Shown here in pieces: positions 1 to 64,000 of a stretch of 64,000 nucleotides of DNA. The notes beneath the pieces are model-generated. The model saw only the letters and a program-made list of their open reading frames with translations. It searched no databases and had not been told where the DNA came from. Positions within the stretch are counted from its first letter, which is position 1, and each line of letters starts with the position of its first letter. This DNA is from Saccharomonospora cyanea NA-134. GTDB taxonomy: Bacteria > Actinomycetota > Actinomycetes > Mycobacteriales > Pseudonocardiaceae. The stretch spans positions 3,580,325 to 3,644,324 of the forward strand of contig NZ_CM001440.1 of the NCBI RefSeq assembly GCF_000244975.1, written 5' to 3'. The position numbers and the translations under genes are program-made.

Positions 1-546
1 GAGCATCTTGTGCCCGACGTAGTCCGGCGTCACCGGGAAGAGCTTGCGCACCAGCCGCGTCAACGCGTTCTCGGTGTACTCCTCGTCCTCGTCCTTCTGC
101 TTGACCATGTTGACCGCGGTCCAGATGAGGAAACCGCCGAAGACGAAGAACACCCACACGAACTGGGCGATCAGCGCGGCGCCGACGGCGATGAACGCCG
201 CCCGCATCACCAGCGCCAGCAGGATGCCGATCAACAGCACCCGGTGCTGGTGGATCGACGGCACCCGGAACGACGCCATGATCACCATGAAGATGAACAG
301 GTTGTCGACCGACAACGAGTACTCGGTGATGTAGCCGGTGAAGAACTCGACGCCCGGGTCGTGCCCGGCCAGAACCCACACCCCTATGCCGAACAACACG
401 GCGCAGGAGACGTAGAAGATCACCCACCTGGCCGCCTCACCCGTGGTGACCTGGTGCGGCTTCCGGTCGACGATCACCAGGTCGACCGCGATGAGGACGA
501 GCAGGCCTCCCACCGTGGCGATCCACACCCATACGGGCACGCTCAT
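1..546 (-). CDS. TerC-family integral membrane protein (3' end outside the window)
   Basis: Only the first 182 residues are visible; the gene runs off the left edge. The hallmark EYSLSVDNLF lies at residues 75-84, inside a set of hydrophobic segments near residues 5-25, 40-60, 80-95, 102-126 and 129-148, followed by a charged cytoplasmic loop. TerC-family proteins are membrane proteins linked to manganese export, to metal loading of secreted enzymes, or historically to tellurite resistance. The ATG start is supported by a GGAGG Shine-Dalgarno sequence 9 nt upstream (556-560). The Mn riboswitch candidate directly upstream favours a manganese role. Family call is firm; substrate is inferred. 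Confidence 0.9.
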   Translation of the reverse strand, partial: MSVPVWVWIATVGGLLVLIAVDLVIVDRKPHQVTTGEAARWVIFYVSCAVLFGIGVWVLAGHDPGVEFFTGYITEYSLSVDNLFIFMVIMASFRVPSIHQHRVLLIGILLALVMRAAFIAVGAALIAQFVWVFFVFGGFLIWTAVNMVKQKDEDEEYTENALTRLVRKLFPVTPDYVGHKML

Positions 547-554
547 GTATGCCA

Positions 555-590
555 ACCTCCGGTCAGCGCTCAGTGGCCAATACCGGAGGT
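555..590 (-). promoter_or_regulatory. Hairpin sequestering the Shine-Dalgarno of the TerC gene
   Basis: A perfect 9-bp inverted repeat (ACCTCCGGT and ACCGGAGGT on the minus strand) encloses 18 nt. Its 3' arm contains the GGAGG ribosome-binding site of the TerC gene. Its 5' arm contains the CCTCC that also closes the P1 helix of the upstream aptamer. The two pairings are mutually exclusive, as expected for a translational expression platform that is ON when ligand is bound. Confidence 0.7.
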
Positions 591-684
591 CTCTCCCACC
601 GGCTCTCCCGCCGGCCGACGGCGCCGGGTGTCCGAAAGATGACAGCCGTGCTGACGACGCCGCCGCGAAGGAATACTCCCCTCC
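585..684 (-). promoter_or_regulatory. yybP-ykoY family manganese riboswitch (candidate)
   Basis: On the minus strand the leader has GGGGAGTA (681 down to 674), the 5' signature of the yybP-ykoY Mn2+ aptamer. It ends in GAGACC followed by TCC (593 down to 585). GGAGG (684-680) can pair with CCTCC (589-585) to form P1, as in known members of the class. The segment GTCGTCAGCACG between them also looks like the conserved second strand of the metal-binding loops. TerC-family genes are a typical target of this riboswitch. Recognised by eye; a covariance-model search would settle it. Confidence 0.75.
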
Positions 685-840
685 ACGAACGCCCACCATC
701 TTGTCGGCTGTGACAGTCGATGACCAGTGGTCGTCGGAAGAGTCACCGGCGCGGGAGACGTAAGATCCATCACACGACCGACAGGAGCGGTTCGGCAACC
801 CGGAGAAAACTCTCAGGAAGCTCCCAATAGTGTTGCGGCC

Positions 841-3723
841 GTGCCCCGAACACTGATGCCTCGCGGCAAACGCGCGCGTCTGTTCACGCTGTTGGCCGTG
901 GCCGCTGTCCTGGTCGGCGGTGTGCTGGTGTGGGTCGACACCGATGACCAGCAACCCGGCTACACCACCAACGAGGCGGTCATCGACGTGGCCGCCGCGC
1001 CGGGCTCCGACGACCGCGTGCAACTCGACTCCACGATGTACGTGCCCGAAGAGACGCCCGCACCCGCTGTGCTGCTGCCACACGGCTTCGGCGGTGACAA
1101 GAACAGCGTCACCCGCGAGGCCACGGAACTGGCCGAGCGCGGTTTCGTCGTGCTGACGTACTCGGCGAGGGGGTTCGGCCGCAGCACGGGGCGGATCGCC
1201 CTGAACGACCCGGACCACGAGATCGCCGACGCCTCACAACTCGTGGACTACCTGGCAGGCCGGCCCGAGGTGCTGCTCGACGGGGACGGTGATCCCCGCG
1301 TCGGTGTCACCGGTGCGTCCTACGGTGGCGCGGTCGCCCTGTTGCTCGCGGGCACCGACGACAGGGTCGACGTCATCGCCCCCGTGATGACCTACAACGA
1401 CCTGGGGCAGGCGCTGCTGCCCAACGCCGCGACGGGGGAGCCGGTCGACGCCCGCACTCCCGCACCGGGCGCCTTCTCCGAAGGCGGGGTCTTCAAACAG
1501 GCATGGGCGGGCACGTTGTTCTCGGCCGGGCTCGGGCCCGCGCTGCCCTCCGGCCCCGGTGTGGAAGCACTGGAGCCGGGCGACGATCCCGAGGAGAACG
1601 AGGACGCCGCGTTGGCTCCGGGCGCAGGGGAAGCGACCCTTCCCGTGCCCGGGCAACGCCTCCCTGCCGGGGACACCGGTTCGGGTGCGTGCGGCCGTTT
1701 CACCGAGGAGGTGTGTGCGGCCTACACCGACGTGGCCACCGACGGCGTCGCCGGCGAGGAGACACAGGCCCTCCTTCGGCACGTGTCACCGGTGTCGGTC
1801 ACCGACCGCATCACCGTGCCGACGTTGCTGGTCCAGGGCACCGCGGACACTCTTTTCGGGCTCGACCAGGCCGATGCCAACGCCCGGCAGATCACCGACG
1901 CCGGCGGGGAGGTGTCCGTGATCTGGTACACGGGCGGCCACGACGGCGGGGTGCCCGGCTCACAACTGCGCGACACCATCGCCGACTTCCTCCTCCACCA
2001 CCTCACCGGTGAGGGAGAGGACCCCGGTATCCCGTTCGCCTACGACGTGCAGGGCGCGCTGCGCACCAACGGCGCCCCGTCCGTGCGTACCGTCGAGGCC
2101 GACGCGTACCCGGGGCTGAACTCCGAGCCGACCGAGAGACGGCAGATCACACTCGCCGGGAGTGAGCAGGTGGCGCAGCGCCCACCGGGTGCCACACCCG
2201 CCGGTGTCAGCGGTCTTCCCGGCCTGAACCGTATCGTGGCCAACTCGTCACGGCTGTCCGGACTCTTCACCATCGACCCACCGGGCCAATCGGCCACCTT
2301 CACTTCGGAACCGATGGACTCCCAGGTGCTGGTCACGGGAGCGCCGACCGTGACGCTGAACGTCGCCGCCGCGTCCGACGCGGCACGGGGCCAGGACGCG
2401 GTGCTCTTCGTCAAGCTGTACGACGTCAATCCCAACGGATCGCGTAGCCTGCCCGGCAGCGCCGTCGCTCCCGTACGGATCCCCTCGCTACCCAGCGACG
2501 GGTCGCCGGTCGAGGTGACGGTCACCCTGCCCGGTGTCGTGCGCCCGCTCGAAGCGGGACACAGCCTCCAACTCGTGGTGGCCACCACCGACCAGGCCTA
2601 TGCCACGCCGACGGAACCGGCGGCGTACCGAATCTCCCTGGCCGGCGACTCGGCTGTCTCCGTTCCGCTGGTGCCCGGCACCACGATGACGTCCGGTTGG
2701 CCCACCGCCCAACTGCTCGGCATCGGTGGTGTGCTCGTCGCGGCCGCCCTGGTGGCCGTCGTCGCGGCGATCCGGCGCAGGAGGTCGCACCAGGTAGACC
2801 CCGAGCTCGTCGACACACCTCTGGTGATCCGCAACCTGACCAAGTCCTATCCCGGTGGGTTGACCGCTGTGAAGGACCTGTCGTTCCGAGTGGAGCGCGG
2901 ACAGGTGCTGGGGTTGCTCGGCCCCAACGGAGCGGGCAAGACCACGACACTGCGGATGCTGATGGGCCTCATCCAGCCGACCGGAGGGGACATCACGGTG
3001 TTCGGCCGCGCGATCTCGCCAGGCGCGCCGGTGCTGTCCCGGATCGGCTCCTTCGTCGAAGGTTCCGGTTTTCTGCCCCATCTGTCGGGCGCGGCGAACC
3101 TCGAACTGTACTGGGCGGCCACCGGACGCCCAGCCGAGCAGGCCCGGTTCGAGGAGGCCCTGGAGATCGCAGGACTCGGCGACGCCGTCCACCGGCGAGT
3201 GCGTACCTACAGCCAGGGCATGCGGCAACGGCTCGCCATCGCCCAAGCCATGCTCGGCTTGCCCGACCTGCTCGTACTCGACGAACCCACCAACGGGCTC
3301 GACCCGCCACAGATCCACCAGATGCGTGAGGTGCTGCGCCGCTACGCGGCCACGGGGCGCACGGTGGTCGTGTCGAGCCATCTGCTCGCCGAGGTCGAAC
3401 AGACGTGTACCCACGTCGTCGTCATGCACCGCGGAACACTGGTGGCCTCGGGAGAGGTCAGTGACATCGTGTCCGCGGGCGGGGAAGCCACGTTCCGTGT
3501 GGACAACCCGGAAGCCGCGGTGAAGGCCCTGCAGGAAACCGACGGCGTGGTGAGTGCGCGGGCCGACGTCGACGTGGTCCACGCCGACCTCGACGGCATG
3601 CCGCGGTCCGAAGCCGTGGCCGCCCTGGTACGGGCAGGTGTGGCGGTCGAACAAGCAGGCCCACGGCGCCGGTTGGAGGACGCGTTCCTCCAACTGGTCG
3701 GAGAAGGGGAGCACGAGCGATGA
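841..3723 (+). CDS. Membrane-anchored alpha/beta hydrolase (S15/CocE type) fused to an ABC transporter ATPase
   Basis: With a GTG start at 841 the protein has 960 residues (ATG at 856 is an alternative; neither has an ideal Shine-Dalgarno). A hydrophobic segment near residues 14-31 precedes an alpha/beta hydrolase domain with nucleophile motif GASYGG (Ser160), an acid in QGTADTLF and a histidine in YTGGHDGG. An X-Pro dipeptidyl-peptidase C-terminal-like beta domain follows, then a second membrane segment near 623-642. The rest is a complete ABC ATPase: Walker A GPNGAGKTTT (Lys700), signature YSQGMRQRLA, Walker B VLDEPTNGLD. The implied topology is an extracellular hydrolase with a cytoplasmic ATPase. 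The permease gene follows with an ATGA overlap. Substrate unknown. Confidence 0.85.
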   Translation: MPRTLMPRGKRARLFTLLAVAAVLVGGVLVWVDTDDQQPGYTTNEAVIDVAAAPGSDDRVQLDSTMYVPEETPAPAVLLPHGFGGDKNSVTREATELAERGFVVLTYSARGFGRSTGRIALNDPDHEIADASQLVDYLAGRPEVLLDGDGDPRVGVTGASYGGAVALLLAGTDDRVDVIAPVMTYNDLGQALLPNAATGEPVDARTPAPGAFSEGGVFKQAWAGTLFSAGLGPALPSGPGVEALEPGDDPEENEDAALAPGAGEATLPVPGQRLPAGDTGSGACGRFTEEVCAAYTDVATDGVAGEETQALLRHVSPVSVTDRITVPTLLVQGTADTLFGLDQADANARQITDAGGEVSVIWYTGGHDGGVPGSQLRDTIADFLLHHLTGEGEDPGIPFAYDVQGALRTNGAPSVRTVEADAYPGLNSEPTERRQITLAGSEQVAQRPPGATPAGVSGLPGLNRIVANSSRLSGLFTIDPPGQSATFTSEPMDSQVLVTGAPTVTLNVAAASDAARGQDAVLFVKLYDVNPNGSRSLPGSAVAPVRIPSLPSDGSPVEVTVTLPGVVRPLEAGHSLQLVVATTDQAYATPTEPAAYRISLAGDSAVSVPLVPGTTMTSGWPTAQLLGIGGVLVAAALVAVVAAIRRRRSHQVDPELVDTPLVIRNLTKSYPGGLTAVKDLSFRVERGQVLGLLGPNGAGKTTTLRMLMGLIQPTGGDITVFGRAISPGAPVLSRIGSFVEGSGFLPHLSGAANLELYWAATGRPAEQARFEEALEIAGLGDAVHRRVRTYSQGMRQRLAIAQAMLGLPDLLVLDEPTNGLDPPQIHQMREVLRRYAATGRTVVVSSHLLAEVEQTCTHVVVMHRGTLVASGEVSDIVSAGGEATFRVDNPEAAVKALQETDGVVSARADVDVVHADLDGMPRSEAVAALVRAGVAVEQAGPRRRLEDAFLQLVGEGEHER

Positions 3724-4670
3724 GCAAGGCCGACAAGTCCGGCACTCGCACGGACGAAGGCGTGCACACCGACCCGGCCGCGCTGGACGAACTCAGCGCG
3801 GCGGGCTCCCCCAGCACCGAAGTCGGTCCGGACGGCGGTGTGGTGGGGTACCGTCCCGGCAGGACGCTGCGGCTGGGTGTGGAACTGCGCAGGCAACTGC
3901 GCCGACGCCGCACCCAGCTGGTGCTCGCCCTCGTGGCGTTGTTGCCGGTCATCCTGGTGGTGGCACTCGAGATCGGCGACGCCAGTCCGAACCGCCGCTC
4001 CGGCGGGTTCATCGATCTGGCCACGGCCAGTGCGCCCAACTTCGTCGTGGTGGCGATGTTGGTGTCGGGGTCGTTCCTGTTGCCGATGATCGTCGCCCTG
4101 TACTTCGGCGACACGGTCGCCAGCGAGGCGTCGTGGTCGAGCATGAAGTACCTGCTCGCCATCCCGGTGCCCCGGCATCGGTTGTTGCGGCAGAAAGCCG
4201 TCGCCTCCGCGCTGCTGTCAGCTCTCACGCTCGTGGTACTTCCGCTGGTGGCGCTCGTCGTCGGCGTCGTGTGGTACGGCGCGGGAGAAGCGATCAGCCC
4301 TACGGGCGACTCCGTGTCGTTCGGTGCGAGCGTGGTCGCGATCGCGCTCGGCACGGTCTACATCATCATCCAGCTGTCCTGGGTGGCCGCGCTGGGCCTG
4401 CTGTTGAGCGTGTCCACCGATGCTCCTCTCGGAGCGGTCGGCGGTACCGTGCTGGTGGCGATCCTGTCCCAGATCCTCGATCAGATCACCACTCTCGGCG
4501 ACCTGCGGGACTTCCTGCCGACCCACTTCTCGTTCGCCTGGATGGATCTGATCGCCACGGACGTCGACTGGACGAACATGGCGAACGGCGCCCTTTCGGC
4601 GGTCCTGTACGCGGCAGTGTTCGGTCTGCTCGCCGCGCGCCGTTTCGCGACGAAGGACATCACGAGCTGA
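3720..4670 (+). CDS. ABC-2 type transporter permease
   Basis: This 316-residue protein has a polar N-terminus of about 60 residues and six hydrophobic segments (starting near LVLALVALLPV, FVVVAMLVSG, ALLSALTLVV, VVAIALGTVY, AVGGTVLVAI and AVLYAAVFGL), the usual plan of an ABC-2 permease. Its ATG overlaps the stop of the hydrolase-ATPase gene by 4 bases, so the two are almost certainly translationally coupled and form one transporter. It is probably an exporter, or a transporter whose product is processed by the extracellular hydrolase domain; the sequence does not reveal the substrate. A perfect terminator hairpin starts at its stop codon. Confidence 0.85.
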   Translation: MSKADKSGTRTDEGVHTDPAALDELSAAGSPSTEVGPDGGVVGYRPGRTLRLGVELRRQLRRRRTQLVLALVALLPVILVVALEIGDASPNRRSGGFIDLATASAPNFVVVAMLVSGSFLLPMIVALYFGDTVASEASWSSMKYLLAIPVPRHRLLRQKAVASALLSALTLVVLPLVALVVGVVWYGAGEAISPTGDSVSFGASVVAIALGTVYIIIQLSWVAALGLLLSVSTDAPLGAVGGTVLVAILSQILDQITTLGDLRDFLPTHFSFAWMDLIATDVDWTNMANGALSAVLYAAVFGLLAARRFATKDITS

Positions 4671-4695
4671 CGCCGGGGTGGGCCACCCCGGCGTC
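4669..4695 (+). terminator. Hairpin terminator after the ABC permease
   Basis: A perfect 12-bp GC-rich stem (GACGCCGGGGTG and CACCCCGGCGTC) with a 3-nt loop begins inside the permease stop codon. There is no T-run. It lies between convergent genes and may serve both directions. Confidence 0.6.
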
Positions 4696-4710
4696 GTCGG
4701 TGCCCTCGTT

Positions 4711-5118
4711 TCAGAGACCGCGGGCCGCTCGTGCCTGCACTGCTCCGAAACCCGCCACGATCACACCGAGGGTCGTGCATGCCACGGTTCCGAGGAGGGT
4801 GAGGTCGAACCAACCGGCAGCCAGCGTGATCGCGGTGTCCACCGCGAAAAGCAGGTTCACCGTCACCACCCCCCACACCGCGCCGCGGCGCACCACCGGC
4901 CGCCTGCTCAACAGAAGCAGGCTCGCTCCGTACACCACGAAGAACACCGCGAAGCCGATCAGCAAGCCTGCGGGCAAGCCGAGCAGCAGGTCGAGTATCC
5001 CGGCCAGGGGCAGTAGCAGGACGCCCGTGAGCCCGGTTGCCGCACCGTCGGCTCCGAGCGCCAGCCGGGCGAACCGGTCGTTCTTCGTGGTTGTCCGTCG
5101 CGCCGAACTGATCGTCAT
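4711..5118 (-). CDS. Small four-segment membrane protein, function unknown
   Basis: The 135-residue product has a short polar N-terminus and about four hydrophobic segments (near residues 27-48, 50-70, 78-98 and 105-128), with no charged catalytic motif. The ATG start is preceded by an AGGAG-type ribosome-binding site around 5121-5128. It lies 101 bp downstream of another unassigned membrane protein gene in the same direction, so co-transcription is possible. I do not recognise the family. Confidence 0.65.
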   Translation of the reverse strand: MTISSARRTTTKNDRFARLALGADGAATGLTGVLLLPLAGILDLLLGLPAGLLIGFAVFFVVYGASLLLLSRRPVVRRGAVWGVVTVNLLFAVDTAITLAAGWFDLTLLGTVACTTLGVIVAGFGAVQARAARGL

Positions 5119-5219
5119 GGCTTCTCCTTCGGAGTGCGTGTCGTGTTGTCACGACGACGCTGCCTCCACACGCACTGCCACCTCCATGGCAAACGGTGCC
5201 GAACACTGCCAACCGCAGG

Positions 5220-6581
5220 TCAGAGGGGGTGCACGGGTGGGGCCAGCTCGGCGCGCAGTTCCGCCGCCACGATCCTCGCGGCGGCGTTCTGCCAGTTGTA
5301 CAACGTCCGTTCGGGCACCTGGTCGACGAACCACGCGAGCGCACGCCGGGCCACGGGGTCGAGATCGGTGCGCTTGGTACGGACGCTGTAGGGACGGATG
5401 CCCACCACGTAGTAGAAGTACAGCGCGTTGTAGTGGCGCCACTCCTCACTCGTGCCGAAGTCCTCACCGGTCGCGGGCTTGAGTCGCGCGATGCTTTCGG
5501 CGAGGAGGGCCTTGAGGACGGCCGCACGCCCCAGCGGGCTGTCCGGCGCGTTCGTCTCGGCCAGCCTTCTTCGCACTGCGGGTAGGTTCACGAGCGGGCT
5601 GGACACGAGTTTGCCGAGGTCCCCGTAGTGGCTCAGGGCCCGCCGCGTGAGGCGGGTGAACTCGCGCTCGTCCAGCGCTGCCAGCGCGGTGCCCGGGGCC
5701 TGCCGGGCGAGTGCGTCGGCGGCGTCGCGCAGTTCTTCGCGAGACCGTCGCACAGCGGGCCGCGAGCGCAACACGATGCGGTCCACCGCCGTGTGGAGGG
5801 GCGTGGCGAGAGTCTGCAGAGCCACCGCCGCTGCCACGATGCCGTAGAGGAGGGCCACCAACACGGGCCGAGGACCGGTCAGCACGAGCGCCACGGCAGC
5901 CTGGCCGCCGAACACCACGGCGGCGGCCGCCGCCGTCACGAAGGAACGCAGCATGTCGGTCTTCAATGCCTGGCCCTCGTCGAACGCATCGGCCAGGGCG
6001 ATGCCGAGTCCCAGGAGAACGAGATCGAGCCCCACGAGGGGCAGGGACAGCTCCCGGGGCAGAAGTTCGAGCCCCGTCAGCGGCAACACCAGGCCGAGTC
6101 CCAGCAGCAGGCTGCCGACGACCAGCAGTGCGGGCACGCCCGCGGCACGGACCGCGGGTTCGCGCAGCGAGGAGTGTTCGAGTAGCGCGCCCACCAACCC
6201 AATCAGTAGGGCCACCGCCGCCGCGGCCGCGAGCGCGAAGCGCGCGGCCTCCACTCCAGCCAGGATGGCGCAGGCCGACACCAACACCACCGGCCACAGC
6301 ACACGCCGCCACACGCGTTCGGCGAGTTTCGTGCGCTCCCCGAAGAAGCGCACGAACACCCCACTCCACACGACAGCGGGCAGGCACACCAGCACGAACC
6401 GTGCCGACGCGGTTTCATCGACGTGCCCGAGCATGGCGTCGACGACCAAAGCCAGCGCGTAGCCGAGCAGGCCGGCCCCCGCTCTCCTCAGTTCGGGCTT
6501 CCCCGGCCCGCGCGACAGCAGGTACAGACCGAGCCACCACGACACCGCGAACGCGAGTACCGACACCACGCTCCAGGTCAC
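5220..6581 (-). CDS. Polytopic membrane protein with a C-terminal cytoplasmic domain, function unknown
   Basis: The 453-residue protein (GTG start) has about eight to nine hydrophobic segments in its first 280 residues, in an arrangement like the N-terminal sensory membrane regions of some histidine kinases. A soluble C-terminal part of about 170 residues follows. That part has no HATPase, GGDEF or other catalytic motif that I can see; it is rich in Arg, Glu and Tyr and ends in a predicted helical region. It may be a sensor that signals through a partner. The small membrane protein gene lies immediately downstream on the same strand. The reading frame is long, typical in codon use and clearly coding. 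Confidence 0.7.
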   Translation of the reverse strand: MTWSVVSVLAFAVSWWLGLYLLSRGPGKPELRRAGAGLLGYALALVVDAMLGHVDETASARFVLVCLPAVVWSGVFVRFFGERTKLAERVWRRVLWPVVLVSACAILAGVEAARFALAAAAAVALLIGLVGALLEHSSLREPAVRAAGVPALLVVGSLLLGLGLVLPLTGLELLPRELSLPLVGLDLVLLGLGIALADAFDEGQALKTDMLRSFVTAAAAAVVFGGQAAVALVLTGPRPVLVALLYGIVAAAVALQTLATPLHTAVDRIVLRSRPAVRRSREELRDAADALARQAPGTALAALDEREFTRLTRRALSHYGDLGKLVSSPLVNLPAVRRRLAETNAPDSPLGRAAVLKALLAESIARLKPATGEDFGTSEEWRHYNALYFYYVVGIRPYSVRTKRTDLDPVARRALAWFVDQVPERTLYNWQNAAARIVAAELRAELAPPVHPL

Positions 6582-6887
6582 GAAGGCGAAGCCTAGCCGG
6601 GTACCACCACGTGGCGGGGCGGACGTGGTGGCACGGCGGTCACCGCAAGCGGTGTTCGTCGCATTCAGACCTCACCCCACCGTGTGCCACCGACTTACCG
6701 CGCCCCGGCTCCTGCCCCACCGTGACCCCGGCTCGGCAAGCACCCCTCCATCGAAAACCACCCGCCCACTCAGCGGGTGTCTCCCGTCCGCGGATGGCAG
6801 GCATGCCCGTGACGGGAGACAATTCAGGGACGCAGCCGTTCCTGCCGCCGCTGCTCGTCCCGCACGCATCACCCGAGGGGTTTCCGC
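6582..6887. other. Divergent intergenic region, no gene seen
   Basis: About 300 bp between the divergent membrane protein and VOC genes. The reading frames across it have no plausible start, domain or ribosome-binding site. It must hold the promoters of both flanking genes; a GAGGGG ribosome-binding site for the VOC gene lies at its right end. Nothing else is recognised. Confidence 0.5.
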
Positions 6888-7268
6888 ATGCCTCGACCGG
6901 TTCACTTCGAGATCCACGCCACCGACCCGGAACGCGCCATCACTTTCTACACCGCCGTGTTCGAGTGGTCGTTCGAACGCTCGGGACCGGGCCCCTACTG
7001 GTTGATCACGACCGGCGAAGGACCGGGCATCGACGGTGGTCTCGCGCAGCGCGAGGGCCCGATCCCCGATCCCGACGCCAGTGTGAACGCCTTCCCGCTC
7101 ACCATGGAGGTGCCCGATCTCGACCTGATGGCTCGGGAGGTGGAGCAGGCCGGAGGAAGAGTCGTGGCCGCGAAGAGGTCCATCGCGGGGGTCGGGTGGA
7201 TCGCCTACTGCCGCGACCCCGAAGGCAACCTCTTCGGCATGCTCCAACCCGACCCGAGCGCCGGGTGA
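6888..7268 (+). CDS. VOC-superfamily (glyoxalase/bleomycin-resistance-like) protein
   Basis: The 126-residue protein is a single VOC module made of two beta-alpha-beta-beta-beta repeats. The first opens with PVHFEIHATDPERAITFY, carrying the usual N-terminal metal-ligand position (His5) and the conserved xxxFY; the second ends in YCRDPEGNLFGMLQ. VOC proteins include lyases, isomerases, dioxygenases and antibiotic-binding proteins; the short single-domain form does not define the reaction. The ATG is preceded by GAGGGG. It is convergent with uvrB, whose end is 10 bp away, and is transcribed alone. Confidence 0.85.
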   Translation: MPRPVHFEIHATDPERAITFYTAVFEWSFERSGPGPYWLITTGEGPGIDGGLAQREGPIPDPDASVNAFPLTMEVPDLDLMAREVEQAGGRVVAAKRSIAGVGWIAYCRDPEGNLFGMLQPDPSAG

Positions 7269-7278
7269 GGCGCGCCTG

Positions 7279-9438
7279 TCACTGCACCCCGGCCGCGTCC
7301 ATTCCTCGCAGCTCCTTCTTCAACTCGGCGATCTCGTCACGCAGTCGAGCGGCCAACTCGAACTGGAGGTCACGTGCCGCCTGCATCATCTGGTCGGTCA
7401 TCTGCTGGATGAGATCGGCGAGTTCCGCCCTGGGCATGTCGGAGACGTCGCGATCGGCGAGAACCCCCGAGCTGCGCACGCGGTCGCCCTGCTCCGGCTT
7501 CTTACCACGCGAGGCGTTACGCCCGGAGCCACCCACCTCGATCTCCTGCGCGGAGTCCTCGGCCTCGGTGTAGACCCGGTCGAGGATGTCGGCGATCTTC
7601 TTCCGCAACGGCGTCGGGTCGATGCCGTGTTCCTCGTTGTAGGCGATCTGCTTCGCACGCCGCCGGTTGGTCTCGTCGATGGCGTACCGCATCGAGTCGG
7701 TGATCGTGTCGGCGTACATGTGGACCTGCCCCGAGACGTTCCGCGCTGCGCGGCCGATCGTCTGGATCAGCGACGTGCCGCTGCGGAGGAACCCCTCCTT
7801 GTCGGCGTCGAGGATCGCGACCAGCGAGACCTCCGGCAGGTCGAGCCCCTCCCGCAGAAGGTTGATGCCGACGAGCACGTCGAAGTCGCCCGACCGTAAC
7901 TGCCGGAGCAGTTCGACTCGCCGCAGCGTGTCGACCTCCGAGTGCAGGTACCGCACGCGGATTCCGAGTTCGAGCAGGTAGTCGGTGAGGTCCTCGGCCA
8001 TCTTCTTGGTGAGGGTGGTGACCAGCACCCGCTCGTCCTTCTCGGCGCGGACCCGGATCTCGTGCACGAGGTCGTCGATCTGCCCCTCGGTCGGCTTGAC
8101 GACCACCTCGGGGTCGACCAGGCCGGTGGGCCGGATGACCTGTTCGACGAACTCCCCGCCCGTCTGCCCCATCTCGTAGGGGCCGGGGGTCGCGGAGAGG
8201 TACACGGTCTGCCCGATCCGGTCGGAGAACTCCTCCCACGTCAGCGGCCGGTTGTCCAGGGCGCTGGGGAGACGGAACCCGTGCTCGACGAGCGTCCGCT
8301 TGCGTGAGGCGTCGCCCTCGTACATGCCGCCGATCTGCGGCACGGTGACGTGGGACTCGTCGATGACGAGGAGGAAGTCCTCGGGGAAGTAGTCGATCAG
8401 CGTGGCCGGGGCGGAGCCGGGAGGCCGGCCGTCGACGTGTCGCGAGTAGTTCTCGATACCCGAGCAGAAACCGACCTGCCGCATCATCTCGATGTCGTAG
8501 GTGGTGCGCATCCGCAGGCGCTGGGCCTCCAGCAGTTTGCCCTGCTTCTCCAGCTTCGCGAGTTGCTCCTCCAGCTCGCTCTCGATTCCGCGGATGGCCT
8601 TCTCCATCCTCTCCGGCCCCGCGACGTAGTGCGTGGCCGGGAAGATCCGCACCTCGTCGACCTCCCTGACGATGTCACCGGTCAACGGATGCAGGTAGTA
8701 CAGCTTGTCGATCTCGTCGCCGAAGAACTCGACGCGGATGGCGAGTTCCTCGTAGGCGGGGATGATCTCCACGGTGTCGCCGCGTACCCGGAAGGTTCCA
8801 CGCGCGAACGCCAGGTCGTTGCGGGAGTACTGGACGTCGACGAGTGCCCGCAGGAAGGTGTCGCGGTCCACCTCCTCGCCGACGACGAGCCTGGTGGACC
8901 GGTCGAGGTACGACTGCGGTGTGCCGAGACCGTAGATGCAGGAGACGCTCGACACCACGATGACGTCCCGACGGGACAGCAGGTTCATCGTGGCGGAGTG
9001 GCGCAGCCGCTCCACGTCGTCGTTGATCGACGAGTCCTTCTCGATGTAGGTGTCGGTCTGCGGGACGTACGCCTCGGGCTGGTAGTAGTCGTAGTAGCTG
9101 ACGAAGTACTCCACCGCGTTGTGCGGGAACAACTCGCGCAGTTCGTTGGCCAGCTGGGCGGCCAGCGTCTTGTTCGGGGCCATCACGAGCGTGGGCCGCT
9201 GCACCCGCTCGATCAGCCATGCCGTGGTGGCCGACTTGCCCGTGCCGGTGGCGCCGAGCAGTACGACGTCCTTCTCACCCGCCCTGAGCCTGCGTTCGAG
9301 CTCGTCGATGGCAGCGGGCTGGTCGCCTGCGGGTTCGTAGTCGCTGACCACCTTGAACCGGCCGTCGAGGCGGGGGACCTCGGAGACCGGCCGGAAGTCC
9401 GAGTGTGCGAGTACGGGATGTTCGGTCGCGAAAGCCAC
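7279..9438 (-). CDS. uvrB: UvrABC excinuclease subunit B
   Basis: UvrB is the damage-verifying helicase-like subunit of nucleotide excision repair. It is loaded by UvrA and recruits UvrC. The frame shows Walker [13 protein letters not shown], the beta-hairpin region [20 protein letters not shown], the DEAD-like box VIDESH, helicase motifs in the second RecA lobe ([12 protein letters not shown]), and a C-terminal UVR domain ([13 protein letters not shown]) that contacts UvrC. I chose the GTG at 9438 (719 residues, product beginning [10 protein letters not shown]) over an upstream start at 9462, because it gives the usual N-terminus. Length is normal for the family. A small Cys-rich protein gene lies just upstream on the same strand. 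Confidence 0.97.
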
Positions 9439-9491
9439 GTCATCCAGAGTAGGCGGACACACCGACGGTTCAGCCGCCGGAAGGCGCGTCG

Positions 9492-9767
9492 TCAGCTCGC
9501 GGGTCGCAGGACCTCGGTGTGCCGGTGTCGGGCCCGGTAGGCGACAGCCGCCAGGCAGCGCTCACACGGCATGCCTCGCACCGAGGGCAGCCACTCCGAC
9601 TCGCCTCGCCGCAGCACCGCTCCGCACAGCGCCAGGAGCTGGTCGGGGACTCCGTTCGTGTCGGGGACCGGCACGACGTGGCAGACCCGTCTGGTCTCGC
9701 CGACGACTCCTCGCCGCAAGCGAGCGAGCACCACTGCGTCACCCTGTTCAGGTAAGGCGGACCCCAT
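9492..9767 (-). CDS. Small conserved cysteine-containing protein, function unknown
   Basis: The 91-residue product contains Cys29, Cys47 and a C-terminal MPCERC pair (Cys67 and Cys70), a layout that could bind zinc. It lies 53 bp upstream of uvrB in the same direction, so the two may share a transcript. The base sequence directly upstream of the ATG is pyrimidine-rich, with no Shine-Dalgarno, so it may be leaderless or start internally. I recall similar short proteins next to uvrB in related actinomycetes, but no function is known to me. Confidence 0.65.
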
Positions 9768-9862
9768 AGGAGGAGCCTAAGCGTCCACAGCCGAACACTC
9801 TTCGTGTCGAGCGACCAAAGATTGGGCGAGCCCGCTGGTCCGTCGGAACGAAACCCCCTTGT

Positions 9863-11125
9863 TCACTTCTTCCGCAGGACGGCGCCGCCGAGCCGGTGGC
9901 AGAGCTTCAGCGCGAGCTCGACGTCGAGGCGCCGCTCCCCGAGCGGGACGGTGAGCATCTCCTCCGCCTTGCGTACGCGGTACTGCACCGAGTTCTTGTG
10001 CATGGACAGCAGGGCGGCCGACGCGGTGTAGCTGCCGCCCGTCGACAGGAACACCCGCAGTGTCTCGCGCAACCGTTCGTGCTGCGGATCGTCCACGGAG
10101 AGCGGACCGAGCACGTGCTCCACCCAGGTGCGCGCGGACGGCAGGTCGGAGCTCATCAGGGCGACCGCACCGACGTCCGAGAACGTCAACACGGGCGCGC
10201 ACTCCTCCCCCGCGGCCAGTGCGAGTGCCTGCACCCGCAACGCCTGTCGGTGGGTCCGCCGGAAGCCCTCCACGCCCCGCGCCGGGTCGCCCAGCGCCAC
10301 GCGAACGTCGGTGTCCAGCTCGGCGACGAGCCGTTCGACATCTCCCACGTCGAGCGACGAGGGCGGCATCGGCAACCACACCCACGCACACATCTCGTCT
10401 CGGGGCACGAACAGCGGATCGCCACTCACACCCCCCGTGCCCGAGCGGCCCAATCGCTGTGCCAACGCCTCGAGCCCCGCCAGCGGATCCGGCGGATCGG
10501 CCTGCGCCGGGTACCACGCGACCAAGCCCACGTGATCACCCCGCAACCGGTAGCCGAGCGCGGCCTCGCTCGCCCCGACGTCCACGGTGTCGTCGTCGAG
10601 CACGGCACGCACGCGTGCGGCCCGCACGGCGCTGCGGTTGAGCAACCAGCGGCCCCGCTCCTCCTCGTAGGCCGCCATCACCTGCCGGGTCACCCGGTCG
10701 ATGAACCGGAACGTCGTCGTGAGCGCATGCCGCATCGAGGCTCCGAGCTCGGACGGATCGGGAACCCGGCGGGTCCCCTCGTCGAGCGCCTTCTCCAGCA
10801 CCGCCGTCTGCCCGAGGTAGTACGCCCTGATCAGGTCGATCACGGGGGTGCCGCGCTGGGCGAGTCGCCGCGCGTACTCCATCGCCGCCGCGGGCGCCTC
10901 GACACGCTCCGGGTCGATGTCGTGCTGGAAGATCCGCAGGGCGGTGTCGATGTTCTGGTACACGCTCGCCGACAACAGGCTCACCATGCTCTCGTCGTCG
11001 TACACCAGGTTCGGGAGCTCCCGCTCGTACAGGCCGACGAGGTCGGCCGTCAGCTCCTCTTCGCGGTCGGCCAGTGCGGCCGCGATCTCCGCGATCCACT
11101 TGCCGACGTCGGCCCGCCGTTGCAC
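9863..11125 (-). CDS. PucR/CdaR-type helix-turn-helix transcriptional regulator
   Basis: The 420-residue protein (GTG start) ends in the PucR C-terminal helix-turn-helix region: LSTGGSYTASAALLSMHKNS followed by VQYRVRKAEEML is the diagnostic pattern. The preceding ~300 residues are a helical N-terminal domain and a central GGDEF-like fold typical of the family. PucR-like proteins control purine, fatty acid or other catabolic genes and often bind small molecules. No obvious target lies adjacent: the divergent neighbour 60 bp away encodes a DUF402 protein. Target and effector are unknown. Confidence 0.85.
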   Translation of the reverse strand: MQRRADVGKWIAEIAAALADREEELTADLVGLYERELPNLVYDDESMVSLLSASVYQNIDTALRIFQHDIDPERVEAPAAAMEYARRLAQRGTPVIDLIRAYYLGQTAVLEKALDEGTRRVPDPSELGASMRHALTTTFRFIDRVTRQVMAAYEEERGRWLLNRSAVRAARVRAVLDDDTVDVGASEAALGYRLRGDHVGLVAWYPAQADPPDPLAGLEALAQRLGRSGTGGVSGDPLFVPRDEMCAWVWLPMPPSSLDVGDVERLVAELDTDVRVALGDPARGVEGFRRTHRQALRVQALALAAGEECAPVLTFSDVGAVALMSSDLPSARTWVEHVLGPLSVDDPQHERLRETLRVFLSTGGSYTASAALLSMHKNSVQYRVRKAEEMLTVPLGERRLDVELALKLCHRLGGAVLRKK

Positions 11126-11184
11126 TCGGACACTCTAGACGTGATCTGGATCGCGGTCTCGGGAATGGTCCAGGATGTGCGGAT

Positions 11185-11709
11185 ATGGGCGTACATCCGC
11201 CGAAGCGCGAACGATTCGACCTGGCCGAGGGCGTCAACGTCGACCCCAAGGGGGTCAGCAGAGCCGTGGAGGAGTTCCGGGTGGAGGAGTTCGGGCTCTA
11301 CCTGGCGAGACCCACGCCCGGCCGCACCCAGTTCCACTACCTCGAGTCGTGGGTGCTGCCGGAGTTGGGACTTCGGGTCACCGACTTCTGGTTCAACCCC
11401 GGGCACGAACTCGAACAGGACTTCTACGTCGACGTCGTGTCGGTGGACGTCCGCGGCGACGAGTGGGTCACCACCGATCTGTACCTGGACCTCACGGTCC
11501 GCGCGGGCAAACGGGTCACGGTGCTGGACACCGACGAGTTGCTCGAGGCGACGAAGCACGGGCTGATCTCCCTGGAGACCGCACGCAGCGCCCTGGAGCG
11601 CACCTACCGCACCGTCGAGGCGCTCACCGCCCACGACTACGACCTGCCTCGGTGGCTGGCGAGCATCGGCATGCCGACGACGTGGCGCAGGTATCCACCG
11701 ATCGGTTGA
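11185..11709 (+). CDS. DUF402-domain protein
   Basis: The 174-residue protein from the ATG at 11185 has the DUF402 core, with conserved Trp, Asp and Glu residues in stretches such as VLPELGLRVTDFWFNPG and WVTTDLYLDLTV. Known DUF402 members include nucleoside di- and triphosphate phosphatases (Ntdp/FomD-like) that use acidic residues to bind divalent metal. The reading frame stays open upstream, but residues before this methionine look non-coding. It is divergent from the PucR-type regulator and 58 bp upstream of an ABC transporter operon, without clear functional linkage. Confidence 0.8.
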   Translation: MGVHPPKRERFDLAEGVNVDPKGVSRAVEEFRVEEFGLYLARPTPGRTQFHYLESWVLPELGLRVTDFWFNPGHELEQDFYVDVVSVDVRGDEWVTTDLYLDLTVRAGKRVTVLDTDELLEATKHGLISLETARSALERTYRTVEALTAHDYDLPRWLASIGMPTTWRRYPPIG

Positions 11710-11767
11710 CCCGAGGAGGAACCCACCGGTCGATCCACCGGCCGCGGTCTTCCGGGAATCTCGGATC

Positions 11768-12697
11768 ATGCCCGACGAAACCGTGATCGAGGTACGGAAC
11801 CTCCACAAGAGATACGGCGGCACCGTCGCCGTCGACGACGTGTCCTTCGCTGTCGACCGGGGGGAGATCTTCGGGATCCTCGGTCCCAACGGTGCGGGCA
11901 AGACGACCACGGTCGAGTGCGTCGAGGGGTTGCGCGTCCCGGACAGCGGCACCGTGCGCGTGCTCGGTCTCGATCCGGGCAAGGACACGCCGGAACTCCG
12001 GCAACGGCTCGGCATCCAGCTCCAGAGCAGCGAACTGCCCGACCGCATCAGGGTCGCCGAGGCGCTGAGTCTGTACGCGTCGTTCTACCGCGACCCGGCC
12101 GACCCCGACGAGCTGATGCATCTCCTCGGCTTGACGGAACGGCGGCACACCGCGTTCGGCAAGCTCTCCGGCGGCCAGAGACAACGGGTCTCCATCGCGC
12201 TGGCCCTCATCGGCACGCCGGAGCTGGTGATCTTCGACGAGCTGACGACCGGGCTGGACCCGCACGCGCGGCGGGACGTCTGGAATCTCGTCGAGAGCAT
12301 CCGTGACCGCGGGGTGACCGTCGTGCTGGTCACCCACTTCATGGAGGAGGCGGAGCGGCTGTGCGACCGCCTGGCGATCATCGACTCCGGACGTGTGGTG
12401 GCCACTGACAGCCCCGCCGGACTCGTCGCCGCCGCCGAACGAGAGCAGCGTATCCGGTTCCGGCCGTCCGAACCCCTCGACGAAGGGCTGCTGCACGCCC
12501 TGCCGGAGGTGCGTTCCGTGGAGCGACACGGCAACCACCTCGTGGTCACGGGAACCGACGAGGTGCTGCACAGCGTGACCTCGCTGCTGGCCCGGCGCCA
12601 CATCATCGCCCACGAGCTACGCGTTGACCAGACCACATTGGATGACGTCTTCGTCTCACTCACGGGCAAGACGTTGCAAGGAACCGAGGAAGGCTGA
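11768..12697 (+). CDS. ABC transporter ATP-binding protein (DrrA-like exporter type)
   Basis: The 309-residue ATPase has Walker A GPNGAGKTTTVE, signature LSGGQRQRVSIA, Walker B LVIFDELTTGLD with the usual DrrA/CcmA-type spelling, and an H-loop in VVLVTHFMEEA. A C-terminal extension of ~90 residues follows, as in drug and lipid exporters of this subfamily. It is the first gene of a tight operon with a permease (7 bp apart), a NarL-type histidine kinase and its response regulator. That arrangement usually means an export system induced by cell-envelope or antibiotic stress. Substrate cannot be deduced. Confidence 0.9.
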   Translation: MPDETVIEVRNLHKRYGGTVAVDDVSFAVDRGEIFGILGPNGAGKTTTVECVEGLRVPDSGTVRVLGLDPGKDTPELRQRLGIQLQSSELPDRIRVAEALSLYASFYRDPADPDELMHLLGLTERRHTAFGKLSGGQRQRVSIALALIGTPELVIFDELTTGLDPHARRDVWNLVESIRDRGVTVVLVTHFMEEAERLCDRLAIIDSGRVVATDSPAGLVAAAEREQRIRFRPSEPLDEGLLHALPEVRSVERHGNHLVVTGTDEVLHSVTSLLARRHIIAHELRVDQTTLDDVFVSLTGKTLQGTEEG

Positions 12698-12704
12698 ACC
12701 GGCC

Positions 12705-13457
12705 ATGTCGACCACCCCGTCCGCTGTCCGCGCACTGGCCGCGACCGAGGCGAAACTGTTCCTGCGCGATCCCACCGCGTCGTTCATGGCGATCGGTCTC
12801 CCGGTGGCGATCCTGTTCGTGTTCGGTGTGATGCCGTGGACCCGCGAGGCCAGTCCCGAGCTCGGTGGGCAGTCGCTGCTGTCACTGTTCATCGCGCCGA
12901 TGTCGGTGACGTTGCTCGTCGCCATGCTCGGGTTGTCGATCTTTCCCGTTTTTCTCGCGACCTATCGCGAGAAGGGTGTGCTCCGGCGGATGCAGGCCAG
13001 CCCGGTGTCCCCGGTCACGGTGCTGGCAGCGCAGCTGGCTGTCTACTTGGTGATCGGCCTCGTCACCGTCGTCGTCATGAGTCTGGGTGTTCCGGTGCTC
13101 GGTATCGAGCTCCCCGCCAACGGTCTCGCGCTCCTGGTGGTACTCGTCCTCGGCACCGCGTCGCTGTTCTCGATCGGTCTGCTCGTCGGGGCGCTGGCAC
13201 CCAGCAGCCGGGCCGCGAACGGTATCGCCATGGGCGCGTTCTTTCCCATGCTCGCCCTCGGCGGGGTGTGGGTTCCGGCGGAGTTGCTGCCTTCCGCACT
13301 GCGCTGGGCGGCCGACGCACTTCCGCTGGGGGCCATGTTCAACGCGCTGCGTGCCGCGTGGGCGGGCGACTGGCCGGGATGGGCGCAGCTCGGGTCGATG
13401 GTCGTGTCCACGGTGGTCTGCCTCACGGTGGCCGTGCGGAACTTCCGCTGGCAGTGA
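12705..13457 (+). CDS. ABC-2 type transporter permease
   Basis: The 250-residue protein from the ATG at 12705 has six hydrophobic segments (starting with FMAIGLPVAILFVFGVM, LFIAPMSVTLLVAMLG, LAVYLVIGLVTVVVM, ALLVVLVLGTASLFS, NGIAMGAFFPMLALGG and a C-terminal MVVSTVVCLTVAV). This matches the ABC2_membrane family, the DrrB-type partner of the ATPase encoded 7 bp upstream. The motif LATYREKGVLRRMQASPVSP between the second and third segments is typical of this exporter group. It probably dimerises with two ATPase copies. Confidence 0.88.
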   Translation: MSTTPSAVRALAATEAKLFLRDPTASFMAIGLPVAILFVFGVMPWTREASPELGGQSLLSLFIAPMSVTLLVAMLGLSIFPVFLATYREKGVLRRMQASPVSPVTVLAAQLAVYLVIGLVTVVVMSLGVPVLGIELPANGLALLVVLVLGTASLFSIGLLVGALAPSSRAANGIAMGAFFPMLALGGVWVPAELLPSALRWAADALPLGAMFNALRAAWAGDWPGWAQLGSMVVSTVVCLTVAVRNFRWQ

Positions 13458-13504
13458 TCGGTCCAGTAGCACCCCGGTTCACGCCGACAGGGCATAATCA
13501 CGCG

Positions 13505-14779
13505 GTGGAGCGTGGTTGCGAGCCGCCGTCGGCCTTCCTGCTGCCCTTCCGGGAAGGTTCGCCGTGGAGCCGCCGGTTGGAGGACGCCCTTCCGCTGCTC
13601 ATGCTCGGAGTGGCGGCGGTGCTCAGCGTCGCGAACCCGCAGCAGAACCCGGAGCAACGGTGGCAGACCACCGCGTACGTGCTCGCGAGCGCCGCCGTCG
13701 TCGTCTTCACCGACACGGCGGCGCTTCCTCGGTGGCGGACACCGTGGTGGCGGGCAGCCGCCTTCGTGGCGCTGTTGTCCTGCGCCAGCGTGCTCACCCT
13801 CGTCGACCCGGTGTTCACGGTGTTCACGATCGCGGCGTTCTTCCGCGCCCTGACGCTGCGGCCCAAGGTCCTCATGGTGACGGGGCTGGCCGTGACGTCG
13901 GCGCTCATCCACAGCCTTCCCGCAGGCGGCCCCCTGGTGGCGCTCCAGTCTTGGCCGCATGTCTACCTCATCATCGTCGTCGTCCAGACCGCCGCGATAG
14001 CCGGAGGGCTCCTGCTGTCCGAACGCTTCGTCGCACAGAGCGAGGAGCGCCGTGCTCTGGTGGCAGAACTGCGCTCGGCCATGGAGGAGAACGCCGGCCT
14101 GCACCAGCAGCTTCTCGCGCAGGCGAGGGAGTCCGGTGTGTTGGACGAACGGCAGCGGCTCAGCCGCGAGATCCATGACACCCTGGCACAGGGGCTCACG
14201 GGCATCATCACGCAGTTGACCGCGGCCCGCCAGACCGGCACTGGCCCGGCGGAGCGGGAGCGGCGGATCGACACCGCCACCGCACTCGCCCGGGAGAGTC
14301 TTCACCAGGCCAGACGCGCGGTGCACGCGTTGACTCCGGACGAGCTCGACGGCACCGGACTGCGCGAGGCGCTCGCGGCGGTCACCGCACGCTGGGCGGA
14401 CCGAGCCGGAATCGACGCCGAGTTCTCGGCGACCGGCACGGTGCGAGCCCTGCATCCCGAGATCGAGGCGACGCTGCTCCGGGTCACCCAGGAGGCACTC
14501 GCCAACGTCGCCAAGCACGCGCGTGCCTCTCGCACCGTCGTCACGTTGTCGTACCTCGCGGACCAGGTGGCGCTGGACGTCCGCGACGACGGCGTGGGAT
14601 TCAACCCCGACAGGCTCGGCAGGGCCGACACCGCCGAGTGGGCCAGCGGGTACGGCCTGCCGGGGATGCGCCGCCGAGTCCAGCGCATCGCGGGCGATTT
14701 CGTCGTGGAGAGCGAGCCCGGTGGGGGCACGGCCGTGTGCGCAACCGTTCCGGCGGTCACGGCGACGACAACAGCATGA
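13505..14779 (+). CDS. NarL/DesK-type sensor histidine kinase
   Basis: The 424-residue protein (GTG start) has an N-terminal membrane region of about five hydrophobic segments with almost no extracellular loop, suggesting it senses within the membrane. A short coiled linker leads to a HisKA_3 domain with LSREIHDTLAQG (phospho-acceptor His224). The HATPase domain has an N-box in TQEALANVAKHA, a G1 box DDGVGFNP and a G2 box GYGLPGMRRR. Its stop overlaps the response regulator start (ATGA). It follows the ABC exporter genes by 47 bp, so the likely signal is an exporter substrate or envelope damage. Confidence 0.92.
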   Translation: MERGCEPPSAFLLPFREGSPWSRRLEDALPLLMLGVAAVLSVANPQQNPEQRWQTTAYVLASAAVVVFTDTAALPRWRTPWWRAAAFVALLSCASVLTLVDPVFTVFTIAAFFRALTLRPKVLMVTGLAVTSALIHSLPAGGPLVALQSWPHVYLIIVVVQTAAIAGGLLLSERFVAQSEERRALVAELRSAMEENAGLHQQLLAQARESGVLDERQRLSREIHDTLAQGLTGIITQLTAARQTGTGPAERERRIDTATALARESLHQARRAVHALTPDELDGTGLREALAAVTARWADRAGIDAEFSATGTVRALHPEIEATLLRVTQEALANVAKHARASRTVVTLSYLADQVALDVRDDGVGFNPDRLGRADTAEWASGYGLPGMRRRVQRIAGDFVVESEPGGGTAVCATVPAVTATTTA

Positions 14780-15393
14780 TCAGCATCGTGGTCGTCGACG
14801 ACCATCCCATCGTCCGCGACGGGCTGCGCGGCATCTTCACGGTCGACGAGGGTTTCACGGTCATCGGCGAGGCGGGCGACGGAGCCGAGGCGGTAGCCGT
14901 GGCGGAACGGCTCCGCCCGGACGTCGTCCTCATGGACCTACGTATGCCCGGCACCGGCGGGGTCGAGGCGATCAACCGGTTGACCGCCCTCGGCAACCCC
15001 GCGCGGGTCCTCGTGCTGACCACCTACGACACCGACTCCGACGTGCTGCCCGCGATCGAGGCGGGGGCCACCGGCTACCTGCTCAAGGACGCACCGCGGG
15101 AGGAGTTGTTCCGCGCCGTGCGCGCCACCGCACGTGGCGAGTCCGTGCTCTCCCCCGCGGTCGCCAGCCGGGTCCTCGGCCGGGTCCGAGGCCCCGTCCA
15201 GGACGCGCTCAGTCCCCGAGAACTCGAGGTGCTGTCTCTGGTGGCGCAGGGCAACACCAACAAGGAGACGGCGAGGGCGCTGTTCCTGAGCGAAGCCACC
15301 GTCAAGACCCACCTGCTGCACATCTACGCCAAGCTGGGTGTCCGTGACCGCGCCGCCGCCGTGGCCGTGGCGTACCGGAAGGGCCTACTGTGA
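14776..15393 (+). CDS. NarL-family response regulator
   Basis: The 205-residue protein has a receiver domain with VVDDHPIVRDG, phospho-acceptor Asp54 in LMDLRMPG and the conserved Lys in LLKDA. A LuxR-type helix-turn-helix follows (LSPRELEVLSLVAQG, EATVKTHLLHIYAKL). It overlaps the kinase stop by 4 bases and presumably activates the ABC exporter operon in which it is encoded. Its 3' end overlaps the convergent coaE gene by 9 bases, so there is no room for a separate terminator between them. Confidence 0.93.
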   Translation: MISIVVVDDHPIVRDGLRGIFTVDEGFTVIGEAGDGAEAVAVAERLRPDVVLMDLRMPGTGGVEAINRLTALGNPARVLVLTTYDTDSDVLPAIEAGATGYLLKDAPREELFRAVRATARGESVLSPAVASRVLGRVRGPVQDALSPRELEVLSLVAQGNTNKETARALFLSEATVKTHLLHIYAKLGVRDRAAAVAVAYRKGLL

Positions 15394-16587
15394 CGGCGCG
15401 TCGGGTTCCCACCCGGTGTGGGCCGCCCACTCCTCCGCTCTGCCGAAAGCCGCGTTGATCCAGGGCTGCTTGTCCTCGGCGTAACCCGTCACCGTTCCCG
15501 AGTCGGCATGCTCGGCCGCGAGCCGGGTCTTCACCTCCGCGTAGGCGGTGACCTCGGCCGGATTCGCGCGCATCCAGTCACGGAACAGCAGTGCCCGCCG
15601 CCAGGCCGGGCTGGCCTCGACGCGCACGTGCAGGTTCACCGGGCGTGCCGGGTCGGCGCCCTGGTGCAGGTGCTTCGTCCACGTCTTCTCGTCACCGACC
15701 GGCTCGTCCCACCACTCCTGGTCGTCCCTGTGCACGAAACCCGCGTCGGACAACGGATCGGCGATCGCCTCGGCGTCGGCCGGTGTGGCGACGACGAGCT
15801 GGAGGTCCAGCACGTCCTTCGCGGGCAGGCCCGGAATCGCCGTGGACCCGATGTGATCCATGCGCAGCGCCACATGTCCGACCGCCGCGCGAATCCGCGC
15901 CAACGCCCGCTCCGCCTGCGCCGGCCAGGTGGCATCGGGTGAGGCGAGAACGGGCGAGGCCGGTGGACGGGGCCGCCGCAGGCGGACGCTCGCCTCGTAC
16001 GGCACCAGCCGTTCGGTCCACAGTCTGTCCACCTGCGCGAGTACGGTGCCCCGGTCGCCGCTGTTGTCCAGCCACACGTCGGCCACGGCACGCCGGGCCT
16101 CGGTGGTGGCCTGCGCGGCGATCCGGGCGCGCGCGTCGGATTCCGCCATACCGCGCGACTCGACGAGTCGGCGCACCCGCACGTCCTCGTCGGCGTCCAC
16201 CACGATCACCAGGTGATAGCCCGCGGCGAGGTTGTTCTCCACCAGCAGCGGAACGTCGTGCACGACGATCGCGTCCGCGGGGGCCTCGGCGAAGTACTCC
16301 ACCGTCCGCGCGCTGATCCTCGGGTGCAGGACCGCGTTCAGCCGTTGCCTGGATGCGTCGTCGGCGAAGGCCTTGGCAGCGAGCGCGCCCCGGTTCAACG
16401 TCCCGTCAGCGGCCAGGACGTCGTCGCCGAAGGCCGCCACCACCTCGGCGAGCCCCTCGGTGCCCGGCTCCACGACCTCCCTGGCGATCGCATCGGCGTC
16501 AACGATCACGGCGCCGTGTTCCGCCAGTCGTGCGGCCACCGTCGATTTCCCCGAGCCGATCCCGCCTGTCAACCCCACACGCAACAT
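15385..16587 (-). CDS. coaE: Dephospho-CoA kinase fused to a GrpB/UPF0157 domain
   Basis: CoaE phosphorylates the 3'-hydroxyl of dephospho-CoA in the last step of coenzyme A synthesis. The N-terminal ~200 residues carry the P-loop GLTGGIGSGKST, the LID/DVPLLVENNL region and VVDADEDVRVRRL. Residues ~215-390 form a second domain of the GrpB (UPF0157) nucleotidyltransferase-like family, seen in RMDHIGSTAIPGLPAKDVLD and LHVRV. At 400 residues it is twice the length of enterobacterial CoaE; the same fusion is known in mycobacteria. It lies 112 bp downstream of rpsA, behind that gene's strong terminator, so it probably has its own promoter. Confidence 0.95.
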   Translation of the reverse strand: MLRVGLTGGIGSGKSTVAARLAEHGAVIVDADAIAREVVEPGTEGLAEVVAAFGDDVLAADGTLNRGALAAKAFADDASRQRLNAVLHPRISARTVEYFAEAPADAIVVHDVPLLVENNLAAGYHLVIVVDADEDVRVRRLVESRGMAESDARARIAAQATTEARRAVADVWLDNSGDRGTVLAQVDRLWTERLVPYEASVRLRRPRPPASPVLASPDATWPAQAERALARIRAAVGHVALRMDHIGSTAIPGLPAKDVLDLQLVVATPADAEAIADPLSDAGFVHRDDQEWWDEPVGDEKTWTKHLHQGADPARPVNLHVRVEASPAWRRALLFRDWMRANPAEVTAYAEVKTRLAAEHADSGTVTGYAEDKQPWINAAFGRAEEWAAHTGWEPDAPSQ

Positions 16588-16639
16588 GAGCCGTATTCAA
16601 GCACCCGGTGACAGCCCGGACATGGCGTACCTGCAAAAA

Positions 16640-16679
16640 AACCGTGGCCCCGGTCCAGGACAGGACCGGGGCCACGGTT
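16640..16679 (-). terminator. Rho-independent terminator of rpsA
   Basis: A perfect 17-bp stem (16640-16656 with 16663-16679) encloses a 6-nt loop. On the minus strand it is followed by a run of eight T. It stands 21 bp after the rpsA stop and is the clearest intrinsic terminator in the window. Confidence 0.92.
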
Positions 16680-16699
16680 CACGGCCGTTCAGGCGCTAC

Positions 16700-18181
16700 T
16701 CACGCACCGCCGGACAGCTTCTCGCGCAGAGCCGCGAGCTGCTCGTCGCTGGCGAGCGTGCCGCCCGAGCGCTCCTGGTCGGACTGCGAGGAGCCGTAGC
16801 TGGTCTCCCCGCCACCGACGGCACCCTCGGCGACAGCAGCGGCGTTCGCCTGCTGCGCCTCGGCCACCTGGCGCATGTGCTTCTCGTAGCGAGCGTGAGC
16901 CTCGGCGTACTGCCGCTCCCACTCCTCACGCTGCTTCTCGTAGCCTTCCTGCCACTCCTGCGTGTCGGGGTCGAAGCCCTCGGGGTAGATGTAGTTGCCC
17001 TGCTCGTCGTACTCCGCCGCCATGCCGTACTGCGTCGGGTCGAACTCGGCGTCCGGGGTGAAGCCCTCGTTGGCCTGCTTCAGCGACAGCGAGATGCGAC
17101 GGCGCTCCAGGTCGATGTCGATGACCTTGACCATGACCTCGCCGCCGACCTGCACGACCTGCTCGGGGATCTCGACGTGGCGCTCGGCCAGCTCCGAGAT
17201 GTGCACCAGACCCTCGATGCCCTCCTCGACACGAACGAACGCGCCGAACGGGACGAGCTTGGTGACCTTGCCCGGCACGATCTGGCCGATGGCGTGGGTG
17301 CGGGCGAACTGCCGCCACGGGTCTTCCTGGGTGGCCTTCAGCGACAGGGACACGCGCTCGCGGTCCATGTCGACGTCCAGCACCTCGACCGTGACCTCCT
17401 GGCCGACCTCGACGACCTCGCTCGGGTGGTCGATGTGCTTCCAGGACAGCTCCGACACGTGCACCAGACCGTCGACGCCGCCGAGGTCCACGAACGCACC
17501 GAAGTTGACGATGGAGGACACGACGCCCTTGCGGACCTGGCCCTTGGCGAGCGCGTTGAGGAACTCGCTGCGGACCTCGGACTGCGTCTGCTCCAGGTAG
17601 GCGCGGCGGGACAGCACCACGTTGTTGCGGTTCTTGTCCAGCTCGATGATCTTGGCTTCGAGCTCGCGGCCGACGTAGGGCTGAAGGTCGCGCACGCGAC
17701 GCATCTCGACGAGCGAGGCGGGCAGGAAGCCACGCAGGCCGATGTCGAGGATCAGGCCGCCCTTGACGACCTCGATGACCGTGCCGCGGACCGGCTCGTC
17801 CTTCTCCTTGAGCTCCTCGATGGTGCCCCAGGCGCGCTCGTACTGCGCGCGCTTCTTGGAGAGGATCAGACGGCCTTCCTTGTCCTCCTTCTGCAGGACA
17901 AGGGCCTCCACCGCATCACCGACGGCGACAACCTCGGCCGGGTCGACATCGTGCTTGATGGAAAGTTCACGGGACGGGATGACACCCTCGGTCTTGTAAC
18001 CGATGTCGAGCAGCACTTCGTCGCGATCGACCTTGACGATGGTGCCTTCCACGATGTCGCCATCGTTGAAGTATTTGATTGTCTTGTCGATAGCAGCGAG
18101 GAAGTCTTCCTCCGTCCCGATGTCGTTCACGGCGACCTGCTTCGCCTGGGCGTTCGGGGCGGCGGTGGTGTCGATGGTCAT
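16700..18181 (-). CDS. rpsA: 30S ribosomal protein S1
   Basis: S1 binds mRNA and promotes its loading on the 30S subunit. The 493-residue product from the ATG at 18181 has four S1 (OB-fold) repeats, roughly residues 36-105, 122-188, 208-278 and 295-364. Repeat signatures include GDIVEGTIVKVDRDEVLLDI, GAFVDLGGVDGLVHVSELS and GAFVRVEEGIEGLVHISELA. Four repeats plus a disordered, Gln/Glu-rich tail is the actinobacterial form (Escherichia coli has six). An upstream start at 18292 is rejected because those residues show no conservation or ribosome-binding site. A promoter and a strong terminator bracket the gene, so it is transcribed alone. Confidence 0.97.
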   Translation of the reverse strand: MTIDTTAAPNAQAKQVAVNDIGTEEDFLAAIDKTIKYFNDGDIVEGTIVKVDRDEVLLDIGYKTEGVIPSRELSIKHDVDPAEVVAVGDAVEALVLQKEDKEGRLILSKKRAQYERAWGTIEELKEKDEPVRGTVIEVVKGGLILDIGLRGFLPASLVEMRRVRDLQPYVGRELEAKIIELDKNRNNVVLSRRAYLEQTQSEVRSEFLNALAKGQVRKGVVSSIVNFGAFVDLGGVDGLVHVSELSWKHIDHPSEVVEVGQEVTVEVLDVDMDRERVSLSLKATQEDPWRQFARTHAIGQIVPGKVTKLVPFGAFVRVEEGIEGLVHISELAERHVEIPEQVVQVGGEVMVKVIDIDLERRRISLSLKQANEGFTPDAEFDPTQYGMAAEYDEQGNYIYPEGFDPDTQEWQEGYEKQREEWERQYAEAHARYEKHMRQVAEAQQANAAAVAEGAVGGGETSYGSSQSDQERSGGTLASDEQLAALREKLSGGA

Positions 18182-18369
18182 TAGGTGGGTTGCTCCGGTT
18201 AGCGGCTTGGTCTCGTGATGTGCAGTTTGCGTGCGCGTCGTGGGAACGACGGTGACGGTCTCAGCGTTCGGGCTGAACGGCCGCGACCTCACCGATATGG
18301 TGCGCGAACCCGAGATCCAGCACGTGCTAGCTGGGCCGAAGGCAGCGCGAACCCACTGCGCTGAGTGTC

Positions 18370-18399
18370 ATCCTACGCGGAGACGTCGCATCGGCACAA
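18370..18399 (-). promoter_or_regulatory. Likely sigma-A promoter of rpsA
   Basis: On the minus strand, TTGTGC (18399-18394) and TAGGAT (18375-18370) are separated by 18 nt, a good match to actinobacterial housekeeping promoters. The predicted transcript would have a leader of about 180 nt before the rpsA ATG, long enough for S1 autoregulation. No start-site data are available. Confidence 0.5.
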
Positions 18400-18444
18400 T
18401 CAGGGTCCGACCACTGTCACGACCCGCGACACGCGGACAATGGT

Positions 18445-19299
18445 GTGGTGGCCGACACGAACTCCCCCGAACGTCATGCCAGGGCCGAAGCACTGCTCGG
18501 CACAGCCGGTGTCGCCCATCGCGACGTGGGCTCCGCCGAGGCCACCGCGGCCAACCTGGCCTGGTGGGACGCCGACGCCGACGCCTACCACGACACACAC
18601 GGCGACTTTCTCGGCGAGGCAGACTTCGTCTGGTGTCCGGAAGGGCTGCGGGAGGAGAGGGCACGGCTGCTCGGTGACGTCTCGGGCACCGACGTGCTCG
18701 AGATCGGCTGCGGTTCCGCGCCGTGCGCCCGCTGGCTCACCACCCAGGGCGCGCGACGGGTCGTCGGGTTCGACCTGTCGGCCGGGATGCTCCGCCACGC
18801 ACTGAACGACAACCGGCGCACCGGCCTGCATCCCGCACTCGTGCAGGCCGACGCCCAGCACCTGCCGTTCACGGACGCCGCCTTCGACATCGCCTGCTCC
18901 GCGTTCGGCGCGATCCCGTTCGTGCCGTCCGTGGAGGTCGTGTTCCGGGAGGTTTCCCGGGTGCTGCGGCCAGGCGGTCGCTGGGTCTTCTCGACCACCC
19001 ATCCGCTGCGCTGGATCTTCCCCGACGATCCCGGGCCGAACGGCCTCACCGTCACGCAGCCGTACTTCGACCGCACACCGTACGTCGAGGTCGACGCCGA
19101 CGGGCACGCGACGTACGTCGAATACCACCGCACGCTCGGCGACTACGTGCGCGCACTGGACGCGGCCGGGTTCCACCTCACCGACCTCGTCGAACCCGAG
19201 TGGCCCGCCGGGCACACACGGGTGTGGGGCCAGTGGAGCCCCCTGCGCGGGAGACTGTTTCCCGGTACCGCTGTCTTCCGCTGTGTGAAACAGCCATGA
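18445..19299 (+). CDS. Class I SAM-dependent methyltransferase
   Basis: The 284-residue protein (tandem GTG codons at 18445 and 18448) has the SAM-binding motif I VLEIGCGSAPCARWL near residue 75. It also has an acidic motif II in VVGFDLSAGML, and post-I motifs in ADAQHLPFTDAAFDIACSAF and LRPGGRWVFSTTHP, the Methyltransf_11 pattern. An N-terminal helical extension with WWDADADAYHD precedes the fold. The acceptor substrate is unknown. The gene is divergent from rpsA and overlaps the start of the first of two acetyltransferase genes by 4 bases, so the pair is translationally coupled. Confidence 0.9.
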   Translation: MVADTNSPERHARAEALLGTAGVAHRDVGSAEATAANLAWWDADADAYHDTHGDFLGEADFVWCPEGLREERARLLGDVSGTDVLEIGCGSAPCARWLTTQGARRVVGFDLSAGMLRHALNDNRRTGLHPALVQADAQHLPFTDAAFDIACSAFGAIPFVPSVEVVFREVSRVLRPGGRWVFSTTHPLRWIFPDDPGPNGLTVTQPYFDRTPYVEVDADGHATYVEYHRTLGDYVRALDAAGFHLTDLVEPEWPAGHTRVWGQWSPLRGRLFPGTAVFRCVKQP

Positions 19300-20177
19300 G
19301 TCTCACCCGGATCGACCCGCTGCTGCCCGACGCCGTCGATCCCGGTGAAGGTGAACGACTGGTCACCGTCGTTCCCGGTGGAGGCGAGGTGTCCGCGGTG
19401 CTCTACCGCGCCCGACACGACGGCTGGTCGGCCCTGTGGCATCCGCGACTGGTGTGGGAGTTGACCCCGGTCTCCCCGACCCCGGGAGCGGACGGGATGG
19501 CGGCGTTGCTCTCCGCGTTGCGGGAGCGGCTGCGCCGGGAGAGGCCCGGAGCCGACTCCGCGTGCAGCGTGACGTGGCCCAGCCGCGACCTCGACGTGGC
19601 GGGAGCGCTGGCCGGGCACGGTTTCGCGCCGTACGCGGTGCTCGCCGTGAGAGAGGCCGCCCATGAGGACATCGACGCTCCCGAAGGCCGCGCTCGGGCG
19701 GCGGTCAGGCCCTTCACCGGCGACGACACCACCGTCGCCGACCTGCTGGAACTGTGGCTCGCCGAATGGCGGTACGCCGTCTCGGTCGGTGCGGCGATGC
19801 CGCGGGACGACGCCCCGGCACTGTTGGGCCGCGCGCTCCGCCGGGCGGTGTCGGCGGGTGAGCCGATGTGGATCGCCGAACCCGAAGGCGTCGTCGCGGG
19901 CCTGGCGTTGTGCCGGTGGCCCTCACCGCATCCGCGGTTGCCGGCCGGGTCGTGGGCGCAGCTGCACACCGTGTCGGTCGCGCCCGCCGCTCGCGGTCGC
20001 GGCATCGGCCGCGCCCTGACCTCGACCGCGCACGAGCGGTTGCTCGCTCGCGGAGCGCGCGGCACGTACGTGTTCTACAGTCCGCACAACGCGCTGTCGT
20101 CGGTGTTCTGGCACCGGCAGGGGTATCGTCCACTCTGGACCACATGGGAGGCGCGCCCCGCGACGGCGGCACGCTGA
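19296..20177 (+). CDS. GNAT-family N-acetyltransferase (first of a tandem pair)
   Basis: The 293-residue protein ends in a GNAT domain with the acetyl-CoA pyrophosphate loop in HTVSVAPAARGRGIGRAL and the C-terminal signature FWHRQGYRPLW. The first ~130 residues have the outline of a second, degenerate GNAT half (TWPSRDLDVAGALAGHGFAP). Its ATG overlaps the methyltransferase stop. The next gene encodes a clear paralogue with the same two-part layout, so the pair arose by tandem duplication. The acetylated substrate is unknown. Confidence 0.88.
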   Translation: MSLTRIDPLLPDAVDPGEGERLVTVVPGGGEVSAVLYRARHDGWSALWHPRLVWELTPVSPTPGADGMAALLSALRERLRRERPGADSACSVTWPSRDLDVAGALAGHGFAPYAVLAVREAAHEDIDAPEGRARAAVRPFTGDDTTVADLLELWLAEWRYAVSVGAAMPRDDAPALLGRALRRAVSAGEPMWIAEPEGVVAGLALCRWPSPHPRLPAGSWAQLHTVSVAPAARGRGIGRALTSTAHERLLARGARGTYVFYSPHNALSSVFWHRQGYRPLWTTWEARPATAAR

Positions 20178-20196
20178 GCACGACCGACGGTGCCCG

Positions 20197-21096
20197 ATGA
20201 CCGATCCGACCGACCTGGTGGCCGACCAGACACAGCGACACGCCTCGATCGACCCGCTTCTTCCCGTGGCCACCGCTCCCGTGCCGGGCCGCACACTCGT
20301 CGCCGCACTCCCCGACGGCACGCGGATCACCGGGACTCTCGAAGTGCGCACCGCTCGGGGCACGCAGGTGTGGGAGTTGACGCCGTTCGTCGGCCGCCAC
20401 GGCGGCGAAGCCATGGAGGCGGTGCTTCGCGCACTGCGAGCCCAGCTCGACCGCACTCCCCCACCGGCCGAATCGGTGTGCACGCTCACCTGGCCGAGCC
20501 GGGACGCGGAATGCACCCGGCCGTTGTTGGCTCACGGTCTGTTGCCCGTGCTCGCGCTGGGCTTGCGAACCCGCTCCTCACCTCCGACGGTGCCCGGTAC
20601 GGCGTCGGTCGCGGTACGGCGGGCCGGTCCTCGGGACGTCGGCTCCGTCGAACGTCTTGCCCGGGCGCATGCGGCCCTGTGCTCGGCGTCAACGCCAGCG
20701 ACGGCCTGCTGCGCCGAGGACGACCCGCTCGCCGACGTGCTGAACTCGCCCGGTCGCGTGTGGGTGGCGGAAGGCGGACTCCCCGCAGGGGGTCCGATCG
20801 TGGGCATGGTGCAGGTCGACGAGGTACCTCCCGGTGCGCCGGAGTTCGCCGACCTGCTTCCGGCAGGCCGGTGGGGACGGCTTGCGCAGCTCTCGGTTCA
20901 CCCGGAAGAGCGGGGACACGGTGTCGGGCGGGCACTCGCCGACACCGCTCACGACGCCCTCGCCCGCGCCGGGTTGGAGCGCAGCACCACCTGGTACAGC
21001 CCGCTCGACCCCGTTGCCCCGGTGTTCTGGCACCGGCAGGGCTACCGGCCGCTGTGGACGGTCTGGCAGTGCAGGCCGGCTTCGGCCCTGCGCTGA
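20197..21096 (+). CDS. GNAT-family N-acetyltransferase (second of a tandem pair)
   Basis: The 299-residue protein has a GNAT core with LSVHPEERGHGVGRALAD (acetyl-CoA loop) and ends in FWHRQGYRPLWTVWQCRP. It shares landmarks with the preceding protein: an N-terminal IDPLLP opening, VWELTP, TWPSRD, SPL/SPH before the FWHRQGYRPLW box, and similar length. This marks it as a tandem duplicate that has since diverged. It follows by 19 bp in the same direction and is probably co-transcribed. Substrate unknown. Confidence 0.88.
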   Translation: MTDPTDLVADQTQRHASIDPLLPVATAPVPGRTLVAALPDGTRITGTLEVRTARGTQVWELTPFVGRHGGEAMEAVLRALRAQLDRTPPPAESVCTLTWPSRDAECTRPLLAHGLLPVLALGLRTRSSPPTVPGTASVAVRRAGPRDVGSVERLARAHAALCSASTPATACCAEDDPLADVLNSPGRVWVAEGGLPAGGPIVGMVQVDEVPPGAPEFADLLPAGRWGRLAQLSVHPEERGHGVGRALADTAHDALARAGLERSTTWYSPLDPVAPVFWHRQGYRPLWTVWQCRPASALR

Positions 21097-21111
21097 GCCC
21101 CGCGCGGTGTC

Positions 21112-21714
21112 CTAACCCGCCGCGGGGAACGCCCGGCGCGGCAGAGCACCCACGATGCCGTGCACCCGGGGGCGCGGGACAGAGAGACGCGGACGGCGGT
21201 GCCCGATGTCGTGCCGGGCCGACGGCGCGCCCGCGAGCGCCTGCTCCACAGCGGCTCGCACCCCCGCGACGATCTCGGCCTGGCCGAGTGGGCGGGTGTC
21301 GTCGAACGCGGACACGTCGCCGAGGAAGACGTACTGTGTGGGCCTGCCTGCGGGTTGTTCCGGCACCGTCGCGGTCTCGGTCATCGACCGCACTTCCACG
21401 GCGGGCGCCGTGGACGACAGCAACGGCTTCACAGCCTCCAGCACCGGAGCCCGGTACGCGTCGTGCAGCCAGGTGACGAGCAGATCGACGGCCTCGCCGT
21501 CCACCGTCTTCGCCACGCGTCGAGCCAGCTCTCCCGGCTGGTCCCAGTGCGCTTCCACCCACACCGCGCGACCCGAAGGAGGAACGTCGCCCTCCACCGG
21601 CACCGGCGAGTACCGCCGAGACGGGAGCACGACGTGCCAGCCGTCGCCGACCAGAGCACGTGCGACGTCGCTCAACATGCCCGCGCCGGCGAGGACCAAT
21701 GCTGTCGGAGCCAT
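21112..21714 (-). CDS. Rossmann-fold (short-chain dehydrogenase-like) protein
   Basis: From the ATG at 21714 the 200-residue protein starts MAPTALVLAGAGMLSDVAR, a beta strand followed by a G-x-G-M nucleotide-binding turn. The central part has VEAHWDQPGELARRV and LLVTWLHDAYRAPVLEAV, where an SDR would have its substrate site. I do not see the YxxxK catalytic pair, so it may be a nucleotide-binding protein without dehydrogenase activity. It lies between convergent genes: the second acetyltransferase ends 15 bp away, and it is downstream of polA on the same strand. Confidence 0.7.
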   Translation of the reverse strand: MAPTALVLAGAGMLSDVARALVGDGWHVVLPSRRYSPVPVEGDVPPSGRAVWVEAHWDQPGELARRVAKTVDGEAVDLLVTWLHDAYRAPVLEAVKPLLSSTAPAVEVRSMTETATVPEQPAGRPTQYVFLGDVSAFDDTRPLGQAEIVAGVRAAVEQALAGAPSARHDIGHRRPRLSVPRPRVHGIVGALPRRAFPAAG

Positions 21715-21785
21715 GAGCGAGACGTACCCGAACGGGCCGTTTCCCAATCCGCCGGCGATGTGACCCCGTTCTCAGCCGCCGGAAG

Positions 21786-24491
21786 TCAGTGCGCGGCGTC
21801 GTGCCACGAACGGCCGAAACCCACAGAGACCTCCAGCGGCACCGACAGCTCGTAGGCCGCCCCCATCTCGCGCCGCACGAGGCGCTCCACCTCCTGCCGC
21901 TCGCCGTCGGCGACCTCCAGCACCAGCTCGTCGTGCACCTGGAGCAACACGCGGCTGCGCAGGTCCGCCTCGGTGAGCGCTCGGTGCACACCGAGCATGG
22001 CGACCTTGATGATGTCCGCCGCACTGCCCTGGATGGGCGCGTTGAGGGCCATGCGTTCGGCCATCTCGCGTCGCTGCCGGTTGTCGCTCGTGAGATCGGG
22101 CAGGTAACGGCGCCTGCCGAAGATGGTCTGCGTGTAGCCGTCCCTGGCCGCGCGATCGACCACACTGCGCAGGTAGTCGCGTACACCGCCGAACCGCAGG
22201 AAGTACTCGTCCATGAGCCCCCGCGCCTCCTCGGCGGAGATGCGCAGCTGCTGTGACAGGCCGTACGCGGACAACCCGTACGCGAGCCCGTAGTTCATCG
22301 CCTTGATCTTGGCGCGCTGCTCGCCGGTGACCTCGGTGGGCTCGACGCTGAAGACGCGCGCCGCCGTGGCCGCGTGGAAGTCGAACCCCGACTGGAACGA
22401 GTCGATGAGCGCCTCGTCCTTGGACAGATGCGCCATGATGCGCATCTCGATCTGGCTGTAGTCGGCGGTCATGAGCTCGGAGTAACCCTCGCCCACCACG
22501 AAGGCGTCGCGGATGCGCCGCCCTTCCTCGGAACGCACCGGGATGTTCTGCAGGTTGGGGTCCACCGAGGACAACCGGCCCGTGGCCGCGATCGTCTGAT
22601 GCAGGGTGGTGTGGATGCGACCGTCGTCGGCGATCGCCTTGCTCAACCCCTCCACCGTGGTCCGCAGCTTCGTGGCATCCCGGTGTTCGAGCAGGTACTG
22701 CAGGAACGGGTGCTCCGTCTTCTCGTACAGCGTCTGCAGGGCGTCGGCGTCGGTGGTGTAGCCGGTCTTGGTGCGTTTCGTCTTCGGCATCCCCAGCTCG
22801 TCGAACAGCACCACCTGGAGCTGCTTCGGGGAACCAAGGTTGATCTGCTTGCCGATCACCTCGTACGCCTGCTCGGTCGCCTGCTTCACGCGGCTCGCGT
22901 AGTGCACCTCGAGTGTGGTGAGCGCGTCGGCGTCCACCGCGATGCCCGCCGCCTCCAGCTCCGTGATCACCGACAGCAGCGGCAACTCGATGTCGCCCAG
23001 CAGCGCGGTGCCGCCCGTGGCGGTGAGCTCATCGGCCAGCGCCGACGACAGCTCCAGGATCGCCCTCGCCCGCACCAGTTCGTCGTGCACGACCTGGCTG
23101 TCGGCATCGGCGTCGAGCAGCGACAACTGTCCGTCGTCCTTCGCGCTCTCCGAGCGCAGCTCCCGGCGCAGGTACCGCAGCACCAGGTCGTCCAACCCGA
23201 ACGACCGCTGCCCGGGCCTCACCAGATACGCGGCCAGCTCGGTGTCCATCACCAGGCCCGCGAGCCGCCATCCGCGGGCTCGCAGGGCGTGCAGCGGCGT
23301 TTTCAGCGAATGACCGACCTTGCGCACCTCCTCGTCGGCCAACCACTCCGCGAGGGCGCGTTCGTCGGCCTCCGTCATCTCGGTGACGTCGAGATAGGCG
23401 CCGGCGCCGCCGGGTGCTGCCAGGCTGATCGACCGCACGTCGGACGTCACGGACGCTCCCGTGGTGCTGAACGCCAGCCCCACCGTGGTGCCCGCTCCGG
23501 CGTGCTGGGACAGCCAGTCGGACACCGTGCCCGGCTGCAGCGCCGAGCCCGTGACCTCGAAACCGGAGTCGGCCTCCGGCTCGGCGCTGGACAGCGACGC
23601 GAACAGCCGGTCGCGCAGCACGCGGAACTCCAGCTCGTCGAACAACCGATGCACGGCGTCGCGGTCCCAGGGCCGTACCTCGAGATCCGCCGGGCCGGTC
23701 TCGAGCGGCACGTCGCGCACCAGCTCGGTGAGCTGCCGGTTCAGCATCACGGAGTCGAGGTGAGCCCGCAGCGCGTCACCCACCTTGCCCTTCACCTCGT
23801 CGACCCGGTCGATCAACTCTGCGAGGGAGCCGAACTGCCGCACCCACTTCGCCGCCGTCTTCTCCCCCACACCGGGGATTCCGGGGAGGTTGTCCGACGG
23901 GTCACCACGCAGAGCCGCGAAGTCGGGGTACTGCACGGGTGAGAGGCCGTACTTCTCCTGGACGCCGGCCGGGTCGAACCGGACCAGGTCGGAGACCCCC
24001 TTCCTCGGATACAGCACGGTGACGGAGTCGTTGACCAGTTGCAGCGCGTCCCGGTCGCCCGTACAGATCAGCACTTCGTAGTCGTCACCGGCCTGCGTGG
24101 TCAGGGTGGCGATCAGGTCGTCGGCCTCGTAGCCCTCCTTCGCGAGGACGGGGATGGACAGGGCCGCGAGGATGTCCTTGATCAGCTCGACCTGTCCCTT
24201 GAAGTCGTCGGGCGTCGCCGACCGGTTCGCCTTGTAGTCGGCGAACGTCTCCGTGCGGAACGTCCGGCGGGACACGTCGAACGCCACGGCCACGTGAGTG
24301 GGCGCCTCGTCGCGCAGAAGATTGATCAACATGGACGTGAACCCGAACACCGCGTTGGTGACCTGCCCGGTGGACGTCCGGAACCGGTCGGCCGGCACCG
24401 CGAAGAAGGCCCGATACGCCATCGAGTGACCGTCGACGAGGAGCAGCCGCGGTGTGTCGTTCGCAACGGAGGTGTTCTGGTTGGGGCTCAC
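21786..24491 (-). CDS. polA: DNA polymerase I
   Basis: Pol I fills gaps in repair and removes Okazaki primers. The 901-residue protein (GTG start) has an N-terminal 5'-3' exonuclease (residues ~15-300, with VDGHSMAYRAFFAV and TGDRDALQLV) and a middle exonuclease-like domain. The polymerase has motif A DYSQIEMRIMAH, motif B AKIKAMNYGLAYGLS and motif C LLQVHDELVLEV. In the middle domain the proofreading D-x-E motif expected near residue 340 is replaced by LAFSTTG, so 3'-5' proofreading should be lost, as in mycobacterial Pol I. A small Rossmann-fold gene follows on the same strand. Confidence 0.97.
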   Translation of the reverse strand: MSPNQNTSVANDTPRLLLVDGHSMAYRAFFAVPADRFRTSTGQVTNAVFGFTSMLINLLRDEAPTHVAVAFDVSRRTFRTETFADYKANRSATPDDFKGQVELIKDILAALSIPVLAKEGYEADDLIATLTTQAGDDYEVLICTGDRDALQLVNDSVTVLYPRKGVSDLVRFDPAGVQEKYGLSPVQYPDFAALRGDPSDNLPGIPGVGEKTAAKWVRQFGSLAELIDRVDEVKGKVGDALRAHLDSVMLNRQLTELVRDVPLETGPADLEVRPWDRDAVHRLFDELEFRVLRDRLFASLSSAEPEADSGFEVTGSALQPGTVSDWLSQHAGAGTTVGLAFSTTGASVTSDVRSISLAAPGGAGAYLDVTEMTEADERALAEWLADEEVRKVGHSLKTPLHALRARGWRLAGLVMDTELAAYLVRPGQRSFGLDDLVLRYLRRELRSESAKDDGQLSLLDADADSQVVHDELVRARAILELSSALADELTATGGTALLGDIELPLLSVITELEAAGIAVDADALTTLEVHYASRVKQATEQAYEVIGKQINLGSPKQLQVVLFDELGMPKTKRTKTGYTTDADALQTLYEKTEHPFLQYLLEHRDATKLRTTVEGLSKAIADDGRIHTTLHQTIAATGRLSSVDPNLQNIPVRSEEGRRIRDAFVVGEGYSELMTADYSQIEMRIMAHLSKDEALIDSFQSGFDFHAATAARVFSVEPTEVTGEQRAKIKAMNYGLAYGLSAYGLSQQLRISAEEARGLMDEYFLRFGGVRDYLRSVVDRAARDGYTQTIFGRRRYLPDLTSDNRQRREMAERMALNAPIQGSAADIIKVAMLGVHRALTEADLRSRVLLQVHDELVLEVADGERQEVERLVRREMGAAYELSVPLEVSVGFGRSWHDAAH

Positions 24492-24574
24492 GCCCGTGAG
24501 TCTAGGGTGAGTGTCCGACAGCCTCGCTGCCCGGCGGCACTGACCCGATCGATTCGAACACAGGGAGCCACGCG

Positions 24575-25018
24575 GTGACCGAGAACCCGTCCGAGGAGCT
24601 GTTGCGTGCCCTTCTGGCAGGCATCTCCCCCGAGATCGCCGAACAGCAGCTGAACGACAAGCTCGGCATCACGTTCGTGGACCTGACGCCGGAGCGCGTC
24701 AGCGCCACCATGCCGGTCAAGGGCAATCTTCAGCCCTTCGGGTTACTTCACGGCGGAGCCAACGCCGTCCTGGCCGAGTCTCTCGGGTCGGTCCTCGCGG
24801 CACTGAACGCGGGCCCGGACCGGGTGGCGATGGGCTTGGAGCTGTCGTGCACCCACCACCGCGCCGTGCTGTCGGGGTCGGTGACCGGTGTGGCCACCCC
24901 CCTGCACGTCGGTCGCTCGACGATGACCTCCCAGATCGTCATCACGGACGAGTCGGGAAGGCGCACCTGCAGCGCGCGCCTCACTTGCGTCGTGCGTGAT
25001 CGCGCACCGGGTTCCTGA
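24575..25018 (+). CDS. PaaI-type hotdog-fold thioesterase
   Basis: The 147-residue protein (GTG start, AGGGA upstream) matches the PaaI/acyl-CoA thioesterase family. LLHGGANAVLAESLGSVLA holds the HGG turn and the catalytic Glu on the hotdog helix, and ELSCTHHRAVLSG and TPLHVGRSTMTSQIVITD form the next strands. Such enzymes hydrolyse acyl- or aryl-CoA thioesters. It is divergent from polA, 83 bp away; this neighbourhood is conserved in actinobacteria. The physiological substrate is not deducible. Confidence 0.9.
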   Translation: MTENPSEELLRALLAGISPEIAEQQLNDKLGITFVDLTPERVSATMPVKGNLQPFGLLHGGANAVLAESLGSVLAALNAGPDRVAMGLELSCTHHRAVLSGSVTGVATPLHVGRSTMTSQIVITDESGRRTCSARLTCVVRDRAPGS

Positions 25019-25512
25019 CGGATACGACCCGCCACACCGCGAGCACGCTGTCACGTGCGGTCGAGCCCCAGCGGCGATGCGCCAGGCATGGGGAACCACT
25101 CGGCACGACGGCCGGCAGCCGGGTGGTCGGCCACGTCCCGGCGACGTCGTGTACGTCCTCGGCCGCGAACGTGAGAAGCGCCTCGCGTCCGCCTTCGAGT
25201 GCACAATCTTCGGACCTGCACAGTCCAAGATGGACCTAGGCCGGCCGGTTCGCCGTCGCCGGAGGTGCCAACGTGGTGGCAGCCACGGAATCCGAGCGAC
25301 GAACGGTACCTCTGGCGCCATCACCCGAAGCAGTGAAGACGCGCCCGTACCCAGTGCTCCCACAACTGGAACATGGCTTCCGGAATCGGCGAACAGCCAG
25401 TTCAGGAGGGATGTCCGTCGGGCAAGTCTCGTTCCCACTCCCCCAGGCCTGCCCATCACGACCGCTCAGCAGCCCTCCCATCCCGGAGCCCTCGCCCGTT
25501 AGCCTTGCCGCC
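25019..25512. other. Intergenic region, no gene seen
   Basis: About 490 bp between the thioesterase gene and the next coding frame on the same strand. The frame of the downstream gene stays open through it, but with codon choice and residues unlike coding sequence and with no ribosome-binding site. No tRNA, repeat or riboswitch was recognised. It probably holds the promoter of the downstream gene. Confidence 0.45.
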
Positions 25513-26877
25513 ATGGCCGCGCACGACCACCTCCGCTCCATCGAGTTCGACGAGTCCTCCGTCCCCGCCGACATCCACTACCGCGAGTTGCTGGGGACCG
25601 AAAGACTCTCGCCGCTACGCCTACCGACCGAGACGGAACTCGCCGCCGCGGCACGTCTGAGCCCGCTGCTGGCCGCCGCACGAGCGCTCGCGCTGTGGGT
25701 CGGCGACGGGCGCCCCGTCGACGACGCCACGGGTGCCCTGAGTGAGGAGGACACCGCTCTGGCGGCGAAGGAGTTGTCGGCCTCCGGAGCTGTACCCGTA
25801 GACGTCGATCCCACGCCGAACGAGATGGCGCAGTGGTGGGAGCTTGCCGACGACCTCGAGTTCCTCGACATCGGCGAGAGAACCGTCACCGTGACGTCCG
25901 GTGTGGACGCCTGGCCGGACGGCGACGACGACACCGTGCTCGACATGTGGAAGCAGGCGTTCGCCTCCCTGTGCGCGTGGAGCCTGGCCGTGGACGCCGA
26001 GCTGGCCGGCGAGCCTCACCTGCGGTTGCACGGGGCGGGAGCCACGATGCTGCCACTGTTCGCGGCGCGGGAGAGCGGTCTCGGTCTGGCCGAGCTGAGC
26101 GCGATGGTGCACGAGGTCGCGGTGATCGACGCGGACGGTGAGTTGCCCGCAGCGGCGTGGGAGCGGTGGGTGGCGTCCCAGGGAGATCCCGCCGAAGTGC
26201 TGTACCGACGGCTCGCTCTACTGGGCGCCGTTGAGATCCACGACGGGACGGTGCGACTGACGGCGTTGGGAATGTTCGCGTTGTGGTCGGAGGTCAGGTC
26301 GGAGGTCGACATCCCGCTTCTGCCCGCCGCCGAGAAGATGAGCGCAGCCGACATGGTGTCGGTGGCGCTGCTGGGGACCATCGAGCAGGTCGACTCGGAG
26401 TGGCAGGCGTGGTCGGCGACCCGGACGGCGGCCGACGCCGCGACCGAGCTCGCCGCGGTCGCCATGGAGGGAGGTCCCGGCGAGCGTGCCGCGGCGACCG
26501 CGCTACTGCACGAGCTCGGCACGGACGCGCACGCGGTGTGGCACACCCTCCTTGACGTTCCGGCCCTGCGCCCCTACGCCAAACGGGCGCTGGGTGAGAG
26601 TGACGCGTCGGCGAAGTTGGAACTCACCGACCACGACATCGCATGGCTGACGGCCGACATGTTCTGCGATGTCGACGTCGAGCACCCGCCGGACCGGATC
26701 GACGACCTGCTGGCGTCCACGGTCGGCGCAGGAGAGGAGGACATGTTCGAGGTGTTGTGGCGGCTCGAACATCCCGGCGCGGCTGCGGCGCTACGGGTGT
26801 TCGGCCAGTACCACCCCGACAAGAGGGTGGCGAAAGCGGCGAGGAGAGCCGCGTTCAAGGTCGAACGCATCGGCTGA
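25513..26877 (+). CDS. Hypothetical acidic helical protein
   Basis: From the ATG at 25513 the protein has 454 residues, is rich in Asp, Glu, Ala and Trp, and is predicted mostly helical, without signal peptide or membrane segment. The C-terminal ~150 residues (LLDVPALRPYAKRALGES and GAAAALRVFGQYHPDKRVAK) look like HEAT/ARM-type helical repeats, a common protein-binding scaffold. I do not recognise a family and assign no function. It stands alone, convergent with pdtaR, with a strong hairpin terminator between them. The upstream part of the open frame is excluded because it reads as non-coding. Confidence 0.75.
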   Translation: MAAHDHLRSIEFDESSVPADIHYRELLGTERLSPLRLPTETELAAAARLSPLLAAARALALWVGDGRPVDDATGALSEEDTALAAKELSASGAVPVDVDPTPNEMAQWWELADDLEFLDIGERTVTVTSGVDAWPDGDDDTVLDMWKQAFASLCAWSLAVDAELAGEPHLRLHGAGATMLPLFAARESGLGLAELSAMVHEVAVIDADGELPAAAWERWVASQGDPAEVLYRRLALLGAVEIHDGTVRLTALGMFALWSEVRSEVDIPLLPAAEKMSAADMVSVALLGTIEQVDSEWQAWSATRTAADAATELAAVAMEGGPGERAAATALLHELGTDAHAVWHTLLDVPALRPYAKRALGESDASAKLELTDHDIAWLTADMFCDVDVEHPPDRIDDLLASTVGAGEEDMFEVLWRLEHPGAAAALRVFGQYHPDKRVAKAARRAAFKVERIG

Positions 26878-26880
26878 CCT

Positions 26881-26916
26881 CGGTCTCTGGTGGGCGGTCC
26901 CTCCCACCAGAGACCG
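26881..26916. terminator. Bidirectional hairpin terminator
   Basis: A perfect 14-bp stem (26881-26894 with 26903-26916) with an 8-nt loop lies exactly between the convergent hypothetical gene and pdtaR. There is no clear T-run on either side. Confidence 0.7.
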
Positions 26917-26930
26917 GGGTCGCTCTAGGA

Positions 26931-27545
26931 CTACTTTCCGATGCTGTCGACGACCGCCTCGGCGACTGCCTTCATGGTGGTGCGCCGGTCCATGGCGGTG
27001 CGCTGGATCCAGCGGAAAGCGTCGGGTTCGCTGAGCCCCTGGTGGGTCATCAGCAGGCCCTTGGCACGGTCGATGAGCTTGCGCGTTTCGAGCCGGTCGG
27101 TAAGACCCGCCACCTCGGCCTCCAGCGCCTGCAGCTCGGCGAACCGACTGACAGCGAGTTCGATGGCGGGCACGAGGTCACGCTTGGCGAACGGCTTCAC
27201 CAAGTAAGCCATCGTGCCTGCCTCGCGAGCGCGCTCAACGAGGTCGCGCTGGCTGAAGGCGGTGAGGATCACCACGGGAGCGATGCGATCGCTGGTGATC
27301 TTCGCGGCGGCCTCGATGCCGTCGAGCTTGGGCATCTTGACATCGAGGATCACAAGGTCGGGCTTGAGCTCTCCGGCCAGCTTGATGGCCTCTTCCCCGT
27401 CGCCCGCTTCGCCGATCACCTCGTAACCTTCTTCGCGAAGCATCTCGACGAGGTCGAGGCGAATCAGCGCCTCGTCTTCGGCGACGAGAACGCGGCGCTG
27501 TGGAGCGGGAGCGGCATCGTTGGCTTCGGTAGCCGCTTCGGTCAC
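26931..27545 (-). CDS. pdtaR: ANTAR-domain response regulator PdtaR
   Basis: The 204-residue protein has a receiver domain (VAEDEALIRLDLVEML; phospho-acceptor Asp in LVILDVKMPKLDG; Lys in YLVKPF). A C-terminal ANTAR RNA-binding domain follows (LETRKLIDRAKGLLMTHQGL, AFRWIQRTAMDRR). It corresponds to mycobacterial PdtaR (Rv1626), phosphorylated by the soluble kinase PdtaS, and acts after transcription initiation by binding paired hairpins in nascent RNA. The kinase gene is not in this window. Its position near polA, rpsA and a tRNA(CAA) gene is conserved in actinobacteria. Confidence 0.93.
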   Translation of the reverse strand: MTEAATEANDAAPAPQRRVLVAEDEALIRLDLVEMLREEGYEVIGEAGDGEEAIKLAGELKPDLVILDVKMPKLDGIEAAAKITSDRIAPVVILTAFSQRDLVERAREAGTMAYLVKPFAKRDLVPAIELAVSRFAELQALEAEVAGLTDRLETRKLIDRAKGLLMTHQGLSEPDAFRWIQRTAMDRRTTMKAVAEAVVDSIGK

Positions 27546-27757
27546 CGGACTCCTCCTGGGAACGATCGACGGGTCTTGATTGGGGTGCGGCAGTCCGCTA
27601 CCCCGAGATTACCGGCAATCGCAGGCGCAGTCGGGATGGCGTTCGCCACGTGCTGTGATCATCTCGCGTCCTGATGACAGCCGTCGTACAAGCACGTTGC
27701 CGTTGAGCTAACCCCGCTTCCACCCGGTGGAGCGACGGGGAGTAAGCTGCGGACTAC

Positions 27758-27831
27758 GCCCCCGTAGCCCAATCGGCAGAGGCAGCGGACTCAAAATCCG
27801 TCCAGTGTGCGTTCGAGTCGCACCGGGGGCA
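27758..27831 (+). tRNA. tRNA-Leu (anticodon CAA) with short variable loop
   Basis: A complete 74-nt cloverleaf can be folded. The acceptor stem GCCCCCG/CGGGGGC has 7 perfect pairs. The D arm is of leucine type, with a 3-bp stem and a loop containing GGCAGA. The anticodon stem GCGGA/TCCGT encloses the loop CTCAAAA (anticodon CAA, codon UUG). The T arm is GTGCG/CGCAC with loop TTCGAGT. The discriminator base is A, and CCA is not encoded. The variable region is only 5 nt (CCAGT), whereas leucine tRNAs normally have a long variable arm. The mycobacterial leuT gene near pdtaR, as I recall it, has the same length, so this is probably an ancestral actinobacterial form. Confidence 0.9.
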
Positions 27832-27849
27832 CTTTCTGTGACCACACGA

Positions 27850-27888
27850 AACGGCCCCTCACCAGGCACAGCACGGTGAGGGGCCGTT
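27850..27888 (+). terminator. Hairpin terminator after the tRNA
   Basis: A perfect 14-bp stem (27850-27863 with 27875-27888) with an 11-nt loop starts 18 bp after the tRNA end. A short T-rich stretch follows. Confidence 0.8.
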
Positions 27889-28436
27889 CCTGTGCTGTCC
27901 GGCTGGGTCCGGTCATGACCTGCCGTCGTCGGCCGTTTGCGGTCTATGCGCGGTCTCGGTCGGCTGTCACGGACGCCAGAACCAACAACTGCTCACGACG
28001 CTTGTCACGCGGTCCGTGCACAATGCAGCCCACCGGCCCCACGGGTCCGCCTGGCACCGCCGCCAATCCCACGCACGTCACAGCGACCATCAGCGTCAAG
28101 CAGCCTTCTACCAGGAAGCATCGGATAGCTCGCATGGCGAGGTGACTGGAGTGGGCGGCCGCGACCAGCTTCGGTTCGGAGCCGGCTGCGGCAGGTACCG
28201 CGAACTCGTCATCGGCCAACTGGAGTGAGGCACGGCGGCCGATGCCCAGCCCGACGGTTGGTCGGGCGTGCTGCTCCTGGCTGGGTGACGGAGGGCCGTG
28301 GTGGTGCGGGACATGGACACTCCGGGACGGCCGTCTGGTGGCGGCCCGTGTGCGCGGCACGATCGGCCGGTGACACCGTCGGGCCAGAGGGCGCCCCCGG
28401 CCGGAGGGGTCGGCCGGGGGCACTGGGAGGGGACGC
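27889..28436. other. Intergenic region without a convincing gene
   Basis: About 550 bp between the tRNA terminator and the amidohydrolase. A minus-strand frame ending at 27944 has one hydrophobic stretch near its end (LMVAVTCVGLAAVPGG) preceded by an internal ATG. This could be a membrane peptide of ~60 residues, but it lacks a good ribosome-binding site and is not listed as a gene. This is the junction between the conserved core and the accessory half, next to a tRNA, so it is a plausible old integration site. No att repeat or integrase was seen. Confidence 0.4.
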
Positions 28437-29828
28437 TCAGGCAGCCGGGGTGTTCAGCACGTACTCGCGTGAGGCGTGGACCTCGCGGCGCAGGGCGGGC
28501 AGGTCCACGTCGAGGACTTGGCCGTTCCACTTGCGTACCTCACCGTTGACGAGGACAGCGCTGATGTTGCGGGCGTCGGAGCCCAGCACGACGGTGCCGA
28601 TGGGGTCGTTGAGCGGCATGTTGTTGAGGTCCTCGGCCCGGATGACCAAAAGGTCGGCCTTCTTGCCCGAGGTGAGCGATCCGGTGACGCCCTCCAGGCC
28701 GTTGGTGCGGGCACCCTGGAGCGTGGCGAAGTCCAGGACGTCGTGGGTGGTGATGCGGGCGGGCTGCCCGTCGGTGCCGTGGGCGGCGTTGACGGCCCGC
28801 ATCCGCTGGATGGCGTGCAGGGTACGCATCTGCGTGAACATGTCGCTGGCCAAGGCGACTTCGACGTCGATACTCAGTCCCGGGCGGATGCCGGCGGACA
28901 GGGCCTCGTCAACGGCGGGGATCGCGGTCTCCAGGCCGATCTGGGCGTCGGAGGTGGGGGCGAGCGCCACGGTGGTGCCGGTCTCCCCCATGGCCTTCCA
29001 TGCTTCGGAAGTCAGTCCGGTGGCGTGGATGAGGGTGACGTCGGGATTGAGGATGCCGTCCTCGGCCCAGCGCAGGATCGCCTCGGAGGAGGCCTTACCG
29101 AAGACCGCGTCCACACTCACTCCGATACCCAGATCCTTCGCGACGCAGGCGAGGTCGGGGCCGTAGGCGAGTGTCGGGCCGGCGATCTCGTCGGTGGCGA
29201 GCGTCGCCAGGCGCAGGGTCAGCAGCTGGTCGTCGCTGCTGAAGTAGCGCTCCTTGAGGCGGGTCAGGTCCCCGGGCCACTGCTTGTCCCAGTCGCCGAA
29301 GTGAGGGCCCATGGAGGCGTGCACGCCGCGGATGCCGGTGCCGCGGAGGGCCTCGACCGCGGCGTCGGAGTGCTCGGGGGTACGGGAGTTGTGGGAGAAG
29401 TCGAGCATGGTCGTGATGCCGCTGTCGATCGCGGTGAGGGCGGCCAGCTTGGTGCCGATGTACATGTCCTCGGGCCGGTAGACCGTGGCGTGTCCGGCCA
29501 GGGTGGACATGACGTAGGCGCCGAGGTCGTCGACGTCCGGCATGATGCGGCGCAGCTGGGCCTCCCAGGCGTGCCGATGGGTGTCGACGAAGCCGGGGCT
29601 GAGGACGGAGCCGGAAGCGTCGACGACCACGGCGTCGCCGGGGTCGATGTTCGGACCGATCGCGGTGATGGTGTCGCCCTCGACGAGCAGGTCGGCGTTG
29701 TGCAGGACACCGAGGGCGGGGTCCATGGTGACGATGGTCGCGCCGGTGAACAGGATGCGCCGTTCGTCCGCAGGGCGGCACCGGATCCGGTCGAGGACGG
29801 CGGCGCTGGTGGTGTCGTTGACGTTCAT
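28437..29828 (-). CDS. Amidohydrolase-superfamily deaminase/chlorohydrolase-like enzyme
   Basis: The 463-residue protein has the full amidohydrolase layout. An N-terminal beta-sandwich strand set (ILFTGATIVTMDP) is followed by the metal-binding HxH in GFVDTHRHAWE (His84, His86). Further barrel histidines lie in STLAGHATVY and LIHATGL, an acidic barrel residue probably in GLSIDVEVALASDM, and the C-terminal sandwich GSLTSGKKADLLVIRAED. This is the ATZ/TRZ/N-ethylammeline chlorohydrolase branch, which deaminates or dechlorinates ring compounds. It is the second gene of an operon whose first encodes a barrel-less relative fused to an Atu4866 domain. Substrate unknown. Confidence 0.9.
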   Translation of the reverse strand: MNVNDTTSAAVLDRIRCRPADERRILFTGATIVTMDPALGVLHNADLLVEGDTITAIGPNIDPGDAVVVDASGSVLSPGFVDTHRHAWEAQLRRIMPDVDDLGAYVMSTLAGHATVYRPEDMYIGTKLAALTAIDSGITTMLDFSHNSRTPEHSDAAVEALRGTGIRGVHASMGPHFGDWDKQWPGDLTRLKERYFSSDDQLLTLRLATLATDEIAGPTLAYGPDLACVAKDLGIGVSVDAVFGKASSEAILRWAEDGILNPDVTLIHATGLTSEAWKAMGETGTTVALAPTSDAQIGLETAIPAVDEALSAGIRPGLSIDVEVALASDMFTQMRTLHAIQRMRAVNAAHGTDGQPARITTHDVLDFATLQGARTNGLEGVTGSLTSGKKADLLVIRAEDLNNMPLNDPIGTVVLGSDARNISAVLVNGEVRKWNGQVLDVDLPALRREVHASREYVLNTPAA

Positions 29829-29879
29829 GAGGGATCTGCTTTCCGTAGCTCTCAGGAAGGGGTGGTGGACTACCGACGG

Positions 29880-30635
29880 TCAGCTGCGCTTCATGACGTA
29901 ACCCGCGTGGTGCAGTTCATCGCCCTCGAACTGCCCGTAGGCCCAGAAGCCGAGGTCGTCCAGGTAGTCGATGCGGTCGCCGTCGATCCAGAACCGGCCC
30001 TGGTAGGCGTGGGGGCGGCCGCCCCGTGTCTCGTCGTAGCGGCCGTCGGCGGTGAGTTCCTGGTGCAGGAAGCCCTCCCGGTCGATCCAGACGCCGAGCC
30101 GTGGGTTGCCGGTCAGGTCCGGTGCGGCGGGGATGCCCGTCTCTGGAACGGCGGGCCCGCCGGGGGCGTCGGTGCCCGCCCACAGGACGGGCCGACCGGC
30201 TGCGACCAGCGCGCGAACCTGCTCCGGGTGGGACATGAGAGTGGCCAGCGCGCTGGGCACATCGGCGCCCAGCTCGTCGGGTACCACCAGGAAGTCGGCG
30301 GTATTGCCCGGTGTCAGCGTCGCTACGTACTCCGAGCGTCGGCCACGTCCGCCGACCAGTGCGACGGTGTCCACGACGGCGGGGACGACGGTCGTACCCG
30401 CGCAGTCGACGACGATGGCGTTGTCGTCGACTGCCGCGGTGACGATGGCGGGACCGACGCCCACGATCAGGGAACCGACGAACAGGATGTCGGCACCGGT
30501 CACGGTCCCGATCAGCGGGTCCATCGTCACGATCCGGGCGTTGGTGAACAGGACCGGACGGCCACCGTCATTCGCGACGATCTCGTCGAGGGCCTTTCGG
30601 TTCCAGCCCACGGTGTCGGTGTAGCTGATGGTCAT
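29880..30635 (-). CDS. Barrel-less amidohydrolase relic fused to an Atu4866 domain
   Basis: From the ATG at 30635 the 251-residue protein begins with an amidohydrolase N-terminal sandwich (VLFTNARIVTMDPLIGTVTG), close to the neighbouring enzyme. At the place where that enzyme has VDTHRHAWE, it reads VDTVALVGG. It then jumps directly to the C-terminal sandwich (TLTPGNTADFLVVPDE), so the catalytic TIM barrel and both HxH histidines are absent. Residues ~165-251 form an Atu4866-type domain (LGVWIDREGFLHQELTADGR, RIDYLDDLGFWAYGQF). It precedes the intact amidohydrolase by 51 bp, and a stand-alone Atu4866 protein is encoded divergently. It is probably a non-catalytic subunit or ligand sensor; this is inference. 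Confidence 0.85.
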   Translation of the reverse strand: MTISYTDTVGWNRKALDEIVANDGGRPVLFTNARIVTMDPLIGTVTGADILFVGSLIVGVGPAIVTAAVDDNAIVVDCAGTTVVPAVVDTVALVGGRGRRSEYVATLTPGNTADFLVVPDELGADVPSALATLMSHPEQVRALVAAGRPVLWAGTDAPGGPAVPETGIPAAPDLTGNPRLGVWIDREGFLHQELTADGRYDETRGGRPHAYQGRFWIDGDRIDYLDDLGFWAYGQFEGDELHHAGYVMKRS

Positions 30636-30942
30636 GGTGTTCCTCAGGGGTCGGCTCATCGGTCGGTCCGACGAGCGAAGCGAGCGCCCATGCGGGCGGG
30701 GGAAGCTGCTCGGCGGTTGCCGCAGCTGCATGACCACCAGGTTCGTCGCCGTGCGGAACCGGAACCAGGCCGCTGTGTCCCCGGGTGTGCGGCACCCAGG
30801 GTCGGGCCCGGCTCACGACGGCATATGCGGGACGGCGCCACACCGTCTCGCTCGCCATCGTGGGTGCACGCCCCCCCAGGAGGCCCACACCTGGGGAGAC
30901 GGCGGCCTGGCTGCTCCGCGCCGCGAGGCCGAGGCTGGAGCC
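30636..30942. other. Divergent regulatory region between two Atu4866-domain genes
   Basis: About 300 bp between two divergent genes that both encode Atu4866 domains, so a shared operator is likely. The right end is GC-rich, with a run of Cs. I see no clear palindrome or coding frame, and no dedicated regulator gene is adjacent. Confidence 0.4.
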
Positions 30943-31242
30943 ATGAGCAGCAACGACACACCCCGCGACCCGCACCCCTACGTCGGCATGTGGGTGACCG
31001 CGGACGGACACATCCGCCAGGAACTACTGCCGAACGGCCGCTACGACGAGGCCCGCGGAAGACGTCAGAGTGCCTACACCGGCCGGTACACCGTCACCGG
31101 CGATCACATCGACTACCTCGACGACACCGGCTTCACCGCCACCGGTGACATCCGCGACGGTGTCCTCTTCCACGAGCACCTGGTGCTCTACCGCGAGGGC
31201 GACCAGCGCGCCCGGCAGGGAGGTCCGGTGTCGCGCGGCTGA
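30943..31242 (+). CDS. Stand-alone Atu4866-domain protein
   Basis: From the ATG at 30943 the 99-residue protein is a single Atu4866 domain: YVGMWVTADGHIRQELLPNG, GRYDEARG, YTGRYTVTGDHIDYLDDTGF and the C-terminal LVLYRE. The family is named after an Agrobacterium protein of known beta-barrel structure but no assigned function. Its closest companion here is the C-terminal half of the divergently encoded fusion protein, with which it shares RQEL/HQEL, GRYDE and DYLDD. The frame is open further upstream, but that part lacks conservation. It probably acts with the amidohydrolase operon. Confidence 0.85.
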   Translation: MSSNDTPRDPHPYVGMWVTADGHIRQELLPNGRYDEARGRRQSAYTGRYTVTGDHIDYLDDTGFTATGDIRDGVLFHEHLVLYREGDQRARQGGPVSRG

Positions 31243-31595
31243 CGGTTACTGCGGATTTCGTTGAGGCCATTCGTTTCCGGGCACCGGTGCCGGGAACGGG
31301 CGGCCGACGCCGCGCGTACGAACCCTTCCCGCAGGGTCGAACCAACACAGGAACACCCACGGGCAGAGGCTGGAGAAGCTCGGTGACGGAGCCGCGGTGT
31401 CACCCGGAGTCGTCTGTCGTCAGGGTCCCTCAGCCGGCCGCGCTGAGCGGGCCGAGCGGGGCCTTCGAACCCGTGTCGGTTCGACACTGAGACACGAGTG
31501 TCACGACTGTCGCTGGAACAAGGGCTTGAGCGTCGCCCTTCACCACCTCACGGGGTGTCTCACACTCAGGGAACCGGGTGTCGCGGTGCTTGCCG
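31243..31595. other. Intergenic region, no gene seen
   Basis: About 350 bp between the converging Atu4866 and GntR genes. All frames look random in residue content. No strong hairpin or repeat was recognised. Confidence 0.4.
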
Positions 31596-32282
31596 TCACG
31601 GTACGGGCGACAAGCTGGCCAGCAGGCTGAGTCGGGCGGAGTTCACATGTTCTTCGGCCCGGCGTGCCAGTGTCCGGCTGTCGCCTGAACGCAGGAGAGC
31701 GGCAAGTTCGCGATGCTCGTCGACCACGCGCGCACGATAGTGGTCGTAGGCCGCGTCGACGCGGCGCAGCTGGAACAGGTGCAGCTGAGAGCGAATGGCC
31801 TGCCATGCGGTGGTGAGCCTGCCGTTTCCGGCGGCGGCGTAGATCTGGTCGTGGAAGGCGATGTCCAGCGCCACCAGCCGGTGAGCGTCGCTGCCGCCGG
31901 CGATCTCGGTCGTCATCTCGTCCACCAGCCGATCCAGCCGGGACAGGTGCTCTGCGGTCGCGGCTCGCCGGGCGGTGGTCGCGGCCAGGCGGTCCAATGC
32001 GGCCCGGAGTGCGTAGACCTCCTGGACGTCCTCGGCCGTCACCTCGATGACGGTGTTACCGCGGTGCCAGCCGCCACGTACCAGCCCTTCCCGCTCCAGC
32101 CGGGCCAGTCCTTCCCGGACCGAGCCGCGGCTGACCCCGAGGCGTTCGGCCAGCTCCACCTCGCGGAGTGCGGCTCCGGGCGGGAAATGACCGGAGAAAA
32201 TGGCCGCGCGCACCAAGTCGGCGGCCTCATCAGCCAGCCCACGCCGGGCGGCCCTCGGCAGTGCAGATGACATGTGCCCCAT
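31596..32282 (-). CDS. GntR-family transcriptional regulator (FadR/FCD subfamily)
   Basis: The 228-residue protein starts at the ATG at 32282, preceded by GGAGGT at ideal spacing. It has the GntR winged helix at residues ~20-85 (LREVELAERLGVSRGSVREG, EGLVRGGWHRGNTVIEVT) and a C-terminal helical FCD ligand-binding domain with metal-site residues (ALDIAFHDQIYAAAGN). FCD regulators respond to small organic acids, often the substrate of the adjacent pathway. A near-perfect 24-bp palindrome lies between it and the divergent VOC gene, so it probably represses both its own gene and the VOC-SDR pair. Confidence 0.9.
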   Translation of the reverse strand: MGHMSSALPRAARRGLADEAADLVRAAIFSGHFPPGAALREVELAERLGVSRGSVREGLARLEREGLVRGGWHRGNTVIEVTAEDVQEVYALRAALDRLAATTARRAATAEHLSRLDRLVDEMTTEIAGGSDAHRLVALDIAFHDQIYAAAGNGRLTTAWQAIRSQLHLFQLRRVDAAYDHYRARVVDEHRELAALLRSGDSRTLARRAEEHVNSARLSLLASLSPVP

Positions 32283-32333
32283 GTTGACCTCCGGAGAAGC
32301 TGCGAGACCAGCCGGATCCGAGATCCGAAGCAA

Positions 32334-32357
32334 TGTCTTAATGTTGACATTAGGACA
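32334..32357. promoter_or_regulatory. Probable GntR operator palindrome
   Basis: TGTCTTAATGT, then TG, then ACATTAGGACA form a 24-bp palindrome with one mismatched pair, centred between the divergent GntR and VOC genes. A second partial copy (ATGTTGAC) overlaps the GntR start codon region near 32281. A TTGACA sequence (32345-32350 region) inside the palindrome could be the -35 of the rightward promoter. Confidence 0.65.
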
Positions 32358-32405
32358 TCGTGTCGGTCACGCTACTCGGACGCCGAGCTCACCGAAGGGA
32401 TCCCG

Positions 32406-32828
32406 ATGTCTCACCGACCCGCTGTTCACCTGGCCATCCCGGTCGACGACCTGGTAGCCGCCCGCAACTTCTACGGGCAGGTGCTGGGCCTGTCCGAAGG
32501 GCGCAGCACCGACCACTGGGTGGACTGGAACCTCGAGAGCCATCAGTTGGTGACCCACCTGGTGGCTGTCGCGCCGCAGCCGGTCGGCACCAGCCTGGTG
32601 GGGCAGCACCAGGTGCCGATCCCGCACTTCGGTCTGCTGCTGGACGAACAAACCTTCCACCGGTTCGCCGAGCGGCTGCGAGCCGCCGGGGTGAGGTTCG
32701 ACATCGAGCCGCACCTGCGCTTCCCCGGCGAGCCCGGTGAGCAGTGGACCATGTTCTTCCGTGACCCCGCGGGCAACGCCCTGGAGTTCAAGTCCTTCCG
32801 TGACGAGTCGATGGTGTTCGCCCGATGA
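32406..32828 (+). CDS. VOC-family dioxygenase-like protein
   Basis: From the ATG at 32406 the 140-residue protein has the VOC metal-ligand pattern: VHLAIPVDDLVAARNFYGQV at the start (His8), PHFGLLLDEQTF in the second module (His73 region) and NALEFKSF at the end (Glu). The 'FRDPAGNALEFK' ending is typical of extradiol-dioxygenase-like or glyoxalase-like members. It overlaps the downstream short-chain dehydrogenase start (ATGA), so the two products probably act in sequence on one substrate under the divergent GntR regulator. The substrate is unknown. Confidence 0.87.
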   Translation: MSHRPAVHLAIPVDDLVAARNFYGQVLGLSEGRSTDHWVDWNLESHQLVTHLVAVAPQPVGTSLVGQHQVPIPHFGLLLDEQTFHRFAERLRAAGVRFDIEPHLRFPGEPGEQWTMFFRDPAGNALEFKSFRDESMVFAR

Positions 32829-33586
32829 GGGGTGTGCTGGTCACCGGCGGATCTCGGGGTATCGGCCGCGCCGTCGCGACGGCCTTCGCGGCCGGCGGTG
32901 ACCGGGTCGCGGTGCAGTACGCGGGACGCCGTGCGGACGCCGAACGGACTCTGCAGGAACTGCCCGGCACCGGCCACACACTGATCCAGGCCGACCTGGG
33001 CGAATCCGGTGCGGCGGAGCGGGTCGTGGCCGAGGCGGTGGCCGCGCTCGACGCGGTGGACGTGCTGGTGAACAACGCGGCCGTGGCCCCCACGGCGGAC
33101 ACCCGGCATCCGATCGCACAGACCTCGCTGGCGCACTGGCAGCAGGTGTGGCGGCGGATGGTGGACGTCAACCTCCTGGGCGCGGCCGACTTGAGCTGGG
33201 CCACGGCCCGCCACCTCGTCGACCGGGGCGCCAACGGTGCGATCGTGAACATCGGTTCGCGCGGCGCGTTCCGGGGCGAACCGGACTTCCCCGCCTACGG
33301 GGCGACCAAGGCGGCACTGCATGCCCTCGGCCAGTCACTGGCCGTGGCACTGGCCCCGCACGGCATCACGGTCACCTCCGTCGCGCCCGGATTCGTGGCC
33401 ACCGAACGGCAGTCGGCGAAGCTGTCCGGCCCCGAGGGCGGGCGCCTGCGTGCGGAGAGCCCGTTCGGGCGGGTCGGCACACCGGAAGAGATCGCCACCG
33501 TCGTGCGTTTCCTCGCGTCCCCGGCCGCGGCATGGGCCTCCGGCACCATCGTCGACCTCAACGGCGCATCCCACCTGCGCACCTGA
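32825..33586 (+). CDS. Short-chain dehydrogenase/reductase
   Basis: The 253-residue protein is a classical SDR. The cofactor loop is VTGGSRGIGRAV, the structural motif LVNNAAV, and the catalytic residues are Ser in NIGSRGAF and Tyr/Lys in YGATKAAL, ending in a usual C-terminal GTIVDLNG. The Arg/Ser-rich loop after TGG suggests NADP(H). It resembles 3-oxoacyl-ACP reductases, but many SDRs of this type oxidise sugars or alcohols. It is coupled by a 4-base overlap to the VOC gene upstream. Confidence 0.9.
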   Translation: MRGVLVTGGSRGIGRAVATAFAAGGDRVAVQYAGRRADAERTLQELPGTGHTLIQADLGESGAAERVVAEAVAALDAVDVLVNNAAVAPTADTRHPIAQTSLAHWQQVWRRMVDVNLLGAADLSWATARHLVDRGANGAIVNIGSRGAFRGEPDFPAYGATKAALHALGQSLAVALAPHGITVTSVAPGFVATERQSAKLSGPEGGRLRAESPFGRVGTPEEIATVVRFLASPAAAWASGTIVDLNGASHLRT

Positions 33587-33836
33587 TCCGAGTCACCGCG
33601 GCCGCAAGATGCGGATGCTGTCCACAGGGGCCGACTCTGGAACCTGTGCCTGGAAGACCGGACACCGCTGATCGCCGCGTGAACTCGGCGTTGCGTCAGT
33701 TTGCGGTGTTGTTGGCCCTTGAAGTCTACAGTGGACCCATGCATATCGATGTGTGAGGGACTCGTAGCGGCGGAGTTCGCTGATGCAGCGCGCACCATCG
33801 CCGCCACCACCGCGAGCTGCTGACCCGGCCGGGAGC

Positions 33837-35027
33837 TCAGCGAATGCTGCCGAGTGTGACCGTCAACAGCTCGGGGTCGCCGTGGTTGACCTTGCCGCTG
33901 TGGTCTTCGTTCGCGTTCGCGCTGACGTCGTCGTAGGCGAACGCGTAACCTTTGCCGTCCGGCAGGTTCTCGTGCACGACGCGGGCGTAGTGGTTCGTGA
34001 CCGGATGCTGGTAGAAGGTCGCCGGGTCCTCACCGTGCGGCTGCTCGGAGTTGATCAGCAACGTCGTCCGGTTGAAGGCGGCGGCGAGCCGGGGAACGAT
34101 CGCTTTCCGCTCCTCGCTGTCGGTGGCCGGGTTGTTGGCGAACGGTCCGCTGTTGCACCCCCAGATGTCGCCGGTGGTCGGCTTGCCGAAGCGTTCCGCG
34201 CCGAACACCAGGTCGCCACCCTCAACGCGGCCTTGCAGGATGCCGATGTCGGCGCGCTGCGAGTCGACGATCAACGGTTCGCTCGCGTACTTCTGCCACA
34301 CCTGGTCGACGTACCCATCCATGTACCCGACGAAGTTTCCTGCCCGGTGGTTCGGGTTGAGCACGCGGAGCACGGTGCCATTCGCTTCCTGGACGCAGGT
34401 CGGCCACGCTCCCCCCTGGGCCCGCAGCGACGAGGCGATGCGGTCGATCGCGCCACTGGGCAGGCCGGGAACCTCCTGGGTTCCGCCCACGTGCGTCAGG
34501 TGCAGGCCGACCGGGGCGGCGACGAAGTCGACGTAGCTGATGTTGGCGTACAACTGGACGGAATTGAGCGTGAACTCGGCGAAGGTCCAGTTCCTGCCGA
34601 AGTTGGGGTCGGTGTCGGAGACGAAGTTCGGATGCACGACCGCAGTTCTGCCGTCGGCCGCCCCGACGGCGAAGAATTCGAGCTTGTCGTCGGTCACGAA
34701 ATAGACCCGCGCGCCGTACATGCGGGGAACCACGACCTCGGTCGAACCGTTCACCGGGACGGCGGGGTCCTCCCCGAGTGGCTGGGGAACGGGGCCGCTC
34801 GCCGCCGGGTAGTACACACTGCCGTCGGGGCGAACGAACATCGCGCGCCCGTCCGCGTCCGCCTGACCTGTGATGTAGGCGTAGGCGGTCCTACCGGAGT
34901 TGTTGACCAGCCGGAACCGCAGACTTTCCGGCGCGGCCACCGCGAACGGAGCGGTCAGCGTTCCGGCCCACAGCGGCGAGCTGAGCGCCGCGGCCGACAT
35001 CCCGAGAAACTGCCGACGTGAGACCAT
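33837..35027 (-). CDS. Secreted glycoside hydrolase family 64 beta-1,3-glucanase
   Basis: From the ATG at 35027 the 396-residue protein begins with a twin-arginine-type signal (SRRQFLGMSAAALSS, then a hydrophobic stretch ending near AVAAPE). The mature part matches GH64 endo-beta-1,3-glucanases, with a thaumatin-like N-terminal domain: FRLVNNSGRTAYAYITG, VVVPRMYGARVYFV, NWTFAEFTLN, YANISYVDFVAAPVGL and a later GDIWGCNSGPFAN. The acidic residues in FAEFTLN and YVDFVA fall where GH64 catalytic Glu and Asp lie. Such enzymes cleave beta-1,3-glucan to pentasaccharides, often from fungal walls. It appears monocistronic. Confidence 0.87.
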   Translation of the reverse strand: MVSRRQFLGMSAAALSSPLWAGTLTAPFAVAAPESLRFRLVNNSGRTAYAYITGQADADGRAMFVRPDGSVYYPAASGPVPQPLGEDPAVPVNGSTEVVVPRMYGARVYFVTDDKLEFFAVGAADGRTAVVHPNFVSDTDPNFGRNWTFAEFTLNSVQLYANISYVDFVAAPVGLHLTHVGGTQEVPGLPSGAIDRIASSLRAQGGAWPTCVQEANGTVLRVLNPNHRAGNFVGYMDGYVDQVWQKYASEPLIVDSQRADIGILQGRVEGGDLVFGAERFGKPTTGDIWGCNSGPFANNPATDSEERKAIVPRLAAAFNRTTLLINSEQPHGEDPATFYQHPVTNHYARVVHENLPDGKGYAFAYDDVSANANEDHSGKVNHGDPELLTVTLGSIR

Positions 35028-35398
35028 GGGATTCCTCCGAAAGCCGCGTGTCGTCTCGACGAATGTGATAGGCACGCAGTGTTCCGGCCCGGGCCGGGGT
35101 GACGGTACCCCCGAAAGTTGTTCCGGAGACGCCATAAGGCGTACATTCACCGCCTCGTTTCGATGAGTGCTTCAGCGAGTTCGTTGGGCGGCCCGGCGAA
35201 CGGCCGATGCGAACAAGGCGGCGCGCACGTGCTCAGGCAGTCGGGTCGCCGATACTCGCGATGGTCCACGGTGGACCTAGTCAATCAGTGCCGAGTTGGG
35301 ACGCACCGCTTGTTCGGCAGGTTCCCCTCGGGGAGCTCAGGAATGCGGGACATGCTCCCCCAATCAGCTCGGATCATCGAAGGCGCGACCACGGGCGA
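35028..35398. other. Intergenic region upstream of the GH64 gene
   Basis: About 370 bp upstream of the glucanase (minus strand), up to the terminator of the vanK-like gene. It should contain the glucanase promoter. No coding frame or clear palindrome was recognised. Confidence 0.4.
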
Positions 35399-35430
35399 CG
35401 CGGGCCGGTCGGAGTTCCGATCGGCCCGCG
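35399..35430 (-). terminator. Hairpin terminator after the vanABK-like operon
   Basis: A 13-bp stem with one G-T wobble (35399-35411 with 35418-35430) and a 6-nt loop lies 21 bp downstream of the transporter stop. Confidence 0.65.
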
Positions 35431-35451
35431 CCCGCGTTCCGGGAGATGTCT

Positions 35452-36786
35452 TCAGGCCGTGGCGGGTTCCTTCACCGCTGGGGCGGACTCCGGGTCGTGC
35501 CGGCGCAGTGCGATCAGGACGACCGCGCAGATCGCGACCACCACGGCGGCACCGACGTAGAGCTGGGTCGCCGAGGCGCCCGCGTCCTTGAGCATCCCCG
35601 CGATGGTCGGGGACAGGATGGCGCCGATCCGGCCCATGCCGAGTGCCCAGCCCATGCCGACGCTGCGGATGTTGGCTGGATACAGCGGCGGCCCGACGGT
35701 GTACGCGCCGGCGATGCAGCCGTTGATCAGCGCGCCGACGAGGACGCCGATCCCGAACCCGAGCCACAGGATCGAGGTGCTCAGGATGAAGACGATCATC
35801 ATCGCGGCGGAGAGCAGCGAGAACCCGATCAGCACGACCCGCGGCGTACGCACCCGGGCGGCAACTCCGTAGAGCACCGAGCCGACGGTGCCGCCGATCG
35901 AGATCGCCATCCCGGCGGTGACCGCAGCGCTCTCCGAAAGCCCTTCCTCGACCAGCAGGGTGGGGGTCCAGCTGTTCACGAAGTAGAAGCCGAACATGAT
36001 GGTGATGAAGGTGATCCAGAGCAGGATCGTGGGGGTGAGCAGCTGCTTCAACCAGCCCGAGCTGGTCTGCCTGGTCCCCTCTCGAACGGAGGCCGCCTGG
36101 TCGAGGTCGGTCTGGCTGACGGAGTCCATCCCCATCCGCGCCAGGGTCCGGTTGATGTTCTCCAGCGCGCCCCGCGGACGACGCTGCTCGAGGAAGGCGA
36201 TCGACTCGGGCAGAAGCAGCGCGATGACGACCAGGGCGAGCAGGGTGCCGAAACCGCCTGCGTAGAAGACGATCCGCCAGTCACCGCCCACCGTGGCCTT
36301 CGCGACCACGCTCGCCACGGTCGCACCGATGCCGTACCCGGCGGTGTAGATGCCGATGGCAAGCCCGCGGTTCTTCGCGTTCGAGAACTCGCTGGCGATC
36401 ACGTTGGTGCTGGCCAGAATGCCACCCACGCCGATTCCGGTGAGGAGCCGGAAGAAGCCCATCACCGTCACTGACGGGGCCATCGCGGCGCCGAACATCC
36501 CGATCGTGCCGAGGGTGAGGCTGATCAGGATCAGCGGGCGACGCCCGATCAGGTCGGCGAAGGGCGCGAGCAGCATCGAACCCAGGGCCATTCCGATCAG
36601 GCCGACCGAGACCAGCAGCCCGAACTGGGAACCGTTCAGGCCGAACTCCTCGGTCACCGAGGGGCCGGTGAACGCGACCGCCATGACGTCGAAGCCGTCG
36701 AGACAGTTCATGAAGGTGCAGAGCGCGACGATCAACCATTGGTAGCCGGACATCCGTGCCGCGCCGATGCGTTCAGTGATGTTCAT
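35452..36786 (-). CDS. vanK: MFS transporter of the aromatic acid:H+ symporter family (VanK/PcaK-like)
   Basis: The 444-residue protein has twelve predicted membrane segments. The aromatic-acid symporter signature is present: an Asp pair in the first segment (CLDGFDVMAVAF) and the cytoplasmic loop FADLIGRRPLILISL, with a second copy of the motif in the C-terminal half. It lies 36 bp downstream of the reductase gene, in the order oxygenase-reductase-transporter known for vanABK in corynebacteria. It probably imports vanillate or a related methoxybenzoate. The specific substrate is inferred from neighbours. Confidence 0.85.
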   Translation of the reverse strand: MNITERIGAARMSGYQWLIVALCTFMNCLDGFDVMAVAFTGPSVTEEFGLNGSQFGLLVSVGLIGMALGSMLLAPFADLIGRRPLILISLTLGTIGMFGAAMAPSVTVMGFFRLLTGIGVGGILASTNVIASEFSNAKNRGLAIGIYTAGYGIGATVASVVAKATVGGDWRIVFYAGGFGTLLALVVIALLLPESIAFLEQRRPRGALENINRTLARMGMDSVSQTDLDQAASVREGTRQTSSGWLKQLLTPTILLWITFITIMFGFYFVNSWTPTLLVEEGLSESAAVTAGMAISIGGTVGSVLYGVAARVRTPRVVLIGFSLLSAAMMIVFILSTSILWLGFGIGVLVGALINGCIAGAYTVGPPLYPANIRSVGMGWALGMGRIGAILSPTIAGMLKDAGASATQLYVGAAVVVAICAVVLIALRRHDPESAPAVKEPATA

Positions 36787-36822
36787 GGAGGCGTCCAGAG
36801 GTGAGGGATCCGGTACGCCGGA

Positions 36823-37824
36823 TCAGGTGAGGTGGAGGGTGACGGTGGCGCGGTCGCCAGTGCTGCCGGCCACCGCGCGGGAGACGCAGAGACACAGGTT
36901 CGTGGAGCGCTGCTTCTGCGCTTCACTGAGGAAGACGTCGCGGTGGTCGATGGTGCCGTCCACCTCGACGACCTTGGCCAGGCAGAGGCCGCACTCGCCC
37001 TTGCGGCAGTCCGAGAGCGTGTCGATCCCAGCCGCGTTCAGGGCGTCCAGGATCGAGGTGTCGGGCGCGACCACGACCTCGCGGTCGAGCTGAGGAAGGC
37101 GCACCCGGAACTCCTCGGCGCCGAACCGGCCGCTGGAGCCGAAGGTCTCGAACCGCAGGTTGGTCTCCGGCAGCGCGTGCTCGGTCCAGCTCGACCTGAT
37201 CGCGTCCATCAGACCGATCGGACCGCACATGTAGAGCTCGGTCGCGGCCGCGTTCGGTGCCGCAGCGATGTCGCCGACCAGGTCGGGAACCGACAACGGC
37301 GTTCCTTCGTCGTCTACGTGGACGCGAATCCGGTCGCCGTGCTCGGCGCTGAGCTCGTCGAGGTACGCCATCACCCGGCGACTGCGGCCGACGAACACGA
37401 GCTCGTAGTCGGCCCCGCGGCGGCGCAGCGCCGACGCCATCGCGACCAGTGCGGTGACGCCGATGCCGCCGGCGACCAGGACGTAACGACCCGCGCCGAC
37501 CGCGAGCGGGAAGTTCTGCACCGGGCCGGTGACGGCGAGCTCGTCACCGATGGCCAGTGCGTGCATCGCCTCCGAACCACCCCGGGAGTTGGGCGAGAGC
37601 TGCACGCTGAGTGTGAGCCGGCGTCCGCCGTCCTCGGACCGGACGACGGAGTAGGAGCGGAGCTGCCGTCTGCCGTGGACGCGCAGCTCGACGTCGACGT
37701 GCGTACCGGGGGCCGCATGCTCGGGGTGCTCGACCTCCAGCACGATCCGGCGGACGCCGTCCGCCACGTGGTCGGCCTCGACGACCTTCCCGCGCTGCCA
37801 GCGGGACTGGGACTGGACCGCCAT
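36823..37824 (-). CDS. vanB: Vanillate O-demethylase-type oxidoreductase (FMN/NAD and 2Fe-2S)
   Basis: The 333-residue protein is a phthalate dioxygenase reductase-type electron donor. An FMN/FAD-binding beta barrel (residues ~15-105, with LRSYSVVRS) and an NAD-binding domain (YVLVAGGIGVTALVAMA, LYMCGPIGLM) precede a C-terminal plant-type [2Fe-2S] ferredoxin domain with CRKGECGLC and a last Cys in TNLCLCVS. It passes electrons from NADH to the Rieske oxygenase encoded just upstream, whose stop overlaps its ATG by 4 bases. The frame continues upstream in the oxygenase region, but that part is an antiphase shadow. Confidence 0.9.
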   Translation of the reverse strand: MAVQSQSRWQRGKVVEADHVADGVRRIVLEVEHPEHAAPGTHVDVELRVHGRRQLRSYSVVRSEDGGRRLTLSVQLSPNSRGGSEAMHALAIGDELAVTGPVQNFPLAVGAGRYVLVAGGIGVTALVAMASALRRRGADYELVFVGRSRRVMAYLDELSAEHGDRIRVHVDDEGTPLSVPDLVGDIAAAPNAAATELYMCGPIGLMDAIRSSWTEHALPETNLRFETFGSSGRFGAEEFRVRLPQLDREVVVAPDTSILDALNAAGIDTLSDCRKGECGLCLAKVVEVDGTIDHRDVFLSEAQKQRSTNLCLCVSRAVAGSTGDRATVTLHLT

Positions 37825-38957
37825 CAGGCACCCCGCCCGACCGCGGGAGCCGCTGACGGCCGCCCCTCGGCTGCCAGCATCCGCTCCAGGATCCGACGCA
37901 CCCACATCCCGCCGGTGTCGATGTTGAGACTGTAGAACTCGTGCTCGGGGTTGGCGTCGATCGCACTCTGCTGGGCACGCAGCATGTCCTCGTCCTCGGC
38001 GAAGACACCGTGCACGCTTTGCCGCAGCTGGGTGGTGATGGTCTGGCTGTCCAGGCGGTAGTTGCGCATGAACGCCCAGAAGTAGTGGCAGCTGCGGTGT
38101 GTCTCGGGGGTGATCGTGTTCATCACGTAACCGTTGACGCCCTGGCTGCGGTCGCCCTCGGGTGCGCCGGTGCCCGCCTTGGCGACTCCCACGTCGATGC
38201 AGATCGTGCTCGGCGCTTCGAACCTGATGATCTGCCAGCGATCGACCTTGCCCTCGAAGCCCGGGAACTTGTCGCGCATGTTCTTCAACCAGAACGGCGG
38301 CGCGTCGATGTCGCGCATCCACCGGGTGACGGTGACGGTGTTGCCCTCGTGGACCACGTCGAACTCGGCCTCGGAGAGCTCCTCCTGGCCGATGCTCGAG
38401 GCGTGCACGAACTCCTCGTGGGTGAGGTCCATCAGGTTGTCGAGCACCAGCTGGTAGTTGCAGTCGGCGTGGATGGTCTCGCCGTCACCGGCCCAGGCCG
38501 GGTCGTCCATCTGGTGCATGTCGGGCACGGCGGCCGGATCGGCCAGGTCGGGCTCGCCCACCCACACCCAGACGTACCGGTAGCGCTCGACGACGGGATA
38601 GGCGGGAACCATCGCACTCGGGTTGATCGTCTCCTGCGCGGGCATGCCGGTGCAGCGACCGGTCGAGTTGTAGCGCAGGCCGTGGTAGGGGCACTGCAGC
38701 TCGTCGCCGAGGATCTTGCCCTTCGACAGCGGTGCGAGCCGGTGCCAGCAGGCGTCCGCGAGCGCGACGGCTCGGCCCTCGGTGTTGCGCCACAACGCCA
38801 GCGGCACTCCGGCGACGGTGCGTGCCAGCGGCTTCTTGGTGGTGACCTCGTGGTCCCAGGCCGCGACGTACCAGGCGTTGCGGGGGTGGTTGAAGATCTT
38901 CGCGGCGGCGGTGGTCGGTGCGGCGGCCTCCACCGGTGGAGGGGTGGTCAGGGTCAT
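37824..38957 (-). CDS. vanA: Vanillate O-demethylase-type Rieske oxygenase
   Basis: From the ATG at 38957 the 377-residue protein has a Rieske centre, CWH followed 17 residues later by CPYHG, and the mononuclear iron site in DNLMDLTHEEFVHA. These VanA-like monooxygenases demethylate methoxybenzoates such as vanillate, releasing formaldehyde. The length is close to corynebacterial VanA. The gene is first in an operon with the reductase and transporter and is divergent from a PadR-type repressor, matching the vanABK/vanR organisation. Related enzymes act on dicamba or other aryl ethers, so the substrate should be tested. Confidence 0.87.
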   Translation of the reverse strand: MTLTTPPPVEAAAPTTAAAKIFNHPRNAWYVAAWDHEVTTKKPLARTVAGVPLALWRNTEGRAVALADACWHRLAPLSKGKILGDELQCPYHGLRYNSTGRCTGMPAQETINPSAMVPAYPVVERYRYVWVWVGEPDLADPAAVPDMHQMDDPAWAGDGETIHADCNYQLVLDNLMDLTHEEFVHASSIGQEELSEAEFDVVHEGNTVTVTRWMRDIDAPPFWLKNMRDKFPGFEGKVDRWQIIRFEAPSTICIDVGVAKAGTGAPEGDRSQGVNGYVMNTITPETHRSCHYFWAFMRNYRLDSQTITTQLRQSVHGVFAEDEDMLRAQQSAIDANPEHEFYSLNIDTGGMWVRRILERMLAAEGRPSAAPAVGRGA

Positions 38958-39004
38958 GGGACGACTCCCTATGGAGAGAGGTATCTGTAACGTGAGCCAC
39001 AAGC

Positions 39005-39025
39005 TATCTATGGATATAGTTAGTT
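39005..39025. promoter_or_regulatory. Probable VanR (PadR) operator
   Basis: Between the divergent vanA-like and PadR genes, TATC-TATG-GATA (39005-39016) forms a short palindrome. Next to it, the minus strand reads AACTAACTA (39025-39017), the same as the first half of the operator I recall for corynebacterial VanR. Only this half-site match is clear. Confidence 0.6.
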
Positions 39026-39066
39026 GGCAAGAGCGGATAGCGTGACCGGTCCGGAGGGGAGGGACC

Positions 39067-39651
39067 TTGTCGCTGCGATATGCGCTGATCGCGCTGTTGA
39101 CCGGTCGCCCGATGACCGGGTACGACATCTCGAAGAGCTTCAGCCGCTCGGTCGCGCACGTCTGGCACGCCCCGGACTCGCAGATCTACCCCGAGCTCAA
39201 CCGGATGGAGCGCGACGGACTGCTCGACTCCGTCGAGGTGCCCTGGGGAAAGAAGGGGACCAAGAAGGAGTACCACGTCACCGACGCGGGGCTCGCCGAC
39301 TTCCGGAAGTGGATGGAAGCACCGCTGGTACCGCAGCGGCAGCGGGACCCCACCTACCTGAAGGCGGCGTACTTCGACTTCGCCGACCCCGAGGCGGTGC
39401 GCGAGCAGCTGCGACAACAGCAGGCGTACTGGGAAGAACACCTGGCGATGCTCGAGAGAACCCGGGCGACCCTCGTCGACCGCAGCCACCCCACCCTGGC
39501 GGCGAGGATCGCCAAGCTGAACGAGCGCGAGGCCGAGCTGGCCGTCCGTTACAAGATCTACGCCTACGACGGGCTGATCGCCCGCGCTCGCACCGAACTG
39601 GCGTGGATCGAGGACGGCTTCGCGCTGGTCGACGAGCTGTACGGCTCCTGA
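39067..39651 (+). CDS. vanR: PadR-family transcriptional regulator (VanR-like)
   Basis: The 194-residue protein starts at a TTG preceded by a strong GGAGGGGAGGGA. It has a PadR winged helix (LRYALIALLTGRPMTGYDIS, IYPELNRMERDGLLDS, KKEYHVTDAGLADFRKWM) and a C-terminal helical dimerisation domain with YLKAAYFDFADPEAVREQL. In corynebacteria VanR is a PadR-type repressor of vanABK released by vanillate. The divergent position, 109 bp from the vanA-like gene, and the half-site in the shared promoter support the same role here. Confidence 0.88.
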   Translation: MSLRYALIALLTGRPMTGYDISKSFSRSVAHVWHAPDSQIYPELNRMERDGLLDSVEVPWGKKGTKKEYHVTDAGLADFRKWMEAPLVPQRQRDPTYLKAAYFDFADPEAVREQLRQQQAYWEEHLAMLERTRATLVDRSHPTLAARIAKLNEREAELAVRYKIYAYDGLIARARTELAWIEDGFALVDELYGS

Positions 39652-40198
39652 GCGGGATTCCCCGTTCGTCCGGAGGCTTCCAAGACTGGTCCGATCCCGT
39701 GCGGACCGAGGAAGGAAGTCGCTGTGGCAGCACCCGCATGCGGCGGAACCGCGTGGTGGCACTCGATGTAGCCCACCCCGCGGTCGCCGTGGACCTTGCC
39801 GAAATCGAGATCACGGACCTCGCACACCGACCGATGGTGCGTCCTGAGGAACTCCTCGATCTCGCGCCTCCGTAGCTCCGGCTTGCGCTCCCGGGCCAGG
39901 TGACGTCTCTCGAGCAACGACGAGGTGGACGGGCCTGGAATGCTCCCGATTACTGAGCAGCGGGTTCGATTCTTGCTCGAAGTCATCGAGAAGGTGGATC
40001 CCGTGACCATCTCCCAAGAACTCGAGAGCTTGAGTGTTTCCTGTCTGAAGTGGCCGGCGAACAGCTACTGGAGCGCAATACTCCGGGACACCTCGGGTAT
40101 GCAGCGAGGGTGGTGACGACCAAAACCCTCGGCACCGAGGGGACCTCCCTCAGTCAACAGGCGCCGGTCGTACCTGATGGACATACGCGCGTCCGCCC
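39652..40198. other. Region with a decayed gene and no intact coding sequence
   Basis: About 550 bp between the PadR gene and the terminator of the sugar operon. It contains the HNH endonuclease remnant described separately. A 63-codon plus-strand frame near 39925-40116 has no recognisable feature. No insertion sequence or repeat explains the decay. Confidence 0.5.
39735..39920 (-). pseudogene. Remnant of an HNH endonuclease gene
   Basis: A minus-strand frame reads RRREIEEFLRTHHRS, then SVCEVRDLDFGKVHGDRGVG, then YIECHHAVPPHAG. This is the core of an HNH nuclease of the restriction-like type (normally C-x2-C-x-FDF...GYIEVHHxxPL). The second zinc-binding Cys of the first pair is Arg, the second Cys pair is missing, and the frame soon reads nonsense on both sides. 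Only ~60 codons are recognisable, so the gene is a relic. Basis: motif match by eye. Confidence 0.6.
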
Positions 40199-40221
40199 GT
40201 GCGCGTGTGCCGCACGCGCAC
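40199..40221 (-). terminator. Hairpin terminator of the sugar-utilisation operon
   Basis: A perfect 9-bp stem GTGCGCGTG/CACGCGCAC with a 5-nt loop lies 34 bp downstream of the last gene of the operon. There is no T-run. Confidence 0.5.
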
Positions 40222-40254
40222 TTCCCCGGCCACGGCGATCCCGCCCGCACCACA

Positions 40255-41247
40255 CTACGGCACGGCCAGGCTCACCGGTTGTCCCTCGGCGGCCGACCGG
40301 TAGGCGGCCAACGCCACCCTCGTCGCCGCCAGCCCGTCCTCACCGGTGACCGACGGCGTGCGGCGGTGATGGACCGCGTCGAGGAACTCGTCGATCATGC
40401 CCTGGTTGGCGTCGGATCCCCACATCGGTCGGGTGATCCCCTGAGAGCCACCGTGGACGGTGAGGTACTGGCTGAACGCGTCGACGGCGATGGTGCCGTG
40501 CTCCCCCACCAGTTCCAGAGTGAGCCCACCCCACGTGGGGTAGGTCTCGGGGCGGCTCCAGCTGGAGTCGATGGTCGCGAACACACCGTCGGCGTAGCCG
40601 AGCATCACCAGCCCACCCGTCTCGACGGTGACGGTGTCGCGGTGGAGGACCCGGTTGGTCGCCGCGTACACCTCCACCGGGTCCTCGCCGAGGTACCAGC
40701 GCAGGATGTCGGCGAGATGCACCGTGTGGTCCATGATCGCGCCGCCACCGGCCAGTACGGGGTCGGCGAACCAAGCGCCGTGCCGCGCGGGCAGCACGCT
40801 CTGGTTCGTGCCGGTGCACGCGTGGAGGCGGCCGAACGCTCCGTCGGCGAGGAGCGCGGCGCACTCCCGTATCGGCGGGCTGAAGCGCATCGGGAACGCC
40901 GTCATCAACGGCACGCCCGCGCTCGCGCACGCCTCGACGATGGCGCGCGCGTCCTCCTCGGTCGTGGCCAGCGGCTTCTCGCACAGCACGGCGACCCCGG
41001 CGGCCGCTGCCTGCTCCACGAGGCGGCGGTGATGCACGGTCTCGGAACAGACGACGACCGCGTCCGCCCCGGCGTCCAACAGTTGCTCCGGCGAGGAGAA
41101 CCACGGCACCGAGTGCGCGCTCGCCCAACGGCGGCCGCGTTCGACGTCGTCGTCGGCGACCCCGATCACCTCGGCACCGGCGCGTCGGACGTTGTCCACA
41201 TAGGCGTCGACGTGGATGTGAGCGGTGGACAGGAACCCGATTCTCAT
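40255..41247 (-). CDS. Gfo/Idh/MocA-family oxidoreductase
   Basis: From the ATG at 41247 the 330-residue protein has an N-terminal NAD(P)-binding Rossmann domain (RIGFLSTAHIHVDAYVD) in which the usual GxGxxG is altered to STAHIH. It also has the family signature CEKPLATTEEDA (catalytic Lys) and a C-terminal domain with GGGAIMDHTVHLADILRWYL, where an Asp-x-x-x-His pair forms the active site. Such enzymes oxidise or reduce sugars, often at C3. It is the last of six co-directional genes and overlaps the preceding oxidoreductase by 4 bases. The two enzymes may work in sequence on 3-keto sugars produced outside the cell; that link is inference. Confidence 0.88.
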   Translation of the reverse strand: MRIGFLSTAHIHVDAYVDNVRRAGAEVIGVADDDVERGRRWASAHSVPWFSSPEQLLDAGADAVVVCSETVHHRRLVEQAAAAGVAVLCEKPLATTEEDARAIVEACASAGVPLMTAFPMRFSPPIRECAALLADGAFGRLHACTGTNQSVLPARHGAWFADPVLAGGGAIMDHTVHLADILRWYLGEDPVEVYAATNRVLHRDTVTVETGGLVMLGYADGVFATIDSSWSRPETYPTWGGLTLELVGEHGTIAVDAFSQYLTVHGGSQGITRPMWGSDANQGMIDEFLDAVHHRRTPSVTGEDGLAATRVALAAYRSAAEGQPVSLAVP

Positions 41248-42248
41248 GCGATTACCTCCACGTCCGTGGTGCGACCGGTCGTGAGCGACCGCCCGACCGC
41301 ATCCGCGATCCGTACCGCGGCCAGCGCGTCCTCGGCGGTGACGATCGGCTTCGCCTCGCCCCTGAGGACGCCGAGGAAATGGCGTAGCTGGGCGGTGTAC
41401 GGCGACTCGGCGAGTGGGCTGGACGGCAACGGCATCTCCCCGGCCCGCGCGCCGGCTCGCAGGGTCGGGCGTACCGGCGCGCTGCGGTCGGAGTCGAACT
41501 CGAGGAGGCCGTGGGTTCCGGCGATCTCCGCCCGGGTGCGGAACGTCGGTGGTGGGTGAGCCCACGAGGCCTCGACATGGCTGAGTGCGCCTGACGAGTG
41601 TCGCAGGATGGCCACGACGTGGTCGGTGTCGAGGTCCGGCCGGGCGGCTCGCACACTGCGTGCGTGCACGTTCACGACGTCACCGGCGACCCAGCGGGCG
41701 TAGTCGAGGTCGTGCACCATCAGGTCGAAGTGGAGACCGCCCGAGCGCGCCTCGTCGAAGTACCAGTCGTCGGCGGGCTTCTGGGGCCGGAACGTCGCTC
41801 GCGTCAACCGGATCACCGCGGGTTCGCCGATCTCCCCCGCGTCGACCGTGGCCTTCGCCGCCGCGTACTCGGGGAAGAACCGCACGACGTGAGCGGGCAG
41901 GAGCGGCACCCCGGCCTCCCGGCAGGCCGCGATCATGTCGGCGGCCAGGGCTGGGGTGCGGGCCAACGGTTTCTCGCACACCACGGCACGTCCGGCCCGT
42001 GCGGCGCGGACGGTGATCTCGTGGTGTAGGTCGGTGGGAACGCAGATGTCGACGAGGTCGACCCGGCCGAGAAGTTCGTCGAGATCGGTGCACGCGTGCA
42101 TGCCGTAGTCGTGGGCCAACCGCATGGGCGGGTGTTCGGGGCGAGCCATGATCGCGGTGAGCCGGGCGCCGGGGCAGGCGGCCCACGCCGCCGCGTGCAC
42201 CGAGCCCATGAAACCCGCGCCGACGATGCCGATCCGTGTCTGATTCAC
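41244..42248 (-). CDS. Gfo/Idh/MocA-family oxidoreductase
   Basis: From the GTG at 42248 (GGAG upstream) the 334-residue protein has the full cofactor loop RIGIVGAGFMGSVHAAAWA, the signature CEKPLARTPALAADM with the catalytic Lys, and the C-terminal catalytic pattern SGGLHFDLMVHDLDYARWVA. These are inositol/glucose-type dehydrogenases, which interconvert sugars and keto-sugars with tightly bound NAD(P). Its start overlaps the stop of the sugar permease gene, tying it to the ABC importer. Substrate unknown; a keto-glycoside or inositol-like compound is plausible. Confidence 0.9.
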   Translation of the reverse strand: MNQTRIGIVGAGFMGSVHAAAWAACPGARLTAIMARPEHPPMRLAHDYGMHACTDLDELLGRVDLVDICVPTDLHHEITVRAARAGRAVVCEKPLARTPALAADMIAACREAGVPLLPAHVVRFFPEYAAAKATVDAGEIGEPAVIRLTRATFRPQKPADDWYFDEARSGGLHFDLMVHDLDYARWVAGDVVNVHARSVRAARPDLDTDHVVAILRHSSGALSHVEASWAHPPPTFRTRAEIAGTHGLLEFDSDRSAPVRPTLRAGARAGEMPLPSSPLAESPYTAQLRHFLGVLRGEAKPIVTAEDALAAVRIADAVGRSLTTGRTTDVEVIA

Positions 42249-43129
42249 TTGATCGCTCCTGATGTCAGACCGCGGACGAACTGCCGCGAGAAGATGATGA
42301 AGAGAGCCAGCATCGGCAGGGCCGCCAAGGCCAGCACCGCGAGAACCGCGTTCCAGTCGGTGACGAACTGCCCGAGGAACAGTTGTGTGCCGAGGGTGAC
42401 CGTGCGGACGCTCTCGGCGGGCGTGAGGATCAGGGGGAACCAGAGGTCGTTCCAGATCGGCAGCATCGTGTACACGCCGATGGCCGCCAGGCCCGGTCGC
42501 ACGAGCGGGAGAACGAGGGAATAGACCCGGTACTCGCTGGCCCCGTCGATCCGGGCGGCGTCCTTCAACTCGTCGGGCACCTGCTTGAAGAACGCCGTCA
42601 GGACGAACACGGCCAGCGGTAGCCCCATCGCGGTGTAGACCAGAACGAGGCCGGCGAGCGAGTTCACCAGGCTCAGATCGACCATGAGGTCGAGAATCCC
42701 CACCGTTCCGAGCCGGATCGGGATCATGATCCCCACCGCCATGTACAGGGCGAGTGCGGTGAGGCCCGCGAAGCGGTACTCGGCCAGCGCGAAGGCCAGC
42801 ATCGACCCCAGCAGCAGCACCAGGAACACCGTGCTGACGGTGACGATGAAGCTGTTGAGGAAGTACAGCTCGAAGTCGGCCCTGGCGAACACCGTCTCGA
42901 AGCCGCTGAGGTCGAACGTGTCGGGCGTCGGGAGGGCGAACGGCTCTTCGAAGATGGCTTGGCGGGACTTGAACGCGTTCATGACGATCAGCGCGATCGG
43001 CGCGCACGCCACGGCGACGTAGGCGAGCAGGATGACGTGCGGGACGAGGGTGCCGACCCGCGTTCGCCACGGGCGGCGCCTTCTCGGCGGCCGGATGACA
43101 CCGGAGTCCGGGATGCTCACAGCGGTCAC
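42245..43129 (-). CDS. Carbohydrate ABC transporter permease (MalG type)
   Basis: The 294-residue protein has six membrane segments. The EAA loop that contacts the ATPase is in DELKDAARIDGASEYRVYSL, followed by PLVRPGL. This is the MalG-type permease of a CUT1-like sugar importer. It lies 10 bp after the MalF-type permease gene and overlaps the downstream oxidoreductase by 4 bases. No ATPase gene is present in the locus; actinobacterial CUT1 importers commonly share a distant MsiK-type ATPase. Confidence 0.92.
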   Translation of the reverse strand: MTAVSIPDSGVIRPPRRRRPWRTRVGTLVPHVILLAYVAVACAPIALIVMNAFKSRQAIFEEPFALPTPDTFDLSGFETVFARADFELYFLNSFIVTVSTVFLVLLLGSMLAFALAEYRFAGLTALALYMAVGIMIPIRLGTVGILDLMVDLSLVNSLAGLVLVYTAMGLPLAVFVLTAFFKQVPDELKDAARIDGASEYRVYSLVLPLVRPGLAAIGVYTMLPIWNDLWFPLILTPAESVRTVTLGTQLFLGQFVTDWNAVLAVLALAALPMLALFIIFSRQFVRGLTSGAIK

Positions 43130-43139
43130 GTCCGTCTCC

Positions 43140-44117
43140 TCACAGTTGGTAGCTCTCGACGCGCCGCTGCCAGCCGAAGAAGTACAGGAGGACGCCCGCC
43201 ATGATGAGGAGGAACATCATCGTGGCGACCGTGGCGCCCATGCTGCTGGAGCCTTGCTGCAGCTGGAATCCGAAGAAGGTGCGGAAGAAGAGCGTGCCCA
43301 TGATGTCCGAGGCGAAGTCGGGGCCGGCCAGGGCGCCCTTGACCGTGTAGATCAGGTCGAACGCGTTCAGGTTGGCGACGTAGGTGATGACGGAGACGAT
43401 CCCGACGGTGGGCAGGATCAGCGGGAACTTCACCCGCCAGAACGTCGTCCAGGCGTTGGCGCCGTCGATGGTCGCCGCCTCGACGAGGTCGTCCGGGATG
43501 CTGACGAGAACCGCGTAGAACAGCAGCATCGGGATGCCGATGTACTGCCAGACCGACATCAGGGCAAGGGTGATCAACGCGGTGCTCGACTGACCGAGCA
43601 GCGGCGTGTCGACGAAGCCCCACACCGGGCTGAGGATGAGCTGCCAGACGAATCCGACGATGACCACGGAGAGCGTCGTCGGGATGAACAGCAGCGTGCG
43701 GTAGGTCGCGCGTCCCCGCAGCTTGGGCGCGGCCAGCAACGCCGCCAGTAGCAGGCCGATCGGGTTCTGCACCACGAAGTGCACGGCGAAGAACAGCAGG
43801 TTGTTCCACACCGCGTTCCAGAAGGCTCCGGCGAGCAGGTCGTCGGAGAGCAGCCGGACGAAGTTGTCGAGTCCGACGAACGTCTGCACGCCGTCGCGCG
43901 ACGCGAACATGCTGAGCCGCAGTGAGTCGAGCAACGGGTAGACCATGAACACGGTGTAGATCACCACGGCCGGCGCGATGAAGACGACGAGGTGGGTGCG
44001 AAACCGACGTCGACGGTGCCGGGCGAGGGGGCCCGGTCTCGGCCCGGTCGCGGCGCTCGCAGTCGTGGTCGGATCACCGGTCTCGCCGGGCGGCTTCGAG
44101 ATCAGAGGTCGGCTCAT
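43140..44117 (-). CDS. Carbohydrate ABC transporter permease (MalF type)
   Basis: From the ATG at 44117 the 325-residue protein has a basic N-terminal tail of ~40 residues and six membrane segments, with the EAA loop in DDLVEAATIDGANAWTTFWR. This is the MalF-type partner. It lies between the solute-binding lipoprotein gene (67 bp upstream) and the MalG-type permease gene (10 bp downstream). Together they form a disaccharide- or oligosaccharide-type importer, with the ATPase encoded elsewhere. Confidence 0.92.
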   Translation of the reverse strand: MSRPLISKPPGETGDPTTTASAATGPRPGPLARHRRRRFRTHLVVFIAPAVVIYTVFMVYPLLDSLRLSMFASRDGVQTFVGLDNFVRLLSDDLLAGAFWNAVWNNLLFFAVHFVVQNPIGLLLAALLAAPKLRGRATYRTLLFIPTTLSVVIVGFVWQLILSPVWGFVDTPLLGQSSTALITLALMSVWQYIGIPMLLFYAVLVSIPDDLVEAATIDGANAWTTFWRVKFPLILPTVGIVSVITYVANLNAFDLIYTVKGALAGPDFASDIMGTLFFRTFFGFQLQQGSSSMGATVATMMFLLIMAGVLLYFFGWQRRVESYQL

Positions 44118-44184
44118 GTGTTCCTCCAACGGGACGGTCGGTGTGGAGCGCGCTGTGCGCGATCGCCCCACACCGGGCCGACGA

Positions 44185-45486
44185 CTACTGCTGCTGCGGC
44201 TCGTACCAACGCTCCAGGCCTGCCTGGACCCGACCGGCGGCCTCCCGCGGTTCGACGGTGCCGTTGAGCAGTTGCGCGCTGAGGTCCCACAGCTGGTTCT
44301 CGAGGTTGGGTTCGCCACGCGAGAGGATCTGGTACGAGTTGCGGATGGTCGACTCGCACTCCTCGCGCCAGCTCAGGAACTCCTGCGCCAGCGGGTCCTC
44401 GACGGTGACGTCGTGCTCGGACATCGGGAAGAACCCGGGCAGGGCGTTGGCGTAGAGCTCGGCGAACTCGGCGGTGGTCGTCCATTCGAGGAAGGTCCTG
44501 GCCTCCTCCGGGTGGTCGGTCGCCGCGTTCATGCCGATCCCGAGGTCGGTGTGGTCGCTGATGTAGCAGGTGTCCCTACCCTCCGGCAGCGGCGGTGGGA
44601 ACGCCGCCATCTCGAAGTCGGTCTGCTCGTTGAACAGCGCGATCTCCCACGAGCCGGTCGGGTAGATCGCTCCGCGACCGAGGGTGAACAGGTTCTGCGC
44701 GTCCGGATAGGTGATCGACTCGTAGCCGTCGGGCAGGTACTCAGCCCACGAGGCGAGCTCGGTGAACGCGGCGACGTACTGGTCGTCGTCGAAGCGCTCG
44801 GTGCCCTCGATCAAGCCTTGCCGCCCGGCCTCGCCGTGCCAGTAGTTGGGACCGATGTTCTGCAGTCCCATGGTCGCGGCCTCCCACTGGTCCGCCGTCC
44901 CCATCACCAGCGGGGCGTACGTGCCGTCGGCGGCGATCGTGTCGAGGACCTCGTGGAACTCCTCCTCCGTCCTCGGCGGCGTGAGACCGAGCTCGTCGAA
45001 GATCTCGGTGTTGTAGAGGAAGCCGTGGATCACCGAAGCCATGGGGACGCAGAACGACTCCGACCCGTCGTCGGTCGACCACGCGGCGCGGGCGATGTCG
45101 CTGTAGGAGTCGAGTCCCTTCAGACCCGTCAGGGGCGCCAGGTGGCCCTCCTCGTAGAGCCGTAGTGCGACGTCGAACGGGCGGCAGGTGATCAGGTCGC
45201 CTGCGGTGCCTCCGGAGAGTTTGGCGTCGAGCGCGGCGTCGTACTCGTCCGGTGACGTCGGCTGGAACGTCACCCGGATGTTCGGGTGCTGCTCGTGGAA
45301 GGCAGGCAGGATGACGTCCTCCCAGATCGCGAGGTCGTCGTTGCGCCAGCTCTCCAGAACGAGCGTGACCTGGTCCCCCTCGCCGGTGTCCGCGTTGTTC
45401 CCTCGCGGATCGACGCTGTCGCCACACGCGGTGACGACGAGGACGGCGACCACCATCGGGGCCAGTCGGCCGAGTCGGTTCGGCAT
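44185..45486 (-). CDS. Carbohydrate ABC transporter solute-binding lipoprotein
   Basis: From the ATG at 45486 the 433-residue protein has a lipoprotein signal (hydrophobic MVVAVLVVTAC with the lipobox Cys near residue 21), then a family 1 extracellular solute-binding fold: VTLVLESWRNDDLAIWEDV, AFHEQHPNIRVTF, SFCVPMASVIHGFLYNTEIF, GRGAIYPTGSWEIALFN. It captures a sugar outside the membrane for the two permeases encoded downstream. It is separated from the upstream secreted dehydrogenase/hydrolase gene by a hairpin that may tune relative expression. Confidence 0.92.
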   Translation of the reverse strand: MPNRLGRLAPMVVAVLVVTACGDSVDPRGNNADTGEGDQVTLVLESWRNDDLAIWEDVILPAFHEQHPNIRVTFQPTSPDEYDAALDAKLSGGTAGDLITCRPFDVALRLYEEGHLAPLTGLKGLDSYSDIARAAWSTDDGSESFCVPMASVIHGFLYNTEIFDELGLTPPRTEEEFHEVLDTIAADGTYAPLVMGTADQWEAATMGLQNIGPNYWHGEAGRQGLIEGTERFDDDQYVAAFTELASWAEYLPDGYESITYPDAQNLFTLGRGAIYPTGSWEIALFNEQTDFEMAAFPPPLPEGRDTCYISDHTDLGIGMNAATDHPEEARTFLEWTTTAEFAELYANALPGFFPMSEHDVTVEDPLAQEFLSWREECESTIRNSYQILSRGEPNLENQLWDLSAQLLNGTVEPREAAGRVQAGLERWYEPQQQ

Positions 45487-45514
45487 GAGATCTCCCGTGC
45501 TGTTCAGGGGGTGG

Positions 45515-45546
45515 ACAGCTCCCGCCCGGTCTCGGACGGGAGCTGT
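45515..45546 (-). terminator. Intercistronic hairpin (possible partial terminator)
   Basis: A perfect 10-bp stem ACAGCTCCCG/CGGGAGCTGT with a 12-nt GC-rich loop that can extend the helix lies between the large secreted protein gene and the solute-binding protein gene. It may be an mRNA-processing or attenuation site, common before binding-protein genes. Confidence 0.5.
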
Positions 45547-45571
45547 CAGCGGACTACTCGGACAGGCACCG

Positions 45572-48500
45572 TCACACCGGCTTCGGGCCTCCACCGCGGC
45601 CGATGTCACTGCGTGCCGCAGCGCTGCCGATGGCGGTTCGTTCCTTGTCGGTGAGCACGCCCTCGGCCACCAACCGGCCGGTCACCTCCCGCACGTGGTT
45701 CACGAAGGCGCCGTGGTTTCGCCACTGCGCGTCGTCGAGGATGAGGTCGTTGACCGAACACCCGTCCTCGCGCACGTGATTGGTGACACCGCTGTCGATG
45801 ACGCCGATCACGACGGTCTCCCGCGTGTCCGGATCGGGGCAGGCTCCTGGTTCACCGGCGGTGATGGTGAACTCGACCGACTGCCAGTCCTCGACGTTGC
45901 CGGCCCGGTCCACGGACCGGAACTCGACGGTGTGCGTACCGGGCTCGATCACAGTCAGCGGCCCCTCGTAGGTCGACGGCTCCTCCTCGCCGCCCATGCG
46001 GTACTCGGTCCGCGTGACCCCGGACGTGGCGTCCTGGGCCCCCAGGGTCACCGTCACCGGGCTGGTGAAGGCGTCACCGTCCTGCGCGCCCTCCACGGAC
46101 GCCTCGGTGGCCGGAACCGTCTGGTCGATCAGGAACTCGATCTCCTCGATCCCCGTTTCGTCGCCGTCGTCGGCAGGAGTGACCTCGAAGGTCGAGACCA
46201 TTCCGGTCCACGTCGTCGGGTCATCCGGATCCGGGCGGTTCGAGTGCGGCGTGCAGTACACGTAGTACGTGCCCTGTTCCGTCGCCTCGAAGTAGAACGG
46301 ATCGTCCTCCCAGTCCGACCCCAGCGGGCGAGAGGCCAGGATCTCGCCGTTCTCGTCCGTGATCACCACGTCGTGGGGATATCCGGGAACGTACTGGAAC
46401 TTGACGACGTCGCCCTGTTGCACGCTGAACTCGGTCTCACTGAAGTCGAACCCGTTCGGTCCGACGAGGATCTCCTTCTCGGACGGTTCGCCACCGGGCA
46501 CCACGGCCCGGTAGTCGATGTTGTGGATGCCGTCCTGGTCGAAGAGCACCGGCTCGGTGTACGTCCGCCACTCGGACTCGTCGGTCCTCGGACGCCACTG
46601 CAGCTGCGCCTCGGGGTCGTTCGATTCCAGGGTGAGTGTGACGGGCGAGACGTACCAGCCATCCGAGCCGTCCGGTTCGGCCGGGCCCAGTGAGGCGTCG
46701 ACCGTCAGCTCGGCGTCGTGTTTCTTGATCCAGACGTTGCGGAACTCGACGTTCTCACCCGCCGCCTGACCGTCGGCGTGGTTCTGGATACCGACGTAGC
46801 CGTCGAGGCCGCGGCTTCCGTCACCGGTGTATGTGGCGACCTCGGTGCCGTTGAGGACGACGCGGTACTCCTGCCCGATCGCCTCGATCTCCATCGTGTT
46901 CCACTCGCCGACCGGGTTGGTGGCCAGCGGTTCGGCCGGTGCGAAGGTGTAGATCGCCCCGGTCCGGGTCAGCGGATCGTCGGTGTTCTCGTAGATCTGG
47001 ACCTCGTAGCCCTCGTCCACCGGCTTCCACGGATCCCCTTCCGGGTCGGGGAAGCGAACGAACACGCCGGAGTTGTCGGCGGGATCCTGGACCCGGAAGT
47101 CGACTCGCATGGTGAAGTCGTCGAACGTCTGCTGGTCGTACCAGAGCAGGCCCATCCCGCCGTACGGCTGGAGCAACCCGCACTCGTCGACCTCGAACCC
47201 ACCGGGCCCGGCGTGGGTCCATCCGTCCAGTGTCTCGCCGTCGAACAAGGGTGTGAAACCCTCCGGAGGCGTCTGCGGCTCCGGACACTGATCCTCGCCG
47301 AGCTCCTTGATCCAGACGTCACGGAAGTAGACGGTGTCCGTGACGCGGTTGTTCTGCAGCCCGACGTACCCGGACGAGAGGTCGCGCCCCGACCCTTGCG
47401 GGTTCTCGTACTCGTTCACCAGCACATCGTTGATCCACACCCGGATCATCGGGTCGTCGACCTCGATCTCCATCGTGTTCCACTCACCGGCCACCGTCGG
47501 GAACGACGTCGGTGCCTGGAAGGTGTAGATCGATCCGGTCTTCGACTTGTCCGCGGCGTCGGGTGACCCTCCGGTGTCGTCGATCTGGATCTCGTAGCCC
47601 TGTCTCACTCCGATCCACGGGTCGTCACCGGGGTCGGGGAACCCGATGAACACACCGGAGTTGTCGTCCTCCGCCACGGCCTTGAACTCGACGTGCAGCC
47701 GGTAGGAGCCGAACTCCTCGCCGTGCCACAACATCCCGAGTCCCTCAGGATCACCGACCGACTCCAGGGCACACGTGCCCGGCCTGTCCTCGTCCGGGAC
47801 GACGGCGAATCCGCCCGGTCCGGCCTGGTTCCAGCCGTTCAGCGTCGCTCCGTCCCACAGCGGCCGGTACCCGTCCTCGGCAGGCTGGGTGGCACACTCC
47901 GGGTTCGGCCCGTCACCACCGACGTAGTCGATGCGGTACAGACCCGCGTTCGGGCTGTCCCCGAACGAGCCGCCCTCCAGCACGTAGAGCGATCCGTCCG
48001 GACCGAACTGCCCGTCCATGAGGCCCGACCACGTCTCTCCGGGCATGAAGTCGTCGATCGCGGTCACGGTCTCGTTCTCGTCGAGCTCGGCCGTCTTCAC
48101 GTGACCGCGGTGGTAGTCGAGGAGGAACCAGCGTCCGTCGTAGGCTTCCGGGAACTTCGTCGGGGAGTCGAGGTTCTCGTCGTAGCGATACACCGGACCC
48201 GACATCGGCCCACCGGCTCCGGAACCCATGTCGAGGAACGGCTCGGGAATCGGGTTGATGTCCCGGCCGGGCCACCCTTCCCACGTCTGCGGCCAGCCCG
48301 TCCAGCTGCGCGGATAGTAGATCGTCGCCGGCTTCACCGGCGGCGTGCGCTCGAGCCCGGTGTTGTGGGGCGAGTCGTTGATCGGCCCGTTCTCGCAGTC
48401 GTAGAAATCACCGAGCGGCTCGTTCGTCTCGTAGTCCCACGGGCGGTACGGGTAGTTGTTGCCGATGCAGAAGGGATAACCGAAGTTCGCCGGCTCCGAC

Positions 48501-49444
48501 GTCACCATGTACTGGTCGAATCCCCACGGTCCCCGCTCGGTCCAGTCGCCCAGACGGTCGGGTCCGTAGTTGCCGATGTGCAGGCGGTCGGTCGCGGGGT
48601 CGATCGAGATCCGGAACGGGTTCCGGAAACCCATCGCGTAGATCTCCGGCCGGGTCTTGCCGCCACCCTCCTCGGCTCCCGTGAAGAGATTGCCCTCCGG
48701 GATCGTGTAGGTTCCGTCCGGCTGCGGAGTGATCCGCAGGATCTTCCCACGCAGATCGTTCGTGTTGCCCGACGTGCGGCGATCGTCGTTGTACCAGTGA
48801 GTCGAACGACTGTCGAGCGGCGAGTACTGGTCGTTCAGATCCGGGGTCGACTCGTCACCCGTGCTCAGGTAGAGATTGCCCGCCGAATCGAATTCGAGAT
48901 CCCCCGCCACGTGGCAGCAGTTCGTCTTGTTGTAGGGCACCTTCAGCAGGACGACTTCCGACTCCACGTCGAGTCGGCCGTCCTCGACCACGAATCGCGA
49001 GAGGAAGTGGTTGTTCTCGTCTCGGCTGGTGTAGTACACGTACACCCAGCCGTTCGTGTCGAATTCTGGGTCCAACGCCAAACCGAGGAGTCCACCCTCC
49101 TGGTTCTTGGAGCCCTCGATGTCCGGGTCCGGCGGCAACGGATGGTCGTCGAAGACACTGAGTTCGGCTGCGACGCTCACCTCACCGGTATCCGGGTGAT
49201 AGATCCGGATGACGCCGTCGCGGCTGGTGACGAACACCCGGCCGTCGTCCGCGATGTCCATCGTCATCGGCTGCGCGACGTCGGAGGTCAACAGCACTTT
49301 CTCGAACTCGTCGTCCGTGGCCGACTCGGCGGACGTGCCGGACGAGATCTCGTCGATCGCCCGCTCGGTGGCGGATGCGTTGATCATGGGTAACAACAGC
49401 AGCAGGGCCAGGGACAAAAGGAACGGTGCGGATCTGATCCGCAT
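45572..49444 (-). CDS. Secreted multidomain protein: PQQ-type sugar dehydrogenase, two 3-keto-glycoside hydrolase (DUF1080) domains, copper domain
   Basis: From the ATG at 49444 (GAGGAAG upstream) the protein has 1290 residues and a signal peptide (FLLSLALLLLLPMINASA). Domains in order: a glucose/sorbosone dehydrogenase-type beta propeller (~40-505, with HVAGDLEFDSAGNLYLSTGD); DUF1080 copy 1 (~520-715, GYRPLWDGATLNGWNQAG); DUF1080 copy 2 (~725-905, GFTPLFDGETLDGWTHAG); a chitobiase/Ig-like segment (~915-1000); and a cupredoxin domain (~1005-1092) with type-1 copper ligands His1024, Cys1064, His1067 and probably Met1082. An Ig-like repeat (~1100-1190) and a conserved tail follow. DUF1080 proteins include 3-keto-disaccharide hydrolases. 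The protein could oxidise a glycoside at C3, cleave it, and pass electrons to copper. It heads the sugar-import operon. Confidence 0.9.
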   Translation of the reverse strand: MRIRSAPFLLSLALLLLLPMINASATERAIDEISSGTSAESATDDEFEKVLLTSDVAQPMTMDIADDGRVFVTSRDGVIRIYHPDTGEVSVAAELSVFDDHPLPPDPDIEGSKNQEGGLLGLALDPEFDTNGWVYVYYTSRDENNHFLSRFVVEDGRLDVESEVVLLKVPYNKTNCCHVAGDLEFDSAGNLYLSTGDESTPDLNDQYSPLDSRSTHWYNDDRRTSGNTNDLRGKILRITPQPDGTYTIPEGNLFTGAEEGGGKTRPEIYAMGFRNPFRISIDPATDRLHIGNYGPDRLGDWTERGPWGFDQYMVTSEPANFGYPFCIGNNYPYRPWDYETNEPLGDFYDCENGPINDSPHNTGLERTPPVKPATIYYPRSWTGWPQTWEGWPGRDINPIPEPFLDMGSGAGGPMSGPVYRYDENLDSPTKFPEAYDGRWFLLDYHRGHVKTAELDENETVTAIDDFMPGETWSGLMDGQFGPDGSLYVLEGGSFGDSPNAGLYRIDYVGGDGPNPECATQPAEDGYRPLWDGATLNGWNQAGPGGFAVVPDEDRPGTCALESVGDPEGLGMLWHGEEFGSYRLHVEFKAVAEDDNSGVFIGFPDPGDDPWIGVRQGYEIQIDDTGGSPDAADKSKTGSIYTFQAPTSFPTVAGEWNTMEIEVDDPMIRVWINDVLVNEYENPQGSGRDLSSGYVGLQNNRVTDTVYFRDVWIKELGEDQCPEPQTPPEGFTPLFDGETLDGWTHAGPGGFEVDECGLLQPYGGMGLLWYDQQTFDDFTMRVDFRVQDPADNSGVFVRFPDPEGDPWKPVDEGYEVQIYENTDDPLTRTGAIYTFAPAEPLATNPVGEWNTMEIEAIGQEYRVVLNGTEVATYTGDGSRGLDGYVGIQNHADGQAAGENVEFRNVWIKKHDAELTVDASLGPAEPDGSDGWYVSPVTLTLESNDPEAQLQWRPRTDESEWRTYTEPVLFDQDGIHNIDYRAVVPGGEPSEKEILVGPNGFDFSETEFSVQQGDVVKFQYVPGYPHDVVITDENGEILASRPLGSDWEDDPFYFEATEQGTYYVYCTPHSNRPDPDDPTTWTGMVSTFEVTPADDGDETGIEEIEFLIDQTVPATEASVEGAQDGDAFTSPVTVTLGAQDATSGVTRTEYRMGGEEEPSTYEGPLTVIEPGTHTVEFRSVDRAGNVEDWQSVEFTITAGEPGACPDPDTRETVVIGVIDSGVTNHVREDGCSVNDLILDDAQWRNHGAFVNHVREVTGRLVAEGVLTDKERTAIGSAAARSDIGRGGGPKPV

Positions 49445-49733
49445 GACTTCCTCCAAGGTGGCCGGTTCTACCTAATTGATCACCGTGCTGACTTTCTGTC
49501 GTACGGAGCCGGGAAAAAGAACTGGCTTGCTGCCGGGATCGAGGGCCGAGGTCGCGGACTTGATGGCGACGGACGATCCGCCGCGACACCGCCCCCAGTG
49601 GTCACCGAAAGCGATGTCCGTGGTCGTCGAATCGCGTTCGACGACGTCATCGATAAGTGCGCAGTGCTGACCGTGCATCAGGCGATCCCCACGGTTGTCG
49701 GCCGGTGACAGCCAGGCGGAACGCCGCGTAGAC
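49445..49733. other. Divergent promoter region of the sugar locus
   Basis: About 290 bp upstream of the large secreted protein gene, leading to the ROK operator. It should hold the operon promoter (minus strand). No second clear copy of the operator and no coding frame were seen. Confidence 0.45.
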
Positions 49734-49758
49734 TTAGTAAGGAAAGCTTCCTCACTAT
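49734..49758. promoter_or_regulatory. Probable ROK-regulator operator
   Basis: TTAGTAAGGAA, then AGC, then TTCCTCACTAT form a 25-bp imperfect palindrome (9 of 11 pairs), 47 bp before the ROK gene start. The form TTAGTnAGGAA...TTCCTnACTAA is typical of NagC/XylR-type ROK operators, including actinobacterial ones. Confidence 0.75.
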
Positions 49759-49804
49759 CTACCGCGATCACTATGTTGCGACGGGTTGCCGGTGTCAAGG
49801 GGCT

Positions 49805-51013
49805 GTGGTGGCACACTTCGAATTCGGCAGTGGACCGCAGGTGCTACGGCAAATGAACTGCGCGGCCGTACTCACCGCCATCCGTGCCACGGGAACAGCG
49901 CGCGTCACTGACCTCATGCGTGCCACCGGCTTGTCCCGTCCCACGGTCAGCGCAGCGATTTCCACGTTGATGGCCGACGGCTGGGTCGAGGAGACCGAGG
50001 CCGCCGACGTCGAATTACCGCGCATGGGCAGACCCGCCCGCGTCCTGCGATTCCGCGCGGACGCCCAGTACGTTCTCGGCGTCGACGTCGGACCGCACAA
50101 GATTCACTGCGCGGTCGCCGACCTCAATGGAACCGTTGTTTCGCAGATTCGTCGTGAGGTCACCGAATCGGACACGCCGACAGAATTACTCGGCCGGGCC
50201 GAGGAGACCATACAGCGAGTGCTGGACGCCGTGCCGGTACCGAGGTCCTCGCTCGCAGCGGTGGGCATCGGGACTCCGGGGATAGTCGACCGGCGCGGAG
50301 CCGTCCTGCAGGCGCCGTCCGTCCCCGGCTGGGACTCACTCGAACTCGGCAGCCTGTTCTCGCGCATCGCCCCCTGCCCTGTGCACACCGAGAACGACGT
50401 CAATCTCGCCGTCCTGGCCGAACGGTGGAAGGGCGCCGGCGACGATGCCGACAACTTGATCCTCGTGCAATGGGGTGTCCGCGTGGGTGCGGCAATCCTG
50501 GTGAACGGCCAGTTGCACCGTGGCGCCCACGGAGCGGCGGGCGAGATCGGGTTCGTCGAGCTCGACACCGAACCACAGGGTGTGCAGGCCGACGGGCTCG
50601 GTCCGTTGGAATCGGCGGTCGGCACCGACTGGATCCTGCGCCGGGCGCGTGACCTCGGGGACTCAAGCCCGGATGCCGCCACGGTCCTCATCGCCGCGGA
50701 CGGTGGTGATTCGCGGGCGTTGCAGGTGCTCGACGAGGCATGTGACCGGCTGGCACGAGGTCTGGCCTCCTTCGTGTCGGCGATCGACCCGGAACTGATC
50801 ATCCTCGGTGGCACCATCACGCTCGCGGGCGATGCGGTGCTCGCCGAGATGCGGCGGCACCTGACCCGGCGCGCGCTGGTCATGCCTCGGCTGGCGCTCT
50901 CCCGTCTGGGCGACGACGCGGTGGCGTTGGGCGCCGTGCGAGTGGCCCTCGCCGACGCACAACGACGACTGCTGGACGTCTACGCGACGTCGTCCCCCGT
51001 CGAACAGCGGTAG
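49805..51013 (+). CDS. ROK-family transcriptional regulator
   Basis: The 402-residue protein (GTG start) has an N-terminal winged helix (VTDLMRATGLSRPTVSAAIS, LMADGWVEE) and a ROK fold. LGVDVGPHKIHCAVADLNG is the phosphate-binding turn, AAVGIGTPGIVD the second signature, and HTENDVNLAVLAE holds the catalytic-site residues. The sugar loop is followed by GAAGEIGFVELD. In most ROK proteins a zinc site, CxCGxxGCxE, comes next; here the equivalent stretch is TEPQGVQADGLGPLESAVG, with no cysteine. It is divergent from the sugar operon with a palindrome between them, so it most likely represses it. Confidence 0.9.
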   Translation: MVAHFEFGSGPQVLRQMNCAAVLTAIRATGTARVTDLMRATGLSRPTVSAAISTLMADGWVEETEAADVELPRMGRPARVLRFRADAQYVLGVDVGPHKIHCAVADLNGTVVSQIRREVTESDTPTELLGRAEETIQRVLDAVPVPRSSLAAVGIGTPGIVDRRGAVLQAPSVPGWDSLELGSLFSRIAPCPVHTENDVNLAVLAERWKGAGDDADNLILVQWGVRVGAAILVNGQLHRGAHGAAGEIGFVELDTEPQGVQADGLGPLESAVGTDWILRRARDLGDSSPDAATVLIAADGGDSRALQVLDEACDRLARGLASFVSAIDPELIILGGTITLAGDAVLAEMRRHLTRRALVMPRLALSRLGDDAVALGAVRVALADAQRRLLDVYATSSPVEQR

Positions 51014-51065
51014 GAGCACGACGGCAACCGCCGAAGCGTCAGCGGTTCGTCACAGCCTTCACGCA

Positions 51066-51224
51066 TCAGCCGGTGCTGGTGACACACACGAGGGTCACGT
51101 CCTCGTCGACCAGCAACGACCAGTACGTCCGCGAGTCGTACGGGCCCTCGCGGCAGTGAGCGGCCATGGCGTTCGCCGGTGCTCGGTACACGGCTGCGAC
51201 GACGAGAACGTAGTCGTAGTCCAC
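51066..51224 (-). CDS. Possible small protein or 3' remnant of a decayed gene
   Basis: A 52-codon frame from a GTG at 51224 reads DYDYVLVVAAVYRAPANAMA, then HCREGPYDSRTYWSLLV, then DEDVTLVCVTSTG, with actinobacterial codon bias. The same frame remains open for about 16 more codons upstream without a start codon, until an in-frame TAG. No ribosome-binding site is clear. It may be the surviving end of a larger gene. I do not recognise the family. Confidence 0.3.
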   Translation of the reverse strand: MDYDYVLVVAAVYRAPANAMAAHCREGPYDSRTYWSLLVDEDVTLVCVTSTG

Positions 51225-51644
51225 AGGGATGCGATCCGCGTCGCAAGGGAACCGCAGGTTCCGGGGAACCTACTCGTCCCGCCGATTTCCATGAGCCGCA
51301 TGGGTTGGACCAAAGATGTTTTCGAAACCGCCGGTCAATCGGACCTGGGTCCCGACAATCGTCTGGCCCAGCACCGTCTCTGAGATGCGCTCAGGAAAAC
51401 GTTTCGTCGGTGGGGAGCAGAACACCCTGCTCAAGAGGTGGACCCGTGCGGCAGTTGGGACCTCGCGAGCTACCAGTGGATCGACGATCTGGTGTCCGAC
51501 GCGCCCGGCACAGAGCGTGCCCTGAAGAGCTGATCCCAGTCGTCGGGTTCGGCGGCCCGAACACCGCGCGGAGGCCGGACACCCCTTGACCAACGCCCGG
51601 GTAGAGTCGGCCGTCGGAAAAGCCACGACCCGAACAGGACCGTC
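51225..51644. other. Intergenic region with traces of coding sequence
   Basis: Beyond the small minus-strand frame, a plus-strand frame from about 51385 to 51529 reads DPCGSWDLASYQWIDDLV and DAPGTERALKS before a stop. This looks like the end of a real protein but has no start and an in-frame stop upstream. The region appears to be gene debris. No mobile-element sequence was recognised. Confidence 0.35.
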
Positions 51645-52103
51645 ATGCCGCGCATCGCCACCGCCGAACACGTCGACCGTGACACGCTGCTGCGATTCCT
51701 GCGTCCCCGGCACCGGGGTGTGCTGGTCACCGCCCGCTCGAACGGCTTTCCGCAGTTGTCGCCGGTGACCTGCGGTGTCGATTCCCAGGACCGGATCGTC
51801 GTGTCCACCTATCCACAGCGGGCCAAGACCCACAACGCCCGTCGGGAGCCAAGGGTGTCGATCTGCGTCCTCTCCGACGACTGGGACGGACCGTACGTAC
51901 AGGTGGACGGGCGCGCCCGGGTGCTGGACATGCCCGAGGCGCTGGAAGGGCTCGTCGATTACTTCCGCTGTATCTCCGGTGAACATCCCGACTGGGACGA
52001 GTACCGCGAGGCGATGGCCCGGCAGAACAAGTCGCTGATCCGCATCGAGATCGACCGCTGGGGACCGATCGCCACCGGCGGGTTCCCGCCCCACCTCGCC
52101 TGA
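51645..52103 (+). CDS. Pyridoxamine 5'-phosphate oxidase-fold (PPOX class) protein, probably F420- or FMN-dependent
   Basis: The 152-residue protein is a split-barrel flavin/deazaflavin-binding protein: GVLVTARSNGFPQLSPVTCG, RIVVSTYPQRAKTHNARREP and RVSICVLSDDWDGPYVQVDG form the successive strands, with the phosphate-binding RAKTxNxRR loop. This matches the actinobacterial PPOX-class F420-dependent enzymes (TIGR03618-like), which reduce small substrates using F420. The ATG is the obvious start. It stands alone between debris and the convergent membrane protein gene. Confidence 0.87.
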   Translation: MPRIATAEHVDRDTLLRFLRPRHRGVLVTARSNGFPQLSPVTCGVDSQDRIVVSTYPQRAKTHNARREPRVSICVLSDDWDGPYVQVDGRARVLDMPEALEGLVDYFRCISGEHPDWDEYREAMARQNKSLIRIEIDRWGPIATGGFPPHLA

Positions 52104-52212
52104 GCCAACGCCTTCGGCCTGGCCCACGCGCCCCGGCTCCGGGCCGGCTCTCCTGCGTCTCTGGTGCGCGAGGCGGTGCTTCAGACCTCCGCTCAGTGGT
52201 CACCGCTGACGG

Positions 52213-54168
52213 TCACTCAGCCCGGTGGATCCACTGCTTGCCTTCGGCGGCGATACCTTCGAGTACGTGGAGGGTGTTGCCGAAGCCGAACGATTCGAGG
52301 GTCAGCTCGGCCATGTCCTCGGGCTTCTCCTGCACCATGTCCTTCGGTGCGAGCAACCCCGGCTCCTCGTCCACAACCTGCATCTTCCTGGGATCTCCGT
52401 TGACCAGCGTCAGCTCCAGGGTGTGCGGGAGGCCGCTCCGGGTGGTCACGTGCACCGAGGCGACCGCATCGAAGCGGTAGTTGGTGCGTTCGTGATCCTT
52501 GAACTCGGCTTTTTTGAAATCGAGTTCGGCACTCACTTCACGAACGCCTTCGACGGTTATCAGGAACAACCGGATCTTGTAGCGCGAATAGCGCCAGGGA
52601 CCGTAGGAGACCCTCGCACGCCTGTAGAACCTCGCCGGCGACTGCAGGAACGTGTAGGCGATGATGTCGCGCCAGGCGAGTTGGTACTCACGCAGTGCCT
52701 CGTCGAGGAACACCGTCTTGTCCGCGTTGAGCCAACGTTCCATCTCCTCGTCCGTCGGCATCGCCTCGTGCACCTTGTCGGTCCATTTCCTGTGCCATTC
52801 CCTCCGTTTGTCGAACTCCCGCTTGCCTTCCGCGCTGTCGTCGGCGAACCGCAGACGTGCCAATATGATCGCCAACCACCGGCGCGTCGCGATCCAACCG
52901 GCGACCAGCGCCATGGCAGAGGACAGCACAGCAATCACGGGGCGGGCACTCACCGCGGCCTCGACGACCGTGACCACACCGGCGACCGCGGCCAGTAGTC
53001 CACCGCAACTCCAGACCCGCGTGGAGGTCGAGGTACGGTAGTGCTCTCGGTGGTCCCACAGCGTCCCTTCTCGCCAACGGTCCTGGACGTCGCGGACGAG
53101 GCGGCGAATCAGCCACGTGACTTCACCCAGCTTGGCCCTGCCCCGGTACAACTCGATGATCTCGTCCCGAAGCGCTCTCCGCACGCCCGCCGTCTCGCTC
53201 AACCAGGCTGTCCGGTCCCGATCCGCCTCGGGCGCGTACTTGTGGAAGTAGTGCTCGAACCGCCTGTCGACGCCCTTGGAGAACGAGCCCTCCAACGGTC
53301 GCTCCACTCTCGGAATCCCAGTCAGCTCGCGCTCCTTGACACGCAGCCGCTGTGCCCGGAACCGCCATTCCACGGCATTACGCAGACCGACACACAGTGC
53401 GGCTCCGGTCAACGGGAACGCGAGAATCGCCAGCGTCGATCCGCTGGACAGCACGGCCGCACCCAGGTAGCCGAGTGCTACCAGGAAGGCGGCGGACGAG
53501 ACACCGATGGTGATCTTCTCTCGTGCGGTGACGAAGCGCGGCTCGGGTTCGCGTACCCGGGGTTCCGCGGGTTCCGGCTCGAAGAAAGCCCACACCTTGT
53601 CCTGGCGGTCGTTTTCCTGCTGCACGTGTTTCGCCGCGTCGCGCATGTCCGCCCACAACGCGTCTTTGACGGTCCCGTCCAGCAACATGCCGAGATGGTC
53701 GCCGATCAACACTCTTTGCGGCGACGGTAGTGCGCGGAGAGCCTTGAGTTCGGGTTCCGGATCGGCTTCCACGTCACCCATGCGACTCAGCAGCGCACAA
53801 ATGGTTTCGATACCCTGTTTCCAGGCGTCTTCGGAGTACTTTTCCAGCGAGGCCTGGGCAGCTCTCAGTTCCTCCCTCTCGCCACGGTCGAGTTCCCGGA
53901 AAGAACGTTTGCTGAGCATCGCCAGAAACCAGTGGAAACGGACCTGCGCGCTGTCGTGACCATCGGCGATCGCGTCCTTGATGAAGTCAAGCGCCCGACC
54001 GGGCAGGCCGCCTTTCAGCGCGTTGACTCCTTTCTGGAACTTCTGTTCGGCGGACATACCCGGAACGTTCATGTACACCGTGGAGTTGTGTACCTGTTGC
54101 GCTTGGATGCCGACCGTCGAGTTGTCCGCGGCCGTGTTGGACACCGTCGGCTCCTGGTCCGCCATCAC
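52213..54168 (-). CDS. Membrane protein with an N-terminal amyloid-like motif, function unknown
   Basis: The 651-residue protein (GTG at 54168, or ATG at 54165) starts with a short motif, NSTVGIQAQQVHNSTVYM (residues 16-33), shared with the protein encoded just upstream. A helical TPR-like region (~40-200, AEQKFQKGVNALKGGLPG) follows, then two membrane hairpins near residues 226-270 and 394-440 and a long cytoplasmic C-terminal region rich in charged and aromatic residues. I know no family for the membrane part. The coupled position after the nucleoside phosphorylase-like gene and the shared motif suggest a receptor/effector pair assembling through that motif, perhaps acting at the membrane. 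Role inferred. Confidence 0.8.
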   Translation of the reverse strand: MMADQEPTVSNTAADNSTVGIQAQQVHNSTVYMNVPGMSAEQKFQKGVNALKGGLPGRALDFIKDAIADGHDSAQVRFHWFLAMLSKRSFRELDRGEREELRAAQASLEKYSEDAWKQGIETICALLSRMGDVEADPEPELKALRALPSPQRVLIGDHLGMLLDGTVKDALWADMRDAAKHVQQENDRQDKVWAFFEPEPAEPRVREPEPRFVTAREKITIGVSSAAFLVALGYLGAAVLSSGSTLAILAFPLTGAALCVGLRNAVEWRFRAQRLRVKERELTGIPRVERPLEGSFSKGVDRRFEHYFHKYAPEADRDRTAWLSETAGVRRALRDEIIELYRGRAKLGEVTWLIRRLVRDVQDRWREGTLWDHREHYRTSTSTRVWSCGGLLAAVAGVVTVVEAAVSARPVIAVLSSAMALVAGWIATRRWLAIILARLRFADDSAEGKREFDKRREWHRKWTDKVHEAMPTDEEMERWLNADKTVFLDEALREYQLAWRDIIAYTFLQSPARFYRRARVSYGPWRYSRYKIRLFLITVEGVREVSAELDFKKAEFKDHERTNYRFDAVASVHVTTRSGLPHTLELTLVNGDPRKMQVVDEEPGLLAPKDMVQEKPEDMAELTLESFGFGNTLHVLEGIAAEGKQWIHRAE

Positions 54169-55313
54169 ACACCCCGGACGGCTGCGATCACGGCGGCGAC
54201 CTTCGCCGCCAGTTCCGCCACCTCACCGATCAGGCCGCGCAGCCGCTTGAGTGCGAGCACAAAGGCGCTTTTGCCCTCGGGAGTGTCCTCTTCCAGCGCC
54301 TCGCCCGCGAGGTCCAGTTCCGCTTGTGCCGCCTCGTAGGTGGCCTCGTCGAGGCTCCCGTTCGCCCGCTCCTGCGCGATCAAACGACGAAGAGCGGCCA
54401 GCTGTTCCTCGAGCTTGCTCCCCTCGGCGGCTCCGGTGCCGACACCCATCACCACGGTGCTGTTGGTGACGTGCCCGGCCTGAATGCCCACCGAACCGAT
54501 CGCGTTGTTGTTGGTCGTGCCCCCGCCGTTCATCGCGCTACGTGCTCCCATTCTCGGCATCTCCGCTTCTTCCGCAATCAATTCCTGAGCGAGCCGGACG
54601 GCGAAGGCCGCCGCGTTGTCGGCGGCACGCTGTTGCCACTGCGCGCTGTCCGTGGTGGTCTTGCTACCGTCGGCACGATCGCTGATACCTCTCACCACGG
54701 CGACCGGTGAGCCGTTCAGGTGAGCCGCCTGTGCCACCCCCGCAGCCTCCATCTCGATGGCGAGCGCGTCGTTGTAGTGTCGGCGAATCCATTGGGCCTC
54801 GTACGAAATCCGCGAGTCGTGAACGATCTCTCCCGCCGCGACAGCTCCGAAGTGGACCTCCGGACCACTTTCCTGCGCGAGACCACGACGCCAGTCCCCC
54901 ACTCTGGCGAGATGGTGGGCGAGCTGGCTCACGCCATACGGCATCTCCCACACCCGAGGGCGAGCTTTGAGGCCGTCGTCCTCGCTCGTACCCCCGTGGT
55001 AGGCGTAAACGTGGGTGGCCACCACGACATCTCCCAGAGCCGTGCTCGGCCACAGACCGCCGGCCACTCCGACGAACAGGAGCGCGGTCGGCGAGAATTC
55101 GACTATCGCCCGCTCGGCGAGCACAGCGGCGGTATGGTTTCCCTTCCCCACCAGGCCCAACGCGACGCGGTATGTCGTGCCTCGCAGCGTGCCGGTCTCG
55201 AAACGGGTGCCTGTCGCATGGCGGTGCACCCTCGGATTGGCCATCCTCCGAAGGACGGCCTCGTATTCCAGGTCCAAGGCGGTGAGGATCACCACCACGC
55301 TGTCGTTCGTCAA
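54165..55313 (-). CDS. Nucleoside phosphorylase (MTA/SAH nucleosidase-like) domain protein with amyloid-like motif
   Basis: A TTG start at 55313 (GGGGAGG upstream, overlapping the Nudix stop) gives 382 residues. Residues 1-250 are a PNP_UDP_1 fold: VVVILTALDLEYEAV, ALLFVGVAGGLWPSTALGDV, a catalytic-site EMEAAGVAQAA and VVRGISDRADG. These are the marks of nucleosidase-like domains, also used as effectors or sensors in bacterial conflict systems. Residues ~267-290 carry IGSVGIQAGHVTNSTVVM, nearly identical to the N-terminus of the next protein. The C-terminus is helical and alanine-rich, possibly amphipathic (VAELAAKVAAVIAAVRGV). The gene is coupled on both sides, forming a three-gene operon. 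Confidence 0.87.
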   Translation of the reverse strand: MTNDSVVVILTALDLEYEAVLRRMANPRVHRHATGTRFETGTLRGTTYRVALGLVGKGNHTAAVLAERAIVEFSPTALLFVGVAGGLWPSTALGDVVVATHVYAYHGGTSEDDGLKARPRVWEMPYGVSQLAHHLARVGDWRRGLAQESGPEVHFGAVAAGEIVHDSRISYEAQWIRRHYNDALAIEMEAAGVAQAAHLNGSPVAVVRGISDRADGSKTTTDSAQWQQRAADNAAAFAVRLAQELIAEEAEMPRMGARSAMNGGGTTNNNAIGSVGIQAGHVTNSTVVMGVGTGAAEGSKLEEQLAALRRLIAQERANGSLDEATYEAAQAELDLAGEALEEDTPEGKSAFVLALKRLRGLIGEVAELAAKVAAVIAAVRGV

Positions 55314-56038
55314 CTGTCCTCCCCGGTTTCCGGCCGACCCGGACGGACGATCGGCGGATTCAGTAACGTGCGCGAACCTGCGCGGAACAGCCGTGCGGGT
55401 CGCCCTCTCGCCGTGCGTCGTGACGAGCCAGTGGCGACGATGAACCCCGGAACCCCCTGAACCTTGCGGTAGAAGTTCCTCGGGTCGAGCCGGACGCCCC
55501 ACACCGCCTCGTACACCCGTTGCAACTCGGCGATCGTGAACGGCGTCTCGCAGAAGGCCGTGGCAAGGGCAGTGTGTTCGAGCTTCACCCTGGCACGCTC
55601 GACACCGTCGGCGATGATGTCGACGTGGTCGAAGGCCAAGGTGAGCCTGCGGTGCAATATCTCCTCGACAGGAACCCAGTGTGCGTCGGCAGCGTCGGTA
55701 CCCGGTGCCGGTTCGGGCAGTCCCGGCGCGATCGCCAGGTAGGCCACGGAGATGATGCGGCCACGTGGATCCCGGTCAGGATCGCCATAGGCGCTGATCT
55801 GCTCGAGATGCAGCCGGGCGGCGTCCAGACCGGCTTCCTCGGAGAGTTCCCGGTGCGCGGCCTGTTCGAGGCTCTCACCGGGGTTGTTGAGGAAACCGCC
55901 GGGAAGCGCCAGCGCACCACGGTACGGCTCGACGCCCCGCTCGACGAGCAGGACGTGGAGGCGCGAGTCGCGCAGGGTCAGGATGACCAGGTCCACAGCC
56001 AGCAGGACGGGCGGTGGCGCCCATCGATTCTCAGACAC
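55310..56038 (-). CDS. Nudix-domain regulator (NrtR-like: Nudix plus winged helix)
   Basis: The 242-residue protein (GTG start) has a Nudix domain and, from residue ~140, a C-terminal region with FTIAELQRVYEAVWG and DPRNFYRKVQGVPGFIV. This is the winged helix of NrtR-type regulators, in which the Nudix fold senses NAD-related nucleotides such as ADP-ribose. The Nudix box reads GGFLNNPGESLEQAAHRELS followed by EEAGL. It keeps RE..EE but has one extra residue between the Gly and the first Glu, so catalysis may be weak. It is first in the operon with the phosphorylase-like and membrane proteins, and may control it by binding the AT-rich palindrome just upstream. Function as a regulator is inferred. 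Confidence 0.85.
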   Translation of the reverse strand: MSENRWAPPPVLLAVDLVILTLRDSRLHVLLVERGVEPYRGALALPGGFLNNPGESLEQAAHRELSEEAGLDAARLHLEQISAYGDPDRDPRGRIISVAYLAIAPGLPEPAPGTDAADAHWVPVEEILHRRLTLAFDHVDIIADGVERARVKLEHTALATAFCETPFTIAELQRVYEAVWGVRLDPRNFYRKVQGVPGFIVATGSSRRTARGRPARLFRAGSRTLLNPPIVRPGRPETGEDS

Positions 56039-56053
56039 GGGGCCCGAGGTTAG

Positions 56054-56076
56054 TTTTTTGTCTATCTGACAGAAAG
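56054..56076. promoter_or_regulatory. AT-rich palindrome upstream of the Nudix operon
   Basis: TTTTTTGTC, then TATCT, then GACAGAAAG form an imperfect palindrome (7 of 9 pairs). It is strikingly AT-rich for this genome and lies 16 bp before the Nudix start codon. It may be the autoregulatory operator or overlap the promoter. Confidence 0.45.
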
Positions 56077-56494
56077 TAGTTCAGCCGAAAGTAACCCGAT
56101 GGGATGAACAGCTACAACACCGCCGTCGACGGCCACGTCGGCCGTCCGTTACCGCGTACGCCTGCTCGGTGGGTACTGCCAGCGCGCGTCGATGACGTCC
56201 GGGCGCGGGAGATTCATGCGCAGAGCCGCGAATTGCACCACGAAGCGCGGTGATCCACACGACGATGCCGTCCGGCGCCGCGAAAGGTTCAGCCGAAGCC
56301 GTGGGTGACCACCCACCGGCCCGGCGTGCGGTGGGCCGCCTACGCCGCACCGGCCCACTCCCCCGACGGAGAACAGGGCTGAGCTCCCGGCGGTCCGGCC
56401 GCGTCCGTGCCCGACCACCGTTGCACGGCACGGGCGCATCCGATATGACTTGACGAACGCAGTGACCACCGGACAGCTGGGGCGAGGAGGGCCG
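56077..56494. other. Divergent intergenic region, no gene seen
   Basis: About 420 bp between the Nudix operon and the divergent uncharacterised gene. Open frames here show no plausible protein. A GAGGAGG ribosome-binding site for the rightward gene lies at its right end. Nothing else is recognised. Confidence 0.4.
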
Positions 56495-57142
56495 GTGTCG
56501 TTCCGCTACTACCTCTACGTCAGCGACAGCAAGGTGGACATGTTGCTCGCGCAGATCGAACCGGGGTTCACACGCAAACGCACCGCGGAGATCAGTCTCG
56601 GGATGTCCGTCGCCGGTGCCAAGCGGACCGTCGAGGCGGCCGGGCCCGGCCGGATCGCCCGGCTGGAACGGGTTGTTCGGCATCTGCACGAGCACGGTGA
56701 CGTCGGTACCGTCGACGAGCCCGGCCAGTTCTTCTGGGGCCTGCTGCCCATGCAGTGGGGGTTGGTAGGCGAATCGGCCGGCTCCGCGACCGTGTACTTC
56801 GGGGGCCGGGACGAGCGCACGCTCGTCGGTCTGGGCGGTTCCGCCGGACACGTGCTCGGAACACAGCAGGCGACACCGTCCGAGTTCCTGTCTCCCTCCT
56901 GGTTGCCGGCACTGCTGCACGCGTTGCACGATCCGGAAGGCGACGAACAGGGGCAGGACGACGACCGAGCCGCCCTGTCCACCGTGCACCGCGCCCACAG
57001 CCGCCTGCGGGGTCCCGCCCAGAACGTCGAGTTCGTCGCCAAGCGACTGCTCCACGGCCCGAGCCCGTATCCGGAGCTCGACGGCCGCGACGACATGCGG
57101 GTCCTGCTGGGAAGTCCGCTCTACGTCGCGTTGGTCGACTGA
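56495..57142 (+). CDS. Uncharacterised protein resembling the DUF7019/SAVMC3_10250 family
   Basis: I chose the GTG at 56495 because GAGGAGG precedes it; the product then begins MSFRYYLYVSDSKVDMLLAQ and has 215 residues. This opening is characteristic of a streptomycete family that I recall under the names SAVMC3_10250 or DUF7019, with no known function. Other parts: FFWGLLPMQWGLVG, ATVYFGGRDERTLVGLGGSA and a C-terminal NVEFVAKRLLHG. There is no signal peptide or membrane segment. The next gene follows by 14 bp on the same strand, and the pair converges on two kinase genes. Confidence 0.75.
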   Translation: MSFRYYLYVSDSKVDMLLAQIEPGFTRKRTAEISLGMSVAGAKRTVEAAGPGRIARLERVVRHLHEHGDVGTVDEPGQFFWGLLPMQWGLVGESAGSATVYFGGRDERTLVGLGGSAGHVLGTQQATPSEFLSPSWLPALLHALHDPEGDEQGQDDDRAALSTVHRAHSRLRGPAQNVEFVAKRLLHGPSPYPELDGRDDMRVLLGSPLYVALVD

Positions 57143-57156
57143 CACCGGAGGCACTC

Positions 57157-57870
57157 GTGCGGACAAGGCCGCTGGCCTCGATACTCGAGGCCACGTGCGA
57201 CGCGATCCTCGACCTGACGCTCTTCCCCCTGGCCCTCGAAGCCGACAGCAACGGCGCGTACGTCCTGGGCGTGATGGGTGAGGACGCACTGCGCACCCGT
57301 AGCCGCGGCCCCTACACGCCGGACAACCTGCCGCCGGAGGTGGTCTCGACCATCCGGTTCGCCGCTCTGCGGTGGTCGGTCAAGCCGGAGCGGCCCGAGT
57401 TCACGGTCGAAGGCGGGGGACGGTGGCCTCGGCTGCTGATGGTGCTCCCGCACAGCAAGGTGTCGATCCGGTTCGTCGTGCCCGAGGACGCGCCACCGAT
57501 CCCCGAACCCGCACCTCACAACGCCGGGCCGGGCGGCGACATCCGTCTGGCGCTCGAGTTCGTGGTGCGGACGCTCGACGCCACCCGGATGCGGACGGGG
57601 AAGGAACCGCCCCTGTCGCTGCGGTTGAGTTTTCCCGAGGACCCCGACTACGACTCGAAGGTCGCGAGTGTGCCCGACGACTGGGCGGACCTCCTCCTGC
57701 CCGCCATCCCGACGATTCAGCTCGACCGGCGCCGGTGCAGCCGCAGGCAGCGGAAAGCCCACGACGACGCCGTCCGCACGGTCGCGTACACCGATCAGAC
57801 GATCGACCCCCTGGGCCGGCACGGTTTCACCACGTGGCTCGGGTCCGCGCGCGTGCAGGACCCCCACTGA
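57157..57870 (+). CDS. Hypothetical protein paired with the DUF7019-like protein
   Basis: The start is the GTG at 57157, with GGAGG 6 bp upstream; this gives 237 residues. It reads SILEATCDAILDLTLFPLAL near the N-terminus and SIRFVVPEDAPPIPEPAP in the middle, with a basic run RRRCSRRQRKAHDD near the C-terminus. It looks soluble and mixed alpha/beta. I do not recognise it. The 14-bp spacing to the preceding gene suggests the two products act together. Its end is 3 bp from the end of the convergent FHA-kinase gene. Confidence 0.65.
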   Translation: MRTRPLASILEATCDAILDLTLFPLALEADSNGAYVLGVMGEDALRTRSRGPYTPDNLPPEVVSTIRFAALRWSVKPERPEFTVEGGGRWPRLLMVLPHSKVSIRFVVPEDAPPIPEPAPHNAGPGGDIRLALEFVVRTLDATRMRTGKEPPLSLRLSFPEDPDYDSKVASVPDDWADLLLPAIPTIQLDRRRCSRRQRKAHDDAVRTVAYTDQTIDPLGRHGFTTWLGSARVQDPH

Positions 57871-57873
57871 CGG

Positions 57874-59064
57874 TCACACCGCGCGAAGGGCGGAGGCGAA
57901 CTCCTCGGCGCGGGTGATCCGGTGAGCGGGCCGGTCGACGAGTGCCTCGTCGAGCACGTCGGCGAGCCGGGTGCCGAGCGACGGCAGCCTTCGGCGCACC
58001 GGCACCACGGGTTCGCGCAGTCCGACGGCCACCGGGTCGGACCCGGCCGGGAAATCGCGGGGCGTGGCGCCCGTGAGCATCCAGTACAGGCACGCGGCGG
58101 CCGCCCACACGTCCACCTCCGGACCGGCGTCCCGGTACCCGAGGAGCTGCGTACGCGGCGTGAACGGAACACTCCCGCCGAACGCACCGGTCCGCGTGTG
58201 CCCCGAGAGCCCGGCGTACTCGAACGACTTGGCGAGGCCGAAGTCGCCCAGCTTCACCACACCACCGTCCTGATCGGACAACAGGATGTTGTGGGGCTTG
58301 ACGTCGCGGTGCACCAGTCCCCGAGCCGACGAGACACCACGCTCACCGAGAGCGGGCACCGGCGCGTCGTGCGCGTACGCGAGCGCGTCGAGCACCTGCA
58401 GTGTGATCGGCAGCGCGTCACCGACCGGCAACCGGCCTCCCCGGCGGACGACCAACCGGTCGAGACCGCCGCCACGGCAGTACTCGCAGGCGAAGCAGAA
58501 CTCGTCGTCGGTGAGCACACCGCTGTGGAACGCGACGACGTGAGGGTGTCGCAGTGCTCGGAGAGTCTCGTACTCCCGCAGGAACGCGAACCGTGCGGAG
58601 TCGTCCGCGGCCGGATGCGTCGGCATGCGCTTGACGGCCACGTACTCTCCCGTGCCGCGATGCCGGGCGAGATGCACGATGCCCTGAGCCCCTCGCCCGA
58701 TCTCTCGGACCAGGTCGTATCCGGCGAACGTCTCGGGCAACGGTGCCCGGAACGGACCCGGAACAGTCAACCGTAGGACGAGGTCTCGGACACCGCCGAG
58801 GGACAGCTCGTCCCCGTCACCGAGCAGCCGGTCAGCCAGCGGGTCCACCCGTCGACCTCCCACGAACGTCCCGTTCCTGCTGCCGAGGTCCCTCACCCAC
58901 ACCATGGGCGGGTCGGTCTCCAGCAGGCAGTGCCGCCGGGACACCCGACGGTGCGGAACGCGGATGTCACAGTCCTCACCCCGCCCCACCAGGCAGCGTG
59001 CGGGTTCCGGGTAGTGGTACTCGTGCGTGGCGCCGCGATCGTGCACGGACACCGTCACGGTCAT
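57874..59064 (-). CDS. FHA-domain serine/threonine protein kinase
   Basis: From the ATG at 59064 the 396-residue protein has an N-terminal FHA domain (GRGEDCDIRVPHRRVSRRH and DLGSRNGTF, binding phosphothreonine) and a eukaryotic-type kinase domain (~115-395). The glycine loop is EIGRGAQGIVHLA, the ATP-binding Lys145 is in VAVKRMP, the catalytic Asp254 in VHRDVKPHN and the DFG Asp274 in LGDFGLAKS. All key residues are present, so it should be active. It has no transmembrane segment. It overlaps the upstream kinase-WD40 gene by 4 bases, so the two kinases are made together and may phosphorylate each other, with the FHA domain recruiting the phosphorylated partner. Confidence 0.92.
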   Translation of the reverse strand: MTVTVSVHDRGATHEYHYPEPARCLVGRGEDCDIRVPHRRVSRRHCLLETDPPMVWVRDLGSRNGTFVGGRRVDPLADRLLGDGDELSLGGVRDLVLRLTVPGPFRAPLPETFAGYDLVREIGRGAQGIVHLARHRGTGEYVAVKRMPTHPAADDSARFAFLREYETLRALRHPHVVAFHSGVLTDDEFCFACEYCRGGGLDRLVVRRGGRLPVGDALPITLQVLDALAYAHDAPVPALGERGVSSARGLVHRDVKPHNILLSDQDGGVVKLGDFGLAKSFEYAGLSGHTRTGAFGGSVPFTPRTQLLGYRDAGPEVDVWAAAACLYWMLTGATPRDFPAGSDPVAVGLREPVVPVRRRLPSLGTRLADVLDEALVDRPAHRITRAEEFASALRAV

Positions 59065-62000
59065 GCGTCCGCCTCGAACTCGTAGTCCCAGTCGAGTTCC
59101 CAGAGCCGTAGGACCCGCCCGAGATCGGCGGACAACAGGCGTCGGTCGTCCTCGGTGAAGCGCAGCCAGGCCACGTCGTCGAGGTGTCCTTCGAGCACGT
59201 GCACGCGCTGCCCCGTCCGCACGTTCCACACCTCGATCGTCTCCTTGACCGCCGCGACGACGTACCGGCCGTTGCTGTTGAGGGCGATGGCGTCTCCCGT
59301 GAGGGCCAGCGTGGTCTCCGTGTCGTCCAGCACGAACGTCCGTTCCCCGACGGGGAGTCTCCGCAGGATCCGCCCGGTGGCCGTGTCCCAGACCACCAGC
59401 TCACGGAGTGCTCCACAGGTGGCGGCCGTAGTGCCGTCCGCGCTCACCGCGAAGGCGTCGTACCGCCACGACTCCACGGAGAACACTTCGCGGCCGGTAC
59501 GGAGGTTCCACGCGGCCAGACCCGCTTTTCCGGAGACGAGGAGCATGCGGCCTTCGGCACTGAACCGCAGAATGCCCGGCGGGTACGCGGCGGGCAGATC
59601 GAGTAGCTTCCGCCCCGTGGCCCGGTCCCACAACCGCGCCACCCCGTCCTCCGTGCCCTGGGTGGCCAGAAACCGGCCGTCGGGGCTCAACGCCACCGAA
59701 TGCACCGGGCAGTCGTGGGCGAGCACGGTCCGACGATGATAATCCCGGCGAAACTCCCACACGCACACCGCTCCGCTCTCGTGGCCGACCACGGCGTACT
59801 CCTCGTTCGTCGCGAGCGACCGCGCGCGACTGGCATCCCCGAGCAGTAGCTTGCGGGTGCCTTCGGCGAGGTCCCACAGGAAGGCGCCACCACCGTAGTC
59901 GGCCGTGGCGACGTACCGGGCGTCCTCGGTCATCTCGATCGTGTGGACATGTCCGGGGCAGGCTTCGCGGAACACGCCAAGACACTCGCCCATGGCGAGC
60001 TCCCACACCCTCAGTTTTCCGTCCGCACCACCGGTCACGGCGATTTCACCGTCGCCGCTGAGGGCAGCGCTGAACCGTGGGGTGAACAACCACGTGCCGG
60101 TGAGGTTCCATCGGTGCCAGACCGAGAGCAGATCGGTCCTCGTACCGTGCTCCCCGACCACGGCCGACAGGTGGCGCAGGTCGGGGTGCCCGTCGAAGCC
60201 GGGCACCGAACGCGCTTGTCGTAGGACTTCGGCCGCTGCCGCGGGCTGCCGTCGTTCCAGGAGGGTGGCGGCCCGGTCGAGCAGTCCGCGGAAGTCCTGT
60301 TCCCGCCGCTTGAGTTCGTCGATGCCGGTCGGGCGGGCGTAGCTCCACGGTGCCCGGTAGTCCCGCTCGGGAAGCCGCAACACCCGCATTCGCTGATCCT
60401 GCTTTGGCAGCACGACGACGACGTGAGCGTCGGCGTCAACGGCAACGGCTTCGCAGGAGATCAACAGCTCGTCGGGAGCGATGTCGATCGACCGCAGGCA
60501 TCGTCCGGAGACGGTCTCCCAGATCCGGAGCGTCCTGGCCGCCGAGACGACGACGGTGCCGTCCCGGCTCAGCGCGAGCAGCTGGTGGGACGGGATCGTG
60601 TTGGGAACTTCGGAGACGACGTGGCCCGTGTGTACGTCCCACACCCGGAGCGGGCCCTGCCAGTAGACCAGCAACGCTCGGCTGCCGTCCCGGCTCAGCA
60701 CCACCCGGTCGATCCCGGTCAGCTCTCCGCTCCGGCGACGCACGAGGCACGGACCAGACCGACCGGTGGCCACGTCCCACGTGAACAGGTGGTGGTCCAC
60801 CGATTCGCCTGCCGCGACCACCACGATGGTTCCCCCGTCGTCCAACACCACTGCCCAGGGCTTCGGCTCGACGGTGACGTCCAGCAGCCGTTCGCCGGTG
60901 TGGAGGTCCAGGACGAGGACGGTGCCTTCCCGGGAGGCGACCGCGGCGGTCCGACCGGTGGCGTCCAGCGCGGCGGATCCCACATCCGCCACCTCCAGCC
61001 GGAACTGATTCAGCAGGTCGCCGGACACCGTGTCCCACACGGCCACCGTGCCGTCCGCGTGCGCTGTGAGGCCTCGCCGCCCGTCCGCGGTGACGGCGAC
61101 CGCCGTCACCGCGGAGAAGGAGCCGGGAAGTCGCCGGGTGCCGTGTGTCGCGGACCAGACCGTCACGGCTCCGCCGTCCGTGCCCACGAGTACCACGGCA
61201 CCCTGCGCGTCCAGCGCGAGTACGCGCGGTCCGCTGGGAGAATCATCGAGCACGAGCGGCGGTGGCACGGGCGCTCGGTGTTCCAGCACTGTCCGCGCCT
61301 GTGTGACTTCCGGTTGGTCGGGCGCGTCCGCAAGTGCGTCGCGAGCCGCCGCCTCGTCGCCTCGTTCCAGGTGGACGAAGCCGAGGAGATGGTCGTGGTG
61401 CCAGGTATCACCCCGCAACACTCGGGCGCGTTCGAGGTCGGCCACCAGTTCCTCGTCGGTCTTCTCCCCCGTTCTCCACCTACGGAGGCCCCAGTTGTAG
61501 ACGGTGTGCGGGTTCTGGGGATCGACGTCGGCGGCGCGCCGCCACAGTTCGGCGGCTTCCTCGTCACGTCCCAGGTCGAGCAGGGACAGTGCCTGGTTCG
61601 ACAGGCTGTCCGCCAGCAGACTCGCCGCGCTCGGCCGGGTTCTCGGGTAAGTCGACCCCGCCACCTCGGCGTAGACCTCCGCGACCACGTCGGCGAGCTC
61701 GGTGATACGCGACGGCCGGGACTCCGGTGACGGTGTGAAGCACCTCCACAGGAGCTCGACCACACCCGACGGCATGGGCGGAAGCCGGGGATCGTTCGGC
61801 CCGGAGGCGAGGAACTCCTGGAACACCTCGGGCGCGCTCTGTCCGTAGCGGCACGGTGGGCGGCCGACGAACATCTCGAGTACGCACAAGCCCCATGACC
61901 ACACGTCGGTTGCCGGGGTGAGGTGCAGCGGCTTCCCAGCGGCGGCGTCGGCCTGTTCCGGGGAGCAGTAGGCCGGTGTCAGCCCGCCGTAGCTGGCCAG

Positions 62001-62558
62001 CACCGCGTCAGGGGGGCGGTCCCGGACGTCCTCGCCCGCGGCGACACGCGCCTTCGCCAAGCCGAAATCGGTGATCTTGGCGGTGCCGTCGACCTCGATC
62101 ATGATGTTCGCGGGCTTGACGTCCTGGTGGACGACGGCGTGTTCGTGGGCGTGCGCGAGGCCCCACGCCGCCTGCACGGCGATGTCGAGGATGGTGATCA
62201 CCGACTCCACGGGGTCGTCGGCGTAGAACCGGCCGTCCCGGACCGCGGCCGCGAGGCTGCCACCCCCGACCCACTCCGCGAACACGCACGGGAGCTCGTC
62301 GATTCGGCGCACGTAGACACAGCTCACGACGTGCGGGTGCAGGCCCAGCCCGACCCACGTGTTCGCCTCGGCCTCGAAACGGCTCCGCCCCGACGCGGTC
62401 GCCATCAGTTGCGGGCGCGGTGTCTTCACGGCGAGATCGACCTGCCAGTTCAGGTGCCGCACCCGGTGGACGAGTCCCATGCCGCCGCTGTGCACCACGT
62501 CCAGCACGTCGTAGGTGTCGAGCAGGCGATCACCACGCTGCCAACCGCGAGTTCCCAT
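59061..62558 (-). CDS. Protein kinase-TPR-WD40 fusion protein
   Basis: From the ATG at 62558 (ATG at 62594 is an alternative) the 1165-residue protein has a kinase domain (~15-310: SGGMGLVHRV, Lys45 in LAVKTPRP, catalytic loop VHQDVKPAN with Asp146, DFG Asp164). TPR-like helices follow (~330-420, LDLGRDEEAAELWRRAADV), then about fourteen WD40 repeats (~445-1160), enough for two seven-bladed propellers; typical endings are VAVWDTVSG, LRVWDVHTG and VARLWDRATG. The catalytic loop has HQD instead of HRD, so activation does not need the usual Arg-phosphate contact. WD40/TPR parts suggest a scaffold. The gene is coupled to the FHA-kinase. Confidence 0.9.
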   Translation of the reverse strand: MGTRGWQRGDRLLDTYDVLDVVHSGGMGLVHRVRHLNWQVDLAVKTPRPQLMATASGRSRFEAEANTWVGLGLHPHVVSCVYVRRIDELPCVFAEWVGGGSLAAAVRDGRFYADDPVESVITILDIAVQAAWGLAHAHEHAVVHQDVKPANIMIEVDGTAKITDFGLAKARVAAGEDVRDRPPDAVLASYGGLTPAYCSPEQADAAAGKPLHLTPATDVWSWGLCVLEMFVGRPPCRYGQSAPEVFQEFLASGPNDPRLPPMPSGVVELLWRCFTPSPESRPSRITELADVVAEVYAEVAGSTYPRTRPSAASLLADSLSNQALSLLDLGRDEEAAELWRRAADVDPQNPHTVYNWGLRRWRTGEKTDEELVADLERARVLRGDTWHHDHLLGFVHLERGDEAAARDALADAPDQPEVTQARTVLEHRAPVPPPLVLDDSPSGPRVLALDAQGAVVLVGTDGGAVTVWSATHGTRRLPGSFSAVTAVAVTADGRRGLTAHADGTVAVWDTVSGDLLNQFRLEVADVGSAALDATGRTAAVASREGTVLVLDLHTGERLLDVTVEPKPWAVVLDDGGTIVVVAAGESVDHHLFTWDVATGRSGPCLVRRRSGELTGIDRVVLSRDGSRALLVYWQGPLRVWDVHTGHVVSEVPNTIPSHQLLALSRDGTVVVSAARTLRIWETVSGRCLRSIDIAPDELLISCEAVAVDADAHVVVVLPKQDQRMRVLRLPERDYRAPWSYARPTGIDELKRREQDFRGLLDRAATLLERRQPAAAAEVLRQARSVPGFDGHPDLRHLSAVVGEHGTRTDLLSVWHRWNLTGTWLFTPRFSAALSGDGEIAVTGGADGKLRVWELAMGECLGVFREACPGHVHTIEMTEDARYVATADYGGGAFLWDLAEGTRKLLLGDASRARSLATNEEYAVVGHESGAVCVWEFRRDYHRRTVLAHDCPVHSVALSPDGRFLATQGTEDGVARLWDRATGRKLLDLPAAYPPGILRFSAEGRMLLVSGKAGLAAWNLRTGREVFSVESWRYDAFAVSADGTTAATCGALRELVVWDTATGRILRRLPVGERTFVLDDTETTLALTGDAIALNSNGRYVVAAVKETIEVWNVRTGQRVHVLEGHLDDVAWLRFTEDDRRLLSADLGRVLRLWELDWDYEFEADA

Positions 62559-62678
62559 GCGCACCAAGCATGGTCGTTCCGGCCGTCTCCACAAGACGGC
62601 ATCCGAGTCCTTCGCGACCCCGGGACCCGTCGGCCCCCCGGGTCAGCGGAATCCACAGTGGATGCCAGGCCCGTCCCT

Positions 62679-63911
62679 TCAGTCGCCGAACAGGGAGACG
62701 GGCAGCTCCTCCAGACCCCGGATCAAGGTGCTGTCGCGCCAGCGGAGTTCCGCCGAGTCGACGGCGAGCGCCAGGTCAGGGAAGCGCCGCACCAGACGGC
62801 CGATCGCGATCTGCGCCTCCATCCGGGCGAGAGGCGCGCCGAGGCAGTAGTGGATGCCGTGCCCGAACGCCAGGTGCCCACCGGCGTCACGCCCGGGGTC
62901 GAACCGGTCGGGATCGGGAAAACGGTCACCGTCGCGGTTGGCCGAGCCCAACGCCACCACCACGAACTCCCCCTCGGGGATCTCGACGTCACCGATGCGC
63001 ACCGGTGCGCCGGTGTAGCGGAAGGTCGCCTGGGTGACGGGACTCTCGTAGCGGAGGAACTCCTCCACGGCCGCGGGCACCAGCGACGGATCGTCCCGCA
63101 GTGCCGCGAGCTGGTCGGGATGCTGCAGCAGACACAGCACGCCGTTGCCGATGAGGCTCATGGTCGAGTCGTGACCCGCGATCATCAGCAGGAACGCCAT
63201 CGCGATCAGTTCGGACTCGGTGAGGCTACCGTGGTCGGCGTCGCTGGCCTGGATCAGCTCGGTGAGCAGGTCGTCGCCCGGGTGTCGCCGTTTGCCCGAC
63301 ACCAGTGAGGTGAGGTATTCGGCCAGGGACGCCGAAGCCCGGGTGACGGCGTCGGCGTCACCGTCTCCCATCGCCAGCAAGGTGCCGAACCATCGGCGGA
63401 AGTCCTCGCGGTCGTGCTCCGGGATGCCGAGCATCTCGCAGATCACGGTGATCGGCAGCGGGAACGCGAGCGCGTCGAGCAGGTTCACCGTGCGCTGTTC
63501 GGCCATCCGGTCGAGCAGTCCGTCGGTGATCTCCTCCACCCTGGGACGCATCCGCTCGATCGCACGCACCGTGAACGCCTTGGCCACCAGGGTGCGCAGC
63601 CGGGTGTGCTGCGGAGGATCGCTGTTGAGCATGTGCTCGGCGGTGTCCGCCGCGAACACGGGCCGGTCGTCGCCGAGCGCGCTCATGTGCCGCTCGTAGA
63701 GTTCCAACGTCGACTGCGCGTCCTTGCGCAGGTCCGGGTGTGCGAGCGCGACGCGCGCGTCCGCGTAGCGCGTCACCAGCCATGCACGCATTCCCAACGG
63801 CATCACCACCTTCCGGACCGGCTCCTGCGCCCGGAGTTCGCGGTAGAGGTCGTACGGGTGCTGGATGAACTCGTCATCCAGCTCGATCTCCGCCGTCCCG
63901 ATGTCCGGCAT
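62679..63911 (-). CDS. Cytochrome P450
   Basis: The 410-residue protein has the bacterial class I P450 layout: I-helix oxygen-activation motif AGHDST (245-250), K-helix ExxR (Glu284-Arg287), and the heme-binding loop FGHGIHYCLGAPLAR with Cys356 as the thiolate ligand. Overall it looks like a CYP107-type soluble hydroxylase. No ferredoxin, reductase or biosynthetic cluster is visible in the window; the gene appears single, 120 bp upstream of the kinase-WD40 gene end. Start: ATG after GGAGGGAG. Substrate unknown. Confidence 0.93.
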   Translation of the reverse strand: MPDIGTAEIELDDEFIQHPYDLYRELRAQEPVRKVVMPLGMRAWLVTRYADARVALAHPDLRKDAQSTLELYERHMSALGDDRPVFAADTAEHMLNSDPPQHTRLRTLVAKAFTVRAIERMRPRVEEITDGLLDRMAEQRTVNLLDALAFPLPITVICEMLGIPEHDREDFRRWFGTLLAMGDGDADAVTRASASLAEYLTSLVSGKRRHPGDDLLTELIQASDADHGSLTESELIAMAFLLMIAGHDSTMSLIGNGVLCLLQHPDQLAALRDDPSLVPAAVEEFLRYESPVTQATFRYTGAPVRIGDVEIPEGEFVVVALGSANRDGDRFPDPDRFDPGRDAGGHLAFGHGIHYCLGAPLARMEAQIAIGRLVRRFPDLALAVDSAELRWRDSTLIRGLEELPVSLFGD

Positions 63912-64000
63912 GGGTTCTCCCTCCTCGACGAGTTGCTGGGTGTCACACCGGAACGGCTTCGATGATCGACGGCGATCCGGCGGTCGGCGTGACGCCGGTC

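Follow-up and report, generated by a model that had tools for sequence, protein, structure and literature searches.

The window analyzed here is a stretch of 64,000 nucleotides from Saccharomonospora cyanea NA-134, and it contains on the minus strand a gene for a protein of 1,290 amino acids, with the start ATG at 49444 and the stop codon ending at 45572 (the mechanical open reading frame opens four codons upstream of the ATG, at a TTG). The single reading frame of the original prediction, which gave no strand, was thus borne out. The multidomain protein was found in twelve other genomes (11 loci in a collection of species genomes, plus a congener); the relatives align along nearly the whole length, which excludes a chance origin of the reading frame. 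The domain order is GSDH, DUF1080, DUF1080, an OmpL47-type domain apparently with a copper domain inside, a further OmpL47-type domain, and a C-terminal module. The features of the locus are as follows.

49805 to 51013, plus strand: divergent ROK-family transcription regulator (winged helix and ROK)
49734 to 49757, no strand: conserved imperfect palindrome in the divergent promoter
45572 to 49444, minus strand: multidomain protein gene, 1,290 amino acids, predicted to be exported
49361 to 49444, minus strand: Sec-type signal sequence, residues about 1 to 28 (by inspection)
47909 to 49333, minus strand: GSDH six-bladed propeller, residues 38 to 512 (Pfam, structure model, alignment)
47297 to 47875, minus strand: DUF1080/3keto-disac_hyd domain 1, residues about 524 to 716 (Pfam; borders by eye)
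46724 to 47260, minus strand: DUF1080/3keto-disac_hyd domain 2, residues 729 to 907 (Pfam)
46502 to 46654, minus strand: OmpL47-type domain, first part, residues 931 to 981 (below the curated cut-off)
46169 to 46492, minus strand: plastocyanin-like copper domain, residues 985 to 1092 (profile, alignment, fold match)
45863 to 46066, minus strand: OmpL47-type domain, full copy, residues 1127 to 1194 (profile match)
45572 to 45850, minus strand: C-terminal module without a family name, residues 1199 to 1290 (about 90 amino acids, helices in the model)
44185 to 45486, minus strand: ABC importer sugar-binding protein (SBP_bac_1), lipoprotein-like start
43140 to 44117, minus strand: ABC permease 1 (UgpA/MalF-like)
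42245 to 43129, minus strand: ABC permease 2 (UgpE/MalG-like)
41244 to 42248, minus strand: Gfo/Idh/MocA oxidoreductase 1, IolG- or levoglucosan-dehydrogenase-like, below curated cut-offs
40255 to 41247, minus strand: Gfo/Idh/MocA oxidoreductase 2

The multidomain gene heads an operon, as had been claimed, in which the genes for the sugar-binding protein, the two permeases, and the two Gfo/Idh/MocA oxidoreductases all lie on the same strand, and the divergent ROK regulator is present with a winged-helix N terminus. The palindrome in the divergent promoter is the sole such site found in this genome and is likely to be the ROK operator. The order of ROK gene, enzyme, binding protein, two permeases, and two Gfo/Idh/MocA genes is kept in seven relatives, and in an eighth it is interrupted by a contig end. 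In Saccharomonospora saliphila and in a Georgenia (loci L021 and L023), different ABC genes of the Peripla_BP_4 type and a Gfo gene lie near the enzyme gene, and in S. saliphila an additional stand-alone DUF1080 gene is found there. The association of the enzyme gene with sugar-importer and Gfo/Idh/MocA genes thus occurs in three gene arrangements; the layout is conserved but rare.

A Sec-type export signal was recognized by eye at the N terminus, consistent with the predicted secretion, and Pfam matches were obtained for all three proposed families (GSDH, DUF1080, and cupredoxin). The 3keto-disac_hyd/DUF1080 family (PF06439) matched two stretches, with an E value of 2.4e-79 for the whole protein, and the better of the two (residues 729 to 907) covers profile positions 1 to 187 of 187. 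A failure to match this family had been named as grounds for giving up the proposal; the match is full length. The second DUF1080 domain is absent from the S. saliphila protein. The copper domain apparently splits an OmpL47-type domain, since residues 931 to 981 match only positions 1 to 52 of the 68 in that profile. ThuA, PKD, and CBM6 gave no match in the window protein, and the idea that its C-terminal module is FIMAH, which some relatives carry, was dropped after scans of the module gave no FIMAH match.

The copper domain was matched by the Pfam profile Copper-bind at residues 996 to 1068 (E value of 7.7e-5 and 23.5 bits in the whole protein, above the cut-off of 21.2 bits) and more strongly when scanned in isolation (E value of 9.6e-7, 29.6 bits). 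The predicted ligands H1024, C1064, H1067, and M1082 stand at the correct places and do not vary among the 11 sequences aligned (the window protein and 10 relatives; L025, whose frame is broken in the assembly, was excluded), and three of the four coincide with the plastocyanin His, Cys, and His in the profile alignment. Two His, one Cys, and one Met in a cupredoxin fold make up the type-1 copper ligand set. A Foldseek search with a model of the C-terminal part was dominated by Ig/FnIII chains, with plastocyanin first at rank 47, and gave a match to 1TEG (probability of 1.00, TM of 0.58, rmsd of 7.4). The loop from the second His to the Met is long, with 14 intervening residues, compared with about 4 in plastocyanin. 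Among the orthologs scanned, 8 of 10 reach an E value of 0.001 with Copper-bind and 6 of 10 the Pfam cut-off, the match being weak in some. The domain very probably binds type-1 copper.

It is this domain that sets the protein apart. GSDH, the first DUF1080 domain, and the copper domain are retained in all 11 sequences of the alignment, in which a DUF1349 segment is absent from the window protein. The protein belongs to an actinobacterial multidomain class in which a GSDH of this type is fused to DUF1080, and such a fusion occurs in 6 of the 11 relatives scanned. The GSDH-DUF1080 fusion is therefore not rare, whereas the copper domain is. The view that it is a common actinobacterial module was rejected, as the copper-domain profile matches in 1 of 396 genomes of the phylum at an E value of 1e-5. 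Copper-bind had no match in 11 scanned relatives without this locus, indicating that copper is dispensable for GSDH-class function. The combination had been put forward as undescribed, and no prior description was found in the literature searched, which missed most subscription papers; the claim holds to that extent for the whole, and not for the GSDH-DUF1080 fusion itself.

The propeller was modeled with a pLDDT of 86 and a pTM of 0.91. It matches Pfam GSDH (PF07995) at residues 57 to 334 with an E value of 2.4e-31, and it has the six-bladed fold of sGDH and Asd, with 2ISM as the best PDB match of the model (TM of 0.86 by target length), followed by sGDH, HHIP, Asd, and AA12. All 54 GSDH-class sequences compared have H178, R274-N275, and both Gly-Pro pairs (294-295 and 305-306); they form a set of tblastn matches at an E value of 1e-20 from which L036 (short and split) and ten overlapping own-genome loci were excluded. 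In sGDH, His144 corresponds to H178, Arg228-Asn229 to R274-N275, and Gly247-Pro248 to G305-P306 (also G294-P295), so that the catalytic His, Arg-Asn, and Gly-Pro of sGDH and Asd are present throughout the class. On balance, the odds that the propeller is a working dehydrogenase appear even.

Proteins with GSDH domains are commonly named PQQ-dependent sugar dehydrogenases, and the original prediction likewise assumed a PQQ-type enzyme; the fold and the catalytic-type residues agree with this, but the cofactor site does not. The residues that anchor the PQQ carboxylates in sGDH and Asd (Lys377, Arg406, and Arg408) are replaced by H445, G474, and M476. Across the 54 members, Arg is found at the place of Arg408 in none, Arg or Lys at that of Arg406 in 7 and 5, and Lys at that of Lys377 in at most 2. 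The profile alignment over the anchor-bearing end, although weak (−2.1 bits), likewise shows the anchors replaced. Canonical sGDHs taken from other genomes as controls (L105 and L106) retain K and R-Y-R at the anchor places; two other GSDH genes of the window genome were dropped as controls, as neither contains the R-N-P text or an R-x-R motif.

The occurrence of PQQ synthesis points the same way. Among the carrier genomes, pqqC is present in only 2 of 13 and absent from 11. Strong GSDH-class matches were found in 79 of the 150 genomes surveyed from the host's bacterial family (at most four candidates were scored per genome), and no association with pqqC was seen: it is present in 48 of the 79 genomes with the class and in 51 of the 71 without it, where pqqC matches below the cut-off, in five genomes including G050 with a split gene, were scored as absent. 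Similarly, a strong GSDH match occurs in 28 of 54 pqqC genomes that have neither control enzyme, versus 31 of 51 genomes without pqqC. The controls behaved differently, with pqqC in 39 of 40 genomes with the PQQ alcohol dehydrogenase (TIGR03075) and in 7 of 7 with canonical sGDH (TIGR03606) in the same bacterial family. By this measure, which is our own and would miss scavenging of PQQ, the GSDH class is not tied to PQQ synthesis. As far as sequences go, the evidence gives no support to PQQ as the cofactor of the class, and if the propeller is a dehydrogenase at all, its use of PQQ is doubtful.

As a whole, we tentatively propose that the protein may be an exported single-chain front end for the use of one glycoside or oligosaccharide. 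The propeller would oxidize a sugar unit of the substrate outside the cell membrane, and the copper domain, held in its OmpL47-type spacer, would accept the electrons singly. The two DUF1080 domains would then cut the glycosidic bond in its oxidized, 3-keto-type form. The released sugar would enter through the dedicated ABC importer, and the two Gfo/Idh/MocA enzymes would reduce or isomerize it intracellularly. A ROK repressor at the single operator would make the unit inducible by the sugar. The parts of this scheme differ in strength. Exported glycoside processing that feeds import and Gfo/Idh chemistry is probable. Action of the DUF1080 domains on keto-glycosides is slightly favored; the family also holds an endo-xanthanase, according to the available part of the source (PMC10881899), so that membership alone is no proof of 3-keto chemistry.

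The propeller might instead be a non-redox, HHIP-like carbohydrate binder, perhaps with calcium, the DUF1080 domains being ordinary glycosidases and the copper domain binding copper in some other role or serving as a further beta module. The replacement of the PQQ anchors throughout the class, the lack of a link to PQQ synthesis of the kind seen for two true PQQ enzyme classes, the HHIP structures among the closest matches of the model, the xanthanase just mentioned, and the CBM6, PKD, and ricin-type lectin modules of relatives would all fit such a binder. The invariant H178, R274, N275, and Gly-Pro pairs are not obviously needed for pure binding, however, nor would it account for the four invariant copper ligands, and we regard this reading as unlikely. 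A true PQQ dehydrogenase with different anchor residues, which in most carriers would take PQQ from the environment, is possible but questionable. The available text of PMC6881789 describes a fungal AA12 enzyme that binds PQQ through another anchor set, without the Lys377 contact, and the dependence of Escherichia coli on environmental PQQ. The window genome itself has pqqC and pqqE near each other, and neither TIGR03075 nor TIGR03606 (E value of 1e-40) was found in it, suggesting that PQQ has another client there, possibly the GSDH class. As proof of PQQ dependence, these genes were rejected in view of the carrier survey; the missing association among 150 genomes, in a family whose canonical sGDHs accompany pqqC in 7 of 7 genomes, also speaks against this reading, as does H445, since His occupies the Lys377 place in only 13 of 54 members.

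Electron donation from the copper domain to an LPMO or another copper oxidase, driving oxidative attack on polysaccharides, has a precedent in a fungal PQQ pyranose dehydrogenase (PMC5960967, in its available part). It is very improbable in this organism, in which no LPMO_10 gene was found (the only LPMO family searched). A further reading, in which the GSDH class consists of sugar-oxidizing propellers without textbook PQQ use and a rare branch is coupled to a blue-copper domain of its own, with oxidation and cleavage on one exported chain, is speculative; the cofactor may then be another quinone, one made in place, or none.

If the copper branch is redox active, it would offer a one-gene handle on sugar oxidation and the fate of the electrons outside Gram-positive cells, and a new oxidase would enter the 3-keto route of glycoside use; the breakdown of keto-glycans was reportedly the subject of a 2024 Nature paper. 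If it is not, the widely used annotation of a PQQ-dependent sugar dehydrogenase needs correction.

The closest known proteins are the actinobacterial ThuA/GSDH/PKD/CBM6/DUF1080 proteins, for which no function was found in the literature searched. Their GSDH domains are about 40 to 51% identical to the window propeller, and several share DUF1080 and Ig-like spacers with the window protein. They carry varying sets of ThuA, PKD, CBM6, DUF1349, or lectin modules, and none of the 11 scanned has the copper domain, whereas the window protein has this domain and two DUF1080 domains. With sGDH and Asd it shares the fold, the catalytic-type His, the Arg-Asn pair, and the Gly-Pro loop; it differs in the replaced Lys377, Arg406, and Arg408, in large insertions, and in having no link to PQQ synthesis. 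The copper domain resembles plastocyanin and pseudoazurin in its His...Cys-x2-His...Met set and cupredoxin-type match, and differs in the longer His-Met loop and in being part of a large protein, where it apparently interrupts an OmpL47-type domain. The fungal CcPDH (AA12-AA8-CBM1), as described in the part of the literature available, is likewise a six-bladed propeller fused to an electron-transfer domain and a carbohydrate module, but it uses heme b and not copper, and of the two only CcPDH has proven PQQ binding; AA12, whose anchors are Arg273, His539, His560, and Arg621, matches the window propeller in structure (6h7t and 6jt5) and not in its sequence profile at an E value of 0.001. In Caulobacter, lactose use involves LacABC, a DUF1080 protein, a transporter, epimerases, and a sugar reductase, according to the accessible text of PMC9007349. 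This 3-keto-disaccharide route of Caulobacter and Bacteroides, so far as described there, also places DUF1080, a transporter, and a sugar oxidoreductase in one locus; in Caulobacter, the oxidase is LacABC and not a GSDH propeller, and the activities reside in separate proteins, unlike the single chain found here.

The window enzyme, 1,290 amino acids long, is encoded by minus-strand positions 49444 to 45572 and starts with a hydrophobic export signal recognized by eye. Domain matches bore out the original prediction that a GSDH propeller, two DUF1080 domains, and a copper domain lie on this one chain, which is organized as follows.

Residues 38-512 (from alignments), minus strand: GSDH propeller
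C-terminal of the propeller: two DUF1080 (3keto-disac_hyd) domains
Residues 931-981: N-terminal portion of an OmpL47-type domain, covering positions 1-52 of the 68-position profile
Residues 985-1092: plastocyanin-like copper domain
Residues 1127-1194: complete OmpL47-type domain
Window 45572-45850, after the complete OmpL47-type domain: unnamed C-terminal module of ∼90 amino acids

Since the first OmpL47-type match lacks its end and the copper domain is followed by TGIEEIEFLIDQTVP, the sequence suggests that the copper domain is inserted into an OmpL47-type domain. The C-terminal module, which gave no Pfam match in any copy scanned and no NCBIfam match for the window copy, is common to the window protein, a separate DUF1080 protein of Saccharomonospora saliphila (L021:5366-5629), and a paralog locus in the window's own genome (L057:9825-10076).

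The copper-domain profile matches plastocyanins (best E value, 4.7e-8), with H1024, C1064, and H1067 aligned to the His, Cys, and His that bind copper in plastocyanin. M1082 follows after a long loop (H1067-x14-M1082) and lies outside the plastocyanin profile alignment; its G-M-V setting is reminiscent of pseudoazurin. The predicted ligand set held up in that all four residues are present in 11 of 11 aligned proteins (the window protein and 10 relatives). The Pfam Copper-bind match is weak: among 10 full-length proteins scanned, 8 reached an E value of 0.001 (not L017 and L026) and 6 exceeded the curated cutoff (not these two, L016, or L065). A model of the C-terminal 386 amino acids (pLDDT, 77; pTM, 0.35) matched plastocyanin 1TEG with a probability of 1.00 (TM score by target length, 0.58; root mean square deviation, 7.4); this match ranked 47th, below Ig-type chains.

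A pattern scan of 84,980 species, with one genome each, yielded 38 loci; exact short peptides were required, and distant forms may have escaped. Eleven of these loci match nearly the full length of the window protein, with 60 to 80% identity in the best segment.

L016, L018, L019, L020, L025, and L026: Jiangella
L022: Haloactinopolyspora alba
L023 and L024: Georgenia satyanarayanai (two records)
L021: Saccharomonospora saliphila
L017: metagenome bin

In the assembled sequence of Jiangella aurantiaca, the reading frame of the copy (L025:7845-9911) is broken, which splits the gene. Full-length matches occur in 2 of 150 genomes of the window's bacterial family, its own and that of a congener (G111; 96%), bringing the known carriers to 13, and, of 396 genomes taken from the phylum, the copper-domain profile matches the window's own alone. 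The GSDH propeller, first DUF1080 domain, and copper domain are kept in all 11 aligned proteins; L021 is without the second DUF1080 domain, and a segment of ∼200 amino acids that separates GSDH from the first DUF1080 domain is missing in the window protein alone. This segment matches DUF1349 in L016, L021, L023, L017, L022, L024, L026, and L018 (below the cutoff in L023 and L018), and scanning of L065, the G111 protein, gave no DUF1349 match.

Four further long GSDH-class proteins (L002, L003, L004, and L005) are encoded in the window's own genome, with ThuA and varying sets of PKD, CBM6, DUF1080, F5/8, and FIMAH modules (L003 was scanned up to the locus end), and six proteins from other family genomes plus Nocardiopsis L027 combine varying ThuA, PKD, CBM6, DUF1080, DUF1349, ricin-type lectin, and FIMAH modules. 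Because GSDH and DUF1080 occur together in 6 of these 11 scanned relatives (L003, L005, L027, L095, L101, and L103) and Copper-bind in none, the GSDH-DUF1080 architecture is spread over several genera, with the copper domain a rare addition. Nine further Nocardiopsis loci match GSDH and DUF1080 parts by pattern scan alone. The view that the exact combination had not been described stands so far, as we found no published description in a partial coverage of the literature.

The predicted operon was likewise recovered by domain matches. On the enzyme's strand, the downstream genes encode a sugar-binding protein, a pair of permeases, and a pair of Gfo/Idh/MocA proteins; with start codons as assigned, the first three spacings are 85, 67, and 10 bases, and at the last two junctions the genes overlap by 4 bases. 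Upstream, in divergent orientation, lies a gene for a winged-helix ROK regulator. In seven aligned divergent promoters (window, L065, L016, L018, L025, L022, and L026), one block is conserved amid a mostly variable spacer. In the window it holds TTAGTAAGGAAAGCTTCCTCACTA (49734-49757), an imperfect palindrome (z of −3.6 when folded as a DNA strand) of which the window contains a single copy (0 expected, 3 mismatches allowed); with two mismatches allowed, the sole site of the degenerate palindrome in the 5.4-Mb genome is this promoter. It is a putative operator of the ROK protein.

When the window's neighbor genes were searched for by tblastn, the order ROK, enzyme, sugar-binding protein, permease, permease, Gfo, Gfo is kept in seven loci (L016, L018, L019, L020, L022, L025, and L026) and, up to its contig end, in L017. 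L021 has a ROK gene upstream on the enzyme's strand, a separate upstream DUF1080 gene, and, downstream of the enzyme, another kind of ABC set (Peripla_BP_4, ABC_tran, and BPD_transp_2) followed by a Gfo gene on the opposite strand. L023 has Peripla_BP_4 and ABC_tran genes, with a Gfo gene directly upstream, and gave no ROK match in this search; a Gfo match occupies the corresponding position in L024. Sugar import and Gfo/Idh/MocA chemistry thus remain near the enzyme although the genes are swapped.

Elsewhere in the window, adjacent genes at 52213-54168 and 54165-55502 (both minus strand), one encoding a PNP_UDP_1-type protein and the other without a Pfam match, share the short motif VGIQA(G/Q)xVxNSTV. 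This resembles RHIM-like bacterial amyloid-signaling motifs, and the genes may therefore be an immune effector/partner pair. An FHA-protein kinase (57874-59229, minus strand) adjoins a large WD40-repeat protein kinase (59061-62594, minus strand); the nearby ORF 56755-57870 has no Pfam match.

The "PQQ-type" label of the propeller was weakened: the fold and the catalytic-type His, Arg-Asn, and Gly-Pro residues agree with it, but the carboxylate anchors and a link to PQQ synthesis do not. An AlphaFold2 model (51 sequences; pLDDT, 86; pTM, 0.91) best matched PDB entry 2ISM in Foldseek (E value, 1.1e-21; TM score by target length, 0.86), followed by soluble PQQ glucose dehydrogenase (sGDH), HHIP, Asd, and AA12 chains. 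H178, R274, N275, G294-P295, and G305-P306 are invariant in 54 of 54 class members and, aligned to L105 and L106, correspond to His144, Arg228-Asn229, and the calcium loop Gly247-Pro248 of sGDH, whose roles are described in PMC6881789 and PMC6881810. All three PQQ carboxylate anchors of sGDH are replaced in the window protein: Lys377 by H445 (His in 13 and Lys in at most 2 of 54 members), Arg406 by G474 (Arg in 7, Lys in 5), and Arg408 by M476 (Arg in none), whereas L105 and L106, canonical sGDHs of the same bacterial family, retain Lys and R-Y-R. Loss of these anchors may still be compatible with PQQ use, since fungal AA12, likewise without the Lys377 contact, holds PQQ by a different set of residues (PMC6881789). 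Two further GSDH genes of the window's own genome (L014:1-2361 and L015:982-2610, both minus strand) have neither the R-N-P text nor the R-x-R(D/E) motif, which also hints that proteins not using PQQ may be included under the GSDH label.

In the window's own genome, pqqE and pqqC lie ∼280 bases apart. Among the 13 carriers, pqqC was found in 2 (this genome and S. saliphila), with no match in the single-contig G111 assembly, and it was found in 1 of 3 Nocardiopsis genomes with ThuA-type relatives. Strong GSDH-class matches (E < 1e-60) occur in 79 of the 150 family genomes, 48 of which have pqqC, versus 51 of the 71 others (odds ratio, 0.61; Fisher P = 0.17). In the same 150 genomes, pqqC accompanies the PQQ alcohol dehydrogenase TIGR03075 above cutoff in 39 of 40 (the exception has a split pqqC) and canonical sGDH TIGR03606 above cutoff in 7 of 7 (five from one genus). 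PQQ makers lacking a known client are not enriched for the GSDH class, since 28 of 54 pqqC genomes without either control enzyme have a strong match versus 31 of 51 without pqqC (P = 0.43). The window's own genome is among these 54; having pqqC and neither control enzyme, it should encode some other protein that uses PQQ. Genomes are not independent, genes may be absent from draft assemblies, and a cell can scavenge PQQ; the GSDH class still behaves unlike known PQQ enzymes.

In the proposed mechanism, the propeller would act as oxidase, the DUF1080 pair on the same chain as hydrolase, the ABC importer as sugar carrier, and the Gfo/Idh/MocA pair as reductase, with the copper domain a natural one-electron acceptor. 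Models for IolG, UDP-GlcNAc 3-dehydrogenase, and levoglucosan dehydrogenase match the window's Gfo proteins, in no case reaching the curated cutoff, and Gfo 1 weakly matches a disaccharide 3-dehydrogenase model (5.8e-5), which is compatible with C3 chemistry without proving it. Taken as a whole this scheme is tentative, somewhat short of an even chance; signs of PQQ use are missing, and the scanned relatives manage without copper. A serious rival, which we consider somewhat less likely, is a non-redox propeller with plain glycosidase domains.

For oxidation followed by cleavage, the nearest worked-out logic is the 3-keto route of Caulobacter. There, according to PMC9007349, lactose is oxidized by a membrane-bound periplasmic dehydrogenase, and the proposed role of a DUF1080 protein is cleavage of 3′-keto-lactose; the route also requires a transporter, a reductase, and two epimerases. 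In the fungal AA12-AA8 enzyme, heme b holds the role proposed here for the copper domain.
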